From the NCBI GenBank assembly GCA_944381485.1, contig CALWLI010000025.1, positions 1 to 64,000 on the forward strand: a stretch of DNA of 64,000 bases. Direction: 5' to 3'. Every line of letters begins with the position of its first letter. The stretch's first letter is position 1. Below are positions 1 through 64,000 of the stretch, one piece after another. This DNA comes from an uncultured Lachnospiraceae bacterium (GTDB lineage: Bacteria; Bacillota; Clostridia; Lachnospirales; Lachnospiraceae). A model generated the notes under the pieces. It did not search any database and was not told the DNA's origin. It saw nothing but the letters and a program-made list of their open reading frames with translations. A program made the translations under genes and the position numbers.

Positions 1-478
1 ATCCGAGTTCTATTTCCTTCTCGCAGCCTGATATAGCCTCCTCGAAGGTTATGCGCATGTTTATGCGGACTGTAGCACCCTTCTGAGGCATCTTACGTCC
101 TCCGCTGTAGCCGCCTCCGCCAAAGCCTCCGAAGCCCGAATAGCTCCTTCCACCGCCGAAACCGAACAGATCCGAGAATATGTCTGTGAAGTCCATACCT
201 CCGAAGTCAAAGCCTCCGAAGCCTGATGCCTGACCGGCAGCAGAGTTGGCGTCAAAGGCCGCATGTCCGTAGCGGTCATAGGCCTCTCTCTTCTTGGGAT
301 CGGAAAGCACAGCGTAGGCTTCTCCCGCCTCCTTGAACTTCTCCTCGGCTTCCTTGTTTCCGGGGTTGGCGTCAGGATGGTATTTTTTCGCAAGAGTTCT
401 GTATGCTTTTTTTATAGTCGCGTCATCGGCGTTCTTGTCAACGCCCAAGACTTCATAATAATCTCTCTTTTGTGCCAT
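1..478 (-). CDS. dnaJ: Chaperone DnaJ (Hsp40), N-terminal part, cut by window edge
   Basis: This is the co-chaperone that stimulates the ATPase of DnaK and delivers unfolded substrates in the cytoplasm. About 159 residues are visible and the C-terminus lies before base 1. The J-domain begins [13 protein letters not shown] and contains the invariant HPD motif ([10 protein letters not shown]) near residue 32. A Gly/Phe-rich linker follows ([11 protein letters not shown], then GGGG runs), after which the substrate-binding domain starts. The ATG at 476-478 is preceded by GGAGAG. It is the last visible gene of hrcA-grpE-dnaK-dnaJ and lies 118 bp after dnaK, with a strong hairpin between them. The call is secure; only completeness is limited. 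Confidence 0.96.
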
Positions 479-541
479 AAACTTTTCTCTCCATCAAAAA
501 ATAATATAAAGAGGCCGACCTGAATTGCCAATCTCTTTACA

Positions 542-575
542 GACCATAAGCGGGGCATAAGTCCCCGCCTTGGTC
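542..575 (-). terminator. Hairpin between dnaK and dnaJ
   Basis: GACCA (542-546) pairs with TGGTC (571-575), and GCGGGG (550-555) pairs with CCCCGC (563-568), giving a two-part hairpin with a 7-base loop. No T-run follows on the minus strand. It may therefore be a leaky terminator, a processing site or an mRNA stabiliser that lowers dnaJ relative to dnaK, rather than a full stop. The structure is seen directly; the role is inferred. Confidence 0.5.
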
Positions 576-596
576 ACATATATTTACCGGTTTATT

Positions 597-2537
<1,941 letters not shown>

Positions 2538-2544
2538 TTATGGT

Positions 2545-3192
2545 CTAATTCGCTACCTTTACCATGCTGTAGCGAAGGACCTTGTCTCTGTACATATAGC
2601 CCTTCTGAAATTCCTCGACTATCTCGCCTTCACCCTTTTCCTCGTCCTCAACATGCATGACGGCGTTGTGAAAGTTCGCGTCAAAGCTCTTTCCTACGGC
2701 CTCTATGGGCTCAACTCCGAAGCTCTTTAAGAGCTCTGTAAACTGCCTGTATATCTTTTCCATTCCGTCGACAAAGGAATCTCCTTTTTTGTCCTCGGGA
2801 ACTGTAGATAGAGCTCTCTCAAAATTATCCACCACAGGGAGCACCTTTTCAAGTACTGTCCTTTCTCCCTCGGAATACATGCCTGCCTTCTCGGCATCTG
2901 TTCGCTTCCTGAAATTGTCGAACTCTGCCATAAGTCGCTTCCATCTGTCTGTAAGCTCATCTATCTTCTCGTCCCTGGGGTCTTTTTTCTCAGGCTTTTC
3001 CTCTGAGCCGGTCTCTCCCGACTCCGCTTCCTCGGAGTTTTCCTTGCATTCCCCTGAGGTATTCTCCTCAGTTGCCTTCTCCTCGGTACTCTCCTTTTTT
3101 TCTTCCTTTATATCCTCGTTTATCTCTTCTTTATCTGTTTCCTCTTTGTTTATATCGTTTATATCCTTCTCATTCATATCAGTCTCGGTCAT
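2545..3192 (-). CDS. grpE: Nucleotide exchange factor GrpE
   Basis: GrpE releases ADP from DnaK. The protein has 215 residues. The first 75 or so are a low-complexity Glu/Lys/Asp tail, typical of Gram-positive GrpE. The coiled-coil dimer stalk follows (DELTDRWKRLMAEFDNFRKRTDAEK). The beta-domain carries VLPVVDNFERAL and ends in FQKGYMYRDKVLRYSMVKVAN, the family's C-terminal signature. It starts 5 bp after the hrcA stop, so the two are probably translationally coupled. Confidence 0.98.
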   Translation of the reverse strand: MTETDMNEKDINDINKEETDKEEINEDIKEEKKESTEEKATEENTSGECKENSEEAESGETGSEEKPEKKDPRDEKIDELTDRWKRLMAEFDNFRKRTDAEKAGMYSEGERTVLEKVLPVVDNFERALSTVPEDKKGDSFVDGMEKIYRQFTELLKSFGVEPIEAVGKSFDANFHNAVMHVEDEEKGEGEIVEEFQKGYMYRDKVLRYSMVKVAN

Positions 3193-3197
3193 CCTTC

Positions 3198-4265
3198 CTA
3201 TCCCTTTCCTTCCTTGCTGTCGGAGTCTTTTCCGAAGGTCTTATCCAGCTGCTCCATAAGATTTTTCATAGTTCCAAGCACCTTCTCGTAATCCATTCGC
3301 TTAGGTCCTATGACTCCTATCACACCTCTGAGTCCGTCTCCCAACTCATAGTTGGCGGTGACCAGAGAGCAGTCCTGCATGTTCTGAATAGGTCCCTCTC
3401 CTCCTATATATACCTGGAGGTTGTTTCTGTTCCCCTCTGAGATCTCATCATTTGTCACCTCTGAGACCAGCTTGTTCAAGGCGTCCTTCTCCTCGAAAGC
3501 GCTTATGAGGGCCGCCGCCTTCTTTGTGTCTGTAAGCTCGGGATACTTGAGTATGTTGGTAGCTCCTGAGGTGTATATGTCTCTTGACTCCTCTCCTGCC
3601 TCAACCATATCTATAATGGCATCTATAATGATCCTCACAGTTTCCCTGTGCTCCCCGGACTGCTCCAAAACATTCCTTACTGTGGAGCGGGTGATCTCAT
3701 TTAAGCTGAGCCCTGAAAAATGGTTGTTTATGATGATGGTCAGATTGAGTATGGACTCCATATCAAGATCTTCATCTATGGTCAGTATCTCATTCTTTAT
3801 GATATTGCCCTCAAGCACCAGTATGAGAAGGAGCTTGCCCGGACCCGGCTGTGAAAGCTGCACGTATTTTATCTTGTTCTCCGAGAGGGCCGGGGCGCTT
3901 ATGAGAGCCGCATAATTGGTGTCTATAGCCAGATGCTTAACCAGATTCTTTAAGAGCATCTCCAGCTTGTCCACCTTTTTTACCATGAGCTCAGTGACCT
4001 GATTTACCCTGTCGTCACTCTCCCTCATTATACTGTCCACATAAAACCTGTAGCCCTTGTCCGAGGGTATCCTTCCCGCAGAGGTGTGGGGCTGAATGAT
4101 ATAGCCCATCTCCTCAAGATCGCTCATCTCGTTCCTTATGGTAGCCGAGCTTAAGTTGAGCTCCGAGTACTTGGAGATGGTCCTTGAGCCCACAGGCTCT
4201 CCGGTCTCAAGATAGTTCTTGATAATGGTTTTTAATATTATGATTTTTCTTGCATCTAATTCCAT
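3198..4265 (-). CDS. hrcA: Heat-inducible transcription repressor HrcA
   Basis: HrcA binds CIRCE and represses class I heat-shock genes; GroE chaperonin is the usual co-factor. The 355-residue product has an N-terminal winged helix (ARKIIILKTIIKNYLETGEPVGSRTISK, then SSATIRNEMSDLEEMGYI) and the conserved HTSAGRIPSDKGYRFYVD. The central and C-terminal dimerisation domain ends in the family motif GVIGPKRMDYEKVLGTM near residue 325. It is the first gene of the operon, directly downstream of a CIRCE box, so it should be autoregulated. It ends in TAG, which shows that TAG is an ordinary stop codon in this genome. Confidence 0.98.
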   Translation of the reverse strand: MELDARKIIILKTIIKNYLETGEPVGSRTISKYSELNLSSATIRNEMSDLEEMGYIIQPHTSAGRIPSDKGYRFYVDSIMRESDDRVNQVTELMVKKVDKLEMLLKNLVKHLAIDTNYAALISAPALSENKIKYVQLSQPGPGKLLLILVLEGNIIKNEILTIDEDLDMESILNLTIIINNHFSGLSLNEITRSTVRNVLEQSGEHRETVRIIIDAIIDMVEAGEESRDIYTSGATNILKYPELTDTKKAAALISAFEEKDALNKLVSEVTNDEISEGNRNNLQVYIGGEGPIQNMQDCSLVTANYELGDGLRGVIGVIGPKRMDYEKVLGTMKNLMEQLDKTFGKDSDSKEGKG

Positions 4266-4286
4266 AATATCTCGCCTCTGTTCTTG

Positions 4287-4313
4287 TTAGCACTCTAATC
4301 ATAGGACTGCTAA
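4287..4313 (-). promoter_or_regulatory. CIRCE operator (HrcA binding site)
   Basis: TTAGCACTC (4287-4295), a 9-base spacer, then GACTGCTAA (4305-4313). The consensus is TTAGCACTC-N9-GAGTGCTAA, so one base of the right arm differs. It lies just downstream of the promoter and upstream of hrcA, the standard position for HrcA repression. No second CIRCE precedes dnaK or dnaJ. Confidence 0.93.
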
Positions 4314-4324
4314 CATCCTGCTTT

Positions 4325-4353
4325 ATAATATAATATCCCCCTGTAAATGTCAA
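4325..4353 (-). promoter_or_regulatory. Sigma-A promoter of the hrcA operon
   Basis: On the minus strand TTGACA (4348-4353), a 17-base spacer and TATTAT (4325-4330). This is a near-consensus housekeeping promoter whose start point would fall just before CIRCE. Confidence 0.85.
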
Positions 4354-4421
4354 TACTATGCAAAATAATTTCTCTGAAATATTTATAAAGTATATATGAA
4401 ATTTCACTGAGAAAAAAGAAA

Positions 4422-4443
4422 GGCGGCAGCCAATAAAGCCGCC
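4422..4443 (-). terminator. Terminator of the thioredoxin-lipoprotein gene
   Basis: GGCGGC (4422-4427) pairs with GCCGCC (4438-4443) around a 10-base loop. On the minus strand it is followed by TTTCTTTTTT, an intrinsic terminator 23 bp beyond the stop codon at 4466. Confidence 0.85.
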
Positions 4444-4465
4444 ACCCTTTTTCGATATTTTATAT

Positions 4466-5140
4466 TTACTCTTCTGTCACTTCCGCAAGTCTCTCATTTA
4501 TTATCTCTGTCCAGGCATTCTTGTCCTTGGCTCCCACAACAGGGTCTCCCACAAGCTTTCCTTCGGAGTCGACAAAAAATGTGGTGGGAACATACTGGGC
4601 CGCTCCCGATCCTATGATAAGCATGCCGAAGTCTCCCTCGGGTATCAGGTGAGTATATTCAGCTCCTGTCTCCTCAACTATCTTCTTGGCCTTCTCCACC
4701 ATCTCATCGTCCGCAACTATGGCATCGTTCTCGTCAATTGTGATCACATCCAGAGGAATTCCTATTATCTGAGCCTTCCCCTCAGCTTTAAGCTCCTCTG
4801 AAAGCTCTCCCAGCTCAGGCATCTCGTTTATGCAAGGCCCGCAGAAGGTGCCCCAGAGATTCACCATGGTGAGATCCGCGTCCTTAAAAATATCCTGAGT
4901 AAGCTCCTCACCGTAAAGCTCCTTCACCTTAAAGCTCTCGAAAGCCATGGCCACAAAATCAGGTGTCTCAGCCTCCTTATCCGCCTCATTCTCAGCGCTG
5001 TCCGTACTCTCTATAGCCTCAGCCGCCTCAGTCTCCTCAGCTCCGGTTTCTCCAAAGCAGGCGCCAAGCATCAGCGCCGAAAGAAGGGCCGCAAGCAGTA
5101 TGCCTGTCCTTTTAAGCTTCTTCCTGTATCTTATTTGCAT
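4466..5140 (-). CDS. TlpA/ResA-like thioredoxin lipoprotein
   Basis: A membrane-anchored extracytoplasmic thiol-disulfide protein of 224 residues. The N-terminus has a basic start, a hydrophobic stretch and the lipobox LMLGAC with Cys28. An acidic Ala/Glu-rich linker follows to about residue 60. The thioredoxin fold carries WGTFCGPC (Cys100 and Cys103), the AhpC/TlpA-type redox site, and a cis-Pro region VPTTFFVDSEGKLVG near residue 190. A strong AAGGAGG precedes the ATG, which lies 29 bp inside the 3' end of hemW. It probably reduces or oxidises exported proteins; its partner is unknown. Confidence 0.9.
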   Translation of the reverse strand: MQIRYRKKLKRTGILLAALLSALMLGACFGETGAEETEAAEAIESTDSAENEADKEAETPDFVAMAFESFKVKELYGEELTQDIFKDADLTMVNLWGTFCGPCINEMPELGELSEELKAEGKAQIIGIPLDVITIDENDAIVADDEMVEKAKKIVEETGAEYTHLIPEGDFGMLIIGSGAAQYVPTTFFVDSEGKLVGDPVVGAKDKNAWTEIINERLAEVTEE

Positions 5141-6314
5141 TTAATTCCTCCTTCTTTTCATCTGAAAGCAAAAACTCGCTCATTATAAGGTTGCTCACAT
5201 CCATTCCCCTGTCAGTAAGCCTGTATCTGTATCCGTCCTTTACCATAAGCTTGAGGGATGTGAATTTTTCCAGCTGCTCCCCATAGACAGAATCCATGCG
5301 GACCTTAAATCTCACCAAAAAATCTGTTGAGGAGATCCCTCTTGTCATTCTGAGGCCCAAAAACATGAATTCCTCCATCTCCTCCTCACGGGTGAGTTCC
5401 TTTTTCTCCGTATAAAGTCTTTCCTTTATATCAGGTGCACCGAAGTCCAGCTCGAGATAGCTCATCAGGTCTCTGGTAACGGAAAATCTCCTGTCCTCAA
5501 AAAACGAGGCCGCTCCAAGTCCCACACCCAGATACTCTTTCTCGGTCCAATATCCTATATTGTGTCTGCACTCATAGGAGGGCTTGGCCCAGTTGCTTAT
5601 CTCATAGCGCTCAAATCCTGCCTGCTTAAGGCAGCTTACGGTAAACTCGTCTATCTCCTCATCAGTGTCCTCGTCGGGGAGCTCCAGGAGCCCGTCTTCA
5701 TTCATCCTGTAGAAAGGGGTGCCGGGCTCTACTATAAGATTATAGACAGATATATGCTCAGGCTTAAGCATAACTATGTTTTTGAGAGTCTTTTTCCATG
5801 TGGCCGCCGTCTGTCCCGGAATACAGTTTATAAGGTCCACATTTATATTGGAAAAGCCCTCCATCCTGGCTCCCTGATAGCATTTTAAGAATTCCTCAAA
5901 GCTGTGTATCCTTCCGAGAGTCCTGAGTTCCTCATTATTTGCCGACTGAAGTCCTATGCTGAGCCTGTTTATCCCCGCATTTTTGTAGGCGGCGAATTTG
6001 TGTCTCATGGTAGATCCGGGGTTACACTCTATGCTTATCTCCGCATCCCTGTCCACATCATAATTCACTCTCACCTCTCTCATCACAGCCTCGATGAGCT
6101 TCGGCTCCAAAAGGGAAGGTGTACCTCCTCCTATATATATGCTACTTATCCTTCTGTCCCTGCAGAGCTCACTGTTGTACCTAAGCTCCTCCCTTAGTTT
6201 TTCTATGTAAGCCTTGTGTACCGAGGGTATGGTCCTGAAGGAAAGAAAGTCGCAATAATTACATTTTTTCGCACAAAAAGGTATGTGTATATATAATTCA
6301 AGTTCGTCTTTCAT
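5112..6314 (-). CDS. hemW: Radical SAM heme chaperone HemW-type protein
   Basis: HemW proteins are radical-SAM relatives of coproporphyrinogen III dehydrogenase (HemN) and act in heme trafficking. The cluster motif is CAKKCNYC, with Cys14, 18 and 21 counted from the chosen start. SSIYIGGGTPSLL, SIECNPGS, NRLSIGLQS and NVDLINCIPGQT follow, then the HemW C-terminal domain. The ATG at 6314 gives MKDELELYIHIPF, the usual HemN/HemW beginning, and has GGGAG upstream; 19 more residues could be read upstream without a ribosome site. No heme synthesis gene is nearby. True HemN activity cannot be excluded, but the missing longer N-terminus favours HemW. Confidence 0.9.
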   Translation of the reverse strand: MKDELELYIHIPFCAKKCNYCDFLSFRTIPSVHKAYIEKLREELRYNSELCRDRRISSIYIGGGTPSLLEPKLIEAVMREVRVNYDVDRDAEISIECNPGSTMRHKFAAYKNAGINRLSIGLQSANNEELRTLGRIHSFEEFLKCYQGARMEGFSNINVDLINCIPGQTAATWKKTLKNIVMLKPEHISVYNLIVEPGTPFYRMNEDGLLELPDEDTDEEIDEFTVSCLKQAGFERYEISNWAKPSYECRHNIGYWTEKEYLGVGLGAASFFEDRRFSVTRDLMSYLELDFGAPDIKERLYTEKKELTREEEMEEFMFLGLRMTRGISSTDFLVRFKVRMDSVYGEQLEKFTSLKLMVKDGYRYRLTDRGMDVSNLIMSEFLLSDEKKEELNANKIQEEA

Positions 6315-6404
6315 AAAAAATCTACTCCCGGCAAATATTATACTTGGGAATATATAATACTTCAACCACATCTGTCAGTCAATTGATCCTGACTGCGCAA
6401 AAAA

Positions 6405-6433
6405 ACGGCACTGCCCTCAAAAGGTCATGCCGT
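6405..6433 (-). terminator. Terminator after the 3D-domain gene
   Basis: ACGGCA (6405-6410) pairs with TGCCGT (6428-6433), with further partial pairing inside. On the minus strand TTTTTTT follows. It lies 14 bp beyond the stop codon of the gene at 6447. Confidence 0.75.
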
Positions 6434-6446
6434 CTTTATCGCTTTT

Positions 6447-7121
6447 CTATTCTTCCACCGGAACAGCTATCCATACATCCGCATACTGCCAGCCGGGATC
6501 CGTTACGGAGCGGGCCTCCTCGTGGGTATCAAAATATATGTCTATGTGGTTTCCGTTTACTCCGCTGCCCTTGTCCTCCACATCATATATGCCGTCAAAA
6601 TTGTGGACCGTGGGACCCGATGTTCCCTCAAGCACTATCTTGGTACCTATGGGGAGAAGTGAAAGGTCCGCCGCCACAGTATGCTTTGCTCTGGGAGTTG
6701 TCCCCGAGTATGTGCTCTGTCCTCCGCCGCAGGACGAACAGTTGCAGTAACCTGTGAGTTTAAAGCTGCCTACGAGCTCAGTCTTTTTGTAGGCTGTTCC
6801 GTCTATGTAAAAGACTCCGCTCTCATCAGCAGTATTACCCGAGTCCTTTGCTGTCTCGGAGCTCTCCTCCTCCTCGGAAAGCTCGACTGAGACTCCGGGG
6901 CCGCCATGGACTCCCTCAACTATGCCCTTGGCCTTCTTGTCCGCATCGGTGTCCTCCGGCCTGTCACTCACCGTATAATCTCCGTCAGTCACCGCGGCGT
7001 CCGCTATATTACTTCTTTCCGAAAGCTCAGCACCATAGGTTTTGTCGCCGAAGGACAGCATGGCTATGCATACCACTGCCGGCAGTACCCACATCAAAGC
7101 TTTCTTAGAGGCTGTTTTCAT
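6447..7121 (-). CDS. Secreted 3D-domain (double-psi beta-barrel) protein
   Basis: A probable exported cell-wall-active protein of 224 residues, related to the C-termini of YocH, YabE and RpfB. MKTASKKALMWVLPAVVCIA followed by a short polar stretch forms a signal peptide. An acidic low-complexity segment runs to about residue 110. The C-terminal domain contains FKLTGYCNCSSCGGG and the 3D signature with conserved aspartates (DGIYDVEDKGSG, NHIDIYF). The ATG at 7121 is preceded by AAAGGA; an upstream TTG would add 12 residues. It may cleave or bind peptidoglycan as a lytic-transglycosylase-like fold, but no dedicated wall-binding domain is visible. Confidence 0.85.
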   Translation of the reverse strand: MKTASKKALMWVLPAVVCIAMLSFGDKTYGAELSERSNIADAAVTDGDYTVSDRPEDTDADKKAKGIVEGVHGGPGVSVELSEEEESSETAKDSGNTADESGVFYIDGTAYKKTELVGSFKLTGYCNCSSCGGGQSTYSGTTPRAKHTVAADLSLLPIGTKIVLEGTSGPTVHNFDGIYDVEDKGSGVNGNHIDIYFDTHEEARSVTDPGWQYADVWIAVPVEE

Positions 7122-7177
7122 TTTTTTCTTTCCTTTCAAAGCTGTAGTTTTAATCAAAGCCTGAACATCATAAAACG

Positions 7178-7206
7178 ATTGTAGTATAAATAAGTTTCGC
7201 CTTCAA
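7178..7206 (-). promoter_or_regulatory. Promoter of the 3D-domain gene
   Basis: On the minus strand TTGAAG (7201-7206), a 17-base spacer and TACAAT (7178-7183), about 57 bp before the ATG at 7121. Confidence 0.55.
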
Positions 7207-7274
7207 AACAAGCTTTTTAAAGGAAAGGTAAGAACATGGTAAGAAATACGTAATGTTGCTTAGGCTTTTTGAAG

Positions 7275-9527
7275 CTACTTAAATATTCCTCTTATGGCCC
7301 TCCATATATTGACAAATACCTGAGCTATCCTCTCAAATATGCTCTTTTTCTCCTCCGGCTTTTCCGCGTCAAAGACTTCATCCTTATCATCGTCCTTGCT
7401 TATCTCATCGGATCTCAGTATTATCTGTATGCTCTCAGGACTTTTGTTTTTCTCCGAGGTGAAGGATATGGGTTTTGCCGAAGGATCTATATTAAGGAAG
7501 GTATTCTCCTCCTCAAACTTATCAAGTTCACTGTCAAGGCTCTCCTTCATAAGAGCCCCGCTGTCTCTCACTCCGGATATGCTGTCCGTCATGCTTATAC
7601 TCTTATCTATGAGGGCAATGGAGTTGTCTATGCCTGTCTTAAGGCTCTCATCCACATCATCCGACGAGTCCCTCAGAGTCTTTTGGATAAGCATAAGAGT
7701 TGAGGCGACTGAATTTACCGTGCCTGAGGTCTCTCCCAAAAGCTTTTCCATAGCCGTCAAAGAGTTTTGCATATCATTATAGTACATGCCTATTATGGCA
7801 TCCAGATTTCTCACATCATTCGTCAGGTCAATGAGCTCCCTTGAGACCATTTTGGCTCCACCTGCAGTCTTTCCCACACCCTTAAGTACCTGATTTGCAG
7901 ATGAAGATACAGCTTGGGATGCGGAGGCTATCTTAGTGAGGTTTTCCCTCTGAGAAGCTATGCCCTCAAGTATATTTCTTGTCTCCTCCAGATTTTTTAT
8001 GAGCTCCGTAAGGTTTGCAAGTCCCATATCGGCCTCGGAGGCCTCTGAGTTAAGGGCTGCATTTTTTATCTTTTCCTCCAGCTCCTCAAATCTTTTTATA
8101 TCCTTTTTTTTCGCTTCCTTTAAAGCCTCCTGCTTGTCATTCAGCCACTCGTAAAAGAGATCCTCGTCCAGGTCATGAGCTTCGCAGAATTCAGTGACAA
8201 GCTCTGACAGGTCGTACTCGTCTATAAGAGAGCTCACATCCGCATCAGAGAGGGAATCTATGGCTCCTGCAGCCTCTTTTATGGACTCCATAAGGTCGGC
8301 GAGCTCCGCCTGAAGCCTTTGGTCCTCCTCCATAAACTCGTTTATATAGGGCTTTATCCTGTTAAGGTCTGCGGCAAGATCATCGGAGCCGTCCTGTATC
8401 CTGTCAAGACCCCAGAACATGTTGTTGAGAGGTTTTTGCATGGAGGCGAGAGTAATTACCACAGAGTCAAAATTTTCGTCAAGCTTTTCCAGCGCGTCCT
8501 TACCTGTGCTGACATAGGGCACCAGCTCCCCCACGGCTCCTGAAAGCCCGGTGAGCGCCTTTACTGTCTCATCCCCGGAGTCAAGCACCGCATTTTTGTC
8601 TGCCGAGATCTTTTTTCTGGCATTTTCCATGTATATGAGGCTCTCCTTAAGGCCTGCCATCTCGGTCTTCATTGACTCCGCCACCGCAAGAAGGCTGTCC
8701 ATGCTGTCATACATGGCATCCCCGCTGTCTCTCCAGGTATCCTTCAGCTCCTTTATGTCCTTAATATTGTCAAAGCTGTCCATAGTGGCCGGAATAATAA
8801 GGAATATCACTCCTATGCTCTCGTAATCATTGCATCCGAGCCTTACATTAAACTCCTTCTCCTCTCCGGGAAGGGCTGTGAACATGACCCCTGTCATATC
8901 CCCCACCGTCTGGGTCTGAGAGCCCGGCGCATCCACCGAGTATATCTTGTCATCATCTATGGGAATGAGACAGGACAGGAGCATATTGTTTCTCATGTAC
9001 TCTGAGGCATTGTCATTGGGAGTCACCTTAATATCTGTCTCCACAAGGCCGTCTGCTCCCGCCAGATCCTCGGCCTTTACAGGAAGTCCGTTGAGCTTAT
9101 AGCTGATCTCAAAGTTCCAGGGAAGTATCACTTTCTCAGTTTCAAGCTTTCCCTCATAGTAAAACTTCTTTCCGTCTCCCTTAAGGGGTATTTTGACACC
9201 CTCCTCCGTCTTCTCTATCACAGCGTCGTCTGACATATTGAGGACATCCGTATATTCTCCGTAATCTGTGTACTCCATCTCCGCTGTGGAGCTTATGCCC
9301 TTTACCACATTCACCTTGCTGATATCGCCGTAAAAGTCAAGGTTTACATACATAGTCTCGTCTGTGACGACTATATCAGGCAGGAGAGACTGATCCGCCT
9401 CTGCCCCATAGGCTTCCGTCAAAAATGCGGATAAGCCTGTGCTTAAGACAGCAGAAAAAAGTGTCGTGGCCACAAGGCTCCCCGCAAGCTTTCTTTTAAG
9501 AATTTTTTTCAGATCCCTGTTTAACAT
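7275..9527 (-). CDS. Exported coiled-coil partner of an MMPL transporter
   Basis: A 750-residue protein with a signal sequence (LKRKLAGSLVATTLFSAVLS) and a predicted extracytoplasmic body. Residues 45-260 look globular and beta-rich. Residues 260-690 are long helical, heptad-like stretches rich in Ala, Ser, Glu, Leu and Asp (MYDSMDSLLAVAESM, ANLTELIKNLEETRN). The last residues (VFVNIWRAIRGIFK) are amphipathic or membrane-seeking. Similar coiled-coil proteins (YhgE/Pip-like) accompany MMPL transporters in Firmicutes. Its start lies 32 bp inside the end of the transporter gene, so the two are coupled and probably form one export complex. I do not recognise a specific family beyond this. Confidence 0.75.
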   Translation of the reverse strand: MLNRDLKKILKRKLAGSLVATTLFSAVLSTGLSAFLTEAYGAEADQSLLPDIVVTDETMYVNLDFYGDISKVNVVKGISSTAEMEYTDYGEYTDVLNMSDDAVIEKTEEGVKIPLKGDGKKFYYEGKLETEKVILPWNFEISYKLNGLPVKAEDLAGADGLVETDIKVTPNDNASEYMRNNMLLSCLIPIDDDKIYSVDAPGSQTQTVGDMTGVMFTALPGEEKEFNVRLGCNDYESIGVIFLIIPATMDSFDNIKDIKELKDTWRDSGDAMYDSMDSLLAVAESMKTEMAGLKESLIYMENARKKISADKNAVLDSGDETVKALTGLSGAVGELVPYVSTGKDALEKLDENFDSVVITLASMQKPLNNMFWGLDRIQDGSDDLAADLNRIKPYINEFMEEDQRLQAELADLMESIKEAAGAIDSLSDADVSSLIDEYDLSELVTEFCEAHDLDEDLFYEWLNDKQEALKEAKKKDIKRFEELEEKIKNAALNSEASEADMGLANLTELIKNLEETRNILEGIASQRENLTKIASASQAVSSSANQVLKGVGKTAGGAKMVSRELIDLTNDVRNLDAIIGMYYNDMQNSLTAMEKLLGETSGTVNSVASTLMLIQKTLRDSSDDVDESLKTGIDNSIALIDKSISMTDSISGVRDSGALMKESLDSELDKFEEENTFLNIDPSAKPISFTSEKNKSPESIQIILRSDEISKDDDKDEVFDAEKPEEKKSIFERIAQVFVNIWRAIRGIFK

Positions 9528-11658
9528 TCTGTTTTTTCCTCCTAAGGATTCCGGACCTTCTGTTTTTTATAAACTCCCTCAGTCTCTCCGTCTCGTTTCT
9601 CTGAAGCAGAGGGTCTATCATAACAAGCAATGCCGGCAGCATGCCCAAAACCAGAAGCATACTCATCCATGCTCCCCTTCCGATGAGATGTCCCAGCCCT
9701 CCTATAGCCGATATGGTGGACACAAAGTAAAGTATGTATCCGCAGATGGTGAGTATGGAGCCTGAGGTCAGTATGGACGGTATGCTCCTCATAAGCGTCC
9801 ATATGGCAGCGTCGGACTTTTCCATATTATATTTGTTTCTTGCATCTATATAATTTGAGGTGGTCAATATAGAGTAATCCACCGTAGCTCCCAGCTGGAT
9901 ACAGCTGACTATTATATACCCTATATAGTTGACCTCCTCCCCCATAAGGTAGGGGACAGCCATGTTGAGCCATATGGCAAGCTCTATGGGGATCATTACC
10001 ACTATGGGTATCGCCAGAGACTTGAAGCTCAGCATGACCACAACAAAGACTCCCAAAAGCGAAAGTATGTTTACAAGATTGTAGTCTTCCACTATGGTCT
10101 TTTTTATGTCTATGGTGGAGGGAGTTCCTCCCACCAGATAGGAGTCGTGAGGATAATAGCTTCTTATTATCCCCTCTATCTCCTCGGCGGCCTCAAAGGC
10201 CGTAGGGCTCTCCTCCTTAGTCCTGGTATACATAAGTATCCTGGAATAGTCCTCCGTGTGCATAAGCCCTGTAATGCTCTCCGGCAAAAACTCCTCAGGT
10301 ATTCCCTCGGGAAGCTCATCAGTAAGAGAGGTTACGGACTTCATATAAGGAAGATCCGAAAGAGCCTTTGACAGCTCCTTCTCAGTGACATTGGAGGTGT
10401 TGGGTACTATGGCAAGCATCATATTACTTCTTCCGAACTTTGATGATATCTTCAGATCATCGGCATAGACCTGAGTACCCTCTCCCGCCCCCACAGAGGC
10501 ATTTCCGAAGAGAAAACTGTTCATGCCCTGAGCCACATAGAGAGGCACAGCCAATACCGCAGCCACGATGAGCACAGGCATCCTTATCTTATATATAAAT
10601 CCCGAGGTCCTGAAAAAGCTCGGCAGGAATGACTTGTGCTCGCTCTTTTCAAGCCTGGGAGCCATCCTTATTATCAGCGCAGGCATAAGAAAAAGTACTG
10701 TCGCCAGGCTGAAAACTATTCCCTTTGTCAGGGACAGTCCCAGGTCAAAGCCTATGCTGAAGCGCATAAAGGTCAGCACAACGAAGCCCACTATGGTAGT
10801 CATCGAGCTTGCTATTATGGATTTGAAAGCCTCATCCACCGCCGACTTCAGGGCCTCCTTCATCTCCATTCCCTTCTGTTTGTATCTGGTATAGGAATGA
10901 AGGAGAAATATAGAGTAATCCATGGACACGGCAAGCTGCAGCACAGCCACCACATTGTCAGTCAGGAAAGATATCTCTCCGAGAAAAAGGTTAGTCCCCT
11001 TGTTGAGGACTATGGCCACTCCCATTACTATGAGAAAAAGCACAGGCTCCGCCCATGCCGTTGTGGTGAGGGTCAGGATTATATAGATCATGATCACAGC
11101 TATGAGCATGATCATGTTCAGCTCCTTTGCCACATTTTCCTCAAGAGACTTGTTCTGGACGGCCATTCCCACCATATAGCCCTTGTCGCCTATGAGATCG
11201 GATATCTCCTCAATGGCTTCCTTGGTCTTTTTGTCCGTGTCTCCCTCTGTGAAGGTGATGTCCATGACAGCGGCCCCGTCTCTGTAATAATCCTTTATTT
11301 CATCATAATCTATAAAATCCGAGGATTGGAATATGTCGGTGGTAGTGTCACACCAGAGCACCATGTCCACTCCGTCTATATCCTCTATGGCATTTTTTAT
11401 CCTTTTTGCCTCATAGAGATCCACATCGTCCACCATGACCCTGGCTGTGCCGGGGTATCCGAACTCCTCCTCCATAAGGTCAAGTCCCGCCTTCGAGGGA
11501 GCGCTTTCCGGAAGATACTTTGTAAGATCGTAGTTGACCTTAACCATAGGCATCATGATAAAAGAGATGATGCACAGAGCAAAAAAAAGCTTTTCTATTT
11601 TTTTCGCATTTCTTATTATGAAGTCAGGCAGATCAAAGCCCTTTCGCTTCTTTTCCAT
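9496..11658 (-). CDS. MMPL/RND-family transporter
   Basis: A 720-residue inner-membrane transporter with RND duplication. TM1 lies at residues 22-40. A first extracytoplasmic loop follows (about 41-190), then a block of five helices (190-355), a second single helix (about 375), a second loop (395-545) and a final five-helix block (545-700). Typical MMPL features are LAVSMDYSIFLLHSYTRY in the first half and QLGATVDYSILTTSNYIDAR in the second, each with an aspartate within the membrane as expected for proton coupling. It is the first gene of a two-gene operon with the coiled-coil protein and is divergent from a TetR gene. The substrate is unknown; lipids, peptides or drugs are possible. Confidence 0.88.
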   Translation of the reverse strand: MEKKRKGFDLPDFIIRNAKKIEKLFFALCIISFIMMPMVKVNYDLTKYLPESAPSKAGLDLMEEEFGYPGTARVMVDDVDLYEAKRIKNAIEDIDGVDMVLWCDTTTDIFQSSDFIDYDEIKDYYRDGAAVMDITFTEGDTDKKTKEAIEEISDLIGDKGYMVGMAVQNKSLEENVAKELNMIMLIAVIMIYIILTLTTTAWAEPVLFLIVMGVAIVLNKGTNLFLGEISFLTDNVVAVLQLAVSMDYSIFLLHSYTRYKQKGMEMKEALKSAVDEAFKSIIASSMTTIVGFVVLTFMRFSIGFDLGLSLTKGIVFSLATVLFLMPALIIRMAPRLEKSEHKSFLPSFFRTSGFIYKIRMPVLIVAAVLAVPLYVAQGMNSFLFGNASVGAGEGTQVYADDLKISSKFGRSNMMLAIVPNTSNVTEKELSKALSDLPYMKSVTSLTDELPEGIPEEFLPESITGLMHTEDYSRILMYTRTKEESPTAFEAAEEIEGIIRSYYPHDSYLVGGTPSTIDIKKTIVEDYNLVNILSLLGVFVVVMLSFKSLAIPIVVMIPIELAIWLNMAVPYLMGEEVNYIGYIIVSCIQLGATVDYSILTTSNYIDARNKYNMEKSDAAIWTLMRSIPSILTSGSILTICGYILYFVSTISAIGGLGHLIGRGAWMSMLLVLGMLPALLVMIDPLLQRNETERLREFIKNRRSGILRRKKQNVKQGSEKNS

Positions 11659-11703
11659 ATATTAATATCCTGTCCTTAGCTGTAATGTCTTATAATATCA
11701 ATT

Positions 11704-11760
11704 AATTTACATATTGTATTTTAATTTACACGTTGTACTTTAATTGACATTTGTCTATTT
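11704..11760. repeat. Three tandem 19-bp repeats, probable TetR operators
   Basis: Units begin AATTTACA at 11704, AATTTACA at 11723 and AATTGACA at 11742, exactly 19 bp apart. Each holds an imperfect inverted repeat of the type TACA-NNN-TGTA; the third is GACATTTGTC. They fill the space between the divergent MMPL and TetR genes and overlap the TetR gene's -35 element. Autoregulation and repression of the transporter by the TetR protein is inferred. Confidence 0.65.
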
Positions 11761-11772
11761 ATATGCTAATGT
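11744..11772 (+). promoter_or_regulatory. Promoter of the TetR gene beside the MMPL transporter
   Basis: TTGACA (11744-11749), a 17-base spacer and TAATGT (11767-11772). The -35 hexamer lies inside the third 19-bp repeat. Confidence 0.6.
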
Positions 11773-11884
11773 TGATTATACAAGCAGATGTCGTTAATAT
11801 CAATATACAGTTTAAATCAGATTTTCTATAAATATACTTTTTTTCGATTTCTGTTAATTAATTTATGGAAGGAATTTTTCAGAT

Positions 11885-12505
11885 ATGAGTGCTTTATCAT
11901 CCGGCGCTGTTTTGAGCGCAAGACCTGCAAAAAAACCTATGGACAGGAGAGTGAGGAAGACCAAGGAAGCTCTCAGGCATTGTCTTGCAGAGCTCTTAAA
12001 GAAAAAGAAGATACAGGAGATAACCGTAAAAGAGCTCACTGAGATGTCAGATATCAACAGAGGTACCTTCTACCTTCACTACAGGGATGTATATGATCTG
12101 CTTGAGCAGATAGAGGCGGAGCTTATGCAGAATTTTAATCTGACACTTAACAGGTTCGACTCCTCTCTTCTGAAGCAGCATCCCTCACGCATATTCTACG
12201 AGGTATTCAGCCTTATCAAGGAAAACTCCGATATGGTGGAGATACTTTTGGGAGAAAACGGCGACATCAACTTTATGGCCGGACTTAAAAATGTGCTCAG
12301 AGACAAATGTCTCAATGATTTTATGGAGGACTTCAGAAAGAAGGACAATGCCCACTTTGACGTCTACTACAATTACATAATAAACGGCTGTATAGGCATC
12401 GTCCAGTACTGGCTCCAGAGCGGCCTTAGAGAAAGTCCATCGGAGCTTGCTCTTCTCACAGAGCAGATAGTAAACGAGGGTGTAAAGGGCTTTACCTCAA
12501 AATAA
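11885..12505 (+). CDS. TetR/AcrR-family transcription regulator (efflux operon)
   Basis: A 206-residue DNA-binding repressor. The N-terminal HTH spans about residues 20-70: DRRVRKTKEALRHCLAELL, KIQEITVKELTEMSDINRGTFYLHY, the usual TetR pattern with GTFYLHY in the recognition region. The all-helical C-terminus is the ligand and dimerisation domain and contains YYNYIINGCIGIVQYWLQ, as in TetR members near YhgE or MMPL genes. GGAAGGA precedes the ATG at a somewhat long distance. It is divergent from the MMPL and coiled-coil operon across three operator-like repeats, so it most likely represses that operon and itself. Confidence 0.88.
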   Translation: MSALSSGAVLSARPAKKPMDRRVRKTKEALRHCLAELLKKKKIQEITVKELTEMSDINRGTFYLHYRDVYDLLEQIEAELMQNFNLTLNRFDSSLLKQHPSRIFYEVFSLIKENSDMVEILLGENGDINFMAGLKNVLRDKCLNDFMEDFRKKDNAHFDVYYNYIINGCIGIVQYWLQSGLRESPSELALLTEQIVNEGVKGFTSK

Positions 12506-12519
12506 AAGAAGACGAAAAA

Positions 12520-12539
12520 GGGAGGGCTCCTGCCCTCCC
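12520..12539. terminator. Bidirectional terminator
   Basis: GGGAGGGC (12520-12527) pairs with GCCCTCCC (12532-12539) around a TCCT loop. The T-run TTTTT follows on the minus strand, where it would end the small gene at 12562; on the plus strand the tail GATCTTTTG is weaker. Confidence 0.8.
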
Positions 12540-12561
12540 TGATCTTTTGTCGTAACTCTTT

Positions 12562-12927
12562 TTACTCAGCTTCTTCCTGTGAAGCCTCTTCGCCGCTGTC
12601 CTTAAGCTCTGCGCTCTCATCCTCTGCAGAGCTCTCATCCTCAGCAGAACTCTCACTCTCATCAGAAGCGCTCTCCGTGGTCTCGTCAAGGCTCTCGTCT
12701 CCGACTGCAGCTGTTGCATCTGAAGGTGTGGCCATAAGGTCGGCATACTCATCCATAAGGCTCTCGTAGATATCCGACTCGGATGTGGAGAAATCTGTTG
12801 TTGCCATTATAACTATAGGAGATATAAATATTACAGCCATAACTATTATGGCAGCTATAGTATCTCTCTTATAGGTCTTGTCCTTATTTGCGTCTCTTCC
12901 CTGTCTCTTATTTGAATTGAAGCCCAT
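12562..12927 (-). CDS. Small acidic single-pass membrane protein, unknown function
   Basis: A 121-residue protein I do not recognise. A basic N-terminus of about 23 residues (NKRQGRDANKDKTYKR) precedes one transmembrane helix (TIAAIIVMAVIFISPIVIMA, about 24-43). The rest is an acidic Ser/Glu/Asp-rich tail with the repeated motif SSAEDE. The orientation rule (basic side in) puts the tail outside. GAGAGGAAG lies upstream of the ATG and a terminator lies downstream, so it is probably expressed as its own unit. No enzymatic motif is present. Confidence 0.7.
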   Translation of the reverse strand: MGFNSNKRQGRDANKDKTYKRDTIAAIIVMAVIFISPIVIMATTDFSTSESDIYESLMDEYADLMATPSDATAAVGDESLDETTESASDESESSAEDESSAEDESAELKDSGEEASQEEAE

Positions 12928-13061
12928 AGATCATCTTCCTCTCACAATTTACTTCTTAATCTTAAAAGCTTACTAAGCTCACAGAAGATATTTATAAAAC
13001 GAAATTGTGAACAAATTATGAATTGAGCCCCTTAAGACCGGCAAAAGCGGCAAATATATCA

Positions 13062-13571
13062 TTATTTTATATAGCTCACCTTTGAAGGGTCAAAGAAACC
13101 TCTGGGGGCGGGATCCTCATCAGGAACACCCAGAGCCACAACCGCAAGGGGGACCGACTCCAAGCCAAATGCCTCCTTTATAGCTGTCACCCTCTCCATT
13201 ACGGGATAAAGGCCGCACCAGCAGGTACCGTAGCCCAGCTCAAGAGCCTGCAAAAGCAGATTCTCTATTGCCGCTCCGCAATCCTCAGGCCAGAACTCGG
13301 AGCAATTTCCCTCCTGAGCCTTGGGAAGCCCGCACACGATTATGGCCAGAGAAGCTGTATTAAGCATCTTTGTATAGGGCTGGATATTCATTATCTTCTC
13401 CTTGCCCTCAGCGCTCTCAACCACCACAAACTCCCAGGGCCTTGTGTTCCTTGCGCTGGGAGCCATCATCGCCGCCTCAAGTATGGTCTCGATGTCCTTC
13501 TGAGGTATCTTTACACCCTCCTTGTACTTTCTTATGCTCCTTCTCTTTCTTATAGCTTCGGTAACGTTCAT
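13062..13571 (-). CDS. Nitroreductase-family FMN oxidoreductase
   Basis: A small (169-residue) nitroreductase-fold protein that should bind FMN and reduce nitro or quinone-like substrates with NAD(P)H. The N-terminal FMN contact is RKRRSIRKYKEG. The conserved MMAPSARNTRPWEFVVV lies near residue 35. The dimer segment DCGAAIENLLLQALELGYGTCWCGLYP lies near residue 90-115, and VVALGVPDE near 150. AGGAGAAGGG precedes the ATG. It is probably independent of its neighbours; the substrate is unknown. Confidence 0.92.
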   Translation of the reverse strand: MNVTEAIRKRRSIRKYKEGVKIPQKDIETILEAAMMAPSARNTRPWEFVVVESAEGKEKIMNIQPYTKMLNTASLAIIVCGLPKAQEGNCSEFWPEDCGAAIENLLLQALELGYGTCWCGLYPVMERVTAIKEAFGLESVPLAVVALGVPDEDPAPRGFFDPSKVSYIK

Positions 13572-13617
13572 TTCCCTTCTCCTTTCCCCTCTTTGTTCAT
13601 ATTGTAATTGTTTGCTG

Positions 13618-14817
13618 TTATTTTTCGCAGGCTTTTATGACTCTCTTTGCAAGCCTCTTGAAGGCGGGAAGAGCCCTCTCTATCATGTCATAGGAAACAC
13701 AGTAAGCTATCCTCACATATCCCGAGCAGGCAAAGGAGCTTCCCGGAACCACAAGTATATTCTCCTTTTTGGCCTCCTCCAAAAAGCTCTTCTCGTCTCC
13801 CGAGGGCACCTTCATAAATATATAGAAGGCTCCCTCAGGCTTTACACATTCAAAGCCCAGTTTTGTAAGGCCCTCGTACAGGAGCTTTCTATTCTTATCA
13901 TAGGCTTTCACATCCGTCTTCTCATCCACGCATCGCATTATCACCCTCTGCATAAGTGAGGGTGCATTCACACAGCCCAGAACTCTGTTTGCTATGGTTG
14001 CAGCGGAAAATACCCTGTCCTTCTCGTCCATCTCATCGGGGATCACCAGGTATCCTATACGCTCACCGGGAAGAGACAGAGACTTGCTGTAGGAATAGCA
14101 CACCACAGTATTGTGATAATACTTTGTGACATAGGGGACCTCAGCTCCGTCGTAGGCCAGCTCCCTGTAGGGCTCATCTGAGATAAGCACTATCTGTATC
14201 CCAAGCTCCTTCTCCTTCTTTCTAAGTATATCAGCTATCTTAGTCAAGGTCTCGGAAGAATAAATTACTCCCGTAGGATTATTGGGGGTGTTTATTATTA
14301 CAGCCTTGGTCTTTTCGCTTATCTTTTCCTCAAACTCCGAGAGCTTGGGCTGAAAGCTCTCCCTGTCAGGGGATATCACCACCACTTTCCCGTCATAATT
14401 ATTAATGTAGGCATTGTACTCCAAAAAGTAGGGTGCAAATACTATGACCTCATCCCCCGGGTCAAGGATAGTCTTAAGTATGACATTCATACCGCTTGCA
14501 GCCCCGACAGTCATGAGTATATTGTTCTCATCAAAGGAGGTTTGGAACCTTCTGTTTATGGAGTCCGCCACAGCAGCTCTCACATCCTCATAGCCCGCAT
14601 TACTCATATAGCCATGAAGAAAAACAGGATCTTCTGTCTTTACTATGTCGCATATGGCCTCATTTACAGCATCAGGTGAGGGGACGGAGGGGTTTCCCAG
14701 GCTGAAGTCATATACATTCTCTCTGCCGTACTTTTCGGCAAGTCTTTTTCCCTCCTCAAACATCATCCTTATAGCGGAATTATTGTTTACCAAAGGCATC
14801 ATTTTTTCGGAAATCAT
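13618..14817 (-). CDS. Pyridoxal-phosphate aminotransferase, class I/II
   Basis: A cytoplasmic fold-type I aminotransferase of 399 residues. Visible elements are DFSLGNPSVPSPDAV, GAASGMNVILKTILDPGDEV, NTPNNPTGVIY, LISDEPYRELAY and the PLP-lysine motif SYSKSLSLPGERIGY near residue 240. YVRIAYCVSYDMIERALP near the end carries the substrate-carboxylate arginine. The ATG at 14817 has AGAAGGAG nine bases upstream; a TTG eight codons earlier overlaps hflX and has no better site. It follows hflX by 16 bp. It resembles aspartate or aromatic aminotransferases; the exact substrate cannot be read. Confidence 0.9.
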   Translation of the reverse strand: MISEKMMPLVNNNSAIRMMFEEGKRLAEKYGRENVYDFSLGNPSVPSPDAVNEAICDIVKTEDPVFLHGYMSNAGYEDVRAAVADSINRRFQTSFDENNILMTVGAASGMNVILKTILDPGDEVIVFAPYFLEYNAYINNYDGKVVVISPDRESFQPKLSEFEEKISEKTKAVIINTPNNPTGVIYSSETLTKIADILRKKEKELGIQIVLISDEPYRELAYDGAEVPYVTKYYHNTVVCYSYSKSLSLPGERIGYLVIPDEMDEKDRVFSAATIANRVLGCVNAPSLMQRVIMRCVDEKTDVKAYDKNRKLLYEGLTKLGFECVKPEGAFYIFMKVPSGDEKSFLEEAKKENILVVPGSSFACSGYVRIAYCVSYDMIERALPAFKRLAKRVIKACEK

Positions 14818-14833
14818 ATTTCTGTGCTCCTTC

Positions 14834-16171
14834 TCAATCAATAATATATTCTCTGTATCTTCCCAAAAGTCTTTTTCCGATAGAGCATTTTATGTAAATG
14901 CCCTCCTTCCTGTACTCCACAGAATCCGTGAGAGCCGAATTTCTCAGCTCGTTTTCTATCCTTCCCTCGCTGTAGGGGACCAGAAGCTTAACAGAAAGCC
15001 AGTCCTCAAAGAGCTTCGAATTTATCATGGATATGAGCTCCTCGATGCCCTCCCCTGACTTTGCAGACATATATATACTGTTTCCTCTTATAAAAGGAAG
15101 CCCTCCCTCTCTTTTTTCAGTCCTATTCTCGTAGGCAGATGCATCCTTCAAAAACTCATCCGAAGTAAGCACCCTGTCGGCCTTGTTCATCACATAGATA
15201 ACAGGTATGTCGGAGGCCCCCAGTTCCTTTAGGGTATCCTCCGTCACTTTTATCTGCCTCTCCCTGCTGTCGTCGGAATAGTCCACAACATGGAGAAGAA
15301 GATCAGCTGTCTTTGCCTCCTCCAAAGTGGAGCGGAAGGCCTTGACCAGGTCGTGGGGAAGATCATGTATAAAGCCGACCGTGTCGGACAGCAGAAATCC
15401 CCTGCCCTTCCCTGTCTGCACCCGCCTCACAGTAGTGTCCAGAGTTGCAAAGAGCATGTCTTTTGCAAGTACAGCCTTCTCCTCAGATGAATCGCAGTAC
15501 TCAAGTATCTTGTTCATGAGAGTTGATTTTCCGGCATTCGTGTATCCCACAAGGGCCACCAGGGGCATGCCTTCCCGCTGTCTCCTGCGCCTTTGAGTCT
15601 CTCTCTCCCTCTCCACAGACTCAAGGCCCCGCCTTAGGTCCGCAAGGCGTCTCTCTATATGTCTTCTGTCAAGCTCAGTCTGCTTCTCTCCTGAACCCTT
15701 GTTGGACATGGAGCCTCCCGTGCCTCCCTGCCTTGACAGATTTTTCCTTAAACCGGAGAGCCTGGGAAGCATGTATTTGAGTCTTGCGGACTCAACCTGC
15801 ATCTTCGCCTCAACTGTCCTCGCCCTCTCGCTGAAGATATTTAAGATAAGCCCCGTCTTATCAAGCACCTCGCTGTCAAGTTCTGTACAAAGATTTGAGA
15901 GCTGAGAGGGGGTAAGGGTATTCAGAAATATGGCGGTTCCCGCATCTGTCGCCTCCATAAAGGTCTTAAGCTCCTGAAGCTTCCCCTTGCCTATGTAGGT
16001 GGAAATTTCCACCCTTGTAAGATTTTGGCAGCTTGTGCCTGCCACCTCATATCCGCAGGCTTCCGCCAGCCCCGAAAGCTCCTTCATGGATATCTCAAAG
16101 TCCGGATCTCTCCCTGTGTTCACGCCCACAAGTACAGCTCTTTTTACAATACTCTCGGTATTATCTGTCAT
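14834..16171 (-). CDS. hflX: Ribosome-splitting GTPase HflX
   Basis: HflX is a 50S-binding GTPase that rescues or splits stalled ribosomes. The protein has 445 residues from the chosen start. The N-terminal HflX domain (about 1-185) includes GKGKLQELKTFM and SARLKYMLPRLSGL. The Gly-rich linker RQGGTGGSMSNKGSGE and a coiled-coil of Arg/Glu follow. The GTPase domain has G1 GYTNAGKST near residue 210, G3 DTVGFIHDLP and G4 NKAD. The ATG at 16171 is preceded by AAAGGAAG; a longer frame upstream lacks a ribosome site. Confidence 0.96.
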   Translation of the reverse strand: MTDNTESIVKRAVLVGVNTGRDPDFEISMKELSGLAEACGYEVAGTSCQNLTRVEISTYIGKGKLQELKTFMEATDAGTAIFLNTLTPSQLSNLCTELDSEVLDKTGLILNIFSERARTVEAKMQVESARLKYMLPRLSGLRKNLSRQGGTGGSMSNKGSGEKQTELDRRHIERRLADLRRGLESVERERETQRRRRQREGMPLVALVGYTNAGKSTLMNKILEYCDSSEEKAVLAKDMLFATLDTTVRRVQTGKGRGFLLSDTVGFIHDLPHDLVKAFRSTLEEAKTADLLLHVVDYSDDSRERQIKVTEDTLKELGASDIPVIYVMNKADRVLTSDEFLKDASAYENRTEKREGGLPFIRGNSIYMSAKSGEGIEELISMINSKLFEDWLSVKLLVPYSEGRIENELRNSALTDSVEYRKEGIYIKCSIGKRLLGRYREYIID

Positions 16172-16332
16172 CTTTCTTCCTTTCACGTCACAATTCTGAC
16201 TATATAATAATATCACAAGTTCGTTTTTTTAAGCTATATTTCCGTGGAGAAAAACTGCTTATAATGCTACAATATAAACTGTATATATAGTAACAACAGA
16301 TATATGGAATTATTGACGGAAGGGAGGATTAT

Positions 16333-16806
16333 ATGAATTATATAGATCTCACCATAAAAGAACAGAAAAATATCGCCCTCATAGCTCACGATGCGAAAAA
16401 GCAGGATCTCATAGAATGGTGTCTCAAAAATAAGGACATACTCTCAAAGCACAATCTCTTCGGCACAGGCACCACCTCAAGGATGATAGCTGACGCCACA
16501 GGCCTCAGGATAAAAGGATACAATTCAGGCCCTCTGGGGGGAGATCTTCAGATAGGAGCAAAGATAGTTGACGGGGTCATCAACATGATGATCTTTTTGA
16601 GCGATCCCCTCACTGCTGCTCCCCACGATCCGGATGTAAAGGCTCTTACAAGGATAGCTCAGGTTTATGACATACCCATGGCAAACAATCTCGCCACAGC
16701 GGATTTTCTCATAAACTCCACTCTCATGACAAAGCCCTATACTCACAAGATAGAGGACTTCAACCTCAATGTAAGAGAGCGAGCCGAGAAGCTGAAGGCT
16801 CAATAA
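16333..16806 (+). CDS. mgsA: Methylglyoxal synthase
   Basis: Converts dihydroxyacetone phosphate to methylglyoxal and phosphate, a glycolytic overflow bypass. The 157-residue product has IALIAHDAKKQDLIEW, the phosphate-binding TGTTSRMI, NSGPLGGDLQIGAKI with the catalytic aspartate, and LSDPLTAAPHDPDVKAL. These are the characteristic MgsA blocks. GGGAGG lies just before the ATG. It is a monocistronic plus-strand gene with a terminator 54 bp downstream. Confidence 0.97.
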   Translation: MNYIDLTIKEQKNIALIAHDAKKQDLIEWCLKNKDILSKHNLFGTGTTSRMIADATGLRIKGYNSGPLGGDLQIGAKIVDGVINMMIFLSDPLTAAPHDPDVKALTRIAQVYDIPMANNLATADFLINSTLMTKPYTHKIEDFNLNVRERAEKLKAQ

Positions 16807-16860
16807 AGATGAGCAGCTTATAATCACGATACTTTTTTTACAATAGTTTTTTTACACAAC

Positions 16861-16894
16861 AAAACATCCCGCAGCGGTCTTTGCGGGATGTTTT
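16861..16894. terminator. Terminator between mgsA and the YkvI-like gene
   Basis: AAAACATCCCGC (16861-16872) pairs perfectly with GCGGGATGTTTT (16883-16894). GTTTTTG follows on the plus strand. The long A/T-flanked stem could serve both convergent genes. Confidence 0.9.
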
Positions 16895-16927
16895 GTTTTT
16901 GCATTTTTATTTATAGGGGAATCAGCT

Positions 16928-18076
16928 TTAAGCTTCTTTCTTCTTTCCTTTTCCTGTAAGGTCCTTGATATTCTTCCAAAGCATGAAGAGTATAAGTACA
17001 GCTCCTACGTATCCGTTGAGCACGTAGATGATGTTTACAAGAACTCTGAAGGGGAGGAAGAGACCTACAAAGAGTCCTACAAGTCCGAGTACAACTGTCA
17101 GGATCTTGAACTGCTTTGTGCCCTCTTTCGCAAACCTTGCCGCAGGGTTGTAGAGAAGGGGAACCGCTGTAGTATAGATTCCGCCGAATACAACTATAGC
17201 AAAGAATGCTGAGAAGGGCTTCCATATCTTCTCCGCAAGGATCAGGTTGGGAATGTCAGCGCTCCACACATAGTTTCCGTGAGCATCAGCTGTGTTGATA
17301 TTTGCTATCTGAGCGAAGGATATAAGAACTATAGCCACGCATACAGCCACAGCTCCCCAAACTATACCGTGATAGAGATCCTTCTTGCTGTTCTGAGCTC
17401 CGAGAGCCGCTGTAAAGCTTGCAAACCACAGGAGAACGAATCCTGCATAGCTTATACCTGACATGAGCCAGTTAGCTCCGGCGTTCTTTATGGTGTTGTC
17501 TGCAGTAGCTCCGGTAAATGCTCCCTGCTCTATTATCTGAAGGCCTTCACCTATATGTGAGCCGTCCCTTACGAGGGTGGCTATACCTATGAAGATACAG
17601 AGGGCAACTATGGCAGGTCCCACAGCTCCTATGGCGTCAACCAGTGAGTTGAGTCCGCCCACAACTGTTATCATAGCTGCAACCGCAAGTATTGTTCCTC
17701 CTACCCAAAGGGGAAGGCCGTACTGCTGATTGAGGGTCGATGCGGATCCGCCTACCATTACGAAGAATGACATGTAGCAGAAAAGTGTTGAGTAGTAGTC
17801 GCAGAAGGTTCCAACATACTTTCCGCAGAAATACTTGTATACGTCGTTACCTCTCTCAAAACGTTCCTCGGAACCCGCTTTTGCGAAGTTGAAGTTGTAG
17901 TAGAGGAAGGTAACCAGAAATACAAGAACAGCGCCTATTCCGCCGACGCCGTAGGCAGTAAAGTACTGGATGATCTCCTGTCCTGTGGCAAAGCCTGAAC
18001 CTATGGTGAAAGCTATGACAGCTCCCGCAAGTATGATAACTCGCTTGGGGTTCAGTTTAGTATTGTCAATACCCAT
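16928..18076 (-). CDS. YkvI-like membrane protein, candidate amino-acid permease
   Basis: A polytopic membrane protein of 382 residues with about ten to eleven hydrophobic helices. It begins with IILAGAVIAFTIGSGFATGQEIIQYF, a Gly-rich unwound-helix motif like that of LeuT/APC-fold transporters. The overall pattern matches the poorly characterised YkvI family. It lies 122 bp after grdB on the same strand but beyond a strong terminator, and has its own AGGAGG. Its position suggests uptake of the amino acid consumed by the reductase (glycine, or possibly sarcosine), but nothing in the sequence fixes the substrate. The C-terminus is basic (KKKEA). Confidence 0.8.
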   Translation of the reverse strand: MGIDNTKLNPKRVIILAGAVIAFTIGSGFATGQEIIQYFTAYGVGGIGAVLVFLVTFLYYNFNFAKAGSEERFERGNDVYKYFCGKYVGTFCDYYSTLFCYMSFFVMVGGSASTLNQQYGLPLWVGGTILAVAAMITVVGGLNSLVDAIGAVGPAIVALCIFIGIATLVRDGSHIGEGLQIIEQGAFTGATADNTIKNAGANWLMSGISYAGFVLLWFASFTAALGAQNSKKDLYHGIVWGAVAVCVAIVLISFAQIANINTADAHGNYVWSADIPNLILAEKIWKPFSAFFAIVVFGGIYTTAVPLLYNPAARFAKEGTKQFKILTVVLGLVGLFVGLFLPFRVLVNIIYVLNGYVGAVLILFMLWKNIKDLTGKGKKKEA

Positions 18077-18140
18077 ATTTTTTCCTCCTGTGTCAGGATC
18101 ATGTTATTGTGAAAAAATCTACAATATTATTTACAAAAAA

Positions 18141-18171
18141 GGTGCGGCACACGGCACATGTGTACCGCACC
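18141..18171 (-). terminator. Terminator after grdB
   Basis: GGTGCGG (18141-18147) pairs with CCGCACC (18165-18171), with a secondary ACACATGTG palindrome in the loop. TTTTTT follows on the minus strand. It would end or attenuate the grdE-grdB message before the YkvI-like gene. Confidence 0.85.
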
Positions 18172-18198
18172 TCGGGAAATATCCGGTCTGCTTGAAGA

Positions 18199-19518
18199 TT
18201 AGAAGTCATCCTTCTCAAAAACAGTCTGACCGTCTACAGGTGTCTGCAGAGCCTTGAGTGCTCTCCTAACCATTCTCTTTCTGATCTTCTTGGAGTCAAC
18301 CTCACCCTGTGTAGGATCTCCGAGGGGATAAGGAATACCTACGCCGGGGATTATACGGTTAGCACCTATAGTAAGTGAAATAGGAACTACAGTAGCCATA
18401 TGAACTACAGGAATACCATACTTCTCGATACCCTTAACCATCGTTGCACCGCAACGAGTACAGGTTCCTCAGGTAGAGACGAGAATTACGCCGTCAACGT
18501 GATCCTCTACTAACTTCTTTCCTATAGCATCTCCGAACTTGGCAGCAGATCCTGTAGCAGTACCTGTTCCTGTGGTAGCAAAGAATGAATCATAGAGCTT
18601 TCCGAATTCTCCATCCTTCTCCATCTCTCTCAAAACATCAAGAGGTACTACGAGGTTGGGGTTCGCAAGAACGAACTGTCTGTCATATCCGCCGTGTACA
18701 GTCATGAAATCATCGGGTGACATTGTGTCCATACCCTTTATTGAGTACTCACCGAACTTTGTAGCGTTGGATGACTCAATATGGTCAGGGTTACCCTGAG
18801 GAACAACTCCTCCTGAGGTAACAACTGCGATGGTTGCATGCTTCATATCCTTTATAGGAGCGGCAGGCTCAACTCTGTCAAACTTAGGCATGGGAAGATC
18901 GGTCTCAAAGGGCTCACCCTTCATCTTCTTGATGAGCATCTCAAGTCCACGCTCTGATCCTCTCTTCTCTGCAAAGTAGTTTACACGGATTCCTCTCTCA
19001 TGGTAGCCCTCTATAGCGGGTCCCAGGATCTCCTCTCCTGTAGCCATCTTCTTAACGAGATTAGCCATTACAGGGATTACGTTCTTCATATCTGCTGAAG
19101 AGTTTCCGGCCTTGACGATTATAACGTCCTTCTTGAACATATCTGTTCCGGGGTTCTCCTGGTAAGCAGCTGTGAGAACGGGGATTCCCAGTCTCTCCTC
19201 AACAGCCTTACAGATAGTTCCGCAGGCAACTCCGTAACGTCCTGCGTTGAAGGCAGGTCCTGCTACGAATACATCGGGCTCATACTTCTTAACCATCTCG
19301 ATGATGGTGTCTGTAGCCTTGTCAAGGTTCTCTCCGAAGTAGTTGTCACCGCAGATAACTGTGGCAACTATCTCATAGTCGGCTCCCAGTGCAGCTGCAA
19401 GAGCTCCGCCGGGTCCTACAACACCCTCTCTTACCTCGGGCTCGTAATCAGCCTTCTCCTCGCCGCCGATTCCTGCGAAGAACTGATTTAAATAATGAAC
19501 AATTTTATATTTAGCCAT
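18199..19518 (-). CDS. grdB: Glycine reductase selenoprotein B subunit GrdB (Sec at in-frame TGA)
   Basis: Component of protein B of glycine reductase; its selenocysteine attacks the Schiff-base-bound substrate to give carboxymethyl-Sec on protein A. The frame runs 349 codons from ATG 19518, meets TGA at 18469-18471 and continues in phase for 89 codons to 18199, giving 439 residues, the normal GrdB size. The residues around it read LVSTUGTCTRCG, the GrdB U-x-x-C-x-x-C redox motif with Sec at 350. A 7-bp SECIS-like hairpin starts 12 bases later. GGGAG precedes the ATG. It follows grdE by 23 bp. Stopping at the TGA would give a false truncation and a false 80-residue downstream gene. Sarcosine-type (GrdF) or betaine-type (GrdH) paralogues are alternatives. 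Confidence 0.95.
18441..18471 (-). promoter_or_regulatory. Selenocysteine codon and bacterial SECIS element of grdB
   Basis: On the minus strand the TGA (18469-18471) is followed after 11 bases by TCGTTGC (18451-18457), a GGT loop (18448-18450) and GCAACGA (18441-18447), a perfect 7-bp stem. Position and small G-rich loop fit a SelB-binding bacterial SECIS. The hairpin lies inside coding sequence. Confidence 0.88.
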
Positions 19519-19541
19519 AGTCTTATCTCCCTTTCCGAAAA

Positions 19542-20828
19542 TTAATAGCCTCTTGCAGCCAGCTTGTTGAAGCCGTTAGCAATAGTTGAAGCTATGATTA
19601 TCTGGATCTCAGCCTCGAATGAGCCGTCAGGATTTACGCAGCCTGCCCATCCGCCGAGCTGGGACTCAATGTAATCCTGAGTTCCGATCACCTTATCCAT
19701 AGCAGGGAACTGAAGGGTCATATTACCCTGTCCGCAGGATGCAAGAGCTGTAGCCTCCTCGCAGGTATCAGCAAGTGACTGTGACTTTCCGTCCTTTCCG
19801 GGGAACTCGTCGGTGATAAGAACCACCTTGATTCCCTTCTGCTCAACCTTCTTACAGTTCATCATAAGGTCAGTATCGGGATTTCCGTATCCCTCCTCTG
19901 TGATGAGCACTCCGTCAAGTCCCATGTACTCGGCAAGCTTTGCAACCATGTCTGAATGTCTCTCCTTGTCGGCAAGGAAAACGTTCTCATTTGTAAGGAT
20001 AACTCCCATGAAGTTGATATCCTTTCCATGGTGCTTGTAGCAATCCTCGATTACAGGGTTGTGGAAATGGTGATATGTTGTAACCTTGTCACAAGGAGCA
20101 ACGCAGTTTCCTGAAACGATAGCTCCGTCCATGATCTCTGTGGGATACATGAATGTGGGAACAAAGTTCTTTGCGTCTACACCGTAATAATATGTGTCGT
20201 GAAGAAGTCCCTGAGACTGAAGCATGTGGATGTATCCTACCTTAGGAAGATCGGGATACTCTGCAGCCTGCTCGAAAATGGGCTTTGTCTCAAAGGTCTC
20301 GATAGAATCAGGCTCAACATTTCTTCCTGCCTCTCCGAGATATGCGGCAACCTTAAGTCCTGCCATACGTCCTGCCTTCTCGTATACGTGAGTCTCAAGT
20401 CCCTCAGCGGGCTCGATAACTACGCAAAGGTTCACGGTCTTTGAGAACGGGCAGTAGTCGGCAGCAACTCCTGACATGTCGATAACACCCTCCTGGAAGC
20501 CTACGATACGTCCTACGGTCACAACTGTCATTCCGTCAAGAGCGTGAGTGCGGCCTGTTCCTACGGGCGGTGTTACCTTTCCGATAACTCCGGGGAAGAT
20601 CTCTCCTCCTGAGACCTTTACTCTGGGCTCTATTACATCCTTTACGGGAGTAATACGAGTAGCCTCTCCGGGTCTCGCAATGTCAAGCTTGCAGCCAATG
20701 AGCTTGTCATCCTCGAGCACAAGCTTCTCGACCTCTTCTTTATTTACATAAAGAACGTGGTCCTTGACTTCAGTTTTGTCGGCAAACTTGATGTCATTGA
20801 TTTTGATTTTTCCTAACTCAAGTTTCAT
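19542..20828 (-). CDS. grdE: Glycine reductase protein B proprotein GrdE
   Basis: GrdE is cleaved to give the 47- and 25-kDa-type subunits of protein B, exposing a carbonyl (pyruvoyl-like) group that binds the substrate amino group. The 428-residue protein carries SGNCVAPCDKVTT with the cleavage cysteine at residue 242, the position I recall for Clostridium sticklandii GrdE. HMLQSQGLLHDTYYYGVDAK, LITEEGYGNPDTDLMMNCKK and ASCGQGN are also typical. The similarity looks closer to glycine-type GrdE than to GrdI; the sarcosine type GrdG cannot be excluded. AGGAGGGG precedes the ATG. It is first in grdE-grdB. grdA, grdC, grdD, trxA and trxB are not in the window. Confidence 0.94.
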   Translation of the reverse strand: MKLELGKIKINDIKFADKTEVKDHVLYVNKEEVEKLVLEDDKLIGCKLDIARPGEATRITPVKDVIEPRVKVSGGEIFPGVIGKVTPPVGTGRTHALDGMTVVTVGRIVGFQEGVIDMSGVAADYCPFSKTVNLCVVIEPAEGLETHVYEKAGRMAGLKVAAYLGEAGRNVEPDSIETFETKPIFEQAAEYPDLPKVGYIHMLQSQGLLHDTYYYGVDAKNFVPTFMYPTEIMDGAIVSGNCVAPCDKVTTYHHFHNPVIEDCYKHHGKDINFMGVILTNENVFLADKERHSDMVAKLAEYMGLDGVLITEEGYGNPDTDLMMNCKKVEQKGIKVVLITDEFPGKDGKSQSLADTCEEATALASCGQGNMTLQFPAMDKVIGTQDYIESQLGGWAGCVNPDGSFEAEIQIIIASTIANGFNKLAARGY

Positions 20829-20911
20829 TTTATCCCCTCCTTACTTGAATTTATACAAAGTCTTGTAAAACAGTTGTAAACTTGCTTTCAAGACCGGCAT
20901 TCAATTCATCT

Positions 20912-20925
20912 TTGATATAAGTCAA
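20912..20925. promoter_or_regulatory. CRP/FNR-type palindrome upstream of grdE
   Basis: TTGATATAAGTCAA fits TTGAT-N4-ATCAA with one mismatch. It lies 84 bp before the grdE start and 35 bp from the nearest of the three operator palindromes. An anaerobiosis or CRP-like regulator is possible. This is a short motif and could be chance. Confidence 0.35.
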
Positions 20926-20956
20926 ATTTTATTGTGAATTTTGCAAAAAATTCCGC

Positions 20957-21040
20957 AAAATAATCTTGATTACTTTATGTATCAGACATAAGTAATCGCG
21001 ATAACTTCTAAATAAATAATAAAATAATCGCGATTATTTT
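20957..21040. promoter_or_regulatory. Three phased palindromic operators between tetR and grdE
   Basis: Cores are TAATCTTGATTA (20961-20972), TAATCGCGATAA (20993-21004) and TAATCGCGATTA (21025-21036). The last sits in a perfect 20-bp palindrome, AAAATAATCG plus its mirror (21021-21040). Centres are 20966.5, 20998.5 and 21030.5, so the spacing is exactly 32 bp twice, about three helical turns. They lie in the 480-bp region between the TetR stop and grdE and are the best candidate binding sites for that TetR protein. The rest of this region is AT-rich, with one terminator and no further gene seen. Confidence 0.75.
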
Positions 21041-21212
21041 GCAACAAAAAATTATGGTATTTTTGTAGTTTTCTGTAACTTTTATTCTTTTTGTGAAAAA
21101 TATACCAATTCGTTTGATTTAAAAGCTCTGAGAAGAAGAATTTTTGTGTAATTTGCTCACAGGTATTGCATTGATATGAATTATTTTTCATCGTTTCACA
21201 CTTAAAATAAAA

Positions 21213-21254
21213 GCCCTGAAGTTACAAATCAAATGTTTTTGTAAACTTCAGGGC
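21213..21254. terminator. Bidirectional terminator after the TetR gene
   Basis: GCCCTGAAGTT (21213-21223) pairs with AACTTCAGGGC (21244-21254). CTTTTTAT follows on the plus strand and TTTTATTTT on the minus strand. It lies 55 bp beyond the tetR stop, so grdE needs its own promoter. Confidence 0.88.
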
Positions 21255-21308
21255 CTTTTTATTGATTTAAAACTTTAAAATACAAATATAAAATTAAGGG
21301 GAAAGGCA

Positions 21309-21992
21309 TCACATCAATTCCTTGTGTCCGAGAGTATCCTTTGCAAGATTTTTTATGACAGTGTGGGTATCTCTCATAAACATAGCCAGAGTATCCTCTA
21401 TCTCGTATTCCTCTATCCCGTTATCCAGTATGCCTTTAAGGTATCCCTTATAGAGCATGCATACCATGCGGTTCATGACTATGGCATTGTAAGGGTCTAT
21501 GACCCCGGCCTCAGCGCACTTTCTGCACATCTGATAGTCTCTCTCAAAAAAGTCGGAGGTCCTCAGCATGTCCGTAAGATATCTTGCCACCAGATCTATA
21601 TGCTCAGGGAAAATAGAATAGTACTCATTCAGAGCTCCCACCAGCTCCTTGCTCATATCAGAGAAGAATATGGTGTTGAAGGCATGGGGATAGGTGAAGG
21701 CTGTCCTGGCATAGCACTCCCATATGCCTATGTGCATGTCCCACACGTCCTTCCAGTTTTTCTCCGCCTTTGCAAGAGCGTCTATATAATGGTCCAGATA
21801 CTGTATCTGGCTGTAAAAAAACAGTTCCTCTATATTTACGAAGTAACGATAAAGACAGGCGCTCGTGCAGTTGAGCTCCTTAGCTATCCTGCGGATGGTG
21901 AGCGCCTTCTCTCCTTCATTTTTTACTATTTCCGAAGCCTTTATAATATAATCTCTTCTGGAAAGCTCCTTAAAAAACTTATCCTTGTTCAT
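21309..21992 (-). CDS. TetR-family regulator of the glycine reductase module
   Basis: A 227-residue TetR-type regulator. The N-terminal HTH includes RRDYIIKASEIVKNEGEKALTIRRIAKELNCTSACLYRYF, with LYRYF closing the recognition helix near residue 50. The remainder is helical and fits a ligand-binding dimer domain. It has several Cys and His residues, but no clear metal motif. The ATG at 21992 lies 3 bp after the grdX stop and a TTG directly precedes it; there is no strong ribosome site, so translation is probably coupled to grdX. It is followed by a terminator and three phased palindromes before grdE. A role in sensing glycine or a related amine is inferred from position only. Confidence 0.85.
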   Translation of the reverse strand: MNKDKFFKELSRRDYIIKASEIVKNEGEKALTIRRIAKELNCTSACLYRYFVNIEELFFYSQIQYLDHYIDALAKAEKNWKDVWDMHIGIWECYARTAFTYPHAFNTIFFSDMSKELVGALNEYYSIFPEHIDLVARYLTDMLRTSDFFERDYQMCRKCAEAGVIDPYNAIVMNRMVCMLYKGYLKGILDNGIEEYEIEDTLAMFMRDTHTVIKNLAKDTLGHKELM

Positions 21993-21995
21993 CAA

Positions 21996-22391
21996 TCAAT
22001 TAAGACGAGGAATAATATTATCGATAACCGATAAATCTATTGTCCTGAAATCCTTGTCCACTCCTTCTGCATAGCCTGCAGGCGAGGGTGCTATATCCTG
22101 CCACTGCCTGTAGACTTCAATGCACTTTTCTATCAGCAAAATGTCCTTGGTATTGTCCTTGGTCTTCTCATCCTTGGGATATACCATGACCGAACGGTAA
22201 GGGGTCTGGTTGGGCTTAAGGCTTGAGGCCTGAGGATGCGTGAGAAGTATGTACTTGTCATAAACCAGGTCTCTGACCTTTATGAGGACATTCTCATAGC
22301 CCTCAACAAAAATTACAGTCATCTTATCCGCATACTTGTCCCTGACATCAGGATTGTTGGTGACAAGCACAGTCTTATCCATATCCCACAT
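21996..22391 (-). CDS. grdX: GrdX family protein
   Basis: GrdX is a small protein of unknown function encoded at the head of glycine reductase operons. The 131-residue product begins MWDMDKTVLVTNNPDVRDKY and has FVEGYENVLIKVRDLVYDKYILLTHPQASSLKPNQTPYRSVMV. The TNNP, VRDL and LTHP-x-x-x-S-x-KPN-x-TPY blocks are those I recall for GrdX. The ATG at 22391 has GGAAGG seven bases upstream; a longer frame to 22472 lacks a ribosome site. It directly precedes the TetR gene. Its presence supports a glycine reductase identity for the downstream grdE-grdB pair. Confidence 0.87.
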   Translation of the reverse strand: MWDMDKTVLVTNNPDVRDKYADKMTVIFVEGYENVLIKVRDLVYDKYILLTHPQASSLKPNQTPYRSVMVYPKDEKTKDNTKDILLIEKCIEVYRQWQDIAPSPAGYAEGVDKDFRTIDLSVIDNIIPRLN

Positions 22392-22460
22392 AAAAACACC
22401 TTCCTTCCCTATCGTCCAAATCATTGTAGCATCACAGCTGATCTTTTTCAACCTTAAAAA

Positions 22461-22497
22461 GGAGAGTGCCACCCCAGGTTAGGGCTGACACTCTTCC
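22461..22497 (-). terminator. Terminator after the zinc-finger gene
   Basis: GGAGAGTG (22461-22468) pairs with CACTCTTCC (22489-22497) with one bulge, and CCC/GGG pairing continues inside. TTTTT follows on the minus strand. It separates the surface-protein unit from grdX. Confidence 0.75.
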
Positions 22498-22526
22498 TTT
22501 ACTCAAGAATTTATCATCATTTGCTT

Positions 22527-22766
22527 TTACCCTGTTGTCAGGCTGTCAGCAGTCTCTGTCACAGCCCTCTCAACAGCCTTCTCCAGTTCTCCGTATATCG
22601 CCTCCGCTCTCTCTCGCCTTCTCCGCCTCGTTCCGGCCCCTCGCTTCCAGTAGGTCTTCTCGCATTCCTTTGAGCAGAATACGCTCCTCTTGTCCTTGAG
22701 GTCTGTTACGAGTACAGGCTTTCCGCAGTATCGGCATACAAAGAATCTTGCTCCTAATTCCTCCAT
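22527..22766 (-). CDS. Small zinc-finger protein, unknown function
   Basis: A 79-residue basic protein I do not recognise. Four cysteines form C-x2-C (FVCRYCGKPV, residues 10-13) and C-x3-C (VFCSKECEKTYW, about 31-35), spaced like a treble-clef or zinc-ribbon finger. An Arg-rich stretch (RRRRRERAEAI) and a helical tail follow. The ATG overlaps the last 13 bases of the surface-protein gene, so translation is probably coupled; GGAG lies almost directly before the start. A terminator follows. It could bind nucleic acid, but no catalytic motif is visible. Confidence 0.65.
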   Translation of the reverse strand: MEELGARFFVCRYCGKPVLVTDLKDKRSVFCSKECEKTYWKRGAGTRRRRRERAEAIYGELEKAVERAVTETADSLTTG

Positions 22767-25321
22767 GCTCCGTTTTCATCAACGAAATAACCGTCGGGGG
22801 TCATCTCGTTCCTGTACATAGAGCCGTAAGGCCTTGAAGCGCTTCCGTTCCAAGTCCATCCTCCTGTGGCCTCATCATAATGCCAGGTGATCTCGGGCGC
22901 ATAGGGATTGAAGTAATACCATGCGCTTCCTATCTGCTGCCAGCCGAGGAGCATCTCTCCTCCATCAGGATTCAGATAGTACCACTTTCCATCCTGGTCA
23001 TCATAGTGCCAGCCGGTCTCCATGGTTCCAAGCATTCCGTCGGAATCCCTGTGCATCCAGTACCACTTTCCTGTGTTCTCATCAAGGTACCAACCGTACT
23101 CCATGATACCGTCATTGTCGAAGCTGAACCAGCCTTCCTTGGGCTGTCCGTCAACAGCGTAGGGGTTCTTTACATATGCCCACTGATCATAGAGCATAGC
23201 GCCGTTGTTGAGTATGAACTTCCACTGATGCCACTCAGGAGCAGTCACAGGTGTTGCGCCTTCGGGAACAGGGCTTGTGATGGGTGCAAATATATTTGCA
23301 GGATCAACATGTACCCAGTTTCCGTGTACACCTGCGGTGTAGGTGGAGCCGCTTGCTCCGGGTCCCGCTCCGGGTGTGTTGGAGTCTGTATTTCCATTGC
23401 CGTGATCGTCGTCATCCTTGTTGTCGTCTGAGCTTGCGTCCTCAGTCTTCCACATCAGCATGAAGGGGCTGAAGGCATGCTCGCCTGTAGTATAGAAACG
23501 GATTCCATAAGGCGTATTCTCAAGTTGAAGTTCAACTTCGTCTTCCAATGGTGCGTCTTCTATTGCTTCTCTTACAGCATCATCTCCATCATATTGTTTA
23601 TCTCTGTCAAGTCCCACAAAGTATCTGATTGTAAACTCAGTGTTTTCATCCGTTCCATTCGGGTAAGGCATATATACATCGGTTCCTTTTGTGCTCTGAA
23701 CCCATGCATTTCCGTTTCCACTGTCCACAAGGTCGAAATACTTAAGTACAGAAGAATATCCTTCAGCCTCAGCCTTATCTGTATCTATTCCGTAAGCATC
23801 ATTGTATGCCTTATCTTTGAGGATATCTATCCTTCCATTATCGGTTTTGACATCATCCACGAGAAGCATGATATCGTCTACGCTGTCTTCATCTATTACA
23901 CGATCGGGATCTCCATTTGTAAGGAATGTGGTTGTGTCAGATACAACAGCTCCTGCAAGCTTTGATTCATTTGTGTCCACATCAGCCTCATCATTAACTA
24001 TCTCTCTGTAAACAGATTCATTGTTGACCTGACGTACATAGAGGGAGCCATTATTTATATTAACATAATAGTTAAAAGCTCTTCCGTCCTCATATGTAGC
24101 ACCAACTCCTATAGATGAGAGTTCTCCTCCTGTTCCTATAGTTACTATCCTGTTTTGATTGTCAGAGTTTCTGATAAGTCCGTTATCTATATAATAGTTT
24201 TCATGTCCTTCAAAGGCATCAATTGCATCTGATCTTACAGCGATTACTGTAAGATAGTTTCCATAATCATCATCATTGTCAGATACAGACTGCTGATAGT
24301 TACCGTTTTCATCGATATAAACATACATAGCTTTGAGGAAGGTATTAAGGTCTATATCATTATCTGTTGTATCCTTAAAAGTATACCCATTAATTGTAAC
24401 AGAGTTTACAGCACTATTATCCACCTGTCTGCCTTCATCCGTAAGTTCAAGTTCAAGATCAGGGAATCCTGATTCATCGTCACTGTTTGCTCCTCCGGAG
24501 TATACTGTCGTATCATAAGGCTGAAGTAGTACATGAGGCTGATCTGCATCCGGAATGTCATCATTATTCTTGTCCTCATCATATTCTGCCTTGAATGTCT
24601 GTGATTTTCCTGCAAAGAAATCATCCAGAACAGTGTTTTCAAATGCTGTGTAGTCTATTCCTCCGGATTTCCAATTGTTAACCAACACATTTTTAATGAC
24701 ATCGTTAGAAGGTGCAGGTCCTACAGCGTCTCCAACATTATACCAATATGTAGCAACAGTTTTGTCTTCTGAGACAGTTACCTTTGTACTGTTTTCAAGC
24801 TCAAATACTCCTCCACTATCCTGGCCCAGGTCAAAAACTACTCTAAACTGCTCACTGTCATCTATTCCATCGCCATTTTCATCATTTATCTTTTCCCATC
24901 CGGCAGTGTATACAGTATTGGCATCAGGAACTATTCCTGTATAGGAATTGCCGTTTTCATCTTGCCACCCTGTAAACTTCCATCCGGTATTTGCCTTAGG
25001 TTCAGGTGCTGTAAAAGATGTACCCGGCTCCAACTCAGTGATCATTGTCTCATAGCTGCCACCGGCAAAAGCTCCCTTTTCATGGTCTGATTCGCTGATA
25101 CTGAAAGTAAGATTTACTGTAGCAGCTTCTCCATATACTGCATTAAACATCTGGGAGCCAACCAATCCCTCGTCAACAGTCACACCCTTAACAGTATTAT
25201 AGTTTATTCCTCCTGATAACCATGCAGTTACTTCCTTTTTATTGCCCGCAGCCTTTAAAATAGCATCATCAGCAGGTGCCTCACCTATAGTATCGCCAAT
25301 GCTATACCAATATGTCGCCAT
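22754..25321 (-). CDS. C-terminal part of a split surface protein, with choline-binding-like repeats
   Basis: This is the downstream part (855 residues from the first ATG) of one frame interrupted by TAG at 25481-25483. The frame is open from 25480, and the 53 codons before ATG 25321 read SDATYTAKWAKDSNNDG onward, directly continuing the upstream domain pattern. No ribosome site or signal peptide precedes 25321, so separate expression is doubtful. It contains two or three InlB B-type/flagellar-like repeat modules (ATYWYSIGD, VATYWYNVGD, each followed by a DxNxDGxxD calcium-like loop), a middle region of unknown fold, a Gly/Asn/Asp linker and about six Trp/Tyr-rich wall-binding repeats (GWYLDENTGKWYWMH, GWHYDDQDGKWYYLN). 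The middle is AT-rich relative to both ends. Confidence 0.75.
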   Translation of the reverse strand: MATYWYSIGDTIGEAPADDAILKAAGNKKEVTAWLSGGINYNTVKGVTVDEGLVGSQMFNAVYGEAATVNLTFSISESDHEKGAFAGGSYETMITELEPGTSFTAPEPKANTGWKFTGWQDENGNSYTGIVPDANTVYTAGWEKINDENGDGIDDSEQFRVVFDLGQDSGGVFELENSTKVTVSEDKTVATYWYNVGDAVGPAPSNDVIKNVLVNNWKSGGIDYTAFENTVLDDFFAGKSQTFKAEYDEDKNNDDIPDADQPHVLLQPYDTTVYSGGANSDDESGFPDLELELTDEGRQVDNSAVNSVTINGYTFKDTTDNDIDLNTFLKAMYVYIDENGNYQQSVSDNDDDYGNYLTVIAVRSDAIDAFEGHENYYIDNGLIRNSDNQNRIVTIGTGGELSSIGVGATYEDGRAFNYYVNINNGSLYVRQVNNESVYREIVNDEADVDTNESKLAGAVVSDTTTFLTNGDPDRVIDEDSVDDIMLLVDDVKTDNGRIDILKDKAYNDAYGIDTDKAEAEGYSSVLKYFDLVDSGNGNAWVQSTKGTDVYMPYPNGTDENTEFTIRYFVGLDRDKQYDGDDAVREAIEDAPLEDEVELQLENTPYGIRFYTTGEHAFSPFMLMWKTEDASSDDNKDDDDHGNGNTDSNTPGAGPGASGSTYTAGVHGNWVHVDPANIFAPITSPVPEGATPVTAPEWHQWKFILNNGAMLYDQWAYVKNPYAVDGQPKEGWFSFDNDGIMEYGWYLDENTGKWYWMHRDSDGMLGTMETGWHYDDQDGKWYYLNPDGGEMLLGWQQIGSAWYYFNPYAPEITWHYDEATGGWTWNGSASRPYGSMYRNEMTPDGYFVDENGAWRN

Positions 25322-25480
25322 AGCGAAATCATCAGATAACGTTATTCTTTCGCTCTCCTGAAGATTAAAAACAAATCCATTTTCAGTTCCCAGATTGAAA
25401 ATTATTTGTAACTGTTCTTCGTCTTTATCTCCGTCGTTATTGCTGTCTTTCGCCCATTTGGCTGTGTATGTGGCGTCGCT

Positions 25481-25483
25481 CTA
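25481..25483 (-). other. In-frame amber codon splitting the surface protein gene
   Basis: On the minus strand the frame reads DTVP-TAG-SDATYTAKW. Both sides are in the same phase and belong to the same repeated module (GW-x-P-x-LPDTVP-x-SDATYTA-x-W), in which Glu (GAG) is a natural residue at this place. A single G-to-T change would make TAG. hrcA and the LeuD-type gene end in TAG, so it is a normal stop here. Confidence 0.85.
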
Positions 25484-28400
25484 GGGTACCGTGTCGGGCA
25501 GTACGGGGTTCCATCCGTCAAATACCCAGCCGTCATTCTCCGTGTCGGTGACCGGAACGTTCGGCATCTTAGAGCCCTTCTTCAGGCTCAGCTCCACCTT
25601 CGCGGGATCGGCACTTGCGAAGCTTCCCTTGCTCTTGTCGCCCTCCGCTATCTCGAAGGTGATTTTCACATACTGCTTGTAATCGGGGATTCCGTCTCCG
25701 TCCGAGTCCGCCGCCCAAACAGCATATATTTCTTTGTCGGAGTCCATAAGGATCTCTTCTATAAAGGTTATCTCTTTATCATCTTCTTTGTTTTTAATAA
25801 CGTCAGCCGGTTCAGTGCTCCATCCTACAAAAACATTAGTTCCATACTTCAGGCTACTTATGTCAACTTTTGACAGATCTGCAGTCGTATTCTTAATGTA
25901 TTCCGCTGAAGGCACTTGTCCTGTTGCGCCATTGGAATTGAATGTCAAAGTAACTGTGTTGTCATTAAACTTTGGTGTAAAAACGACTCTGTTGATTCCG
26001 GAATTGATCAAATCTGTAATACTGTTTGTCAATACATAGTTTTCATAAGTCGTTCCCGAGTTCTCCCAGCCTCCAAATACTTTATCAGCCTGTATTCCGG
26101 ATATGTTGGAAGCTGATGGAGGATCAATATAACTGTCGTTCAAATTATACCAGTATGTAACAGTTGTTTCGGTGACTTTAACTTCATCAGATTCTGTTAT
26201 ACCTGTAAAGCTTGTGCCGGTATCTTGAAGGTCAAACACCACTTGAAGTTGTTCTTTGTCCGTCTTGTCATCATTGTTCTTATCTAAGTCAAAATAAATA
26301 TTTATTATGTTTATGTCAGAATTATCAGTCAGTTCAAATACTATATCACTGTCTTCATTAAGAACGTACCCACTTATTTCTTTATTAAGAATATCATAGC
26401 TGAATACTTCGCTGCCTTTAATTCCTGCTCTATTCTCATCAGGGTATTCATCAAGCTTTTGTATATATCCTGAATAGTCATCATTCTGGAACCAATACTT
26501 TACGGTGTAGCTAACATATTCGCTGCCTGCTATAGGAGTAAGCTTGGCTTTAAACTTAATTACACCGTTTTCTGCAGCCACTACAGTGTTTGAGTCAAAT
26601 ATAAAGACTTCATTAGCATCATATAGTTTCCCATTGTATTCCCAGCCTTCAAAGACATACTGTTTAGCATTATATTCCGGTACAGAAGATGTTATAACTG
26701 TCTGATTATTTCTCTCAGGCAAAATTGTGTATGGACCGTTTGTATCGGTAATCGTAGATGAAACTTCACCATCAACTATGTATTCCACATGATACTCTTC
26801 AATTTCTGAAGTTATGTAAACTTCGACATTGTCCGAAAGGTTATTAGGAACATTAAATTGATAGGAATAATCGCCCTCAATTGTATATTCGTCTTTCGAC
26901 ATTTCACTTGTATCGCGAACGCTGATGCCTGTCTCTTCTCCATTTGCAAGAACAGTAACCTTCGGTTCAGTATATCCCGGTGTTAAGTTAAAATAAAACT
27001 CATTACCTGTTCTTTTTGTTTGGAGATATACAGAATTCAGGCTGCCTTTGACATATCCGCCACGACCGTCATTTTGAGCACAATCCCAACCCTGAATTTC
27101 ACTTACGCCATCAAGGGTTTTAAGAATTATCTCGTCCCTCTCATCGTCTTTGAAGTTTCCATCTGTAACATCAATGTTGTGATATATATTTGAGACTGTT
27201 ACTGTATACTCGTGATATTTGTTATACCATAACCTGCCGCCTTCTCCAGTCAACTGTATTTTTACAGTCTCTCCTGTAGATAATATGGTTTCTGCACTGT
27301 CTCCAACATTAAATGTAGTCGGAACATTTACATACTCATTATTGATTGCCAGCAAATTTAAGTGCCACTTATGTCCGTCTATATCAGTCAAACCTGTCCA
27401 ATTATCACTTTTTAATTTAAAACTTATTGAGCCTCCTGTCTTTACTGAAGTACCGCTCTCAGGCTCTGTAATATTTCCTTGTCTGATATTTTCATTATTA
27501 TATGTAAACACATAACTTGAAACATCAGTTTCTTTAATTACAATGTTCTGATCTTCGAATACGTTACTGATAGTAAAGCTCATCCTTCCACTTGTGCTGT
27601 CAATTATTACTCCACTATCGGTAACATCATTATCATTTATAAGAACAACAATATTTTTGGCCAAGCCTGAAGGTTCCACAGTAAATGTATAGCTGCTCCC
27701 TGCCTCTACTGTCTCAGGGCCTTCCCATACTACCCCGGCTTGTACATCATAGTTTATGGCATAGTCTTCTTTATAAGTCTCATAGTTCAAAACTATTTTT
27801 TCGCCGGACTTAAGCAGCATTGCAGTGTTTCCACTGTCCTCTGTTGTATAGTATATATAGTCATTCCAGCTTCCGACCATCAAGACGGAATCATTTTTAT
27901 CGTCTATTGTCGCCTTTATGAATTCATAGCCTTCTATCTCAGGAATATTCCCGGCAACTTCTCCGATTTTGATTTCGGTAGGTTCGTCCTTAAGCTCTCC
28001 ATCTAAGGCAATATAAACTGTTACCGTCTCATCCGCATATAAATCCACAAGCAGATCCGCATTAATCTCATCAGCCGCACCTGTAACAACAAACATGGCA
28101 ATTTCTGCATTTTCTGCCAACTTCATGCTGGAATCTGCAGTCTTAATAACCTTTTTATCCAGTGCCTTATTGTTTCCGACTATTTTAGCATCACTTCCTG
28201 TAAATAATCTTGGCATACTGATGTCAGATCTTTTCTCAACCTTATATACCTCTGTAGGAAGAGGATTAGGTTCTCCAATATCAAAAAGATCACTATTTTC
28301 AGAAAGCTCGCTTATACCTGTTACAGATACTGTGACTTTATTCTTTATATCTTTATCAGACAACAGCTTATCATCAGTATCTTTCAGAGTAAATCTGTAT

Positions 28401-29032
28401 GCTCCATATATCGGCTCTTGCTCATCCTCAAAGTTAAGCTTCTTTAAGACCTCATTTTTAGCGCTCTCATAATCCGGTGCGTCTTCATCTGCAATGTCCT
28501 CAAGTTTCTCTATCTCAACTTGAGTTCCCTCCGGCAGAATGCCTTCCTTTGCCTGAACAGTGAACTTCACTCCGTCAACATCGTACTCTTCATCAAATTC
28601 AGGATATTCTATCTCATCAAGATATACATTGATCTGAGGATCCATCAGCATTTCTCCCGCATCAAATATATACCTGTCAGATTCCTCGTCATAGTCTCCC
28701 TCAAGCTCGTCGCCTGATACGTCCACACTGTCAAGACGATATCCTTCTTTAATCTTTACTTTAAATTCAAGCTCATCTCCGCTTTCAAGCTTATTCGGTA
28801 CCGACACCTTTGCCGCATCTTCATTAGGGTAGACATTTACCTCGATCTCCAGCTCTGTCTTCTCCTCTTCTGAAGCTTTCTCTGCGTCACTGGGTGTTGT
28901 GCCGTCTTTCTTTGTCGCCCCGTAGCTTTCAAACATGGCGTTCACGCCGTCCGCAAGTATACCTGTGGGCTGACCTGTAACGACCATTGCAACCGCCAGC
29001 AGCGCAGCGACTTTCCTCTTCAATTTCATCAC
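25481..29032 (-). CDS. Large exported surface protein, N-terminal part of a split gene
   Basis: An 1183-residue product ending at a premature TAG. MMKLKRKVAALLAVAMVVTG is a signal peptide with a basic start. A Glu/Lys/Asp-rich spacer follows (about 40-70). Two or more beta-sandwich modules follow, including VKFTVQAKEGILPEGTQVEIEKL near residue 150. A long region is rich in Asn, Thr, Val and Tyr (about 300-850). MucBP-like and InlB B-type repeats close the visible part (YTVKYWFQNDDYSGYIQ, VFVGWSTEPAD, YAVWAADSDGDGIPD). It has no anchor of its own; the choline-binding-like repeats lie beyond the TAG. With readthrough the protein would be 2092 residues. GGGGAG precedes the ATG. A role in adhesion is inferred. 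Confidence 0.8.
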   Translation of the reverse strand: MMKLKRKVAALLAVAMVVTGQPTGILADGVNAMFESYGATKKDGTTPSDAEKASEEEKTELEIEVNVYPNEDAAKVSVPNKLESGDELEFKVKIKEGYRLDSVDVSGDELEGDYDEESDRYIFDAGEMLMDPQINVYLDEIEYPEFDEEYDVDGVKFTVQAKEGILPEGTQVEIEKLEDIADEDAPDYESAKNEVLKKLNFEDEQEPIYGAYRFTLKDTDDKLLSDKDIKNKVTVSVTGISELSENSDLFDIGEPNPLPTEVYKVEKRSDISMPRLFTGSDAKIVGNNKALDKKVIKTADSSMKLAENAEIAMFVVTGAADEINADLLVDLYADETVTVYIALDGELKDEPTEIKIGEVAGNIPEIEGYEFIKATIDDKNDSVLMVGSWNDYIYYTTEDSGNTAMLLKSGEKIVLNYETYKEDYAINYDVQAGVVWEGPETVEAGSSYTFTVEPSGLAKNIVVLINDNDVTDSGVIIDSTSGRMSFTISNVFEDQNIVIKETDVSSYVFTYNNENIRQGNITEPESGTSVKTGGSISFKLKSDNWTGLTDIDGHKWHLNLLAINNEYVNVPTTFNVGDSAETILSTGETVKIQLTGEGGRLWYNKYHEYTVTVSNIYHNIDVTDGNFKDDERDEIILKTLDGVSEIQGWDCAQNDGRGGYVKGSLNSVYLQTKRTGNEFYFNLTPGYTEPKVTVLANGEETGISVRDTSEMSKDEYTIEGDYSYQFNVPNNLSDNVEVYITSEIEEYHVEYIVDGEVSSTITDTNGPYTILPERNNQTVITSSVPEYNAKQYVFEGWEYNGKLYDANEVFIFDSNTVVAAENGVIKFKAKLTPIAGSEYVSYTVKYWFQNDDYSGYIQKLDEYPDENRAGIKGSEVFSYDILNKEISGYVLNEDSDIVFELTDNSDINIINIYFDLDKNNDDKTDKEQLQVVFDLQDTGTSFTGITESDEVKVTETTVTYWYNLNDSYIDPPSASNISGIQADKVFGGWENSGTTYENYVLTNSITDLINSGINRVVFTPKFNDNTVTLTFNSNGATGQVPSAEYIKNTTADLSKVDISSLKYGTNVFVGWSTEPADVIKNKEDDKEITFIEEILMDSDKEIYAVWAADSDGDGIPDYKQYVKITFEIAEGDKSKGSFASADPAKVELSLKKGSKMPNVPVTDTENDGWVFDGWNPVLPDTVP

Positions 29033-29771
29033 TTCTCCCCTTTCCGCGGTGCCTTTAATTTCTTTTTTCAGGCTCCGACTTATATCTATGTAAAAGCCTT
29101 ATCGGAAGGGCTTTTTACCCCACCTTTAAAGCCGGATTTTTAATGCCAATAATTTCGTTTATAAGGAGAAAAAAAGAAATAAAATGTAAGGAAAAATAGG
29201 GCGTTTCAGATTAGCCCACCCTGGCATATTTTTTGAATTTGTCTGTTAAAAATACCTTGTTAGTATGGAATTTAGCTTTAAAATATGGTAATATTATTGA
29301 GAAATATGAGTATTGTATATCAGCAACATCATTATTAATAGGAAAGCTGAGACCCGAGACTTTGTGACTACACCCCCGACATCTGATGTCGGGTTGTTCT
29401 GTTTTTATGAAAACTTTCTGAGAAGTGATACCTGAATATACACGAAAGCTGATTTTTGTTTAATAAAAAGCTGCTTATGAGGCTTTGAAAGCGCCGTATG
29501 AGGCGGTCTTTATTAGGCTTTTACACAGTACTTCCTATAAACGAAATTATAGGAAGTACTTTTATTTATTTTTCCGCTTTCGAAATACTGTTTAAAATAG
29601 TAATATTATTTGTTTTCAGTAAAAAAATATCCCATGCTTAAAGCATGAGATTTTATACAGCGGAAGAAGGGTATGAATGCTGTTATTATCCTTTCAAGAT
29701 ATTCTTAATACCTTTTTGATGATGCATATGGTATACTTCAACTTGAATTTCTCAGAAAGGAAGTTTTTAAA
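29033..29771. other. 739-bp gap with hairpins and possible IS-end remnants
   Basis: No convincing gene was found. Three hairpins stand out: CCCGACATC/GATGTCGGG (29375-29393) followed by TTGTTCTGTTTTT; a perfect 14-bp stem AGTACTTCCTATAA (29527-29540) with its mirror (29547-29560) followed by TTTATTTATTTTT; and CATGCT/AGCATG (29633-29647). The first and third look like the subterminal hairpins of IS200/IS605-type elements, but no transposase or TnpB frame remains. The middle one is a strong plus-strand terminator. The first 80 bases upstream of the surface-protein gene contain AAAAGCC/GGCTTTT, a weak leader hairpin. Confidence 0.45.
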
Positions 29772-30152
29772 ATGATCGAATGTTTATTCGTCGGCCTTGG
29801 AGGCTTCATAGGGTCTGTGTGCAGATATTTAATAGGTCTTATACCGGTCAGGGAGGAGTTTTTCTTTCCCATAAAGACCTTTTCAATAAACATTATAGGA
29901 GCTTTCATCATAGGCTTGATCTCAGCTTTCGCTCTTAAACACCCGACCTCGGATCCCCGCCTTATACTTCTACTCAAAGTGGGCATATGCGGAGGCTTCA
30001 CCACCTTTTCTTCCTTTGCCCTTGAAAGCTTTGATCTCATAAAGGGAGGTCATACTTTTATCGCTATATCATATGTCATTCTCAGTATACTGACAGGCAT
30101 AGGAGCGGTGCTTGCCGGTGAATATATTGTTAATATGAACCGGATTCTCTGA
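29772..30152 (+). CDS. crcB: Fluoride exporter CrcB/Fluc
   Basis: A small four-helix dual-topology membrane channel that exports fluoride. The 126-residue protein shows the family blocks GGFIGSVCRYLIG, FSINIIGAFIIG and GICGGFTTFSSFALE, which line the two fluoride pores of the dimer. AGAAAGGAAG precedes the ATG. Only one copy is present, so a homodimer is expected. I looked for the fluoride riboswitch motif upstream and did not see it. Confidence 0.94.
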   Translation: MIECLFVGLGGFIGSVCRYLIGLIPVREEFFFPIKTFSINIIGAFIIGLISAFALKHPTSDPRLILLLKVGICGGFTTFSSFALESFDLIKGGHTFIAISYVILSILTGIGAVLAGEYIVNMNRIL

Positions 30153-30177
30153 TCTCTGAAATGTCCATACACAAAAA

Positions 30178-30227
30178 AAGAGCAGAGCTTCTTGTACATA
30201 TAAGTACATATAAGGCCCTGCCCTCTT
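30178..30227. terminator. Terminator between crcB and the hicB-like gene
   Basis: AAGAGCAG (30178-30185) pairs with CTG-CC-CTCTT (30218-30227) with a two-base bulge, and TGTAC/GTACA forms an inner stem. CTTTTTATT follows on the plus strand and a T-run on the minus strand. It probably serves both convergent genes. Confidence 0.65.
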
Positions 30228-30231
30228 CTTT

Positions 30232-30504
30232 TTATTCCTCCCAGCCCTCCGTAAACTTCACGGTGGCGGATATGTTTCTTACTGTCTCATTTTCTTCTGT
30301 CACTATGTCTCCGACAGCAGATATCTCAGGAAGCACTCCCTCCTCCTCAAGCTCCAAGGCTATCCAGTTCTTCTCTGCCTCCTTGGCATTTTCTATGGCC
30401 TCCTCAAGGCTTGCGCCCTCAGCCACACACTCGGCAAGATCGGGAAACCTTACTGTAAATCTGTTGTTTTCTTCTTTTATGACAGCAGGATATACAAATT
30501 TCAT
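30232..30504 (-). CDS. HicB-like protein without a HicA partner
   Basis: A 90-residue protein with the HicB antitoxin fold: MKFVYPAVIKEENNRFTVRFPDLAECVAEGASLEEAIENAKEA is the typical partly degraded RNase-H-like half. HicB antitoxins normally have a DNA-binding tail and a HicA toxin gene beside them. Here no HicA gene is visible, and the C-terminal 40 residues (VGDIVTEENETVRNISATVKF) lack a clear HTH. CGGAGGATAAT precedes the ATG. It is the last gene of the pyr unit, 32 bp after pyrI with no terminator between, so it may have a role outside toxin-antitoxin function. Confidence 0.8.
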   Translation of the reverse strand: MKFVYPAVIKEENNRFTVRFPDLAECVAEGASLEEAIENAKEAEKNWIALELEEEGVLPEISAVGDIVTEENETVRNISATVKFTEGWEE

Positions 30505-30536
30505 ATTATCCTCCGATTATGTCGTTAAAATTATGT

Positions 30537-30959
30537 CTATTTCAGTTTCACCAGAGCATCGCAGTATACGCAGCGATACATCTTCTTTTCTTTATCCACC
30601 AGCTCAAACACATGGGGGATCTCCTGCTCTGTACTGGTTATGCATCTGGGGTTTTTGCACTTTATAACATCTGTCAGTCTGTCGGGAAGCTCAGCATGCT
30701 TCTTCTCCACCAGTTTGCCGTCCTTTATGTAGTTCACTGTAATATTGCTGTCAAAGTATCCCAGTGCATCAAGATCCAGGTCAATGATCTCGTCTATCTT
30801 AATAATATCCTTCTTGCCGTACTTTCCGCTCTTTACGTTCTGAATTATTGCAACGCAGCTGGAGAGCTTGTCGAGGCCGAGGTACTCATAGATCTCCATA
30901 CTCTTTCCGGCCTTTATGTGGTCGAGAACTATGCCTGTATTAACACCATCTATATTCAT
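30537..30959 (-). CDS. pyrI: Aspartate carbamoyltransferase regulatory chain PyrI
   Basis: The regulatory subunit that makes PyrB allosterically responsive to nucleotides. The 140-residue protein begins with GVNTGIVLDHIKAGKSMEIYEYLGL in the nucleotide-binding domain. The zinc domain has CKNPRC and CVYC, the four Zn ligands that contact PyrB. It follows pyrB by 1 bp. Its presence implies feedback inhibition of the pathway at the first committed step, as in enteric bacteria and many Clostridia. Confidence 0.96.
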   Translation of the reverse strand: MNIDGVNTGIVLDHIKAGKSMEIYEYLGLDKLSSCVAIIQNVKSGKYGKKDIIKIDEIIDLDLDALGYFDSNITVNYIKDGKLVEKKHAELPDRLTDVIKCKNPRCITSTEQEIPHVFELVDKEKKMYRCVYCDALVKLK

Positions 30960-30960
30960 C

Positions 30961-31899
30961 CTATGCCTCCTTTACCTTAATTCCCAGAAGGAAGAGTATC
31001 AATGCCATCCTTATGTGCTTTCCGCAGAGGGTCTGATAAAAGTAGCAGGCTCTCTCGTCATCATCCACCCGGACAGAGATCTCGTTGACACGGGGAAGGG
31101 GATGCATGATCACAAGGTCCTTCTTTGCGTTTCTCAGCTTTTCCGGAGTGAGTATATATGTGTCCTTAAGTCTGACATAATCCTCCTCATTAAAGAATCT
31201 CTCTCTCTGCACTCTGGTCATGTAGAGTATGTCCAGCTTGGGCATAGCCTCCTCGAGGCTTGTTATCTCCTCATAGTCAGCTCCCGCCTCATTGAGTTTA
31301 TCTGTCATATAGTCGGGAAGCCTCAGCTCATCCGGAGATATGAGTACATACTTGATATTTTTATATCTCAGTGTCGCCTCTATGAGGGAATGAACAGTAC
31401 GGCCGAACTTAAGATCTCCACAGAGTCCTATGGTCATATCTGAAAGTCTTCCCTTCTTCCTGCTTATTGTGAGAAGGTCTGTGAGGGTCTGAGTGGGATG
31501 GAAATGTCCTCCGTCTCCTGCATTTATTATGGGTACCACTGTCCTCTGAGCAGCTATTACCGGAGCACCCTCCTTAGGGTGACGCATAGCTATTATGTCA
31601 GCGTAATTTCCCACTGTCCTTACAGTGTCGGAAACGCTCTCTCCCTTTGAGGCGGAGCTTGAATTTGCCGATGAAAATCCCAGCACCTGTCCGCCCAGAG
31701 ACAGCATTGCAGACTCAAAGCTGAGCCTTGTTCTTGTGGAGGGCTCGAAAAACAGAGTTGCCAGCTGCTTGTGGGCGCAGGCATCCTGATATTTTTCAGG
31801 ATTCTTTTCTATATCGTTGGCTGTCTCTATAAGTCCCTCGATCTCATCTACCGACAAGTCTGTTATGCTTATCAAATTCCTGATCTTATTTCCCTGCAT
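30961..31899 (-). CDS. pyrB: Aspartate carbamoyltransferase catalytic chain PyrB
   Basis: Condenses carbamoyl phosphate and aspartate to N-carbamoyl aspartate. The 312-residue protein has the carbamoyl-phosphate motif [13 protein letters not shown] (STRTR near residue 50), [41 protein letters not shown] and [11 protein letters not shown]. The ATG at 31899 has GGGAGAAG upstream; a TTG seven codons earlier is less likely. It overlaps the end of pyrE by 28 bp and is followed at once by pyrI. Confidence 0.98.
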
Positions 31900-32537
31900 T
31901 TTGCTTCTCCCTTCATCCAAGATTCATCCGAGGGGTTGTCCCTGAACTGTAAAAGCTTTATTTTATCTTCCTTCTTTATGTAGTTCTCCTCAACAGCCAC
32001 ATCCACCAGAGTATCAAGGTCGCAGAGGCTTATGTTGTTTACCTTGGCCTCTCTCAGGCGATCAAGTCCCTTCTTCATACCGTAGGTGAAGATGCTTACT
32101 ATTCCCAGGACCTCGGCTCCTGCCTCTCTGAGCACATTTACCACCTCAATTACCGAGCCTCCTGTGGAGATAAGATCCTCCACAACTACGACCTTCTCTC
32201 CCTTCTCCAGCTTTCCCTCTATCTGATTTGTCCTTCCGTGGTCCTTTGCGGAGCTCCTCACATATCCCATGGGTATTCCCATCATATGGGCCGCTATAGC
32301 AGCATGGGCTATACCTGCAGTGGAGGTTCCCATAAGAGCCTCACAGTCGGGATAGTACTTTTTCACCGTCTCCGCTATGGAGCTCTCCACCATAGTTCTG
32401 ACCTCGGGGGCTGTGAGTATCAGTCTGTTGTCGCAGTAAATGGGGCTCTTTATGCCGCTTGCCCAGGTAAAGGGCTCCTCCGGCCTCAGGAAAACCGCCT
32501 TTATAGATAATAAGCCTTTTGCAATATCCGCCTTCAT
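31872..32537 (-). CDS. pyrE: Orotate phosphoribosyltransferase PyrE
   Basis: Makes orotidine monophosphate from orotate and PRPP. The 221-residue protein has [16 protein letters not shown], the PRPP loop [18 protein letters not shown] near residue 120-135 and [21 protein letters not shown] directly precedes ATG 32537, so a longer frame upstream was rejected. It lies 69 bp after pyrF. Confidence 0.97.
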
Positions 32538-32606
32538 ATTTCCTCCTTTTTTCTGAGACAGTCTGAATTTCATTGTGACTGAATCATTATGTATATTGTA
32601 ATTTAA

Positions 32607-33308
32607 TTATTCTCCGACAAATTCCCTCATGCATCTCTCATAGGCTGCTACCGGGTCATCGGCCTTGGTAATAGGTCTTCCAACGACTATATAGTCAGAG
32701 CCTATCTCCCTTGCCCTCTCAGGCGTGGTCACTCTTACCTGGTCTCCTATGTCTCCGTCTGCAAACCTCACTCCGGGAGTTACAGTGAGGAAGCCCTCTC
32801 CACAGGCCTCATGTATCTTTCCCGCCTCCAGAGGTGAACATACCACTCCGTCAAGGCCTGCCTCCTTGGCGTTCCCGGCATATTTTATAACCACCTCGTC
32901 AATGGGCTTTTCTATCAGTATCTCCTTCTCCATTCTCTCCTGTGAAGTGGAGGTGAGCTGAGTCACCGCTATAAGAAGAGGTCTTGTGCCGTCCTCCCTT
33001 GTGAGTCCCTCCAGGGCAGCCTTCATCATGTCTATGGTACCTGCGGCGTGAAGATTGGTCATGTCCACCCCAAGATCTCTCAGGCTTCTCATTCCTCCCT
33101 TTACTGTATTAGGTATATCGTGAAGCTTAAGGTCAAGGAATATCCTGTGGCCCCTCTTCTTTATCTCCTTAACTATCTGCGGCCCCTCGGCATAGAAAAG
33201 CTCCATGCCTATCTTTACATAGGGCTTCCTGCCTGTGAATTTGTCAAGAAAGCTGAAGGTCTCCTCGGCATTCTTAAAATCAAGGGCAATAATTACATCC
33301 TTTCCCAT
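32607..33308 (-). CDS. pyrF: Orotidine 5'-phosphate decarboxylase PyrF
   Basis: The last step to UMP. The 233-residue TIM-barrel protein has [33 protein letters not shown] and the catalytic [14 protein letters not shown] (the Asp-Lys-Asp set near residue 60-65). [20 protein letters not shown] and [10 protein letters not shown] form the phosphate site. It is the bacterial short (type I) form. Confidence 0.97.
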
Positions 33309-33363
33309 TTTTATCCTCTCCTTTTTTCACCTTTCTTTTATGTCTTTTATCTCGGCTCTGTCC

Positions 33364-34281
33364 TTACTCCACACAGCCTATGATATCTGAAAGTCTCTCT
33401 ATGTGAAGCTTCTCGCACTCCCCGGGAAGCTCTTCTATTATTTTCTTGCAGGCCCAAGGGTCGGTCAGGTTGGCTGCTCCCACCTGTACTGCAGAGGCTC
33501 CCGCCATCATCATCTCTATGACATCCCTTGCGCTGCTCACTCCTCCCATCCCTATTACGGGGATCTTAACGGCCTTTGACACCTGGTATACCATGCGCAC
33601 GGCCACAGGAAGTATAGCAGGACCTGAGAAGCCTCCCATCTTGTTGGCTATTACAGGCCTCCTTCTCATAACGTCTATTCTCATTCCCATGAGGGTATTT
33701 ATAAGGCTCAGCCCGTCGGCTCCCTCGCTCTCCGCAGCTTTTGCCATCTCTGTGATGTCTGTCACATTGGGGCTAAGCTTTATGTATACCGGCTTTTTTG
33801 CAACAGCCTTTACCGCCTTTGTCACCTTTGCGATATTTTCCGCGGATGTTCCGAAGGCCATACCTCCCGCATGGACATTGGGGCAGGATACGTTTACCTC
33901 TATTATGCCCACATTCTCTACCTTGTCCACAGCCTCTGCGCACTCCACATACTCATCTACGGAAAAGCCGCTTATGTTTGCTATGACAGGCTTATGATAT
34001 ATCTCGGAAAGCTCCGGAAGCTCCTTTTTTACCACCTCATCTATTCCGGGATTCTGCAGTCCCACAGAGTTTATCAGGCCCATGGGGCACTCGGCGATTC
34101 TCGGCTGAGGGTTCCCGAATCTGGGCTCCCTTGTGGTTCCCTTCACACTTATGGAGCCCAGTATATTTATGTCGTAGAGCTCTGCGAATTCCTTTCCGAA
34201 TCCGAAGGTGCCGCTTGCGGGTATTACCGGGTTTGAGAGCCTTATCCCGCTCAATTCAGTGCTTATATCAGGCTTTACCAT
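33364..34281 (-). CDS. pyrD: Dihydroorotate dehydrogenase B, catalytic subunit PyrD
   Basis: Class 1B FMN enzyme that oxidises dihydroorotate and passes electrons to NAD through PyrK. The 305-residue barrel shows LSNPVIPASGTFGFG, the catalytic cysteine in NVSCPNVHAGG near residue 130, KLSPNVTDI and VIGMGGVSSARDVIEMMMAGASAVQVG. The ATG overlaps the end of pyrK by 7 bp, and the pairing confirms the 1B type. Confidence 0.97.
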   Translation of the reverse strand: MVKPDISTELSGIRLSNPVIPASGTFGFGKEFAELYDINILGSISVKGTTREPRFGNPQPRIAECPMGLINSVGLQNPGIDEVVKKELPELSEIYHKPVIANISGFSVDEYVECAEAVDKVENVGIIEVNVSCPNVHAGGMAFGTSAENIAKVTKAVKAVAKKPVYIKLSPNVTDITEMAKAAESEGADGLSLINTLMGMRIDVMRRRPVIANKMGGFSGPAILPVAVRMVYQVSKAVKIPVIGMGGVSSARDVIEMMMAGASAVQVGAANLTDPWACKKIIEELPGECEKLHIERLSDIIGCVE

Positions 34282-35039
34282 ATGATCTCCTCCCTCATAA
34301 GGACAGGTCCGTCCTTACATATGCGCTTATTTCCGTACTTGGTCTTGCAGCTGCAGCCCATGCAGGCTCCGAAGCCGCAGGCCATCCTCGCCTCAAAACT
34401 GAACTGTCCCTCAGGCACCAAGTCATATACGGCCTTAAGCATAGGCTCCGGGCCACAGGTAAATACGTAATCATACAGTGAACTGTTATCCTCAGCCCTC
34501 ATCACGTCCGTGACCACTCCCTTTTTACCCATGCTTCCGTCCATGGTGCTTATCTCCACCTTAAGTCCCAGATCCTCAAATTCCTTCTTGTAAAATACGT
34601 CCTCTGCCCCGTTGAAGCCAAGGACCACATCAGGCCTTACGCCTGCTTCCAAAAGCTTTTTTGCAAGCCCGTAGAGAGGTGGAACTCCCACTCCTCCTCC
34701 CGCAAGGACCGTCCTCATATGTCCGTTTTTCTCAAGGCTGAGCTTAAGCTCATCAATGGAGTATCCGTTTCCGAGAGCGGTGAGGACCTGAAGCTCGTCC
34801 CCCTCTTTGAGGCCGCTCATGTACTCTGTCCCCTCTCCCACGACCTTGTATATTATTTTTATCTCATCCTCAGACCAATCACAGACTGAGATAGGCCTTC
34901 TGAGATAGAATCCATCAAGCTTAATATTTATAAACTGCCCGGGGCGGGTAATATCCGAGGTATCTCCCAAAAGGAGCATCTCGTACACGTCCTTGGCTAT
35001 CTTTCGATTCTCTTTTATCTTAAATATCAAATCCCGCAT
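34275..35039 (-). CDS. pyrK: Dihydroorotate dehydrogenase B electron-transfer subunit PyrK
   Basis: Ferredoxin-reductase-like subunit carrying FAD and a [2Fe-2S] cluster. The 254-residue protein has the FAD motif RRPISVCDW, the NAD-site AGGGVGVPPLYGL, TCGPEPMLKAV and the cluster motif CGFGACMGCSC with a fourth Cys in RICKDGPV. GGAAGGA lies upstream of the ATG. It couples PyrD to NAD, the usual arrangement in anaerobic Firmicutes. Confidence 0.97.
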   Translation of the reverse strand: MRDLIFKIKENRKIAKDVYEMLLLGDTSDITRPGQFINIKLDGFYLRRPISVCDWSEDEIKIIYKVVGEGTEYMSGLKEGDELQVLTALGNGYSIDELKLSLEKNGHMRTVLAGGGVGVPPLYGLAKKLLEAGVRPDVVLGFNGAEDVFYKKEFEDLGLKVEISTMDGSMGKKGVVTDVMRAEDNSSLYDYVFTCGPEPMLKAVYDLVPEGQFSFEARMACGFGACMGCSCKTKYGNKRICKDGPVLMREEIIW

Positions 35040-35067
35040 GTTAATGTCCTTCCTTTACGAGCTGAAT

Positions 35068-36345
35068 TTATCTTCCTAAGTCCCGAGCTCTGTCAAAGAC
35101 CTTTCTTCCCTCAACAAAGTTCATGACCACCTCTCCCGCAACTCTCTGTCCGTCAAAGAGCGTGCTCTTTCCCTTGGAGAAAAATGTGGAGGAGTCTATA
35201 TCATATTCGCGGCCGAGGTCAAGCACGGCTATGTCCGCAGTCTCCCCCTCGCCTATATGTCCTCCCGGGATACCGAATATCCTCCTGGGATTTTTGCACA
35301 TGAGATCTATCATCCTGTCAAAGCTTATGATACCCGTCTTTACAAGTCTTGAGTATACTACAGGGAAGGCTGTCTCCAGCCCCACTATGCCGAATGCCGA
35401 GCCCGAGAGGCCCTTTGACTTCTCCTCAAGGGAGTGGGGGGCATGGTCTGTTATTATGCAGTCCACAGTTCCGTCCTTTATGCCCTCAAGCAGAGCTTTT
35501 CTGTCCGCCTCCTCTCTTATAGGGGGATTCATCTTCCAGGCTCCGGACTCCTTGAGGTCCTCGTCTGTGTAGAGAAGGTAGTGGGGGCCTGTCTCACAGG
35601 TAACGTGCACTCCTCTCCTCTTTCCCTCTCTGATGAGCTCCACCGACTCCTTGGTGGACACATGGCAGACATGGTACCTGACTCCTGTCTTTTCCGCAAG
35701 CTCTATGTCTCTCTTTACCTGCTTCCACTCGGAAGCGGAGTTTATGCCCACATATCCGTGCTCCCTCGCAAAGGCTCCGTCATGTATGCAGCCCCCGGGC
35801 TTCAGTTCTGTCTCATCCTCACAGTGGGCGACTATGGGCTTATCAAGCTCTTTGGCCTTTCCCATGGCCTCCTCCATAAGCTCGGCGGTCTGAACTCCCT
35901 TGCCGTCATCGCTGAAGGCTATGACCTTTCCGGCGATTTCCTCCATCCTTGCGAGCTCTCCTCTCCCTGTCTGGTCCATGGTAATAGCCCCATAGGGATA
36001 GACCCTCACCTTCGCGTCTCTCTCTATTATGCGTAACTCCTCGTCAAGGGCCTCCTTCGTGGAGGGGACCGGCTTTATATTGGGCATAGCGCATACAGCG
36101 CTGTAGCCTCCCCTAGCTGCAGCCATAGTCCCTGTGGCTATGGTCTCCTTATAAGAAAAACCCGGCTCCCGCAGATGCACATGTACATCTACGAAACCGG
36201 GAATTATAACAAAGCCCTCTATATTTTCGACAACGTCAAAAGCACCTTCCGTATCAAAGCTTATCCTGCCATCTGTAATAGCGATATCGCGTCTCACAAG
36301 TCCGTCATCAGTATAAACTTCGGCACCTTTTAAGAGTGTTCTCAT
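35068..36345 (-). CDS. pyrC: Dihydroorotase PyrC
   Basis: Cyclises carbamoyl aspartate to dihydroorotate. The 425-residue amidohydrolase (class I type, no fused domain) has the metal motif DVHVHLREPGFSYKETI near residue 55, HCEDETELKP, YHVCHVSTKESVELI, and TDHAPHSLEEK near 300 with the catalytic Asp. The ATG at 36345 is preceded by AAAGGAG. It is first in pyrC-K-D-F-E-B-I; carAB and pyrR are absent from the window. Confidence 0.97.
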   Translation of the reverse strand: MRTLLKGAEVYTDDGLVRRDIAITDGRISFDTEGAFDVVENIEGFVIIPGFVDVHVHLREPGFSYKETIATGTMAAARGGYSAVCAMPNIKPVPSTKEALDEELRIIERDAKVRVYPYGAITMDQTGRGELARMEEIAGKVIAFSDDGKGVQTAELMEEAMGKAKELDKPIVAHCEDETELKPGGCIHDGAFAREHGYVGINSASEWKQVKRDIELAEKTGVRYHVCHVSTKESVELIREGKRRGVHVTCETGPHYLLYTDEDLKESGAWKMNPPIREEADRKALLEGIKDGTVDCIITDHAPHSLEEKSKGLSGSAFGIVGLETAFPVVYSRLVKTGIISFDRMIDLMCKNPRRIFGIPGGHIGEGETADIAVLDLGREYDIDSSTFFSKGKSTLFDGQRVAGEVVMNFVEGRKVFDRARDLGR

Positions 36346-36371
36346 AACGTCTCCTTTCAAAAACCTGCGAT

Positions 36372-36400
36372 ATTATAGCACGCTCCCAAAGGAGAGTCAA
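36372..36400 (-). promoter_or_regulatory. Promoter of the pyr operon
   Basis: On the minus strand TTGACT (36395-36400), a 17-base spacer and TATAAT (36372-36377), close to consensus. The start point would fall about 20 bases before the pyrC ATG, so the leader is too short for a PyrR-type attenuator. Confidence 0.85.
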
Positions 36401-36509
36401 CCGCTTAAGCATGCGTATCGCAGAGCTTACTGTTTTATGATATTATCTCTTAAAAACCCTGTCTGCGTCAATATGTCCGAGACTCAAATTTTCCGTATTT
36501 TTTCTCTTG

Positions 36510-37547
36510 TTACAGGTAAGCTCTAAGGCTTTTATAGGTATTCCCCCGAAAGCCCGTGGTGGTTTCGGCGTGATAGAGAGAGCTTACTATGGCCTCCTCC
36601 ACCGCCTCGACTGCGGCCTCAAACACCTTGTCAAGATCGTCGTCTTTAAACATTTTCATGTCCGTCACGCTGTTTTCACTGTAATGCATGATTCGGTTTG
36701 CCGTGGTGAAGGATATGGCAATATCTCCGCTTCCGTTTCCGCTGTAGGAGCCCACTCTTCCGAGGGCAAGGGCAGATCTCCTTGACAGTCTGTTAAGCTG
36801 TCTCTCCGACAGAGGAAGATCTGTTCCTATTATAATTATTATTGAGCCCTTGTCCTTTTCCTCTCCATTCTGCTCCTCCACCTGCCTCTTTATCCTCTCT
36901 CCTATCCTGTCGCCTCCTACAACAAGATTTCCGAAGCTTCCGAAATTTGACATCACTATGGAGCCTATGGTGTAGTCTTTTCCGTCAGCAGGGATGATCC
37001 TTGAGGCTGAGCCTATGCCTCCCTTAAACCCGAAGCAGATCATTCCTGTGCCTCCGCCGACAGCCCCCTCTTCAAAGTCCTCAGCGGCGTTTTCTATGGC
37101 CTGTGTCACATGCTCCTCTCTTACATGGAGGCCTCTTATATCGTTCAGTCTTCCGTCATTACATTCTGTCACAAGACAGTTCACCGTGCCGGTGTCCACT
37201 CCTATATCCGGGTTTTCACCAAGCATGTACTTTACAAGGCCTGTGGCAGCCGTGCCCACGCTGAGAGTGTTGGTCATTATTATGGGGGTCTCTATGGTTC
37301 CCAGCTCCTCCACCTGTACAAGGCCTATGCTCTTACCGAAGCCGTTTATGACAGCGCTTCCCGCCATAACCTTCTCCTTAAACATATTTCCGGGATGGGG
37401 AAGAACAGCCGTCACCCCGGTGTTTATCTCCCCCTCCTTTAATGTCACATGTCCCACCTTGACTCCCGGCACGTCAGTTATAAGATTTCTCTTTCCGGAA
37501 GGCCACTTGGAATGTAATTTTAAGCTGCAATCCTTAGGTAAACCCAT
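36510..37547 (-). CDS. P1/S58-family aminopeptidase (DmpA-like)
   Basis: Self-processing N-terminal-nucleophile peptidase family (DmpA, BapA) that releases N-terminal residues or beta-peptides. The 345-residue protein has ITDVPGVKVGHVTL, GAVGGGTGMICFGFKGGIGSASR and the processing site KGSIIIIIGTDLPLSERQLNRLSRRSALAL, where Gly-Ser cleavage would free the catalytic Ser. SGDIAISFTTAN follows. The ATG at 37547 has AAAGGAG 11 bases upstream; other starts are possible further up. It lies 58 bp after uvrA. The substrate is unknown. Confidence 0.88.
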   Translation of the reverse strand: MGLPKDCSLKLHSKWPSGKRNLITDVPGVKVGHVTLKEGEINTGVTAVLPHPGNMFKEKVMAGSAVINGFGKSIGLVQVEELGTIETPIIMTNTLSVGTAATGLVKYMLGENPDIGVDTGTVNCLVTECNDGRLNDIRGLHVREEHVTQAIENAAEDFEEGAVGGGTGMICFGFKGGIGSASRIIPADGKDYTIGSIVMSNFGSFGNLVVGGDRIGERIKRQVEEQNGEEKDKGSIIIIIGTDLPLSERQLNRLSRRSALALGRVGSYSGNGSGDIAISFTTANRIMHYSENSVTDMKMFKDDDLDKVFEAAVEAVEEAIVSSLYHAETTTGFRGNTYKSLRAYL

Positions 37548-37605
37548 GTTTTTCACGGCTCCTTTCATCTGTAAGCAATTTATAATAAAAAATTTGATCT
37601 CTGTA

Positions 37606-40443
37606 TCAGTTCTTTTTTGCAAGATAGGGCTTAAGATATTTTCCTGTGTAGGATACAGGATTATCGGCCACCTCCTCAGGAGTACCCTTTGCTATGACGG
37701 TTCCGCCTCCCGCACCTCCCTCAGGGCCTATATCTATAATGTAGTCGGCAGTCTTTATCACATCCAGATTGTGCTCTATTACTACTATGGTATTTCCGCC
37801 CTCGGAAAGCCTGTGGAGTATTTGGATCAGCTTGTGCACATCAGCAAAGTGCAGTCCTGTAGTAGGCTCGTCCAGTATGTATATGGTCTTTCCCGTGCTT
37901 CTCTTTGAAAGCTCTGTGGCAAGCTTTATCCTCTGAGCCTCACCTCCTGAGAGCTCTGTGGAGGGCTGTCCCAGCTTTATGTAGGAGAGTCCCACGTCGT
38001 ACAGTGTCCTTATCTTCCTCTCAATGCTCGGCACGTTTTTGAAAAACTCAAGGGCCTCCTCCACAGTCATATCCAGAACATCGTATATGGATTTTCCCTT
38101 GTATTTCACCTCCAGAGTCTCCCTGTTGTAGCGCTTTCCTCCGCATACCTCACAGGGCACATACACATCCGGCAAAAAGTGCATCTCTATCTTTATTATT
38201 CCGTCTCCGGAGCAGGCCTCACAGCGTCCTCCTTTTACATTGAAGGAGAATCTTCCCTTGCCGTATCCTCTCTCCTTTGCGTCGGGGGTGGCGGCAAAGA
38301 GATCCCTTATGAGATCAAAGACGCCTGTGTAGGTGGCGGGGTTTGATCTGGGTGTCCTTCCTATGGGTGACTGATCTATGCATATGACCTTGTCAAGCAT
38401 CTCAGTACCCACTATGTCCCTGCACTTTCCGGGGATTATCTTTGCCCTGTTAAGCCTCCTTGCAAGGGTCTTATAGAGTATCTCGTTTACAAGGGAGGAT
38501 TTTCCGGAGCCTGAGACTCCCGTCACACAGGTGAACACTCCCAAGGGTATGTCCACATCTATGTTTTTCAGGTTGTTTTCCGCTGCTCCCAGGACTCTAA
38601 GGTAGCCCTTGGGCTCCCGCCTTACAGAAGGCACCTCTATCTTCATTTTCCCCGAAAGGTACTGTCCTGTGAGAGATTCAGGGCATTTCATAATGTCCTC
38701 AGCTCTTCCCTGAGCCACTACTCTTCCGCCGTGCTCTCCTGCTCCCGGCCCTATGTCGACCACCCAGTCGGCGGCCCTCATAGTGTCCTCATCATGCTCC
38801 ACTACTATTACAGAGTTGCCCAGATCCCTCAGATGCTTGAGGGTGGCAAGCAGCCTGTCATTGTCTCTCTGGTGAAGTCCTATGGAGGGCTCATCCAGTA
38901 TGTAGGCCACTCCCACAAGGCCTGAGCCTATCTGAGTCGCCAGTCTTATCCTCTGAGCCTCTCCTCCGGAGAGTGTGGCTGTGGCTCTTGAAAGAGTCAG
39001 GTAGTTGAGTCCTACATCTATGAGAAAGCTCACTCTTGCCCTGATCTCCTTTATTATCTGATCGCCTATCTTGTGCTGCATGCTGCTGAGATCAAGGGCA
39101 TCCAGATCCTTTCTGAAATTCTCTATGGAGCAGTCTGTCATCTCAAAAATATTTTTGTTTCCCACGGTCACCGACAGAGATGAGGCTTTTAGCCTCTGTC
39201 CTTTACATAAGGGACAGGTTATCTTGCTCATGTACTCCTCATAGGCGGCCTTCATCTCCGCCGAGTAGCTCTCCTTATACCTGCGGTTTGTGTTCTCCAT
39301 CAGTCCCTCAAAGGCCACGTCGTGAATATTCCCTCTGCCGAACTTGCTCTCATAGTGCACTCTCACCTTCCTGCCTCCGGTGCCGTAGAGTATCACATTT
39401 TTTATGTCCTCCGGAAGGTCCTTAAAGGGCGTGTCAAGGCTGAAGCCGTAGCTCTCTGAGAGAGCTTCCAGCATGGCATGGGTGTAGGAGCCCTTCTGGC
39501 CGCTGGACTGCCACCCCATGACGGATATGGCTCCCTGATTCAGGCTGAGGCTCTGATCAGGTATCATCAGGTCTATGTTGAACTCCTGCTTATATCCAAG
39601 GCCATAGCACTCCGGACATGCTCCGAAGGGATTGTTGAAGGAAAAGCTTCTGGGCTCTATCTCCTCTATGCTTATGCCGCAGTCAGGACATGCGAAGTTC
39701 TGTGAGAATGTAAGAGGCTTTCCCTCAGCCACGTCCACTGTCATAAGGCCGCCGGAAAGCTGAAGCACTGTCTCTATGGAGTCCGTAAGCCTTTTTTCTA
39801 TGTCAGGCTTTATTATTATCCTGTCTACTACTATCTCTATGTTGTGCTTTATGTTCTTGTCAAGCTTTATGTCTTCTGAAAGGTCGTACATGTTTCCGTC
39901 TATGCGAATGCGCACATAGCCGGAGCGGCGAGTCCTGTCAATAAGCTTTGAGTGCTCTCCCTTTCTTCCCCTCACCACAGGAGCCAGAAGCTGGATCTTG
40001 GTCCTCTCCGGAAGCTTCATTATTATATCCACCATCTCGTCTACGGTCTGCTTTTTTATCTCTCTGCCGCACTTGGGGCAGTGAGGTATACCTATCCTTG
40101 CGTAAAGCAGTCTCAGATAGTCATATATCTCTGTTACGGTCCCTACAGTCGATCTGGGGTTGTGGTTTGTGGACTTCTGATCTATGGATATGGCGGGAGA
40201 GAGTCCCTCTATGCTCTCCACCTTGGGCTTTTCCATCTGGCCCAAAAACTGCCTTGCGTAGGAGGAGAGGGATTCCATATACCGCCTCTGTCCCTCGGCA
40301 TATATGGTGTCGAAGGCAAGGGAGGATTTACCTGAGCCGGAGAGGCCTGTGAGTACCACAAGCTCATCTCTCGGTATATCAAGATTAATATTTTTCAGGT
40401 TATGTTCTGATGCTCCTCTTATTTTTATGTATTGTTTGCTCAT
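37606..40443 (-). CDS. uvrA: Excinuclease ABC subunit A, UvrA
   Basis: Damage-recognition ATPase of nucleotide excision repair. The protein has 945 residues, the usual length. The first ABC half has Walker [14 protein letters not shown] near residue 33, a zinc module CPKCG, CPDCG and CPEC, the signature [19 protein letters not shown] and Walker [16 protein letters not shown]. The second half has [13 protein letters not shown] near 640, zinc residues in CEACSGDG and [21 protein letters not shown] and [11 protein letters not shown]. It lies 17 bp after the PAP2-like gene. uvrB is not in the window. Confidence 0.99.
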
Positions 40444-40460
40444 GTCGGTATTATCTCCAA

Positions 40461-41141
40461 TTATTTGCTGTAAGCTCTTTTTGTGACAATATATTTATAG
40501 CAGCAGTACAGACCCAAAGAAAGGACTGCTCCCCAGAATACGTCCACCACCGAGTGCTGCTTTATGGCCATGGTAGAGTAGGCTATAAGCAGTGTTATCA
40601 CCATACAGTAGGCCTTCACCGTAGGAGTAAAGTCCTTGAGCTTGGAATCGTTTATCACAAGCTGTATGGCCGCAATGGTGGAAATGTGTATGGAAGGGCA
40701 GACCGCATAGGGAGTGTCTGTCTCCCTTATCATCATTATGATCCTGCTGCATATATCCGTGCCTGTTATCTCCTCCCTAAGATCGACCCCATTGGGCCAA
40801 AGCACATATATTATAAGGCATATGGTCATACCTGAAAACATTACAACAGCCAGCTTTATAAAGTCGTCCCTGTCCTTGACAAGGAAGTACAAAAGCCAGC
40901 CTGTAAACCAGGGATACCATATGGCATAGGGTATTATCATATATTGGTTAAAAGGTATGTAGTTGTCAAGAGCACAGCTTATGATATATCTTGCAGGTAT
41001 CTTATCTATGGTAAAAAAGGCCACAAGATATATGGGGAAGTACAAGAGCAAAAGAGCGTATCTGCGGGTCCTCAAAAACTCTGACAGCTCCCTTATACCC
41101 CTCCCCTTTTCTCTGCGCTCGTTTTTCTTTTGTTGTGTCAT
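40461..41141 (-). CDS. PAP2-like integral membrane phosphatase/phosphotransferase
   Basis: A 226-residue protein with about six hydrophobic helices. The active-site signature is CPSIHIS near residue 150 and [11 protein letters not shown] near 200, the C2 and C3 motifs of PAP2 (lipid phosphate phosphatase or inositol-phosphorylceramide-synthase-like) enzymes; the C1 motif is not obvious. It may dephosphorylate an undecaprenyl or phosphatidyl lipid. It lies between the ABC exporter pair and uvrA on one strand with short gaps. The ribosome site is weak. Confidence 0.8.
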
Positions 41142-41169
41142 CTTGTGTATGCACCGCCTTTGGTATGCT

Positions 41170-42987
41170 TTATTGCCTTATCAAGACTCCCTGTTCTTGT
41201 GCCGCAGCAAACTGACTCATGTAAAGCTTGTGGTAGAAGCCCTTTCTCTCTAAAAGCTCCTCGTGGCTTCCCTGCTCTATTATGCTTCCGTCCTTCATGA
41301 CAAGTATTACATCCGATTCCTTTATGGTCGACAGCCTGTGGGCCACCACAAAGGAGGTCCTGCCCTTCATGAGCTTTGCGAAGGCGGACTGGACCTTTAT
41401 CTCTGTTCTCGTGTCTATGGAGGATGTGGCCTCGTCCAAAATGAGTACAGGAGGGAGCTTAAGCATAAGCCTCGCTATGCACAAAAGCTGCTTTTGTCCC
41501 TGAGAAAGGCTTCCTCCGTCCTCTCCGATGACCGTGTCATAGCCCTCAGGCATGCGCCTTATAAAGCCGTCGGCAAAAGCCTCCTTTGCCGCTCTCTCCA
41601 CCTCCTCCATGGAGGCATCCGGCTTTCCGTAGGCGATATTTTCCCTGATAGTTCCCGATTTCAGCCAGGTCTCCTGAAGCACCATTCCGAAGTTGTCTCT
41701 GAGAGAGCTTCTTTTTATCTCCCTGCTGTTCCTGCCGTCTATCTTTATCTCTCCCTTTAACGGATCGTAGAAGCGCATGAGAAGATTTATCAGCGTGGAT
41801 TTTCCGCAGCCGGTGGGGCCGACTATGGCCACCCTCTCACCCTTTCTTACCTTCAGGTTCATGTCCTCTATAAGAGGCCTCTCCGGCACATATGAAAAAT
41901 ACATATGCTCAATATCCACTCTGCCCTCCGCATTCTCAAGCTCTGCGGCATTCTCAGGCTCCGGCGAAAGGGCCTCCTCATCGATGAGGTCAAAGACACG
42001 CTTTGCGCAGGCTATGGCATTCTGCAGCTCCGTCACGACTCCGCTTATCTCGTTGAAGGGTTTCGTATATTGGTTTGCATAACTCAAAAATGAAGTCAGC
42101 CTTCCCACTGATATGTATCCGCCTATGGCGGCTATCGCACCGCTTATTCCCACCGCCGCATATACCATCGCATTTACAAATCTTGTGGCGGGGTTTGTTA
42201 TGGAGGAGTAGAAGGTAGCTTTCTGAGAGTAATCCTCAAGCCTCTTGTTTATGCCCTCAAATCTCTCCCTGCAGTTTTCCTCCCGCTCAAAGGCCTTGAC
42301 TGTCTTTATATTGTTTATTATCTCGTCGGTAAAGGCGGTCAGCTCTCCTCTGCACTCCGACTGTCTCAAAAACATGACATAGGTGCGCTTTGCTATAAAG
42401 CCTGCCACCACAAAGGAGAGGGGTGTCAGCAGCACAACCACAGCCGCTATAAAAGGGTTTATGGACAGCATGAAAAACAGTGTGCCTAAAATAGTCATCA
42501 CTCCGGTAAAAAACTGGGTAAAGCCCATCAGCACTCCGTCTGAGAACTGATCTATGTCGGCTATTATCCTGCTTACCGTATCTCCTGTCTTGTGGGTGTC
42601 AAAGTAGGATACAGGAAGCTCCTGCAGCCTGTTGAAAGCTCTCACCCTCACATCAGAGACTACATGGTAGGTGATCTTGTTGTTTATATGGTTCATAAGC
42701 CACTGAAAGACTCCCGATAGGACGGCCGCAGCGGCTATTTTTTTAAGCACGGAGAAAAGCCCCTCAAAGTCCACTCTCCCCTCCGAGATGACGCAGTCAA
42801 CCGCATCACCTGTAAGTATGGGGATATAGAGGGTAAGGGCCGTAGTCATGGCGGCAAGAAGAAGGGAGACGAAAACCAAGATCCTGTAGCGCCCTATAAG
42901 CTCCAATATCCTTTTTATTGTATCCTTCTGCTCGGCTATGCTCTTTATTCCTGTCAGAGTCTTCTTGAGTTTGTTATCAGGCTTCAT
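41170..42987 (-). CDS. ABC exporter half-transporter, second subunit
   Basis: A 605-residue membrane-ATPase fusion. Six helices (about 30-330) form the type I exporter domain, with SYFDTHKTGDTVSRIIADID as the coupling-helix region. The nucleotide domain has Walker A GPTGCGKSTLI near 395, signature LSQGQKQLLCIAR and Walker B LILDEATSSID with the catalytic Glu, then the His switch VVAHRLSTI. It overlaps the upstream partner gene by 11 bp, so the two should form a heterodimer. Substrate unknown; drug or lipid export is common in the family. Confidence 0.93.
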   Translation of the reverse strand: MKPDNKLKKTLTGIKSIAEQKDTIKRILELIGRYRILVFVSLLLAAMTTALTLYIPILTGDAVDCVISEGRVDFEGLFSVLKKIAAAAVLSGVFQWLMNHINNKITYHVVSDVRVRAFNRLQELPVSYFDTHKTGDTVSRIIADIDQFSDGVLMGFTQFFTGVMTILGTLFFMLSINPFIAAVVVLLTPLSFVVAGFIAKRTYVMFLRQSECRGELTAFTDEIINNIKTVKAFEREENCRERFEGINKRLEDYSQKATFYSSITNPATRFVNAMVYAAVGISGAIAAIGGYISVGRLTSFLSYANQYTKPFNEISGVVTELQNAIACAKRVFDLIDEEALSPEPENAAELENAEGRVDIEHMYFSYVPERPLIEDMNLKVRKGERVAIVGPTGCGKSTLINLLMRFYDPLKGEIKIDGRNSREIKRSSLRDNFGMVLQETWLKSGTIRENIAYGKPDASMEEVERAAKEAFADGFIRRMPEGYDTVIGEDGGSLSQGQKQLLCIARLMLKLPPVLILDEATSSIDTRTEIKVQSAFAKLMKGRTSFVVAHRLSTIKESDVILVMKDGSIIEQGSHEELLERKGFYHKLYMSQFAAAQEQGVLIRQ

Positions 42988-44755
42988 CTCTCGCCACCTC
43001 CTCCGCTGTCATCTGGCTAAGGCAGATCTCTCTGTAGGTCTCGCAATCTCTGATGAGTTCCTTGTGGGTACCGAAGCCCATACTCCTGCCCTCATCCAGC
43101 ACCAGTATCCTGTCGGCATCTCTGACTGTGCTTACTCTCTGGGATATGATGAAAACAGTCATATTGTCGGTGTTTTCTTTTATGGCCTTCCTCAAGGCTG
43201 CGTCTGTTGCAAAGTCAAGAGCCGAGGCCGAATCGTCCATAATGAGTATATCAGGTCTTCTGACAAGAGCCCTTGCAATGGCAAAGCGCTGCCTCTGGCC
43301 TCCTGAGAGATTTGAACCTCCCTGCTCTATCACAAGGTCAAGGCCCTCCTTCTTGGAGTCCACCACCTCTCTCGCCTGAGCTGTGGTAAGGGCTGCGTAT
43401 ATGTCATCGTCGTCAGCGGTCTCAAGACCCCACTTCATATTTTCTCTCACTGTGCCTGAAAAAAGGACTGATCTCTGAGGCACCAGGCCTATGCGCTTTC
43501 TCATGTCCATGAGAGGGTATTCCTTTATATTTCTGCCCTCAAGGTAAACTCCTCCCCCTGTCACATCGTAAAATCTCGGTATAAGATTTATGAGAGTGGT
43601 CTTTCCTGATCCCGTGGCACCTATTATACCAACAGTTTCGCCTCTTCTCACCGAGAAATCAATGCCGCTCAGGCTGTCGGCCTTTGCTCCCTTATAGGCA
43701 AAGGATACATCTCTGAACTCAAGGAAGGGTTCATATTTTTCTGACTCCTTGCTCTGTGCTCTGCCCTCTGTTCCTCTCTGATCCTTTTCAGAGACGGGCA
43801 GGCTTTCGGTCTCACTCTCTACAGAGAGCACCGCATCCACCCTTCCCATGGAGGCTATGGCCTTTGAGATAAGTATTATGAGATTTGCAAGCTTTATGAG
43901 CTCCACAAGTATCTGGCTCATATAGTTTACCAGAGCAACCAGCTTTCCCTGAGTGAGCTCTCCCCCAAACACTCTCAGTGCTCCGGTATATAAGAGAGCT
44001 ACTATGGCGAGGTTCACTATTACCACGGTAAGGGGATTTAACAGGGCGGAGATCCTTCCCACAAATATCTGAAATTTTACAAGAAGGTCATTTTCCTCCT
44101 TGAAGGTCCGCTTTTCGCTCTCCTGTCGGTTGAAGGCCCTTATGACTCTTACACCCTGAAGGTTTTCCCTTGTATTGAGCATGACTCTGTCCAGCTGCCT
44201 CTGGACCTTCTCGTACATGGGCATGCTGAGAAGCAGTATGGCAAATACCACTATCATAAGAAGGGGTACTGCCACCGCAAACACCATGCCTCCCTCAAAG
44301 TCCACACTGAAGGCCATTATCATGGCGCCGAAGACTATAAAGGGCGAGCGCATAAAAAGCCTCAAAAACATGTTTACCCCGTTTTGTACCTGGTTTATGT
44401 CGGAGGTAAGCCTTGTAAGGAGGGTGGAGCTTCCTATATTGTCAAGCTCCGAGTAAGAGAGAGCTGTGGCATGGGAAAACAGGTCATTCCTCAATGCCGT
44501 TCCGGTGCTGACCGCCACCCTTGCGGCAAACCACTGGGCCGTTATGGAGCAGGCCAGGCCTATGAGTCCCAGCACAATGAGAAGGCCCCCCTGCCGGAGT
44601 ATATAAGGTATGCTGCCGGAGCTTATACCTATGTCTATCATGTCGGCAACCACAAGAGGCACAAAGAGCTCAAAGCAGGCCTCAAGGCATTTGAACAGCG
44701 GCGCCAGCACTGAATAAAGCTTATATTTTCCGAGATATGATAACAGTCTCTTCAT
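42977..44755 (-). CDS. ABC exporter half-transporter, first subunit (Walker B Glu replaced by Asp)
   Basis: A 592-residue type I exporter subunit with six helices (about 15-300) and an ATPase domain. Walker A is GATGSGKTTLI near 370, the signature LSGGQRQRFAIAR is canonical, and Walker B reads LIMDDSASALD, where Asp stands in place of the catalytic Glu. The His switch position reads IISQRVSTV, with Gln instead of His. These two changes mark the degenerate ATP site of heterodimeric exporters. Partner: the overlapping downstream gene. The linker at about 320-340 is rich in Glu, Ser and Lys. Confidence 0.93.
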   Translation of the reverse strand: MKRLLSYLGKYKLYSVLAPLFKCLEACFELFVPLVVADMIDIGISSGSIPYILRQGGLLIVLGLIGLACSITAQWFAARVAVSTGTALRNDLFSHATALSYSELDNIGSSTLLTRLTSDINQVQNGVNMFLRLFMRSPFIVFGAMIMAFSVDFEGGMVFAVAVPLLMIVVFAILLLSMPMYEKVQRQLDRVMLNTRENLQGVRVIRAFNRQESEKRTFKEENDLLVKFQIFVGRISALLNPLTVVIVNLAIVALLYTGALRVFGGELTQGKLVALVNYMSQILVELIKLANLIILISKAIASMGRVDAVLSVESETESLPVSEKDQRGTEGRAQSKESEKYEPFLEFRDVSFAYKGAKADSLSGIDFSVRRGETVGIIGATGSGKTTLINLIPRFYDVTGGGVYLEGRNIKEYPLMDMRKRIGLVPQRSVLFSGTVRENMKWGLETADDDDIYAALTTAQAREVVDSKKEGLDLVIEQGGSNLSGGQRQRFAIARALVRRPDILIMDDSASALDFATDAALRKAIKENTDNMTVFIISQRVSTVRDADRILVLDEGRSMGFGTHKELIRDCETYREICLSQMTAEEVARDEA

Positions 44756-44846
44756 TAAGTTCTTCCTTTCCCTACCCGATTCCTATATATATTATAATAA
44801 AGGCCATTAAATTTAAAGGCTGAAATTTAAGACTTTAAATAAAGCT

Positions 44847-44898
44847 TTGCATTTTTAATGTCTCGTGCTATGCTTTATCAAAGCAGTCCTCAGGACTG
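44847..44898 (+). promoter_or_regulatory. Promoter and leader palindrome of the yihY-like gene
   Basis: TTGCAT (44847-44852), a 16-base spacer and TATGCT (44869-44874). Downstream, CAGTCCT (44884-44890) and AGGACTG (44892-44898) form a palindrome in the leader that could be an operator or a small hairpin. Confidence 0.4.
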
Positions 44899-44923
44899 AA
44901 ATACACTTTACTTTGGCGGTATC

Positions 44924-45745
44924 ATGAGTACACTCTATTACGGATTCAAGATATATAAAAAATTTACTGACGATGAGATGGTGGTCTATGCAGCCTCAGC
45001 CTCCTTCTGGATGCTCATATCGGCACTGCCCTTTTTGATGCTTCTTATAACGGCTGTGCAGCTGGTGCCCGGCCTCTCAAAGGAGGATCTTGTGTCCATG
45101 CTCCTTTCGGCAACTCCTGACATGCCCCAGTTCAAGTCTCTCATATACGGGCTTGCGGACAATGTGTATGTGGAGGCGCCCGCCACTGTCATCTCCCTCT
45201 CGGCTCTGGCCTCGGTGTGGACCTCCTCCTCAGGAGTCTTCAATATAGACAAGGGTTTGAGGAAGATCGCGGGAACGCCTTCGCAGGGAAATTATATAAG
45301 GAGAAGGCTTGCATCTGTGTTCTACACACTTATTTTCATACTCCTCTTTATACTCACCCTGGTCTTCCTTGTATTGGGTTCAGCCATAGCCGATATACTC
45401 ACAGGCCACTTTGCCTTCCTTTCGGACATCGTAGATCACATTTTGGGCCTTAGGACCATTATCGCCGTGGCAGTCCTCTTTATAACCTTCACCTTTATCT
45501 ATGCCTTTATGTCGGGAAAGAGAGGGCCCATAAAACTTCACCTGGGTGGAGCCCTGTTTGCGTCAGTGGGGTGGATAGGAGTCTCCTACGCCTTCTCCAT
45601 ATATTTTACCTATATCAGAAATCTGTCCTATATGTATGGCTCACTGGGAGCTCTCATCCTCCTGATGTTCTGGGTATTTGCCATCATATGTGTCATATTT
45701 ATGGGTGCGGAGCTCAATTATTTTTCCGGAAAAGCACAAAAATAA
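44924..45745 (+). CDS. YihY/BrkB-family membrane protein
   Basis: A 273-residue inner-membrane protein with six helices. Typical features are AASASFWMLISALPFLMLLI near residue 25, ALASVWTSSSGVFNIDKGLRKI near 95 and GGALFASVGWIGVSYAFSIYF near 210, the last in the conserved YihY segment. The C-terminus is GAELNYFSGK. The family was once called RNase BN in error; its function is unresolved, with possible roles in envelope or transport. It is a single plus-strand gene. Confidence 0.93.
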   Translation: MSTLYYGFKIYKKFTDDEMVVYAASASFWMLISALPFLMLLITAVQLVPGLSKEDLVSMLLSATPDMPQFKSLIYGLADNVYVEAPATVISLSALASVWTSSSGVFNIDKGLRKIAGTPSQGNYIRRRLASVFYTLIFILLFILTLVFLVLGSAIADILTGHFAFLSDIVDHILGLRTIIAVAVLFITFTFIYAFMSGKRGPIKLHLGGALFASVGWIGVSYAFSIYFTYIRNLSYMYGSLGALILLMFWVFAIICVIFMGAELNYFSGKAQK

Positions 45746-45747
45746 TC

Positions 45748-45772
45748 AGGCGGGGATACAGGATCCCCGCCT
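45748..45772. terminator. Bidirectional terminator
   Basis: AGGCGGGGAT (45748-45757) pairs perfectly with ATCCCCGCCT (45763-45772) around a 5-base loop. Both flanks are T/A-rich, with TAACATTTAATTATT on the plus side and GATTATTTTTG on the minus side. It serves the convergent yihY-like and Nudix genes. Confidence 0.88.
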
Positions 45773-45788
45773 TAACATTTAATTATTA

Positions 45789-46238
45789 TCAGCCTTGCTT
45801 CACTCCCCATTTTCCTGCCTTGTGAAGCTCTCTGTATATCTCATAACCCTCCTCCAGCATCTGTCTCTCATTCGGAAACTTAAGGAGATGTATGGCTTCG
45901 TGGTACTTGTAATATCCGCTGTCCAGAAAGTACTCCTCCCTCTGGGGCTTCGACCTGTAGCTGAACCCCCTCATAAGATACCAGTGCACGTCCTTCTCCA
46001 CCTTGTCCTCAGGAACTATGAAGGAGTAGGAACTCTTTCCTATGTACTTTACTATCTCGGCGTCAGCGCCGGTCTCCTCCTTCACCTCTCTGAGAGCAGT
46101 CTCCTCATGAGTCTCCCCCGCCTCGACGGTACCTTTGGGAAGGACCCAGCCCTCGTATCTGTTTTTAAAGTTTTTATAAAGCAGAAGTATCTTTCCTCTG
46201 TAGATCACTACGCCTCCGCAGCTTACTGCCTCTATCAT
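45789..46238 (-). CDS. Nudix hydrolase
   Basis: A 149-residue pyrophosphohydrolase. The Nudix box GTVEAGETHEETALREVKEETGAD (positions about 35-58) has every conserved residue of GX5EX7REUXEEXGU. The start IEAVSCGGVVIYRGKILLLYKN and WVLPKG resemble the diadenosine tetraphosphatase or MutT-like branch. A conserved HEA near residue 110 is also present. The substrate is not fixed by the sequence. It lies 92 bp after the pbp gene on the same strand. Confidence 0.93.
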   Translation of the reverse strand: MIEAVSCGGVVIYRGKILLLYKNFKNRYEGWVLPKGTVEAGETHEETALREVKEETGADAEIVKYIGKSSYSFIVPEDKVEKDVHWYLMRGFSYRSKPQREEYFLDSGYYKYHEAIHLLKFPNERQMLEEGYEIYRELHKAGKWGVKQG

Positions 46239-46330
46239 ATGCAGTTCCTCTTTTCCTTCCTTGGGACCACCCGCATGTCCCTCGGATACTCTCCGAAATA
46301 TTATAGCATAATTATGTAAGCATATACAAA

Positions 46331-47815
46331 TTAATTTTTAAGGGTCTCAAACAGCCTGTCCGTCACCTGACGAGCGATAGGAGCGGCAGTCGCCCCTCCT
46401 GACTTTCCGTCCTCGACTATGACCGCCACAGCTATGTCCGAGGGCGCGTTTTCACCCTCCGCTCTTACAAAGGAGAGACACCAGGCATGGGTCCTCTCAC
46501 CATTGTCATATTCCGCAGAGCCGGTCTTTACGCAGGCCTCGTAAGCCGCGTCTCTGAAGGCTGAGCCTGTTCCCTCAGTCACCACAAGGCGCATCATCTC
46601 GCTGAGCCTTTCCGCATCCTCCGGGCTCATGATCCTTCCGTACTCCTCAGGCTTAAAGCTCTTAAAGAACTCTCCTCCTGCGCTCTCAAGCCTGTCTGTA
46701 AACATAGGCTTCATAAGTACTCCGTCGTTTGCTATGGCCGCTGTCACCATAAGCATATGGGCAGGGCTTACAAGGGTGTTTCCCTGTCCCATCCCCGTAA
46801 GCTCCTTCAAAAAATCAGTGTCCGAGTCTGTAAGACTGTAGCTGCTCCTTGTATAGGGAAGGTCCAGGGGAAGCTTTGAGTTAAACAAAAGCTCTGTATT
46901 AAGTTCCATAGCCTTCTCTATGTTGATCTCTGCTCCTATCACCGCAAAAGCTCCGTTACAGGAGTTTGCGAAGGCCTCATAAAGGTCCTGCTCCCCGTGG
47001 GCTTCGTTGCCGTAACAGCTTATGGTATTTCCCTCGCCGTCCTCGTAGGTCCCGTCGCAGACATAGCTGAAGTCCTGATAGTCATAGGGGTGCTCATGCA
47101 TGTATTCAAGTACAGTAAAAATCTTAAATATGGAGCCTGGAGGGTATGAGCCCTGAGCAGCTCTGTTTAAGAGCTGTCCCCTGTCATTTTCCTCTGAGGT
47201 TATCTCTTCCCAGTCCTCATTTATACTGTTAGGGTCGAATCCGGGCTTTGACACCATACAGAGGACTCTTCCTGTGGTGGGGTCCATGGCCATGACGGCT
47301 CCCCTTCTGTCTCCCAGAGCCTCATAGGCTGTCCGCTGCAGCTCAAGACTTACAGTAAGCCAAATATTGTCTCCCGGACTCTTCTCTCCCAAAATCTCAT
47401 TTCTGATCTGCTCTATAAGATTTATGTGGGAGGACAGAAGATAAAAATTCCCCAGGGATTCCATGCCTGTTTTTCCCTTTGTGGAGTAGCCCGTCATATG
47501 GCAGAAAAGCTCTCCGAAGGGGTATTTTCTGCTCTCCCCTCCTGTTTCATCCACCTCTGTGTAAGCCAGTACCTCTCCCTCCGAGGACTTTATCTCTCCC
47601 CTTACTATCCTCTCCGAGAACAGATCAAGTCTCGGATTGTAGGTGTTACCTATCACCGACTGACTGCCGCAAAAGACAAAGTACAGGAAATAGGCCATAA
47701 GCAGCACAAAGACAAGGCTGACGGCATAGCTTATGTGGAGTATGCTCCTGTTGGATCTGTTTCTCAGATTCCTTGACCTTATGCTTTTTTCATCTTTTCT
47801 CTTAAATATGCTCAT
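46331..47815 (-). CDS. Penicillin-binding transpeptidase (class B PBP, PbpA-like)
   Basis: A membrane-anchored D,D-transpeptidase of 494 residues that cross-links peptidoglycan. A basic cytoplasmic stretch precedes one helix (ILHISYAVSLVFVLLMAYFLYFVF, about 25-48). The transpeptidase domain has the SxxK motif in PPGSIFKIF near residue 225, SxN in ANSCNGAF near 290 and KTGSAEYDNG near 430. The N-terminal dimerisation region is short compared with FtsI. ATGA joins it to the FtsW/RodA gene, so this is a cognate SEDS-bPBP pair. Confidence 0.93.
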   Translation of the reverse strand: MSIFKRKDEKSIRSRNLRNRSNRSILHISYAVSLVFVLLMAYFLYFVFCGSQSVIGNTYNPRLDLFSERIVRGEIKSSEGEVLAYTEVDETGGESRKYPFGELFCHMTGYSTKGKTGMESLGNFYLLSSHINLIEQIRNEILGEKSPGDNIWLTVSLELQRTAYEALGDRRGAVMAMDPTTGRVLCMVSKPGFDPNSINEDWEEITSEENDRGQLLNRAAQGSYPPGSIFKIFTVLEYMHEHPYDYQDFSYVCDGTYEDGEGNTISCYGNEAHGEQDLYEAFANSCNGAFAVIGAEINIEKAMELNTELLFNSKLPLDLPYTRSSYSLTDSDTDFLKELTGMGQGNTLVSPAHMLMVTAAIANDGVLMKPMFTDRLESAGGEFFKSFKPEEYGRIMSPEDAERLSEMMRLVVTEGTGSAFRDAAYEACVKTGSAEYDNGERTHAWCLSFVRAEGENAPSDIAVAVIVEDGKSGGATAAPIARQVTDRLFETLKN

Positions 47816-49221
47816 ATCTCTTCTCTGTCGTCCGCCTCATACTCTGACTCATAAACCGAGTCATCCTCTCCTCCATACTCCTCATCATAGCTTAGATCGT
47901 ACTCGTCACCGAAGGCCTCGTCCTCGTTCTTCTTTATGAGGTAGAGCCCCTCTATGGTCATAAACAGTATGAAGGAGCTCAATATGGAGCTGCCGCCGTA
48001 GCTCACAAAGGGAAGAGTCACTCCCGTTGATGGGATGAATTTGGTAACTCCCCCTATAGTCAAAAAGACCTGCACCGCATATTCAAAGCCCAGTCCCACA
48101 GCTACCAGCTTGTAAAAGCTCATGTCCATGTAGGTAGCTATGGTCATCATTTGCAGAAAGCATCCCAGGCAGATCAGTATGATGCAGAGGGCAACGGCTG
48201 CTCCCATCTCCTCCGATATGGCGGAAAAAATAAAGTCCTTCTCCACTATGGGAATGCGCTCCGGCATGCCCTGCATTAACCCCATGCCGGCAAATCCTCC
48301 TGTACCTATGGCAAATAGGGAGTGGGCTATCTGGTATCCCTTGTTTGTAATGTCGCTCCAGGGATCGATCCAGGCCTCCACCCTTGTCCTCACATGGGAA
48401 AACATCCTGTAGGCCCCTAAGGACGCCAGAGAAAACATTCCTCCTCCCAGAAAGACATAGAGCTTTCGCCCTGTGGCTATATAAAGTATTATGACGTAGG
48501 CCATAAAGAAGATAAGGGCTGTCCCCAGATCTCTGCAGGCTATAAGTATCAGCACATGGAGGGCCGCTATGGAGGAGGTGATGAATATGTTTTTAAAATC
48601 CACCGACCTTCCCAGCATGCTGGCTGCAAAGAATACGAAGGTTATCTTCACGAATTCCGCAGGCTGAAATGAAAAGCCCCCAAAAGAGAGGGCCATCTTT
48701 GCCCCGTAGGTCACAGAGCCTGTAAAAAGCACGGCCAAAAGCAATACTATGCCCAGTCCTATGTAGAGAAAGCTCCAGCTTATAAGCCCCCATACCTTGT
48801 CTATGACAAGAGGTATTATCCATGTTGCGACGGCACTTATGACTATTATCACAAACTGCCTCATGGCATCCTTTATGTCAAGTCTTGTGAGCATTATCAT
48901 TCCAAGGCTTAGGAGCATGCACATATTGTTGAGAAGGAGCTTTGAAATATTCTTGTAGAATAGGACAGACAGCTTCAGATAGGTTGCGGTAAACACAGCT
49001 GAAAGCAGGAAAAGAACTATGACTCTGTTGTCGTTCGTCTTAAGAAAAATGACACTGTAGGAGATCAGCTGCAAGAGAAGGACAGACCTTCTCTGAAATC
49101 TGCAGTATTCATCTCTCGCAGTGTCATCCGCAACTCCGAAGTAGCGAAAATTACAGAAGGTATAGAGGGCCATGATGATTATTATCAAATACTTGCTTAT
49201 CTCTATGTATATATTTATCAT
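47812..49221 (-). CDS. SEDS glycosyltransferase (FtsW/RodA/SpoVE family)
   Basis: Peptidoglycan polymerase of the SEDS family, 469 residues with about ten to twelve helices. Conserved features are FSFQPAEFVKITFVFF near 210, RDLGTALIFFMAYVIILY near 250, YQIAHSLFAIGTGGFAGMGL near 310 and the signature GVTLPFVSYGGSSILSSF near 400. The C-terminal 45 residues are very acidic (DEEYGGEDDSVYESEYEADD), an odd cytoplasmic tail. Its stop overlaps the PBP start by ATGA. Division versus elongation cannot be decided from the sequence. Confidence 0.94.
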   Translation of the reverse strand: MINIYIEISKYLIIIIMALYTFCNFRYFGVADDTARDEYCRFQRRSVLLLQLISYSVIFLKTNDNRVIVLFLLSAVFTATYLKLSVLFYKNISKLLLNNMCMLLSLGMIMLTRLDIKDAMRQFVIIVISAVATWIIPLVIDKVWGLISWSFLYIGLGIVLLLAVLFTGSVTYGAKMALSFGGFSFQPAEFVKITFVFFAASMLGRSVDFKNIFITSSIAALHVLILIACRDLGTALIFFMAYVIILYIATGRKLYVFLGGGMFSLASLGAYRMFSHVRTRVEAWIDPWSDITNKGYQIAHSLFAIGTGGFAGMGLMQGMPERIPIVEKDFIFSAISEEMGAAVALCIILICLGCFLQMMTIATYMDMSFYKLVAVGLGFEYAVQVFLTIGGVTKFIPSTGVTLPFVSYGGSSILSSFILFMTIEGLYLIKKNEDEAFGDEYDLSYDEEYGGEDDSVYESEYEADDREEI

Positions 49222-49226
49222 CCGTA

Positions 49227-50087
49227 TTACTCCACGCCTCTCTTAAAATGCCCCCCGGTATATTCCTTTCCTCTTTTAAGCTCTGATATGTCCTTTACCG
49301 CATCTCTGAGTATGCTTAAGGTCTCCTCATATGATTCTGTGGTAAATTCCAGCCTCAGGAAATCAGGGGAAAGAGCCTCTATCTCCTTCCGAAGGTCATA
49401 TATCATGGTAGGCTTTGAATTGTATACAGTATTGTAGCAGCAGCTACAGCAGTTCTTTACAGGCATCATACTTCCCGTCCTGTCCTTCAGGTAGAGGATG
49501 CTCTCTTTCTTGTCGCAGCCCGATACCGTCTTTTTTATGCACTGGGCTGTCACCATCATAGGTATGCGGCCATAGACCGTAAGCTCTGTATTAAGCTTGT
49601 CTTCTCCTTCCTCTCCCTCAAATATACGTCTGTCTGACAGGAGACCTTTCAGCTCTCTGAAATTAAGTTCCAGAGGGAGGGTGATGGTGTCCGCCTTCAG
49701 TCCGGACATGAGCTCCAGACTCTCCCTGTTGAAGGCATATATGGTATAATCAAAAACAAGGGGAGGAATCCTCTCCCCCTCATCTTTAAATTTTTCTCTC
49801 ACGTACCCCAATTCCTCAAGTGTTCTCAGAAGAAAGAGGTCAAATTTCAGAAGCTTTTCTCTGTTGGCCTCAAACAGGCCCTCCGCCTCCTGCCTGAATA
49901 TATGGGGAAATCTCGCACCGCATCTTTTCCCTGCACTCCTGCAGCTTTCAATGCAGCTTTCCCATATATCCGGCTTAAAATGTCCTGTGTCTATATAAAT
50001 CAATGAGAGCTCAGGCGTGTCAAGGCATGCTCTGAGCTGCTCCTTTGTCTCAACGCCTGCTCTCAAGTATCTTCTCTGTGATCTCAT
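49227..50087 (-). CDS. U32-associated C-terminal protein (second half of a split U32 protein)
   Basis: A 286-residue protein that matches the second half of long U32-family proteins. The start region YLRAGVETKEQLRACLDTPELSLIYIDTGHF resembles the strand-helix motif after the U32 domain. A cluster of Cys residues lies at VKNCCSCCYNTVYNSKP near 220, likely metal or cluster ligands; QCIKKTVSGC near 190 may add more. It is in the +1 frame relative to the preceding U32 gene and overlaps it by 38 bp, with homology resuming exactly at the junction. The ATG at 50087 has GAAGG upstream. Natural split or frameshift is unresolved. Confidence 0.72.
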   Translation of the reverse strand: MRSQRRYLRAGVETKEQLRACLDTPELSLIYIDTGHFKPDIWESCIESCRSAGKRCGARFPHIFRQEAEGLFEANREKLLKFDLFLLRTLEELGYVREKFKDEGERIPPLVFDYTIYAFNRESLELMSGLKADTITLPLELNFRELKGLLSDRRIFEGEEGEDKLNTELTVYGRIPMMVTAQCIKKTVSGCDKKESILYLKDRTGSMMPVKNCCSCCYNTVYNSKPTMIYDLRKEIEALSPDFLRLEFTTESYEETLSILRDAVKDISELKRGKEYTGGHFKRGVE

Positions 50088-51408
50088 CTGTCGCCCTTCT
50101 TCTGATATCATTTATCTGCTTTACAGGTATGAAGAGCCCATCCTCAAGGTCTGATTCAATGCTCTCCACATAAAAGCAGGTATTTCCAAGCTTTGACACT
50201 CTTTCTCTTATCTCATCCGGACTGACAGCCCTGTTTTTCGCTGTCTCCAAAAGATCTTCGGAAAAAACTGTAGCCTTTATCCTCAGGCCCTTAAGATCGT
50301 ATATGAAGCTGAGACTCAGCCTCTCCCCTGCTCTTCCCCTTATCTCGACAGCAAGGGGTATCTTTTTGTCCCTGTCAAGAAAGCTTTCCCTTATGTCCTT
50401 TATGACAGACTCGTCAGGTATCCTTCTCTCGTTTTTCTCCTTGAGGGAGACCATGTCTCTTCCGTTATGCTCCCTCAGGTATCCGTCAGTCTCTCCTCCC
50501 CTGTCAAAGACCTCGTTGAGGATACGCAGGTCCTCTCTGTCGGGAATTATGAGAGGCGGCTCCTCTCCCGGGTTTTCCGAAAGAATTCTTAAGGCTCTGT
50601 CAATATATTTCCTGTATACCGAGGTCACTCCCGCCACATAGACAGGGCTTTTCATCCTGCCCTCTATCTTCATGGAGTATACGCCCGCATTTATCATCCT
50701 CGGAAGATATTCTATGGTGCAGAGATCCTTAAGGCTCAGCACATATCTCTCATTCTCTCTTCCAAGCCGTCTCATACTCTCGTCATAGACCTCGTAGGGC
50801 AGTCTGCAGGGGCCGGCACAGCGCCCTCTGTTGCCGCTCCTTCCGCCTATTATGGAGCTCATCAGGCATTGCCCGCTGTAGGCATAGCAGAGGGCTCCGT
50901 GAACAAAGGCCTCTATCTCTATATCGGCCTCGTCCCTTATCCTCTTTATCTCAGCGAGGGAGAGCTCCCTTGGAGTTACCACCCTCACAACTCCCAGCTC
51001 CTTCAAAAGCTTTGCGTAGTAGGGCCCTGTCACAGTCATCTGTGTGCTTGCATGAAGAGGAAGGGAGGGAAAATTCTTTCTTATAAGGCTCAGGACTCCC
51101 ATGTCCTGAACTATCACTCCGTCCACGCCTCTTTCTTCGTAGGGAGAAAGATAGGCACAGAGCTCCTCTGTCTCGGCATCCTTAAGGAGGGTGTTGACAG
51201 TCATATACACCTTGACTCCGTAGAGATGGCAGTAGTCTATGGCTTTTATCAGCTCATCCTCATCGCTTGTGGCGCTCTCTGCATAGGCTCTCGCTCCGAA
51301 GAGCCTTCCGCCCATATAGATGGCGTCCGCTCCCGCATTTACCGCAGCCCTGACGCAGTCAAAGCTTCCTGCCGGGGCCAGCAATTCCGCCTCGTTATGC
51401 CTTTTCAC
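50050..51408 (-). CDS. U32-family protein (RlhA/YdcP-like)
   Basis: A 452-residue member of peptidase family U32, now known in Escherichia coli to include RNA-hydroxylation enzymes such as RlhA (23S rRNA C2501). It begins ELLAPAGSFDCVRAAVNAGADAIYMG. The signature FVHGALCYAYSGQCLMSSIIGGRSGNRGRCAGPCR carries the conserved cysteines near residue 170-200. IEGRMKSPVYVAGVTSVYRKYID and the DUF3656-like domain (about 330-450) follow. It overlaps zapA by 14 bp at its start. It is probably an RNA or cofactor modification protein, not a protease; the exact target is unknown. Confidence 0.88.
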   Translation of the reverse strand: MKRHNEAELLAPAGSFDCVRAAVNAGADAIYMGGRLFGARAYAESATSDEDELIKAIDYCHLYGVKVYMTVNTLLKDAETEELCAYLSPYEERGVDGVIVQDMGVLSLIRKNFPSLPLHASTQMTVTGPYYAKLLKELGVVRVVTPRELSLAEIKRIRDEADIEIEAFVHGALCYAYSGQCLMSSIIGGRSGNRGRCAGPCRLPYEVYDESMRRLGRENERYVLSLKDLCTIEYLPRMINAGVYSMKIEGRMKSPVYVAGVTSVYRKYIDRALRILSENPGEEPPLIIPDREDLRILNEVFDRGGETDGYLREHNGRDMVSLKEKNERRIPDESVIKDIRESFLDRDKKIPLAVEIRGRAGERLSLSFIYDLKGLRIKATVFSEDLLETAKNRAVSPDEIRERVSKLGNTCFYVESIESDLEDGLFIPVKQINDIRRRATDEITEKILESRR

Positions 51409-51787
51409 GGCTCAGCTCCTCATATTTTGCCTTGAGCTCGCTGTAGTTCTTCTCCACACTTTTCTGCTGTTTAAGGGCGGAGTCCAGCTTCATCTGAGCG
51501 CTTATAAGGTCATGCTTAAGGCTGTAGAGATCCTTCTCCGACTCAGCCTTCTCCTTCATAAGGCGCTTTAACTCCATCTCCGATCTGAAATATTCATCAG
51601 CGAGATTGAGGTTTAAAAGAAGTCTCTTGTACTCGGAGTCAAGCCTTGAATACCCGGGGATCTTCCTGATCTCCTCCAGCTTTTTGTTTATGAACGCCGC
51701 CACCTGCTGCATATAGGTGTCCTCCGCTCCGCTCACGGTATATATCTTGCCGTCTATCAACACTTCAGTAGTGTTTGTATCGTTCAT
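51395..51787 (-). CDS. zapA: Cell division protein ZapA
   Basis: ZapA bundles FtsZ filaments at midcell. The 130-residue protein has the N-terminal ZapA globular domain (VLIDGKIYTVSGAEDTYMQQVAAFINKKLEEI) and NLADEYFRSEMELKRL, then a long coiled-coil tail (about 65-130). It lies 40 bp after ruvB. Linkage to FtsW/RodA and PBP three genes downstream fits a division role. Confidence 0.92.
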   Translation of the reverse strand: MNDTNTTEVLIDGKIYTVSGAEDTYMQQVAAFINKKLEEIRKIPGYSRLDSEYKRLLLNLNLADEYFRSEMELKRLMKEKAESEKDLYSLKHDLISAQMKLDSALKQQKSVEKNYSELKAKYEELSREKA

Positions 51788-51827
51788 ATATCCACCTCTT
51801 TATATTTGTCTGTTTCTTAAAATCTTA

Positions 51828-52871
51828 TCAAAGGCTGAGCCTCTGCTGTCCGTACATCCCTTCACTTCCGTCTTCACGGTCGAAATCCAGGCCTAAATGT
51901 CTGTAGGCATTTGGTGTGGCTATCCTTCCCCTGGGCGTTCTCTGAATGAGTCCGTTCATGAGAAGGTAGGGCTCGTACACATCCTCAAGAGTACCTGCAT
52001 CCTCGGAGAGGGCCGCAGCCAGAGTGTCTATGCCGACAGGGCCTCCTGAAAACTTCTCAATAATAGTTGTAAGTATAGTCCTGTCATTATTGTCAAGACC
52101 CAGCTTATCCACATCCAGTATGTCAAGAGCGAAGTCCGCCACCTCACCGGTTATATTCCCGTCATATTTAACCTCGGCAAAGTCCCTCACCCTCTTGAGA
52201 AGTCTGTTGGCAAGTCTGGGGGTTCCTCTGGATCGCCTGGCTATCTTCATAGCTCCCTCATCATCTATGCCTACACTAAGAACACCTGCCGAGCGCATCA
52301 CTATCTCCTTAAGCTCCGCGGGGGTGTAGAATTCCATTTTTTCCACCATGCCGAATCTGTCTCTCAAGGGGGCTGTCAGAAGGCCTGCTCTGGTAGTTGC
52401 CCCCACCAGAGTAAATTTCGGCAAGTCAAGTCTTATGCTCCTTGCCGAGGCCTCCTTGCCCAGCATTATGTCTATGGCAAAGTCCTCCATGGCAGGATAA
52501 AGCACCTCCTCCACCTGCCTGTTGAGCCTGTGGATCTCATCTATAAAAAGTATGTCTCCCTGCTGAAGATTGTTGAGTATGGCGGCCATCTCCCCGGGCT
52601 TCTCTATGGCCGGTCCCGATGTCACCTTCATATTTACTCCCATCTCGTTTGCGATTATGCCCGCTATGGTAGTTTTTCCCAATCCCGGAGGGCCGTAAAA
52701 AAGCACATGGTCAAGGGCCTCTCCCCTGTTCTTCGCCGCCTCTATATAGACCTTCATCATCTCCTTTATCCTTGACTGGCCTATATATTCATCAAGACTT
52801 TGAGGCCTCAGGGAGGTCTCTATCCTTTTTTCTTCCTCAGTAACATCAGTGCTTATGATTCTTCTCTCCAT
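51828..52871 (-). CDS. ruvB: Holliday junction branch-migration ATPase RuvB
   Basis: AAA+ motor that drives branch migration with RuvA. The 347-residue protein has [13 protein letters not shown], Walker [10 protein letters not shown] near residue 55, [17 protein letters not shown], Walker B IDEIHRL near 105, and the C-terminal winged helix with [17 protein letters not shown]. All family blocks are present. It lies 56 bp after ruvA. Confidence 0.99.
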
Positions 52872-52927
52872 TTGTTATGCCGCTTATCTCCCGAAATTAT
52901 AATAATATATTTTCTTTAAGCTTTACA

Positions 52928-53548
52928 CTAAAAATTTCTTAAAGCCTGCTTAAGTATTGACTCTGTGCCCTGCTCCTCACCTACACCGGATGCCTTTACC
53001 TTCCTTATGGCAGACACAGCCTCGCTCCTTGAGTATCCCAGAGAAACGAGAGCCTCCATGGCCTCTCCGTAGGCCCCTTTCGCTCCTCTCATGTCTCCCT
53101 CCGCCATGTCCGCTGGAGAAAGCCCCACAGCCCCTGAAATGTCAGGCATATCCACCTTGTCCTTCAGGTCAAGTATCACTCTCTGAGCTGTCTTTGCCCC
53201 TATTCCGGGGGCTCTGCTTATGGCCTTTGCGTCACCTGATATTATGGCTACCCTCAGCTCATCAGGCCTCAATACAGACAGTATCCCCAGAGCCCCCTTG
53301 GGTCCCACTCCGTTTACACCCAAAAGCTGCCTGAACATCTCCCTGTCCTCTCTGTGCAAAAATCCGTACAGGGACTGTCCGTCCTCCTTCACCGAAAAAT
53401 GCGTGTATATCTTTATCTCCTCGCCAAGGCCGGGAAGTGCCGGAAGCACTGTAGCGGGAACATAGATCATATAGCCTATGCCTCCCGCTTCAACCACTAC
53501 ATAGCCCTCTCCCATTTCACTCAGAATACCTCTCACAAAGCTTATCAT
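52928..53548 (-). CDS. ruvA: Holliday junction DNA-binding protein RuvA
   Basis: Tetrameric junction-binding protein of 206 residues. The N-terminal OB domain begins MISFVRGILSEMGEGYVVVEAGGIGYMI. Two helix-hairpin-helix motifs follow (LLGVNGVGPKGALGIL near 80 and ISRAPGIGAKTAQRVILDL near 115). The C-terminal domain III (ALVSLGYSRSEAVSAI) contacts RuvB. The ATG at 53548 is preceded by TGGAGA and gives the standard family start; a longer frame upstream was rejected. Confidence 0.98.
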   Translation of the reverse strand: MISFVRGILSEMGEGYVVVEAGGIGYMIYVPATVLPALPGLGEEIKIYTHFSVKEDGQSLYGFLHREDREMFRQLLGVNGVGPKGALGILSVLRPDELRVAIISGDAKAISRAPGIGAKTAQRVILDLKDKVDMPDISGAVGLSPADMAEGDMRGAKGAYGEAMEALVSLGYSRSEAVSAIRKVKASGVGEEQGTESILKQALRNF

Positions 53549-53703
53549 CCGTCTGTCTCCATGTATTATAAAAAAGCATATTTGATATAAGTTTACCACA
53601 TAGGACTCAGCATATCAATCACCCTGTACATGCTTTAAAATCCCTCCTCTCTCTGCTATAATCAGATAAAAATAAGCTGAGAAAGGTAGTGGAATATTAT
53701 CCC

Positions 53704-54855
53704 ATGCTTGAAATTACAAAATCGGTAAAGCCTGAATTTTCTGACGAGGAGGGTCTTCCGGGTCCCCGGGAAAGCCTTGTCTTTTTTGATATAGAGACGA
53801 CAGGTTTAAAGGCCTCCCGGTCCTCCCTCTATCTCATAGGCCTTCTCTTTTTTGAGGGTGAGGAGTGGATATTTAAGCAGTTTTTTGCTGAGGACATGTA
53901 CGATGAGCCTCTTCTGCTTGATGCCTTTTTCGGGATCATAAACAAAAAAAGGGCCTCCTCTGAAAATACGATACTTATACATTATAACGGGGATATGTTT
54001 GACATCCCCTTTATAAAGAATTGTGTCAAAAGTTACAGGCTGCCCTATGACTTTTCAGCTGTAATAAGTCTTGACATGTACAGAAAGATAAAGCCTTTAA
54101 AGGCCTTTCTGGGTCTTCCTGACTGTAAGCTCAAATCCGTGGAGAAATTTCTCGGGAGATATCGGGAGGACAAATACTCCGGGGGAGAGCTCATATATGT
54201 GTATGAGGACTTTTTAAGGAGGAGACAGCAGGGCGGGGATACCCAGAAGCAGGAAGAGCTTCTTCTCCTCCACAATGAGGAGGACATTATGAATATGCCC
54301 CTTGTGCTGGCAATGCTTGCATACTCGGAGCTGTTCAGCGGTGAGCTTGTGCTTATTTCTCAGGATATAGTTGACCTTAATTCCCAGGGCTTTCGCTCGG
54401 GAAAAGAGGTTCTTGATCTCAATTACGCCTTGCCGTCAAGGCTTCCCAGGGATCTGGATTTCTGTCTGGGCCCCTTTAATATAGCCCTCTCGGAAAAGAG
54501 GATGAACCTCGCCGCCGACATGCGCGAGGGTGAGCTCAAGTATTTTTTATCTGACTATAAAAATTATTACTATCTGACATTTGAGGACTACGCAGTTCAC
54601 AAATCAATAGGTGAATTTGTTGACAGAAAAGCAAGAAAGCAGGCCACTGCAAGGACCTGCTATCTGAAGAGCTCCGGATTGTTTTTCCCTCAGCCCAAAG
54701 AGATATTTACCCCCGGCTTTTATGAGGAATATAAAAGCAAGGATATTTATGCTAAATATGACGGCAATGTTTTTAAAGACCGGATTAAAGCATCCGAGTA
54801 CGCCCACGCCGTGCTGGAAGCGGTACTTAAAAGCTCAGGAAAGAAAGATTCCTGA
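53704..54855 (+). CDS. YprB-like RNase H-fold 3'-5' exonuclease
   Basis: A 383-residue protein with a DEDD-type nuclease domain: FFDIETTGL (motif I) near residue 30, HYNGDMFDIPFI (motif II) near 95, and HNEEDIMNM (motif III) near 200. The C-terminal 180 residues show no motif I recognise. YprB in Bacillus is paired with the helicase YprA, which is not present here. The start is uncertain: ATG 53704 lacks a good ribosome site and GTG 53689 lies too close to AAAGG. Its 3' end forms a shared hairpin with the convergent LeuD-type gene. Confidence 0.83.
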   Translation: MLEITKSVKPEFSDEEGLPGPRESLVFFDIETTGLKASRSSLYLIGLLFFEGEEWIFKQFFAEDMYDEPLLLDAFFGIINKKRASSENTILIHYNGDMFDIPFIKNCVKSYRLPYDFSAVISLDMYRKIKPLKAFLGLPDCKLKSVEKFLGRYREDKYSGGELIYVYEDFLRRRQQGGDTQKQEELLLLHNEEDIMNMPLVLAMLAYSELFSGELVLISQDIVDLNSQGFRSGKEVLDLNYALPSRLPRDLDFCLGPFNIALSEKRMNLAADMREGELKYFLSDYKNYYYLTFEDYAVHKSIGEFVDRKARKQATARTCYLKSSGLFFPQPKEIFTPGFYEEYKSKDIYAKYDGNVFKDRIKASEYAHAVLEAVLKSSGKKDS

Positions 54856-54859
54856 GCTT
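54831..54859. terminator. Hairpin between the convergent YprB-like and LeuD-type genes
   Basis: AAGCTCAGGA (54831-54840) pairs perfectly with TCCTGAGCTT (54850-54859) around a 9-base loop. It spans the YprB-like stop codon. TTTT follows on the minus strand; the plus side has a weak tail. Probable terminator for the LeuCD-type operon. Confidence 0.6.
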
Positions 54860-54865
54860 ACAGAT

Positions 54866-55351
54866 CTACTTTTCATTTATATAGTTTATGAGTCCTCCCG
54901 CATTTATCATCTTCTGCAGGAATTCAGGGAAGGGCTGTGATTTAAAGCATACATTCTTTGTATGGTCCTTTATATCTCCGGTGTCAAAATTTATCTCAAC
55001 CTCGTCTCCCTCCTCTATAGCCTTTGCGGCCTCGGGGCACTCTATTATGGGAAGTCCTATATTTATGGCATTTCTGTAAAAGATCCTTGCGAAGGACTTC
55101 GCTATGACACAGCTTATACCACTGTCCTTTATTACCTGAGGAGCGTGCTCTCTTGAGGAGCCGCAGCCGAAGTTACTTCCGGCTATGATAATGTCTCCCG
55201 GGTTTATCCTCTTGGAGAAATCCGCATCCAGATCCTCCATACAGTGAGATGCCAGCTCCTTTCTGTCCATTATATTCAAATATCTGGCGGGGATTATAAT
55301 ATCAGTGTCGATATTGTCCCCGTATTTTATTGTTTTTCCCTTTGCTTCCAT
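54866..55351 (-). CDS. 3-isopropylmalate dehydratase small subunit or related (LeuD type)
   Basis: Swivel-domain small subunit of an aconitase-family hydratase, 161 residues. [22 protein letters not shown], the substrate-loop motif [23 protein letters not shown] and [17 protein letters not shown] are typical. The ATG at 55351 is preceded by GAGAGGG; a longer frame begins in the LeuC stop region. The stop codon is TAG. No leuA or leuB is nearby, so leucine synthesis is not proven; homoaconitate- or dimethylmalate-type substrates are alternatives. Confidence 0.88.
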
Positions 55352-55375
55352 ATTTGACCCTCTCAACTTCATATT

Positions 55376-56710
55376 TTACATTACAGACTCAGGCCCTGCT
55401 ATAAAGCCGCTGACCGCACTGGTTGCAGCCACATAGGGGCTTGCCAGATATACCTCTGAGGTCTTTGCTCCCATGCGCCCCACAAAGTTCCTGTTGGTAG
55501 TGGATACGCAGCGCTCTCCATCTGCAAGTATTCCCATATGTCCTCCCAGGCAGGGACCGCAGGTAGGTGTGGAGACTACAGCTCCGGCCTCTATAAATAT
55601 CTCAAGCAGTCCCTCTCTGAGAGACTGAAGATATATCTCCTGAGTGGCAGGAATAACTATGCAGCGCACATTATCAGCCACCTTTCTGCCCTTAAGCACC
55701 TCTGCGGCAGCCCTCATATCACTTATCCTTCCGTTGGTGCAGGAGCCTATCACCACCTGATCTATCTTTACCTTGAGGGCCTCGGCCTCGTCTATAGTCC
55801 TTGTGTTTGAGGGGAGGTGAGGGAAGGATACAGTGGGACGAAGCTTTGAAAGGTCGATGTCAAGAACTTCCTCATAGCAAGCATCCTCGTCAGCCTCATA
55901 GATCTTTCCCACAACAGAGCCTATGCCCTTTTTTATCTCCTCTATATCCGCATTTTCTCCGAAAAGTCCTCTGTTTTTCTTGCTGAGATGGCGGGCCGCA
56001 TAATCCAAAGTCTTCTCATCTACAGGGAAGATGCCGTTTTTGCCCCCTGCCTCTATAGCCATGTTGCAGATGGCAAGCCTGTCGTCCATGGAGAGTTCCG
56101 CCACGCCTTCCCCGGCAAATTCCATGGATTCATAGAGAGCTCCGTCAACTCCTATCCTTCCTATGATATCCAGTATCAGGTCCTTTCCGCTCACATATTT
56201 TCCGGGCTTTCCCTTAAGATTGATCTTAATAGCCCCGGGTACCTTAAACCAGAGCTTTCCCGTAGCCATGGCTGCCGCCATGTCAGTGGAGCCCACGCCT
56301 GTGGAGAACGCTCCCATAGCTCCGTAGGTCACGGTGTGGGAGTCGGCCCCGATTATAAGATCCCCCGGAAGGCACAGTCCCTGTTCCGGTATGAGGGCAT
56401 GCTCTATGCCCATTCTCCCCACATCATAAAATTTTTCTATACATTGACTGCAGGCAAACTCTCTGCAGGTCTTAACATTTTCCGCCGACTTTATATCCTT
56501 ATTAGGTACAAAATGGTCCATAACAAGAACCACCTTGTCCTTGTCATAAACCTTGTCAGCCTTTATCTTGCCCATCTCTCTTATAGCTACCGGGCTTGTA
56601 ATATCATTTCCCAAGACAAGGTCAATATCAGCCTCTATAAGCTCCCCCGCCTTAAGCTCTTTCTTGTCAGTGTGTGCCGCCAATATCTTTTGGCTCATTG
56701 TCATTCCCAT
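55376..56710 (-). CDS. 3-isopropylmalate dehydratase large subunit or related (LeuC type)
   Basis: Large subunit with the [4Fe-4S] cluster, 444 residues. Visible blocks are [52 protein letters not shown] (first cluster Cys), and [19 protein letters not shown] (the last two cluster Cys). The protein resembles the archaeal/clostridial LeuC branch that also contains homoaconitase and 2,3-dimethylmalate dehydratase. AGGAGAAG lies before the ATG. It is coupled to the small subunit and divergent from a LysR gene. Confidence 0.88.
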
Positions 56711-56792
56711 ACGACTTCTCCTGTGTTTTCATTAAAAATCATATTATCATTGTTGTATTTTAGCATATTATCCGGTATAGTTAAAATATATA

Positions 56793-56809
56793 ATACTAAT
56801 GTTTTGTAT
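56793..56809. promoter_or_regulatory. Possible LysR-type operator (ATAC-N9-GTAT)
   Basis: ATAC (56793-56796) and GTAT (56806-56809) form an inverted repeat with the T-N11-A pattern of LysR-type regulators. It lies 12 bp before the LysR ATG in the 110-bp divergent region. It is a weak motif in AT-rich DNA. Confidence 0.35.
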
Positions 56810-56820
56810 GAGGTTTAGTT

Positions 56821-57708
56821 ATGGAACAAGCATTATCATCCTACAAAGTTTTTTTTGAGGTGGCTAAATCAGGCAATATAAGTAAGGCTGCAAAAAAGCT
56901 CTATATAAGCCAGCCGGCAATATCAAAATCCATAGTCAAGCTGGAGGAGCATCTGGGAGTGAAGCTCTTCTCCAGAAACTCAAGAGGCGTTCACCTGACG
57001 GCAGAGGGGGAGATACTGTTTTCCCATGTCAGTGAGGCCTTTGAATACATTGACCGAGGTGAGGACGAACTGAAGCGCCTCAGAGAGTTTAATATAGGAC
57101 ATCTGAGGATAGGTGTCAGCAATACTCTCTGCCGCTACATACTTATACCCTACCTGAAGGAATTCCTCATAAAATATCCTCATATGAAGATCACCATAGA
57201 GATCCAAGCCACGGCAAAGACCATACAGAAGCTGGAGCAGAAAAAGCTGGATCTGGGGCTTGTGGGCATGGGCTCTCTTCCCTTAAAACACGGCCTCAAG
57301 TTTTCCACTGTGATGGAGATCGAGGATGTGTTTGTGGCAACCCCTGAATATCTCAAAAATCTGTATCTGAGGGAAGGCGAGGATGCGGATATATTTGAGA
57401 CCGCAAACATCATGCTCCTTGACAAGGAAAACCTTACAAGGCGTTTCATAGACGACCACCTGAAGGATATAGGCGTTATCCCCAGACAGGTGCTTGAGAT
57501 ATCCACCATGGATCTGCTTATAGAGTTTGCAAAGATAGGCTTGGGAGTTGCGGCTGTAATAAAGGAATTCGTATTAAAGGAGCTCCATGAGGGTACTCTG
57601 GTACAGGTACCGCTTAAGATGCCGGTCAAAAAAAGGACTATAGGCTTTACCTATGATGAAAATAATGTAAACTCCGCTCTGGAGGCGTTTTTAAAGTCGG
57701 CAAGGTGA
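56821..57708 (+). CDS. LysR-family transcription regulator
   Basis: A 295-residue LysR-type activator or repressor. The winged HTH is SYKVFFEVAKSGNISKAAKKLYISQPAISKSIVKLEEHLGVKLFSRNSRGVHLTAEG (residues about 7-63). The effector domain begins IGHLRIGVSNTLCRYILIPYL near 92 and includes KKLDLGLVGMGS near 140. It is transcribed away from the LeuCD-type pair and probably controls it. The effector, perhaps the hydratase substrate, is unknown. Confidence 0.94.
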   Translation: MEQALSSYKVFFEVAKSGNISKAAKKLYISQPAISKSIVKLEEHLGVKLFSRNSRGVHLTAEGEILFSHVSEAFEYIDRGEDELKRLREFNIGHLRIGVSNTLCRYILIPYLKEFLIKYPHMKITIEIQATAKTIQKLEQKKLDLGLVGMGSLPLKHGLKFSTVMEIEDVFVATPEYLKNLYLREGEDADIFETANIMLLDKENLTRRFIDDHLKDIGVIPRQVLEISTMDLLIEFAKIGLGVAAVIKEFVLKELHEGTLVQVPLKMPVKKRTIGFTYDENNVNSALEAFLKSAR

Positions 57709-57719
57709 TTGCCGACTTT
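57693..57719 (+). terminator. Terminator of the LysR gene
   Basis: AAAGTCGGCAA (57693-57703) pairs perfectly with TTGCCGACTTT (57709-57719) around GGTGA, which carries part of the stop codon. TTCTTTTT follows on the plus strand. Confidence 0.9.
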
Positions 57720-57733
57720 TCTTTTTCCCTGTA

Positions 57734-58909
57734 TCAGGCACCGTAGCTGTGCTCAACAGTAATTATGCAATTAAGCCTTTTGTCCCGCTCTCTTACCTTC
57801 TTCCTTATCCTGCCTGTTATCTCTCTAACCTTTTCCTCCCTGTAATTCCAGGGTGTGACAAGGTCAAACACCACATTTATCCCCTCCGAGCCGTGTACCA
57901 GTCTCAGATCATGGAAGGATATCTTTGTGTCCTCCTCCGACTTCACTATATCCTCCACTATGGCTCTCACCTCATTTGTGTTCTCGTCGTTAAGGTCCAC
58001 CGGATCCGCATGGGTCACAAGCAGTATGTCCATCTCCCGCTTTATATCGTTTTCTATCTCATCAAGGAGGCGATGGGCGTCGTCGAGGCTCATGGTGTTG
58101 GGAAGCTCCACATGTATGCTTGCTATGCTGTTTGAAGGCCCATAATTATTCACTATAAGATCGTGAGTGCCCACTACCCCCTCATATTTCCTGACAAAGG
58201 AGTTTATCCTGTCATAGACCTCAGGGTCTATGGCCTCACCTATTATAGGCTGGAGAGTGTCCTTTGCTATCTCATATCCTGCCTTAAGAACAAACATGGA
58301 AACTATGACTCCTATGACCCCGTCGCAGTTTACCGAAAACAGTTTGTAGAGAAGTAGAGAAAGTACTGTGGCGGAGGTGGCCAGAACATCTCCCCTTGAA
58401 TCCGCCGCAGTGGCCAGCATGACCTGAGAATCAATGCGCTTTCCCAGCTTTGTGTTGAAGGCCGCAAGCCAAAACTTCCCACAGATCGATATGAGGAGTA
58501 TGACAACAGAGACGTAGGAAAAGCTCATATCCTCCGGCTCGAATATTTTTGCCACTGAACTTTTGAAGAGGGATGCTCCCACAAGGAGCACCAGAAAGGC
58601 CACTATAAAGGCTGATATATATTCTATCCTTCCATGGCCGAAGGGATGCTCCTCATCTGCAGGCTTTCCCGCCATCCCGGCCCCGACAAAGGATATGATG
58701 CTTGACGCTGCATCCGACAGATTGTTGAAGGCATCCGCCATTACGGAAACCGAGTTGCTTATGAAGCCTATCAGGATCTTTGTCACAAAGAGCAGTATGT
58801 TCACTGCGATCCCCACGGCCCCCGACAGCTGTCCGTAGGCTGTCCTCACCGAGGCGTTCTCTGTATTTTCACTGTCCTTTACAAAATGTCTGACAAGAAA
58901 TTCTGTCAT
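57734..58909 (-). CDS. Cation diffusion facilitator (CDF) metal transporter
   Basis: A 391-residue six-helix metal-proton antiporter. The metal-site segments are SVMADAFNNLSDAASSI near residue 58 and AADSRGDVLATSATVLSL near 167, together with HPFGHGRIEYISAF near 88. The C-terminal cytoplasmic domain is repeated: EVYDRINSFVRKYEGVVGTHDLIVNNYGP and a further 100-residue extension with conserved His residues. This extension is longer than in most CDF proteins and may hold a second regulatory fold. It lies 16 bp after the acetyltransferase gene. The metal is not determined; manganese, zinc and iron are candidates. Confidence 0.92.
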   Translation of the reverse strand: MTEFLVRHFVKDSENTENASVRTAYGQLSGAVGIAVNILLFVTKILIGFISNSVSVMADAFNNLSDAASSIISFVGAGMAGKPADEEHPFGHGRIEYISAFIVAFLVLLVGASLFKSSVAKIFEPEDMSFSYVSVVILLISICGKFWLAAFNTKLGKRIDSQVMLATAADSRGDVLATSATVLSLLLYKLFSVNCDGVIGVIVSMFVLKAGYEIAKDTLQPIIGEAIDPEVYDRINSFVRKYEGVVGTHDLIVNNYGPSNSIASIHVELPNTMSLDDAHRLLDEIENDIKREMDILLVTHADPVDLNDENTNEVRAIVEDIVKSEEDTKISFHDLRLVHGSEGINVVFDLVTPWNYREEKVREITGRIRKKVRERDKRLNCIITVEHSYGA

Positions 58910-58925
58910 GATGTCATTACTCTCC

Positions 58926-59453
58926 TTATTGCTTATCTGTTATCCTCATATAGGCGAACCTGGGAGATCCGTCCTCCATATATACTATGCCGCAGTAATG
59001 GAATCCGGCCCTCTCTATCACCTTCTGCATAGGTATATTGTCCCTGTGAGTGTCTATCCTCATATTTTTCGTCCTCTCACAGCATCTTTCAAGACAGTAT
59101 AATCCCACATTCTTTCCATGGGCTTCCCTCGCCACAGCTATCCTGTGTATAACTCCATAGGGCTCATCATTGTCCCAGGCCCCGTCTTCTATATAGGCAT
59201 AGTTGGGATCCTCGACACCTATGAAAAGGGCAAAGACCGCCAGTATGTTTTTGTCTTCCATATCCTCGCACACATAGAGGGCCTCCTTTTCCATATCCTG
59301 CCTCAGGAGGCTCTCCTTGGGATAGCCATCCACCCACTGTGTGGGGTTCCCGTTTTCCGCCATATATTTCCTGGCCTCCTCATATATGTGAAGAATGGAA
59401 GGGAAATCCCTCTCCTCGGCCCTGCGTATAAAAAGCCGCTCTCTGACGTCCAT
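58926..59453 (-). CDS. GNAT-family N-acetyltransferase
   Basis: A 175-residue acetyl-CoA-dependent transferase. FIRRAEERDFPSILHIYEEARKYMAENGNPTQWVDGYP is the typical N-terminal part. The acetyl-CoA site is weak: IHRIAVAREAHGKNVGLYCLE near residue 110 replaces the usual RxxGxG by AHGKNVG. IDTHRDNIPMQKVIERAGFHYCGIVYM is the conserved end. GGGAGG precedes the ATG. The substrate is unknown; it probably forms an operon with the CDF gene. Confidence 0.9.
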   Translation of the reverse strand: MDVRERLFIRRAEERDFPSILHIYEEARKYMAENGNPTQWVDGYPKESLLRQDMEKEALYVCEDMEDKNILAVFALFIGVEDPNYAYIEDGAWDNDEPYGVIHRIAVAREAHGKNVGLYCLERCCERTKNMRIDTHRDNIPMQKVIERAGFHYCGIVYMEDGSPRFAYMRITDKQ

Positions 59454-59525
59454 ACGCTCTACCTCCCTGTCATGTTTTTTGTATTCAAAGCATATAAAAT
59501 GAATTATATCAAAGGCAGTAAAATA

Positions 59526-59562
59526 GCGCTACACCTTATTTGTATAAAATCAGGTGTAGCGC
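59526..59562. terminator. Terminator of the choline-binding-like protein gene
   Basis: GCGCTACACCT (59526-59536) pairs perfectly with AGGTGTAGCGC (59552-59562). TATTTTACTG follows on the minus strand and CCCTTTATTT on the plus strand. It lies 33 bp beyond the stop codon at 59596. Confidence 0.85.
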
Positions 59563-59595
59563 CCCTTTATTTCTATGTGTGTACAGCTCTTAAAA

Positions 59596-61254
59596 CTATC
59601 TGTCAGCTCTGTATATCACCATATCATCAGGTATCTCGGAAGCGTCAGCATCATAGCTGATCTCATCTCCTGCATGCTCGTCATTCTCAGCATCTCTGTC
59701 ATATTCAAAGGCTGCCCCGTCTACCCATACAGGTTTGTGGTCATCGTCATCCGTATATCCGTAATATCTGTCTTCATTGATAAGTATATATCCGCCGTCT
59801 CCGTCTTTAAGAGCCTTCTCATCTCCCTTCTGGAGAGTTCCTCCGGAATTCACAACTGCGAAGCTTCCGTCGGAAAGCTCTACAAGGCCGTATTTCATCT
59901 CCTTGTCAGCGGCGAGGAGAAGTCCGTTGATATAGTACTTTCTGCTTACCTCCTCAAGCACTCCACCCGAGCCGTAAGCCTTTCCGTCCTTGTTAAAGCC
60001 GAAGGTATATGTGTCATCGGAGAGATCTATCTTTATGCTCTTTCCGGTCTTCATCTGTCCGCCCTTTTCCTCGTCGGCATCAAAGTAATAGAGATCTCCG
60101 TCGGAAAGCTCGTCAAAGTGTTCGCTTGAGCTGTTCTTGAAGTCCTCGGCCTCCAGATCATCCTCGTCCACAGTCAGGTTGTCAGAGAAGCTTCCGTCCT
60201 TTAAAAGCACGAACTCTGTCTGCATCCTTCCGATATTGTCAAAGGCGTACTTCTTTCCCTTTACCTTGGCTATTCCGTTGGTCTCTGATTTTCCGCTCTT
60301 GTCAACATAGAACCAGCTGTACTCGTCATCGTTGTAGTCCTCAGGATCCATGTCCTCATCAGGCACAGCATATACCCAGGTATCCTTCATAAGATGTCCG
60401 TCTATGTCATCTGAAAAATACTTGTAGGAGGGACTTGCTGTGGGTGAAGTTGAAGTGTTTGTGTCTATCCAGCTTGAGAGCATAACTCCGTTTTTGTCAA
60501 ATATATATTTGGAACCGTTTATAGTCTTTTCAACAGTCTCCTTGTTGCTTGAGGGTATGGTCTTTTTTCCGCTTGAGTCAAAAAAGAACCAGAGCACATC
60601 CTTATCCTCATAGCTTATGCCGTCCACATTGCTGTCCTCTTCCGAGCCCTCCTCATACTGAAGCCAGGTATTCTTTCTCATGACTCCGTCGTCAAAATCT
60701 CCGAAGTAGTATCTGGCCTCCATGAAGGGATCGTCCTCGTCTGTTATAAGCTCTCCGTCCTCCTCGGTCCATCCGTAGAGCATCTTTCCGTCCTCGTCAA
60801 AGCCATAGGTCTTTCCGTCTATGGATCTGGTATAAATATTGTCGCTGTCAGACTTTTTTCTTGCGGCCTTTCCCGCACTGTCAAAGTAATACCAGTTCGA
60901 CTCTCCGCTTCCGTCATCGTAGAGTATCCAGCTGTTTTTTACCATGGCACCGTCGGAGTTGAAGTAATATATATTTTCCTCATCATCCTCATACATGTAG
61001 TTTCTTACCATGCGTCCGTCAGAGCCGAGATAGTACCAGTTGTCATCAGACTTTTTCAGCTCGTTGGTGACAAGGGCGTCATTGCTGCCGTAATAATACC
61101 ACTCTCCGTCCGTAAGCTGCCAGCCCTGAGCGGCATAGCTGTCCATTCCTGCAAATATATCAGATAAAACTGCCGTATCTCCCATACCTCCGGCAAAGAG
61201 GGCCATCAATGCCCCTGCGGATAATGCAGCAGTGATTTTACCTTTCTTTCTCAT
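59596..61254 (-). CDS. Exported protein of choline-binding-like wall repeats
   Basis: A 552-residue secreted protein with signal peptide (KITAALSAGALMALFAGGMG). Nearly the whole mature part consists of Trp/Tyr-Gly repeats of about 20-45 residues (GEWYYYGSNDALVTNELKK, NWYYLGSDGRMVRNYMY, NWYYFDSAGKAARKK, GKTYGFDEDGKMLYGW, SKYIFDKNGVMLSSW). Longer units carry acidic inserts (DEDMDPEDYNDDEYS). No catalytic domain is visible. Such repeats bind choline or other wall polymers. It is followed by a terminator and is a neighbour of the L,D-transpeptidase. Function beyond wall binding is unknown. Confidence 0.83.
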   Translation of the reverse strand: MRKKGKITAALSAGALMALFAGGMGDTAVLSDIFAGMDSYAAQGWQLTDGEWYYYGSNDALVTNELKKSDDNWYYLGSDGRMVRNYMYEDDEENIYYFNSDGAMVKNSWILYDDGSGESNWYYFDSAGKAARKKSDSDNIYTRSIDGKTYGFDEDGKMLYGWTEEDGELITDEDDPFMEARYYFGDFDDGVMRKNTWLQYEEGSEEDSNVDGISYEDKDVLWFFFDSSGKKTIPSSNKETVEKTINGSKYIFDKNGVMLSSWIDTNTSTSPTASPSYKYFSDDIDGHLMKDTWVYAVPDEDMDPEDYNDDEYSWFYVDKSGKSETNGIAKVKGKKYAFDNIGRMQTEFVLLKDGSFSDNLTVDEDDLEAEDFKNSSSEHFDELSDGDLYYFDADEEKGGQMKTGKSIKIDLSDDTYTFGFNKDGKAYGSGGVLEEVSRKYYINGLLLAADKEMKYGLVELSDGSFAVVNSGGTLQKGDEKALKDGDGGYILINEDRYYGYTDDDDHKPVWVDGAAFEYDRDAENDEHAGDEISYDADASEIPDDMVIYRADR

Positions 61255-61417
61255 AAAACTGTAAAGTCTCCTTTCTTTTGATAAATAAATTATATACCCT
61301 CGGGCCGAAAAAAAATACGGAAGAATTTCGGTATTGTCTTACGATTTATTGCAGTATTCGGCCTTTTCCGTTCTAAAATTTTAATATATTAAGGTTTCTT
61401 TAAATTTCTCCATAAAA

Positions 61418-61441
61418 ATCGGAAGCACCAAGGCTTCCGAT
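61418..61441 (-). terminator. Terminator of the L,D-transpeptidase gene
   Basis: ATCGGAAGC (61418-61426) pairs perfectly with GCTTCCGAT (61433-61441) around a 6-base loop. TTTTTATGG follows on the minus strand, 8 bp beyond the stop. Confidence 0.88.
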
Positions 61442-61449
61442 CACAGTTA

Positions 61450-62859
61450 TTAATAATTGTAGCATATTACAGGGCATCCCACATAGATGAGATCATAGAG
61501 AGCGGGGGCCTTTGAAGGAGGAAGATTTACACATCCGTGAGACCCTGAGGTCTTGTAGATGCTTCCGCCGAAGCTGCCTCTCCAGTTGGCATCGTGGAGT
61601 CCTATGCCTCCGTTAAAAGGCATCCAGTAGGATACAGGGCTCTCATACTCGTAGCTTCCGTCCGCCTGCTTTGCTCCTCTTAACACCCTGTCCCTCTCCT
61701 TTGAGTAAATGGAGTAGATACCTGCGGGAGTAGTGTAGTTCTTGGAAACATTTCCCGTTACACAGGGAGCATCCCATACGAGGGCTCCGTCCTTTATCAT
61801 GTATACATGCTGGCCTGTAAGGTCCACCTCCACATAGGTGCTTCCCCAGTCATTTCCCGTCTCGGAAGCGGCCTTCCTCGAATACTCCGGAACTCTCTCC
61901 TGAGTAGTGCCTGTCCTTATCATGCCTATAAGGGCTGCCGCCTCCTTGTCTCTGTCTATGGCCCAGCCGTAGCTTCCGCTTACAGCCACATCCCTTCCTG
62001 TTGCCGTCCTCAGGACTCTGGTGGTGCCGGAGGTATCATACTTTGCCTTGAGACTGTCGATATAGGCATATACCTGATCGGAGTTAACACCCATGAGACC
62101 TCCCTCGTCAGAGCCTGTAAGCCAAGTGACTATTACTGAGCCCGGCAAGGTCTCCACATTTCCTCTGATGCGGTAGCTTATGGTCATATCTATGCATTTA
62201 TTCATATCCTCAAGGAGCTTCTTGAGTCCGGCATCCTCGGAGGTCACCGTCACCTCGTCGTATACACCGAGGCTGTTAAGATCCACAGATGTGCTTCCCG
62301 CAGTCACGGCCTGAGTTATGGCCTCCTTGGTCTTTTCCACATTGAGGCTGTCACCGTAGACCTCAGGTATTATACTGAATTTTTGGCCTTCTGAGTAGGC
62401 TGTGATGTAGGCGTTGGAGGTCTTTTGCTGATTTGCTATGCAGTCAAGGGAATCTATCCTTCCGCTGAGCTTATCCTGATTGAAGGATACAGATACCTGC
62501 ATCTCAGTGTTTATGGGGATCTCGCTTCCGAATACCCTTCCTGCGGCGTTCTGTCTCTGCAAAAGATCGGTGAGAAGCTCAGGAGCCACGGTAGTGCTCA
62601 AGTCTATCTCGCTTCCGTATATCCTCTCGCTCATGCCGTTCTTCTCATATATAGTCAGGCTGTAGGTGTTGCTGTAAGAATCCGCCAGGGCCTTTCCCGC
62701 TTCCTCCACCGAGCGTCCTCCTACCACGACTCCGTTTATCTGAGTGCCGGCGATAAAGGTTTTTGTTATATCATCCTCGGCAAAAGCACTGCCTGCAGCA
62801 GCAAGGGACAGCACTCCTGCCATAAGTAATATCTTTAAATTCTTTTTTAAACTGTTCAT
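61450..62859 (-). CDS. L,D-transpeptidase with YkuD domain
   Basis: Extracytoplasmic peptidoglycan cross-linking enzyme, 469 residues. Signal peptide: LKILLMAGVLSLAAAGSAFA. The N-terminal half has PG-binding-4-type domains (FIAGTQINGVVVGGRSVEEAGKAL and a second copy near 200). The YkuD domain (about 340-469) carries YVEVDLTGQHVYMIKDG and the catalytic SHGCVNLPPSKAPALYDL near residue 445, with the nucleophile Cys. PFNGGIGLHDANWRGSFGGSIYKTSG gives the conserved His and the flap. It forms 3-3 cross-links; resistance to beta-lactams may follow. Confidence 0.95.
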   Translation of the reverse strand: MNSLKKNLKILLMAGVLSLAAAGSAFAEDDITKTFIAGTQINGVVVGGRSVEEAGKALADSYSNTYSLTIYEKNGMSERIYGSEIDLSTTVAPELLTDLLQRQNAAGRVFGSEIPINTEMQVSVSFNQDKLSGRIDSLDCIANQQKTSNAYITAYSEGQKFSIIPEVYGDSLNVEKTKEAITQAVTAGSTSVDLNSLGVYDEVTVTSEDAGLKKLLEDMNKCIDMTISYRIRGNVETLPGSVIVTWLTGSDEGGLMGVNSDQVYAYIDSLKAKYDTSGTTRVLRTATGRDVAVSGSYGWAIDRDKEAAALIGMIRTGTTQERVPEYSRKAASETGNDWGSTYVEVDLTGQHVYMIKDGALVWDAPCVTGNVSKNYTTPAGIYSIYSKERDRVLRGAKQADGSYEYESPVSYWMPFNGGIGLHDANWRGSFGGSIYKTSGSHGCVNLPPSKAPALYDLIYVGCPVICYNY

Positions 62860-62931
62860 ATATTTCCGAACCTCTGATCATAAACTTGCAGTGATAATTA
62901 TAGCACAGAGGCCGTCAAAAATTCCTTACGT

Positions 62932-63771
62932 TTATTTTACATCTTCGCGAAGGGGCACCGGGGCTCCTATGTTTATGTCCAGTGCGCTTTCTGCGTGCTC
63001 GACGGTCTTTAGGTTTCTGTACCTTTCTCTGAGCCATTCGTCAGAAAAATGCTCGTCGGCATATCTCTCGGCCCAGTTCGAGGCCGGTATGTCCTCGGCT
63101 CTGGTCTTCATCCTGTAGAGAGCGGCGGCGGACACGCAGATGTCAAAGGCAAAAAATATTATGAGGATAAAGGTCAGCAGCTTTCCGAAGGTACAGGGAA
63201 GCTTCTCTATGCCATGGCTCATCCAGGGATATATCAGCTTGAGCCATACCAATGCCATTATTCCCCAGAAAAAGCAAAAGAGCAGGTTTATTCTGCCGTT
63301 TAAATTAAAAGGCACATGGCTGTAATCCCAGAATACGCAGCCGAACATCTTCTCTGTAAATACGGAGCACAGATATTCAAAGGCTCCTCCCAAAACGGTT
63401 CCCGACAAAAATATGTATCTGTCATCCTTTCCTATAAGCCTGTGCAAAAATAGGGTCAAGAGGAAGCAGCCAAGCCCCCATACTATGGAAAACTGTCCGA
63501 AGACCAGAGAGCTTCTGCTCATCCACTCTCCGGCAGTGGCCCTGCACCAAAGAGTTTCAACTATGTCTCCGTAAAAGGAGCCCAGGACGAAAACCCAAAA
63601 CAGCTTGTAAAAGCCGCAGCCCTTGGCAAAGATCTTCTTTTTGCTTTCATCCCTGTCGTCCTCCCGGGGCCTCTCCGCCCTCTTAAATACTTCATCCCTC
63701 TTTTCCCTGTATTTTCCGTATACTCTCTTTCCTTTGTTCAGTAACTCAGAGTCGCTCGCTCTATTTTTCAT
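62932..63771 (-). CDS. CmpB/ABC_trans_CmpB-type membrane protein
   Basis: A 279-residue integral membrane protein of the putative ABC transporter type IV (CmpB) family. A highly charged N-terminal region (about 50 residues) precedes five to six helices. Conserved parts are FWVFVLGSFYGDIVETLWCRATAGEWMSRSSLVFGQFSIVWGLG near residue 56 and FWDYSHVPFNLNGRINLLFCFFWGIMALVWLKLIYPW near 150. A family function is not established. GGAGGAAGG precedes the ATG; it overlaps the MATE gene end by 11 bp. Confidence 0.85.
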   Translation of the reverse strand: MKNRASDSELLNKGKRVYGKYREKRDEVFKRAERPREDDRDESKKKIFAKGCGFYKLFWVFVLGSFYGDIVETLWCRATAGEWMSRSSLVFGQFSIVWGLGCFLLTLFLHRLIGKDDRYIFLSGTVLGGAFEYLCSVFTEKMFGCVFWDYSHVPFNLNGRINLLFCFFWGIMALVWLKLIYPWMSHGIEKLPCTFGKLLTFILIIFFAFDICVSAAALYRMKTRAEDIPASNWAERYADEHFSDEWLRERYRNLKTVEHAESALDINIGAPVPLREDVK

Positions 63772-64000
63772 GTCCTTCCTCCGCTTTTTCTGTCAATTCT
63801 GCAAGTATTCCCTTTACTATGATGCCGGCTATTATGACACTCATTATATCCGCCACTGTCTGAGACATCTCTATTCCCAAAAGTCCGAAAAACTTCGGGA
63901 AGATCATAAGCACCGGTATCAGACATATGCCCTGTCTGAGAAGAGATATTATGCTTGATCTGAAGCCGTAGCCTATAGTCTGAGTAAACATATTGCTCAT
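63761..64000 (-). CDS. MATE-family efflux protein, C-terminal end, cut by window edge
   Basis: The last 79 residues of a multidrug and toxic compound extrusion transporter. SIISLLRQGICLIPVLMIFPKFFGLLGIEMSQTVADIMSVIIAGII resembles the last two helices of MATE proteins (RQ-x5-IP, FG-L-GI, Q-x-AD). The Met at the window edge is likely internal. Overlap with the downstream CmpB-type gene implies cotranscription. The substrate is unknown. Confidence 0.75.
   Translation of the reverse strand: MSNMFTQTIGYGFRSSIISLLRQGICLIPVLMIFPKFFGLLGIEMSQTVADIMSVIIAGIIVKGILAELTEKAEEGHEK

Follow-up and report, generated by a model that had tools for sequence, protein, structure and literature searches.

The window, a 64,000-nucleotide stretch of contig CALWLI010000025.1 from an uncultured Lachnospiraceae bacterium, carries a module of five genes, all on the minus strand and at the positions given by the initial annotation (Table 1). 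The earlier grdX and tetR calls were upheld by profile searches. GrdX scored 103.9 bits against NF038093 (cut-off 40) over a 104-aa part encoded from 22391 to 22080 and had no match in Pfam, while the regulator scored 28.6 bits against the DNA-binding domain model TetR_N of Pfam (cut-off 24). The last gene encodes a membrane protein which we take to be YkvI-like. Inspection by eye of the ORFs at window positions 12000–28000 revealed no grdA, grdC/D or trx genes, which had been described as absent from the window. The array goes beyond a chance arrangement, since 15 of the 80 named loci have all five genes together. A cultured relative, Faecalimonas umbilicata DSM 103426 (locus L056), also has the module. 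Most clusters of neighbouring genes of the loci carried no label. Among these genes, one cluster present in three loci (L099, L122 and L123) encodes an isochorismatase-domain protein; the nearest model for a second cluster, found in two loci, is Xaa-Pro dipeptidase.

Table 1. Features of the module and their positions in the window
Feature	Position	Strand	Remarks
grdX	21996..22391	-	131 aa, ATG at 22391; GTG start at 22472 likewise open
tetR	21309..21995	-	TetR-family regulator, 228 aa
Terminator-like hairpin 3' of tetR	21210..21257	-	-23.3 kcal/mol, followed by T-rich tail
Promoter-like hexamers for grdG	21016..21044	-	TTGCAA-17-TATTAT, weak alone
Operator-like palindrome 1	21021..21040	.	AAAATAATCGCGATTATTTT, between both hexamers
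Operator-like palindrome 2	20992..21005	.	GTAATCGCGATAAC
Operator-like palindrome 3	20960..20973	.	GTAATCAAGATTAT on minus strand, weaker
grdG (initially grdE)	19542..20828	-	alpha subunit of sarcosine reductase component B, 428 aa
grdF (initially grdB)	18199..19518	-	beta subunit of sarcosine reductase component B (selenoprotein), 439 aa
In-frame TGA read as selenocysteine	18469..18471	-	grdF codon 350
Hairpin and T tail, grdF/permease gap	18139..18173	-	terminator or attenuator
YkvI-like membrane protein gene	16928..18076	-	382 aa, candidate sarcosine permease
Terminator-like hairpin 3' of permease gene	16858..16897	.	

The grdF gene appears in two pieces in the ORF list because of the in-frame TGA. 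The selenocysteine lies in the context STUGTCTRCGATMVKG. Folding of the RNA 3' of the TGA gave a z-score of -2.11, with 4 of 200 shuffled sequences folding equally well. Genes for selenocysteine incorporation (selA, selB and tRNA-Sec) are present in the genome.

Substrate class of the enzyme pair

The module had been taken for a glycine reductase unit with genes grdE and grdB. Comparison with curated NCBIfam models identified the genes as the sarcosine paralogues grdG and grdF: GrdG scored 868 bits against the sarcosine model NF040793 (cut-off 780) and GrdF 830.9 bits against NF040794 (cut-off 800). The score against the betaine model NF040795 was 567 bits, below its cut-off of 775. The phylogeny proposed with the initial annotation was built with 94 rows, and the window pair was placed in the sarcosine clade and not with the glycine or betaine pairs. 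This clade is one group of 77 rows with support of 100 in a quick tree, the sarcosine label having been assigned by us to rows with more than 68% identity to the window. Both the betaine and the glycine assignments were rejected on the basis of the curated models together with the tree.

A second glycine reductase component B, i.e. a paralogue acting on glycine under other conditions, is very improbable. The glycine and sarcosine families are near relatives and GrdF comes close to the cut-off of the glycine model TIGR01917 (594.4 against 602.2 bits), but it does miss that cut-off while the pair passes both sarcosine models, and its clade is separate from the glycine pairs of the genus. GrdG is only 57–58% identical to the GrdE of its own genus, and the window pair is therefore no mere copy of the glycine operon.

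The GrdF motif published in PMC9751293, as given in the part of that article examined, is present in the window protein in all but one residue, with V in place of I before HGGYDR; the motif relaxed to I or V matches. Among 98 GrdF/B/H-type proteins, the strict form was found in 62 and the relaxed form in 77. The published strict GrdB motif, in our own transcription, matched two of the 98 proteins and none of the glycine-type GrdB proteins of the genus, and was given no weight.

The substrate was assigned by family alone, and the wider family includes the fluoroacetate FarE model and the riboflavin-induced finHI (PMC12934955, examined portion). The module could thus be of GrdG/GrdF type but act on a different N-methylated or substituted glycine, such as dimethylglycine, which the TetR protein would sense. 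We consider this quite unlikely: both curated sarcosine cut-offs are exceeded, and the layout of grdX, grdG, grdF and permease gene is that of Peptoclostridium (Eubacterium) acidaminophilum, for which growth on sarcosine is described in the examined part of PMC4056300. By sequence, grdG and grdF encode a component B of the sarcosine-specific type, and a codon for selenocysteine is included.

TetR regulator and operator-like palindromes

A TetR gene is present in 32 of the 80 loci and a sigma-54-type gene just upstream of the module in 12; no locus has both (0/80). No sigma-54 regulator was found among the ORFs of window positions 12000–28000 (by eye) or in the seven neighbours scanned. The TetR protein thus occupies the place of the sigma-54 regulator of other modules. 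In a 27-member alignment its orthologues adjoin sarcosine and betaine modules. A PDB sequence search returned 109 sequences and, among the 60 matches listed, mainly the N-terminal part of the regulator was aligned. All TetR-bearing rows of the tree are within one subclade, nine loci of which lack tetR. The only other genome with a GrdG above cut-off, among 246 of the order, contains a single weak TetR match, distant from grdG.

Three operator-like sites spaced at 32-bp steps are located at the promoter-like sequence upstream of grdG; the hexamer pattern itself occurs at 12 sites, compared to 9.4 expected in shuffles. The 14-mer GTTATCGCGATAAC was refined on the same loci that were used for counting. 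When up to two mismatches are allowed, the tetR-grdG gap contains it in 29 of the 31 loci with TetR; of 50 loci outside this set, two have it upstream of grdG, and in both of these tetR is downstream. The corresponding counts for the unrefined core were 21/28 and 1/48. In same-genus genomes the site is seen only in forms with one to three mismatches.

The palindromes could instead be bound by another regulator or act as promoter elements that accompany the clade. The restriction of TetR rows to one subclade, which makes the associations not independent cases, is in line with this reading. So is the genome-wide distribution of the strict pattern, which occurs in two places, here (C25) and on contig C35, where the exact site precedes an unrelated permease operon. 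Several observations argue against it. Besides the skewed counts above, closely related loci without tetR have no site even at up to three mismatches; in L109 the order is tetR before grdX, and the site lies within the tetR-grdX gap; and sites with two to four mismatches precede betaine grdI genes under a regulator of the same TetR family. We therefore regard a function other than TetR binding as fairly unlikely. In L078 and L082, operator-like sites are located between trxB and trxA. Control of this genome's own glycine operon by the same TetR was considered and rejected: the examined stretches of C10, C18, C7 and C25:64001-80000 contain no site with two or fewer mismatches.

No description of TetR control of grdGF was found within the part of the open-licence literature examined. 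It is this proposed control of component B by a TetR protein that seems to be undescribed, the enzyme and the detached layout being already known.

Candidate permease, components A and C, and proposed mechanism

The YkvI-like protein, with 8–10 hydrophobic stretches, had no match at E<=0.001 in Pfam or NCBIfam and none in a PDB sequence search. Because it recurs near grdGF in 36 of the 80 loci, it is a candidate sarcosine permease. Among 41 genomes searched, relatives at a level of at least 81% were found in exactly the five same-genus genomes that have the module. No transporter of the queried types was detected in 27 of the 80 loci, a contig end being the reason in some.

The genome contains four component-B pairs. 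Its glycine operon is divided between contigs C10 and C31. A genome search for the remote partners, as proposed with the initial annotation, recovered them in part: C31 carries part of GrdCD (the second part), followed by the same downstream genes as in the same-genus genome G005, but grdA was not found in the assembly. The G005 operon contains grdA, and the gene is probably located in the C10-C31 gap. We do not infer a real loss of grdA, since the glycine operon is interrupted at both contig ends. Four same-genus genomes with the module each have one grdA for two or three GrdB-type genes, which agrees with the earlier view that the module shares remote A and C proteins; in G018, two GrdB-type genes and no grdA were found. 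We thus retain the picture of a component B that is substrate-specific, stands apart and has a regulator and a candidate permease of its own, with the A and C components assigned to another operon.

In sarcosine reductase, the carboxymethyl group is transferred to selenoprotein A, and acetyl phosphate is formed via component C, with methylamine and ATP as products. We consider it probable that the locus is a plug-in module for the fermentation of sarcosine (N-methylglycine), in which GrdGF works with remote A and C proteins, is repressed by TetR and is served by its own candidate permease. The permease would import sarcosine, and GrdG and GrdF would cleave its C-N bond, handing the carboxymethyl group on to the selenoprotein A encoded in the distant glycine operon, whose component C would release acetyl phosphate, yielding methylamine and ATP. 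The tetR and grdX genes would form a separate upstream unit. TetR would repress grdGF through the palindromes at the grdG promoter and be released from the DNA in the presence of sarcosine or a related methylated glycine. Transcription of the permease gene would pass through the hairpin that follows grdF, so the permease would probably be less abundant.

About a wider proposition we are evenly divided. One TetR family may be specialised in switching plug-in component-B modules (for sarcosine and, in this genus, betaine, there partly fused to DUF3841); it would have replaced two-component/sigma-54 control in one sarcosine clade and in some species would also reach the shared trxA-grdA-grdCD genes (L078 and L082), with the YkvI-like protein as sarcosine permease. 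Roles are proposed for two proteins, the TetR regulator and the permease. In Tissierella creatinophila, creatinine and creatine are broken down by way of sarcosine, according to the examined part of PMC5364220; a sarcosine module with a readable operator would therefore help to predict the anaerobes that respond to these compounds.

Comparison with known systems

The detached layout is not new. Sarcosine modules that stand alone and rely on A and C components encoded at other places have already been published, as seen in the examined parts of PMC4417704 (Clostridium sp. FS41) and PMC7438776 (C. difficile CD1740-CD1741). In Clostridium sp. FS41, sarcosine-specific B and a hypothetical protein are in one cluster, and A with a fused component C in another; the examined text of PMC4417704 mentions no regulator or permease. 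The CD1740-CD1741 module resembles that of the window in that component B is encoded by two genes, has regulators of its own and lies away from the glycine operon, but differs in its sigma-54 (-24/-12) promoter and two-component system SarRS (PMC7438776, same part). Of the two loci used for the C. difficile comparison, L124 has a sigma-54 response-regulator gene upstream; none of five transporter queries matched within 3.5 kb in L124 or L127, the latter with 4.4 kb of sequence downstream.

The betaine module of this genome (L010, on C7) likewise has a component-B pair with its own transporter (BCCT) and a TetR of the same family (49.6% identity over 222 aa). Unlike in the window, the pair is of betaine type (GrdH, 763.7 bits, just below the cut-off of 775), the TetR is fused to DUF3841 and operator-like sites are present only at three to four mismatches.

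On the megaplasmid of P. acidaminophilum DSM 3953 (EAL2_RS13390 to RS13360), grdX, grdG, grdF and the YkvI-like gene follow each other in the order of the window, the last directly after grdF. Its product, annotated as a hypothetical protein, is 45.4% identical to the window permease. As near the module in the window, neither grdA nor component C is encoded in the 17-kb stretch. In contrast to the window, a substrate-binding-domain protein and a sigma-54 regulator are encoded upstream, with no TetR in that place. A second copy in P. acidaminophilum is followed by BCCT, M24 metallopeptidase and grdA genes. The comparison suggests that component-B modules swap their regulator and transporter and keep the enzyme pair.

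A sarcosine-type reductase pair and its candidate permease

Five genes lie together on the minus strand of the window: grdX, tetR, the two genes of a reductase pair and one for a membrane protein. The initial annotation named the pair glycine-type grdE/grdB. By the scores of NCBIfam models, however, these two genes encode the sarcosine paralogue: GrdG reached 868 bits (sarcosine cut-off 780) and GrdF 830.9 bits (cut-off 800), while the glycine and betaine model cut-offs were missed (594.4 versus 602.2 and 567 versus 775 bits, respectively). The grdF gene contains an in-frame TGA in the context STUGTCTRCGATMVKG. Folding of the surrounding RNA is slightly better than that of shuffled sequences (z −2.11; 4 of 200 shuffles were equally good), and selA, selB and tRNA-Sec are present in the genome. 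Two large minus-strand ORFs of 855 and 1183 aa adjoin grdX; the first contains choline-binding cell-wall repeats.

The membrane protein, a candidate permease labelled YkvI-like, matched nothing in Pfam, NCBIfam models or PDB sequences. Of 41 genomes searched, the five same-genus ones that carry the module, and no others, have relatives at least 81% identical; a further 14 genomes gave matches, all with an identity of at most 37%. A strong hairpin separates window grdF from the permease gene, and of the 42 loci in which a YkvI or NSS gene lies downstream, 18 have a hairpin with a T tail at −8 kcal/mol or better.

Coordinates of features (G000, the window genome; L numbers, locus records)
Feature	Location	Remark
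Module (grdX, tetR, grdG, grdF, permease)	window 22391-21996, 21995-21309, 20828-19542, 19518-18199, 18076-16928	minus strand
Operator-like sites 1-3	window 21021-21040, 20992-21005, 20960-20973	upstream of grdG
In-frame TGA of grdF	window 18471-18469	
Two large ORFs	window 22754-29032	minus strand
TetR-DUF3841 fusion regulator of betaine-type module	L010:7555-8829 (G000:C7)	
C18 component-B pair	L009:10031-14449 (G000:C18)	below sarcosine, glycine and betaine cut-offs
Fused component C	L034:5983-8532; G000:C31:1-1398 (part)	one 849-aa protein joining beta and alpha models
Divergent selenoprotein-B/GrdE-type pair	L043:8125-12181 (G018:C32)	reversed order
Operator-like site	L132:1189-1202 (G000:C35)	
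tRNA-Sec	G000:C31:9749-9841; C27:7-99	equal score

TetR genes and operator-like sites at related loci

Named genomes were scanned with GrdG, and the best 80 of 247 relatives were retained. In these 80 loci GrdF adjoins GrdG in 79 and GrdX is near in 67; TetR was found in 32, a YkvI-like permease in 36, an NSS-type transporter in 18, grdCD in 5, grdA in 9 (including a partial opposite-strand match, L065) and the full set of grdX, tetR, grdG, grdF and YkvI in 15. Flanks were often cut; in the 47 loci with about 8 kb on both sides TetR was present in 22 and YkvI in 24. Twelve of the 80 loci, none of them with TetR, carry within 2.5 kb upstream of grdG a member of the gene family represented by the sigma-54 regulator of locus L108, and also by that of L124. 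In a Leptotrichiaceae locus (L062), glycine-, sarcosine- and betaine-type pairs lie side by side in one 17-kb stretch, with AGCS, YkvI and BCCT transporters among them. An isochorismatase-domain protein is encoded near grdGF in three loci (L099, L122, L123). N-carbamoylsarcosine amidase belongs to this fold group; no model matched here identifies the protein as that enzyme.

A quick tree without a mixture model was built from 94 of 103 GrdG-type proteins joined to GrdF-type partners (the C10 row being the GrdE half only); the nine omitted were four records duplicating same-genus loci and five that lacked a complete partner next to them. The 77 sarcosine rows formed one group (support 100), and all 32 TetR-bearing rows fell inside one 41-row subclade (support 97); a program warning concerned long branches in the other rows. 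Of the nine remaining subclade rows, L061 and L067 start at a contig end immediately ahead of grdG, and the L058 record is truncated upstream of grdX. The simplest reading of the tree would be a single early gain of TetR followed by some losses.

The palindrome AAAATAATCGCGATTATTTT was picked out in the window before the named relatives were fetched. The 14-mer GTTATCGCGATAAC, refined on the same named relatives in which sites were then counted, occurred with at most two mismatches in 29 of 31 TetR intervals and in none of 40 shuffled sets. The intervals, from tetR (or intervening grdX) to grdG, came from the window, 4 same-genus records and 26 others. Within 500 bp upstream in other loci it was found in 2 of 50, L064 and L065; in each of these a tetR gene is located downstream of the transporter. 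Of the two misses, L050 has two related sites 33 bp apart, and in L109 the site is placed in the tetR-grdX gap, 452 bp upstream. Of 28 TetR loci from other genera, 21 contained the unrefined core ATCGCGAT, versus 1 of 48 others, the exception (L083) being a member of the TetR subclade; the remaining 1.15 Mb of locus sequence contained 19 occurrences. Among 41 genomes, the strict form GTWATCRCGATWAC matched the window genome, at C25 (the window contig) and C35, and one other (G032); the four same-genus genomes in which the module occurs have no such match, only weaker forms of the site. The C35 site precedes two small ORFs and a permease closest to, and below the cut-off of, the ethanolamine permease model.

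A promoter-like sequence in the window has site 1 between its two hexamers; sites 2 and 3 come after site 1 in 32-bp steps. At E <= 1e-25 the TetR model matched only the C25 and C7 regulators in the window genome; across 245 other genomes drawn from the order it had a single, weaker match (G069). GrdG exceeded its cut-off in 2 of the 246, the window genome and G069. In loci L078 and L082 another operator-like site lies in the trxB-trxA interval (about +7007 and +5908 from grdG, respectively), ahead of grdA and grdCD; control by TetR may extend to the shared components in these two loci.

Components A and C and the other component-B pairs

As in one of the two alternatives of the initial annotation, component A is very probably shared between pairs, because the same-genus genomes G005, G006, G015 and G019 have one grdA each beside 3, 3, 3 and 2 GrdB-type matches, respectively; G018 (86% complete) speaks against it, since two GrdB-type genes were detected there but not grdA. 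The module and the glycine pair lie about 18-25 kb apart on one contig in G006, G015 and G019, and on different contigs in G005. The divergent pair of G018, beside a permease-like ORF, passed only the general selenoprotein B model.

The window genome has four component-B pairs (window, C10, C7 and C18). The C10 pair adjoins a sodium:alanine symporter and is the orthologue of a G005 pair whose GrdB exceeds the glycine cut-off (667.4 versus 602.2). GrdH of the C7 pair is closest to the betaine model, slightly below its cut-off (763.7 versus 775), and has a BCCT transporter and the TetR-DUF3841 fusion as neighbours. This fusion also occurs in same-genus locus L042; L047 has TetR without DUF3841. 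GrdX and a DctM-like permease are encoded upstream of the C18 pair.

The genome check for A and C genes suggested in the initial annotation recovered part of a fused GrdCD on C31; grdA was not found in the window genome by a search positive in 6 of 41 related genomes, and the C10 operon is cut by the contig end after about 27 residues of GrdB. C31 starts at residue 385 of GrdCD, 97% identical to G005 GrdCD, and the genes 3′ of it are, compared by eye, of the same kind as in G005. Judged by coordinates, the G005 counterpart of the C10-C31 gap spans about 4.6 kb and contains the remaining grdB, trxB, trxA, grdA and the start of grdCD. C31 ends and C27 starts with a tRNA-Sec copy; these contigs probably overlap, in which case selA and selB would lie 3′ of the glycine operon.

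Comparison with known systems

In the literature searched we found no description of TetR control with a candidate operator for a sarcosine module, nor of a YkvI-like protein as candidate sarcosine permease. The detached-module layout is not new, since cases are already in print. According to published work, the sarcosine-specific B of Clostridium sp. FS41 is detached, with component A and a fused component C encoded elsewhere (PMC4417704); C. difficile has a sarcosine operon of two genes, with SarRS and a promoter of the -24/-12 type (PMC7438776), and E. acidaminophilum has two sarcosine clusters (PMC4056300). P. acidaminophilum shares with the window the order grdX, grdG, grdF, YkvI-like protein. 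Unlike the window, it has a substrate-binding-domain protein and then a sigma-54 regulator ahead of grdX. Downstream of the second P. acidaminophilum copy lie BCCT, an M24 metallopeptidase and grdA.
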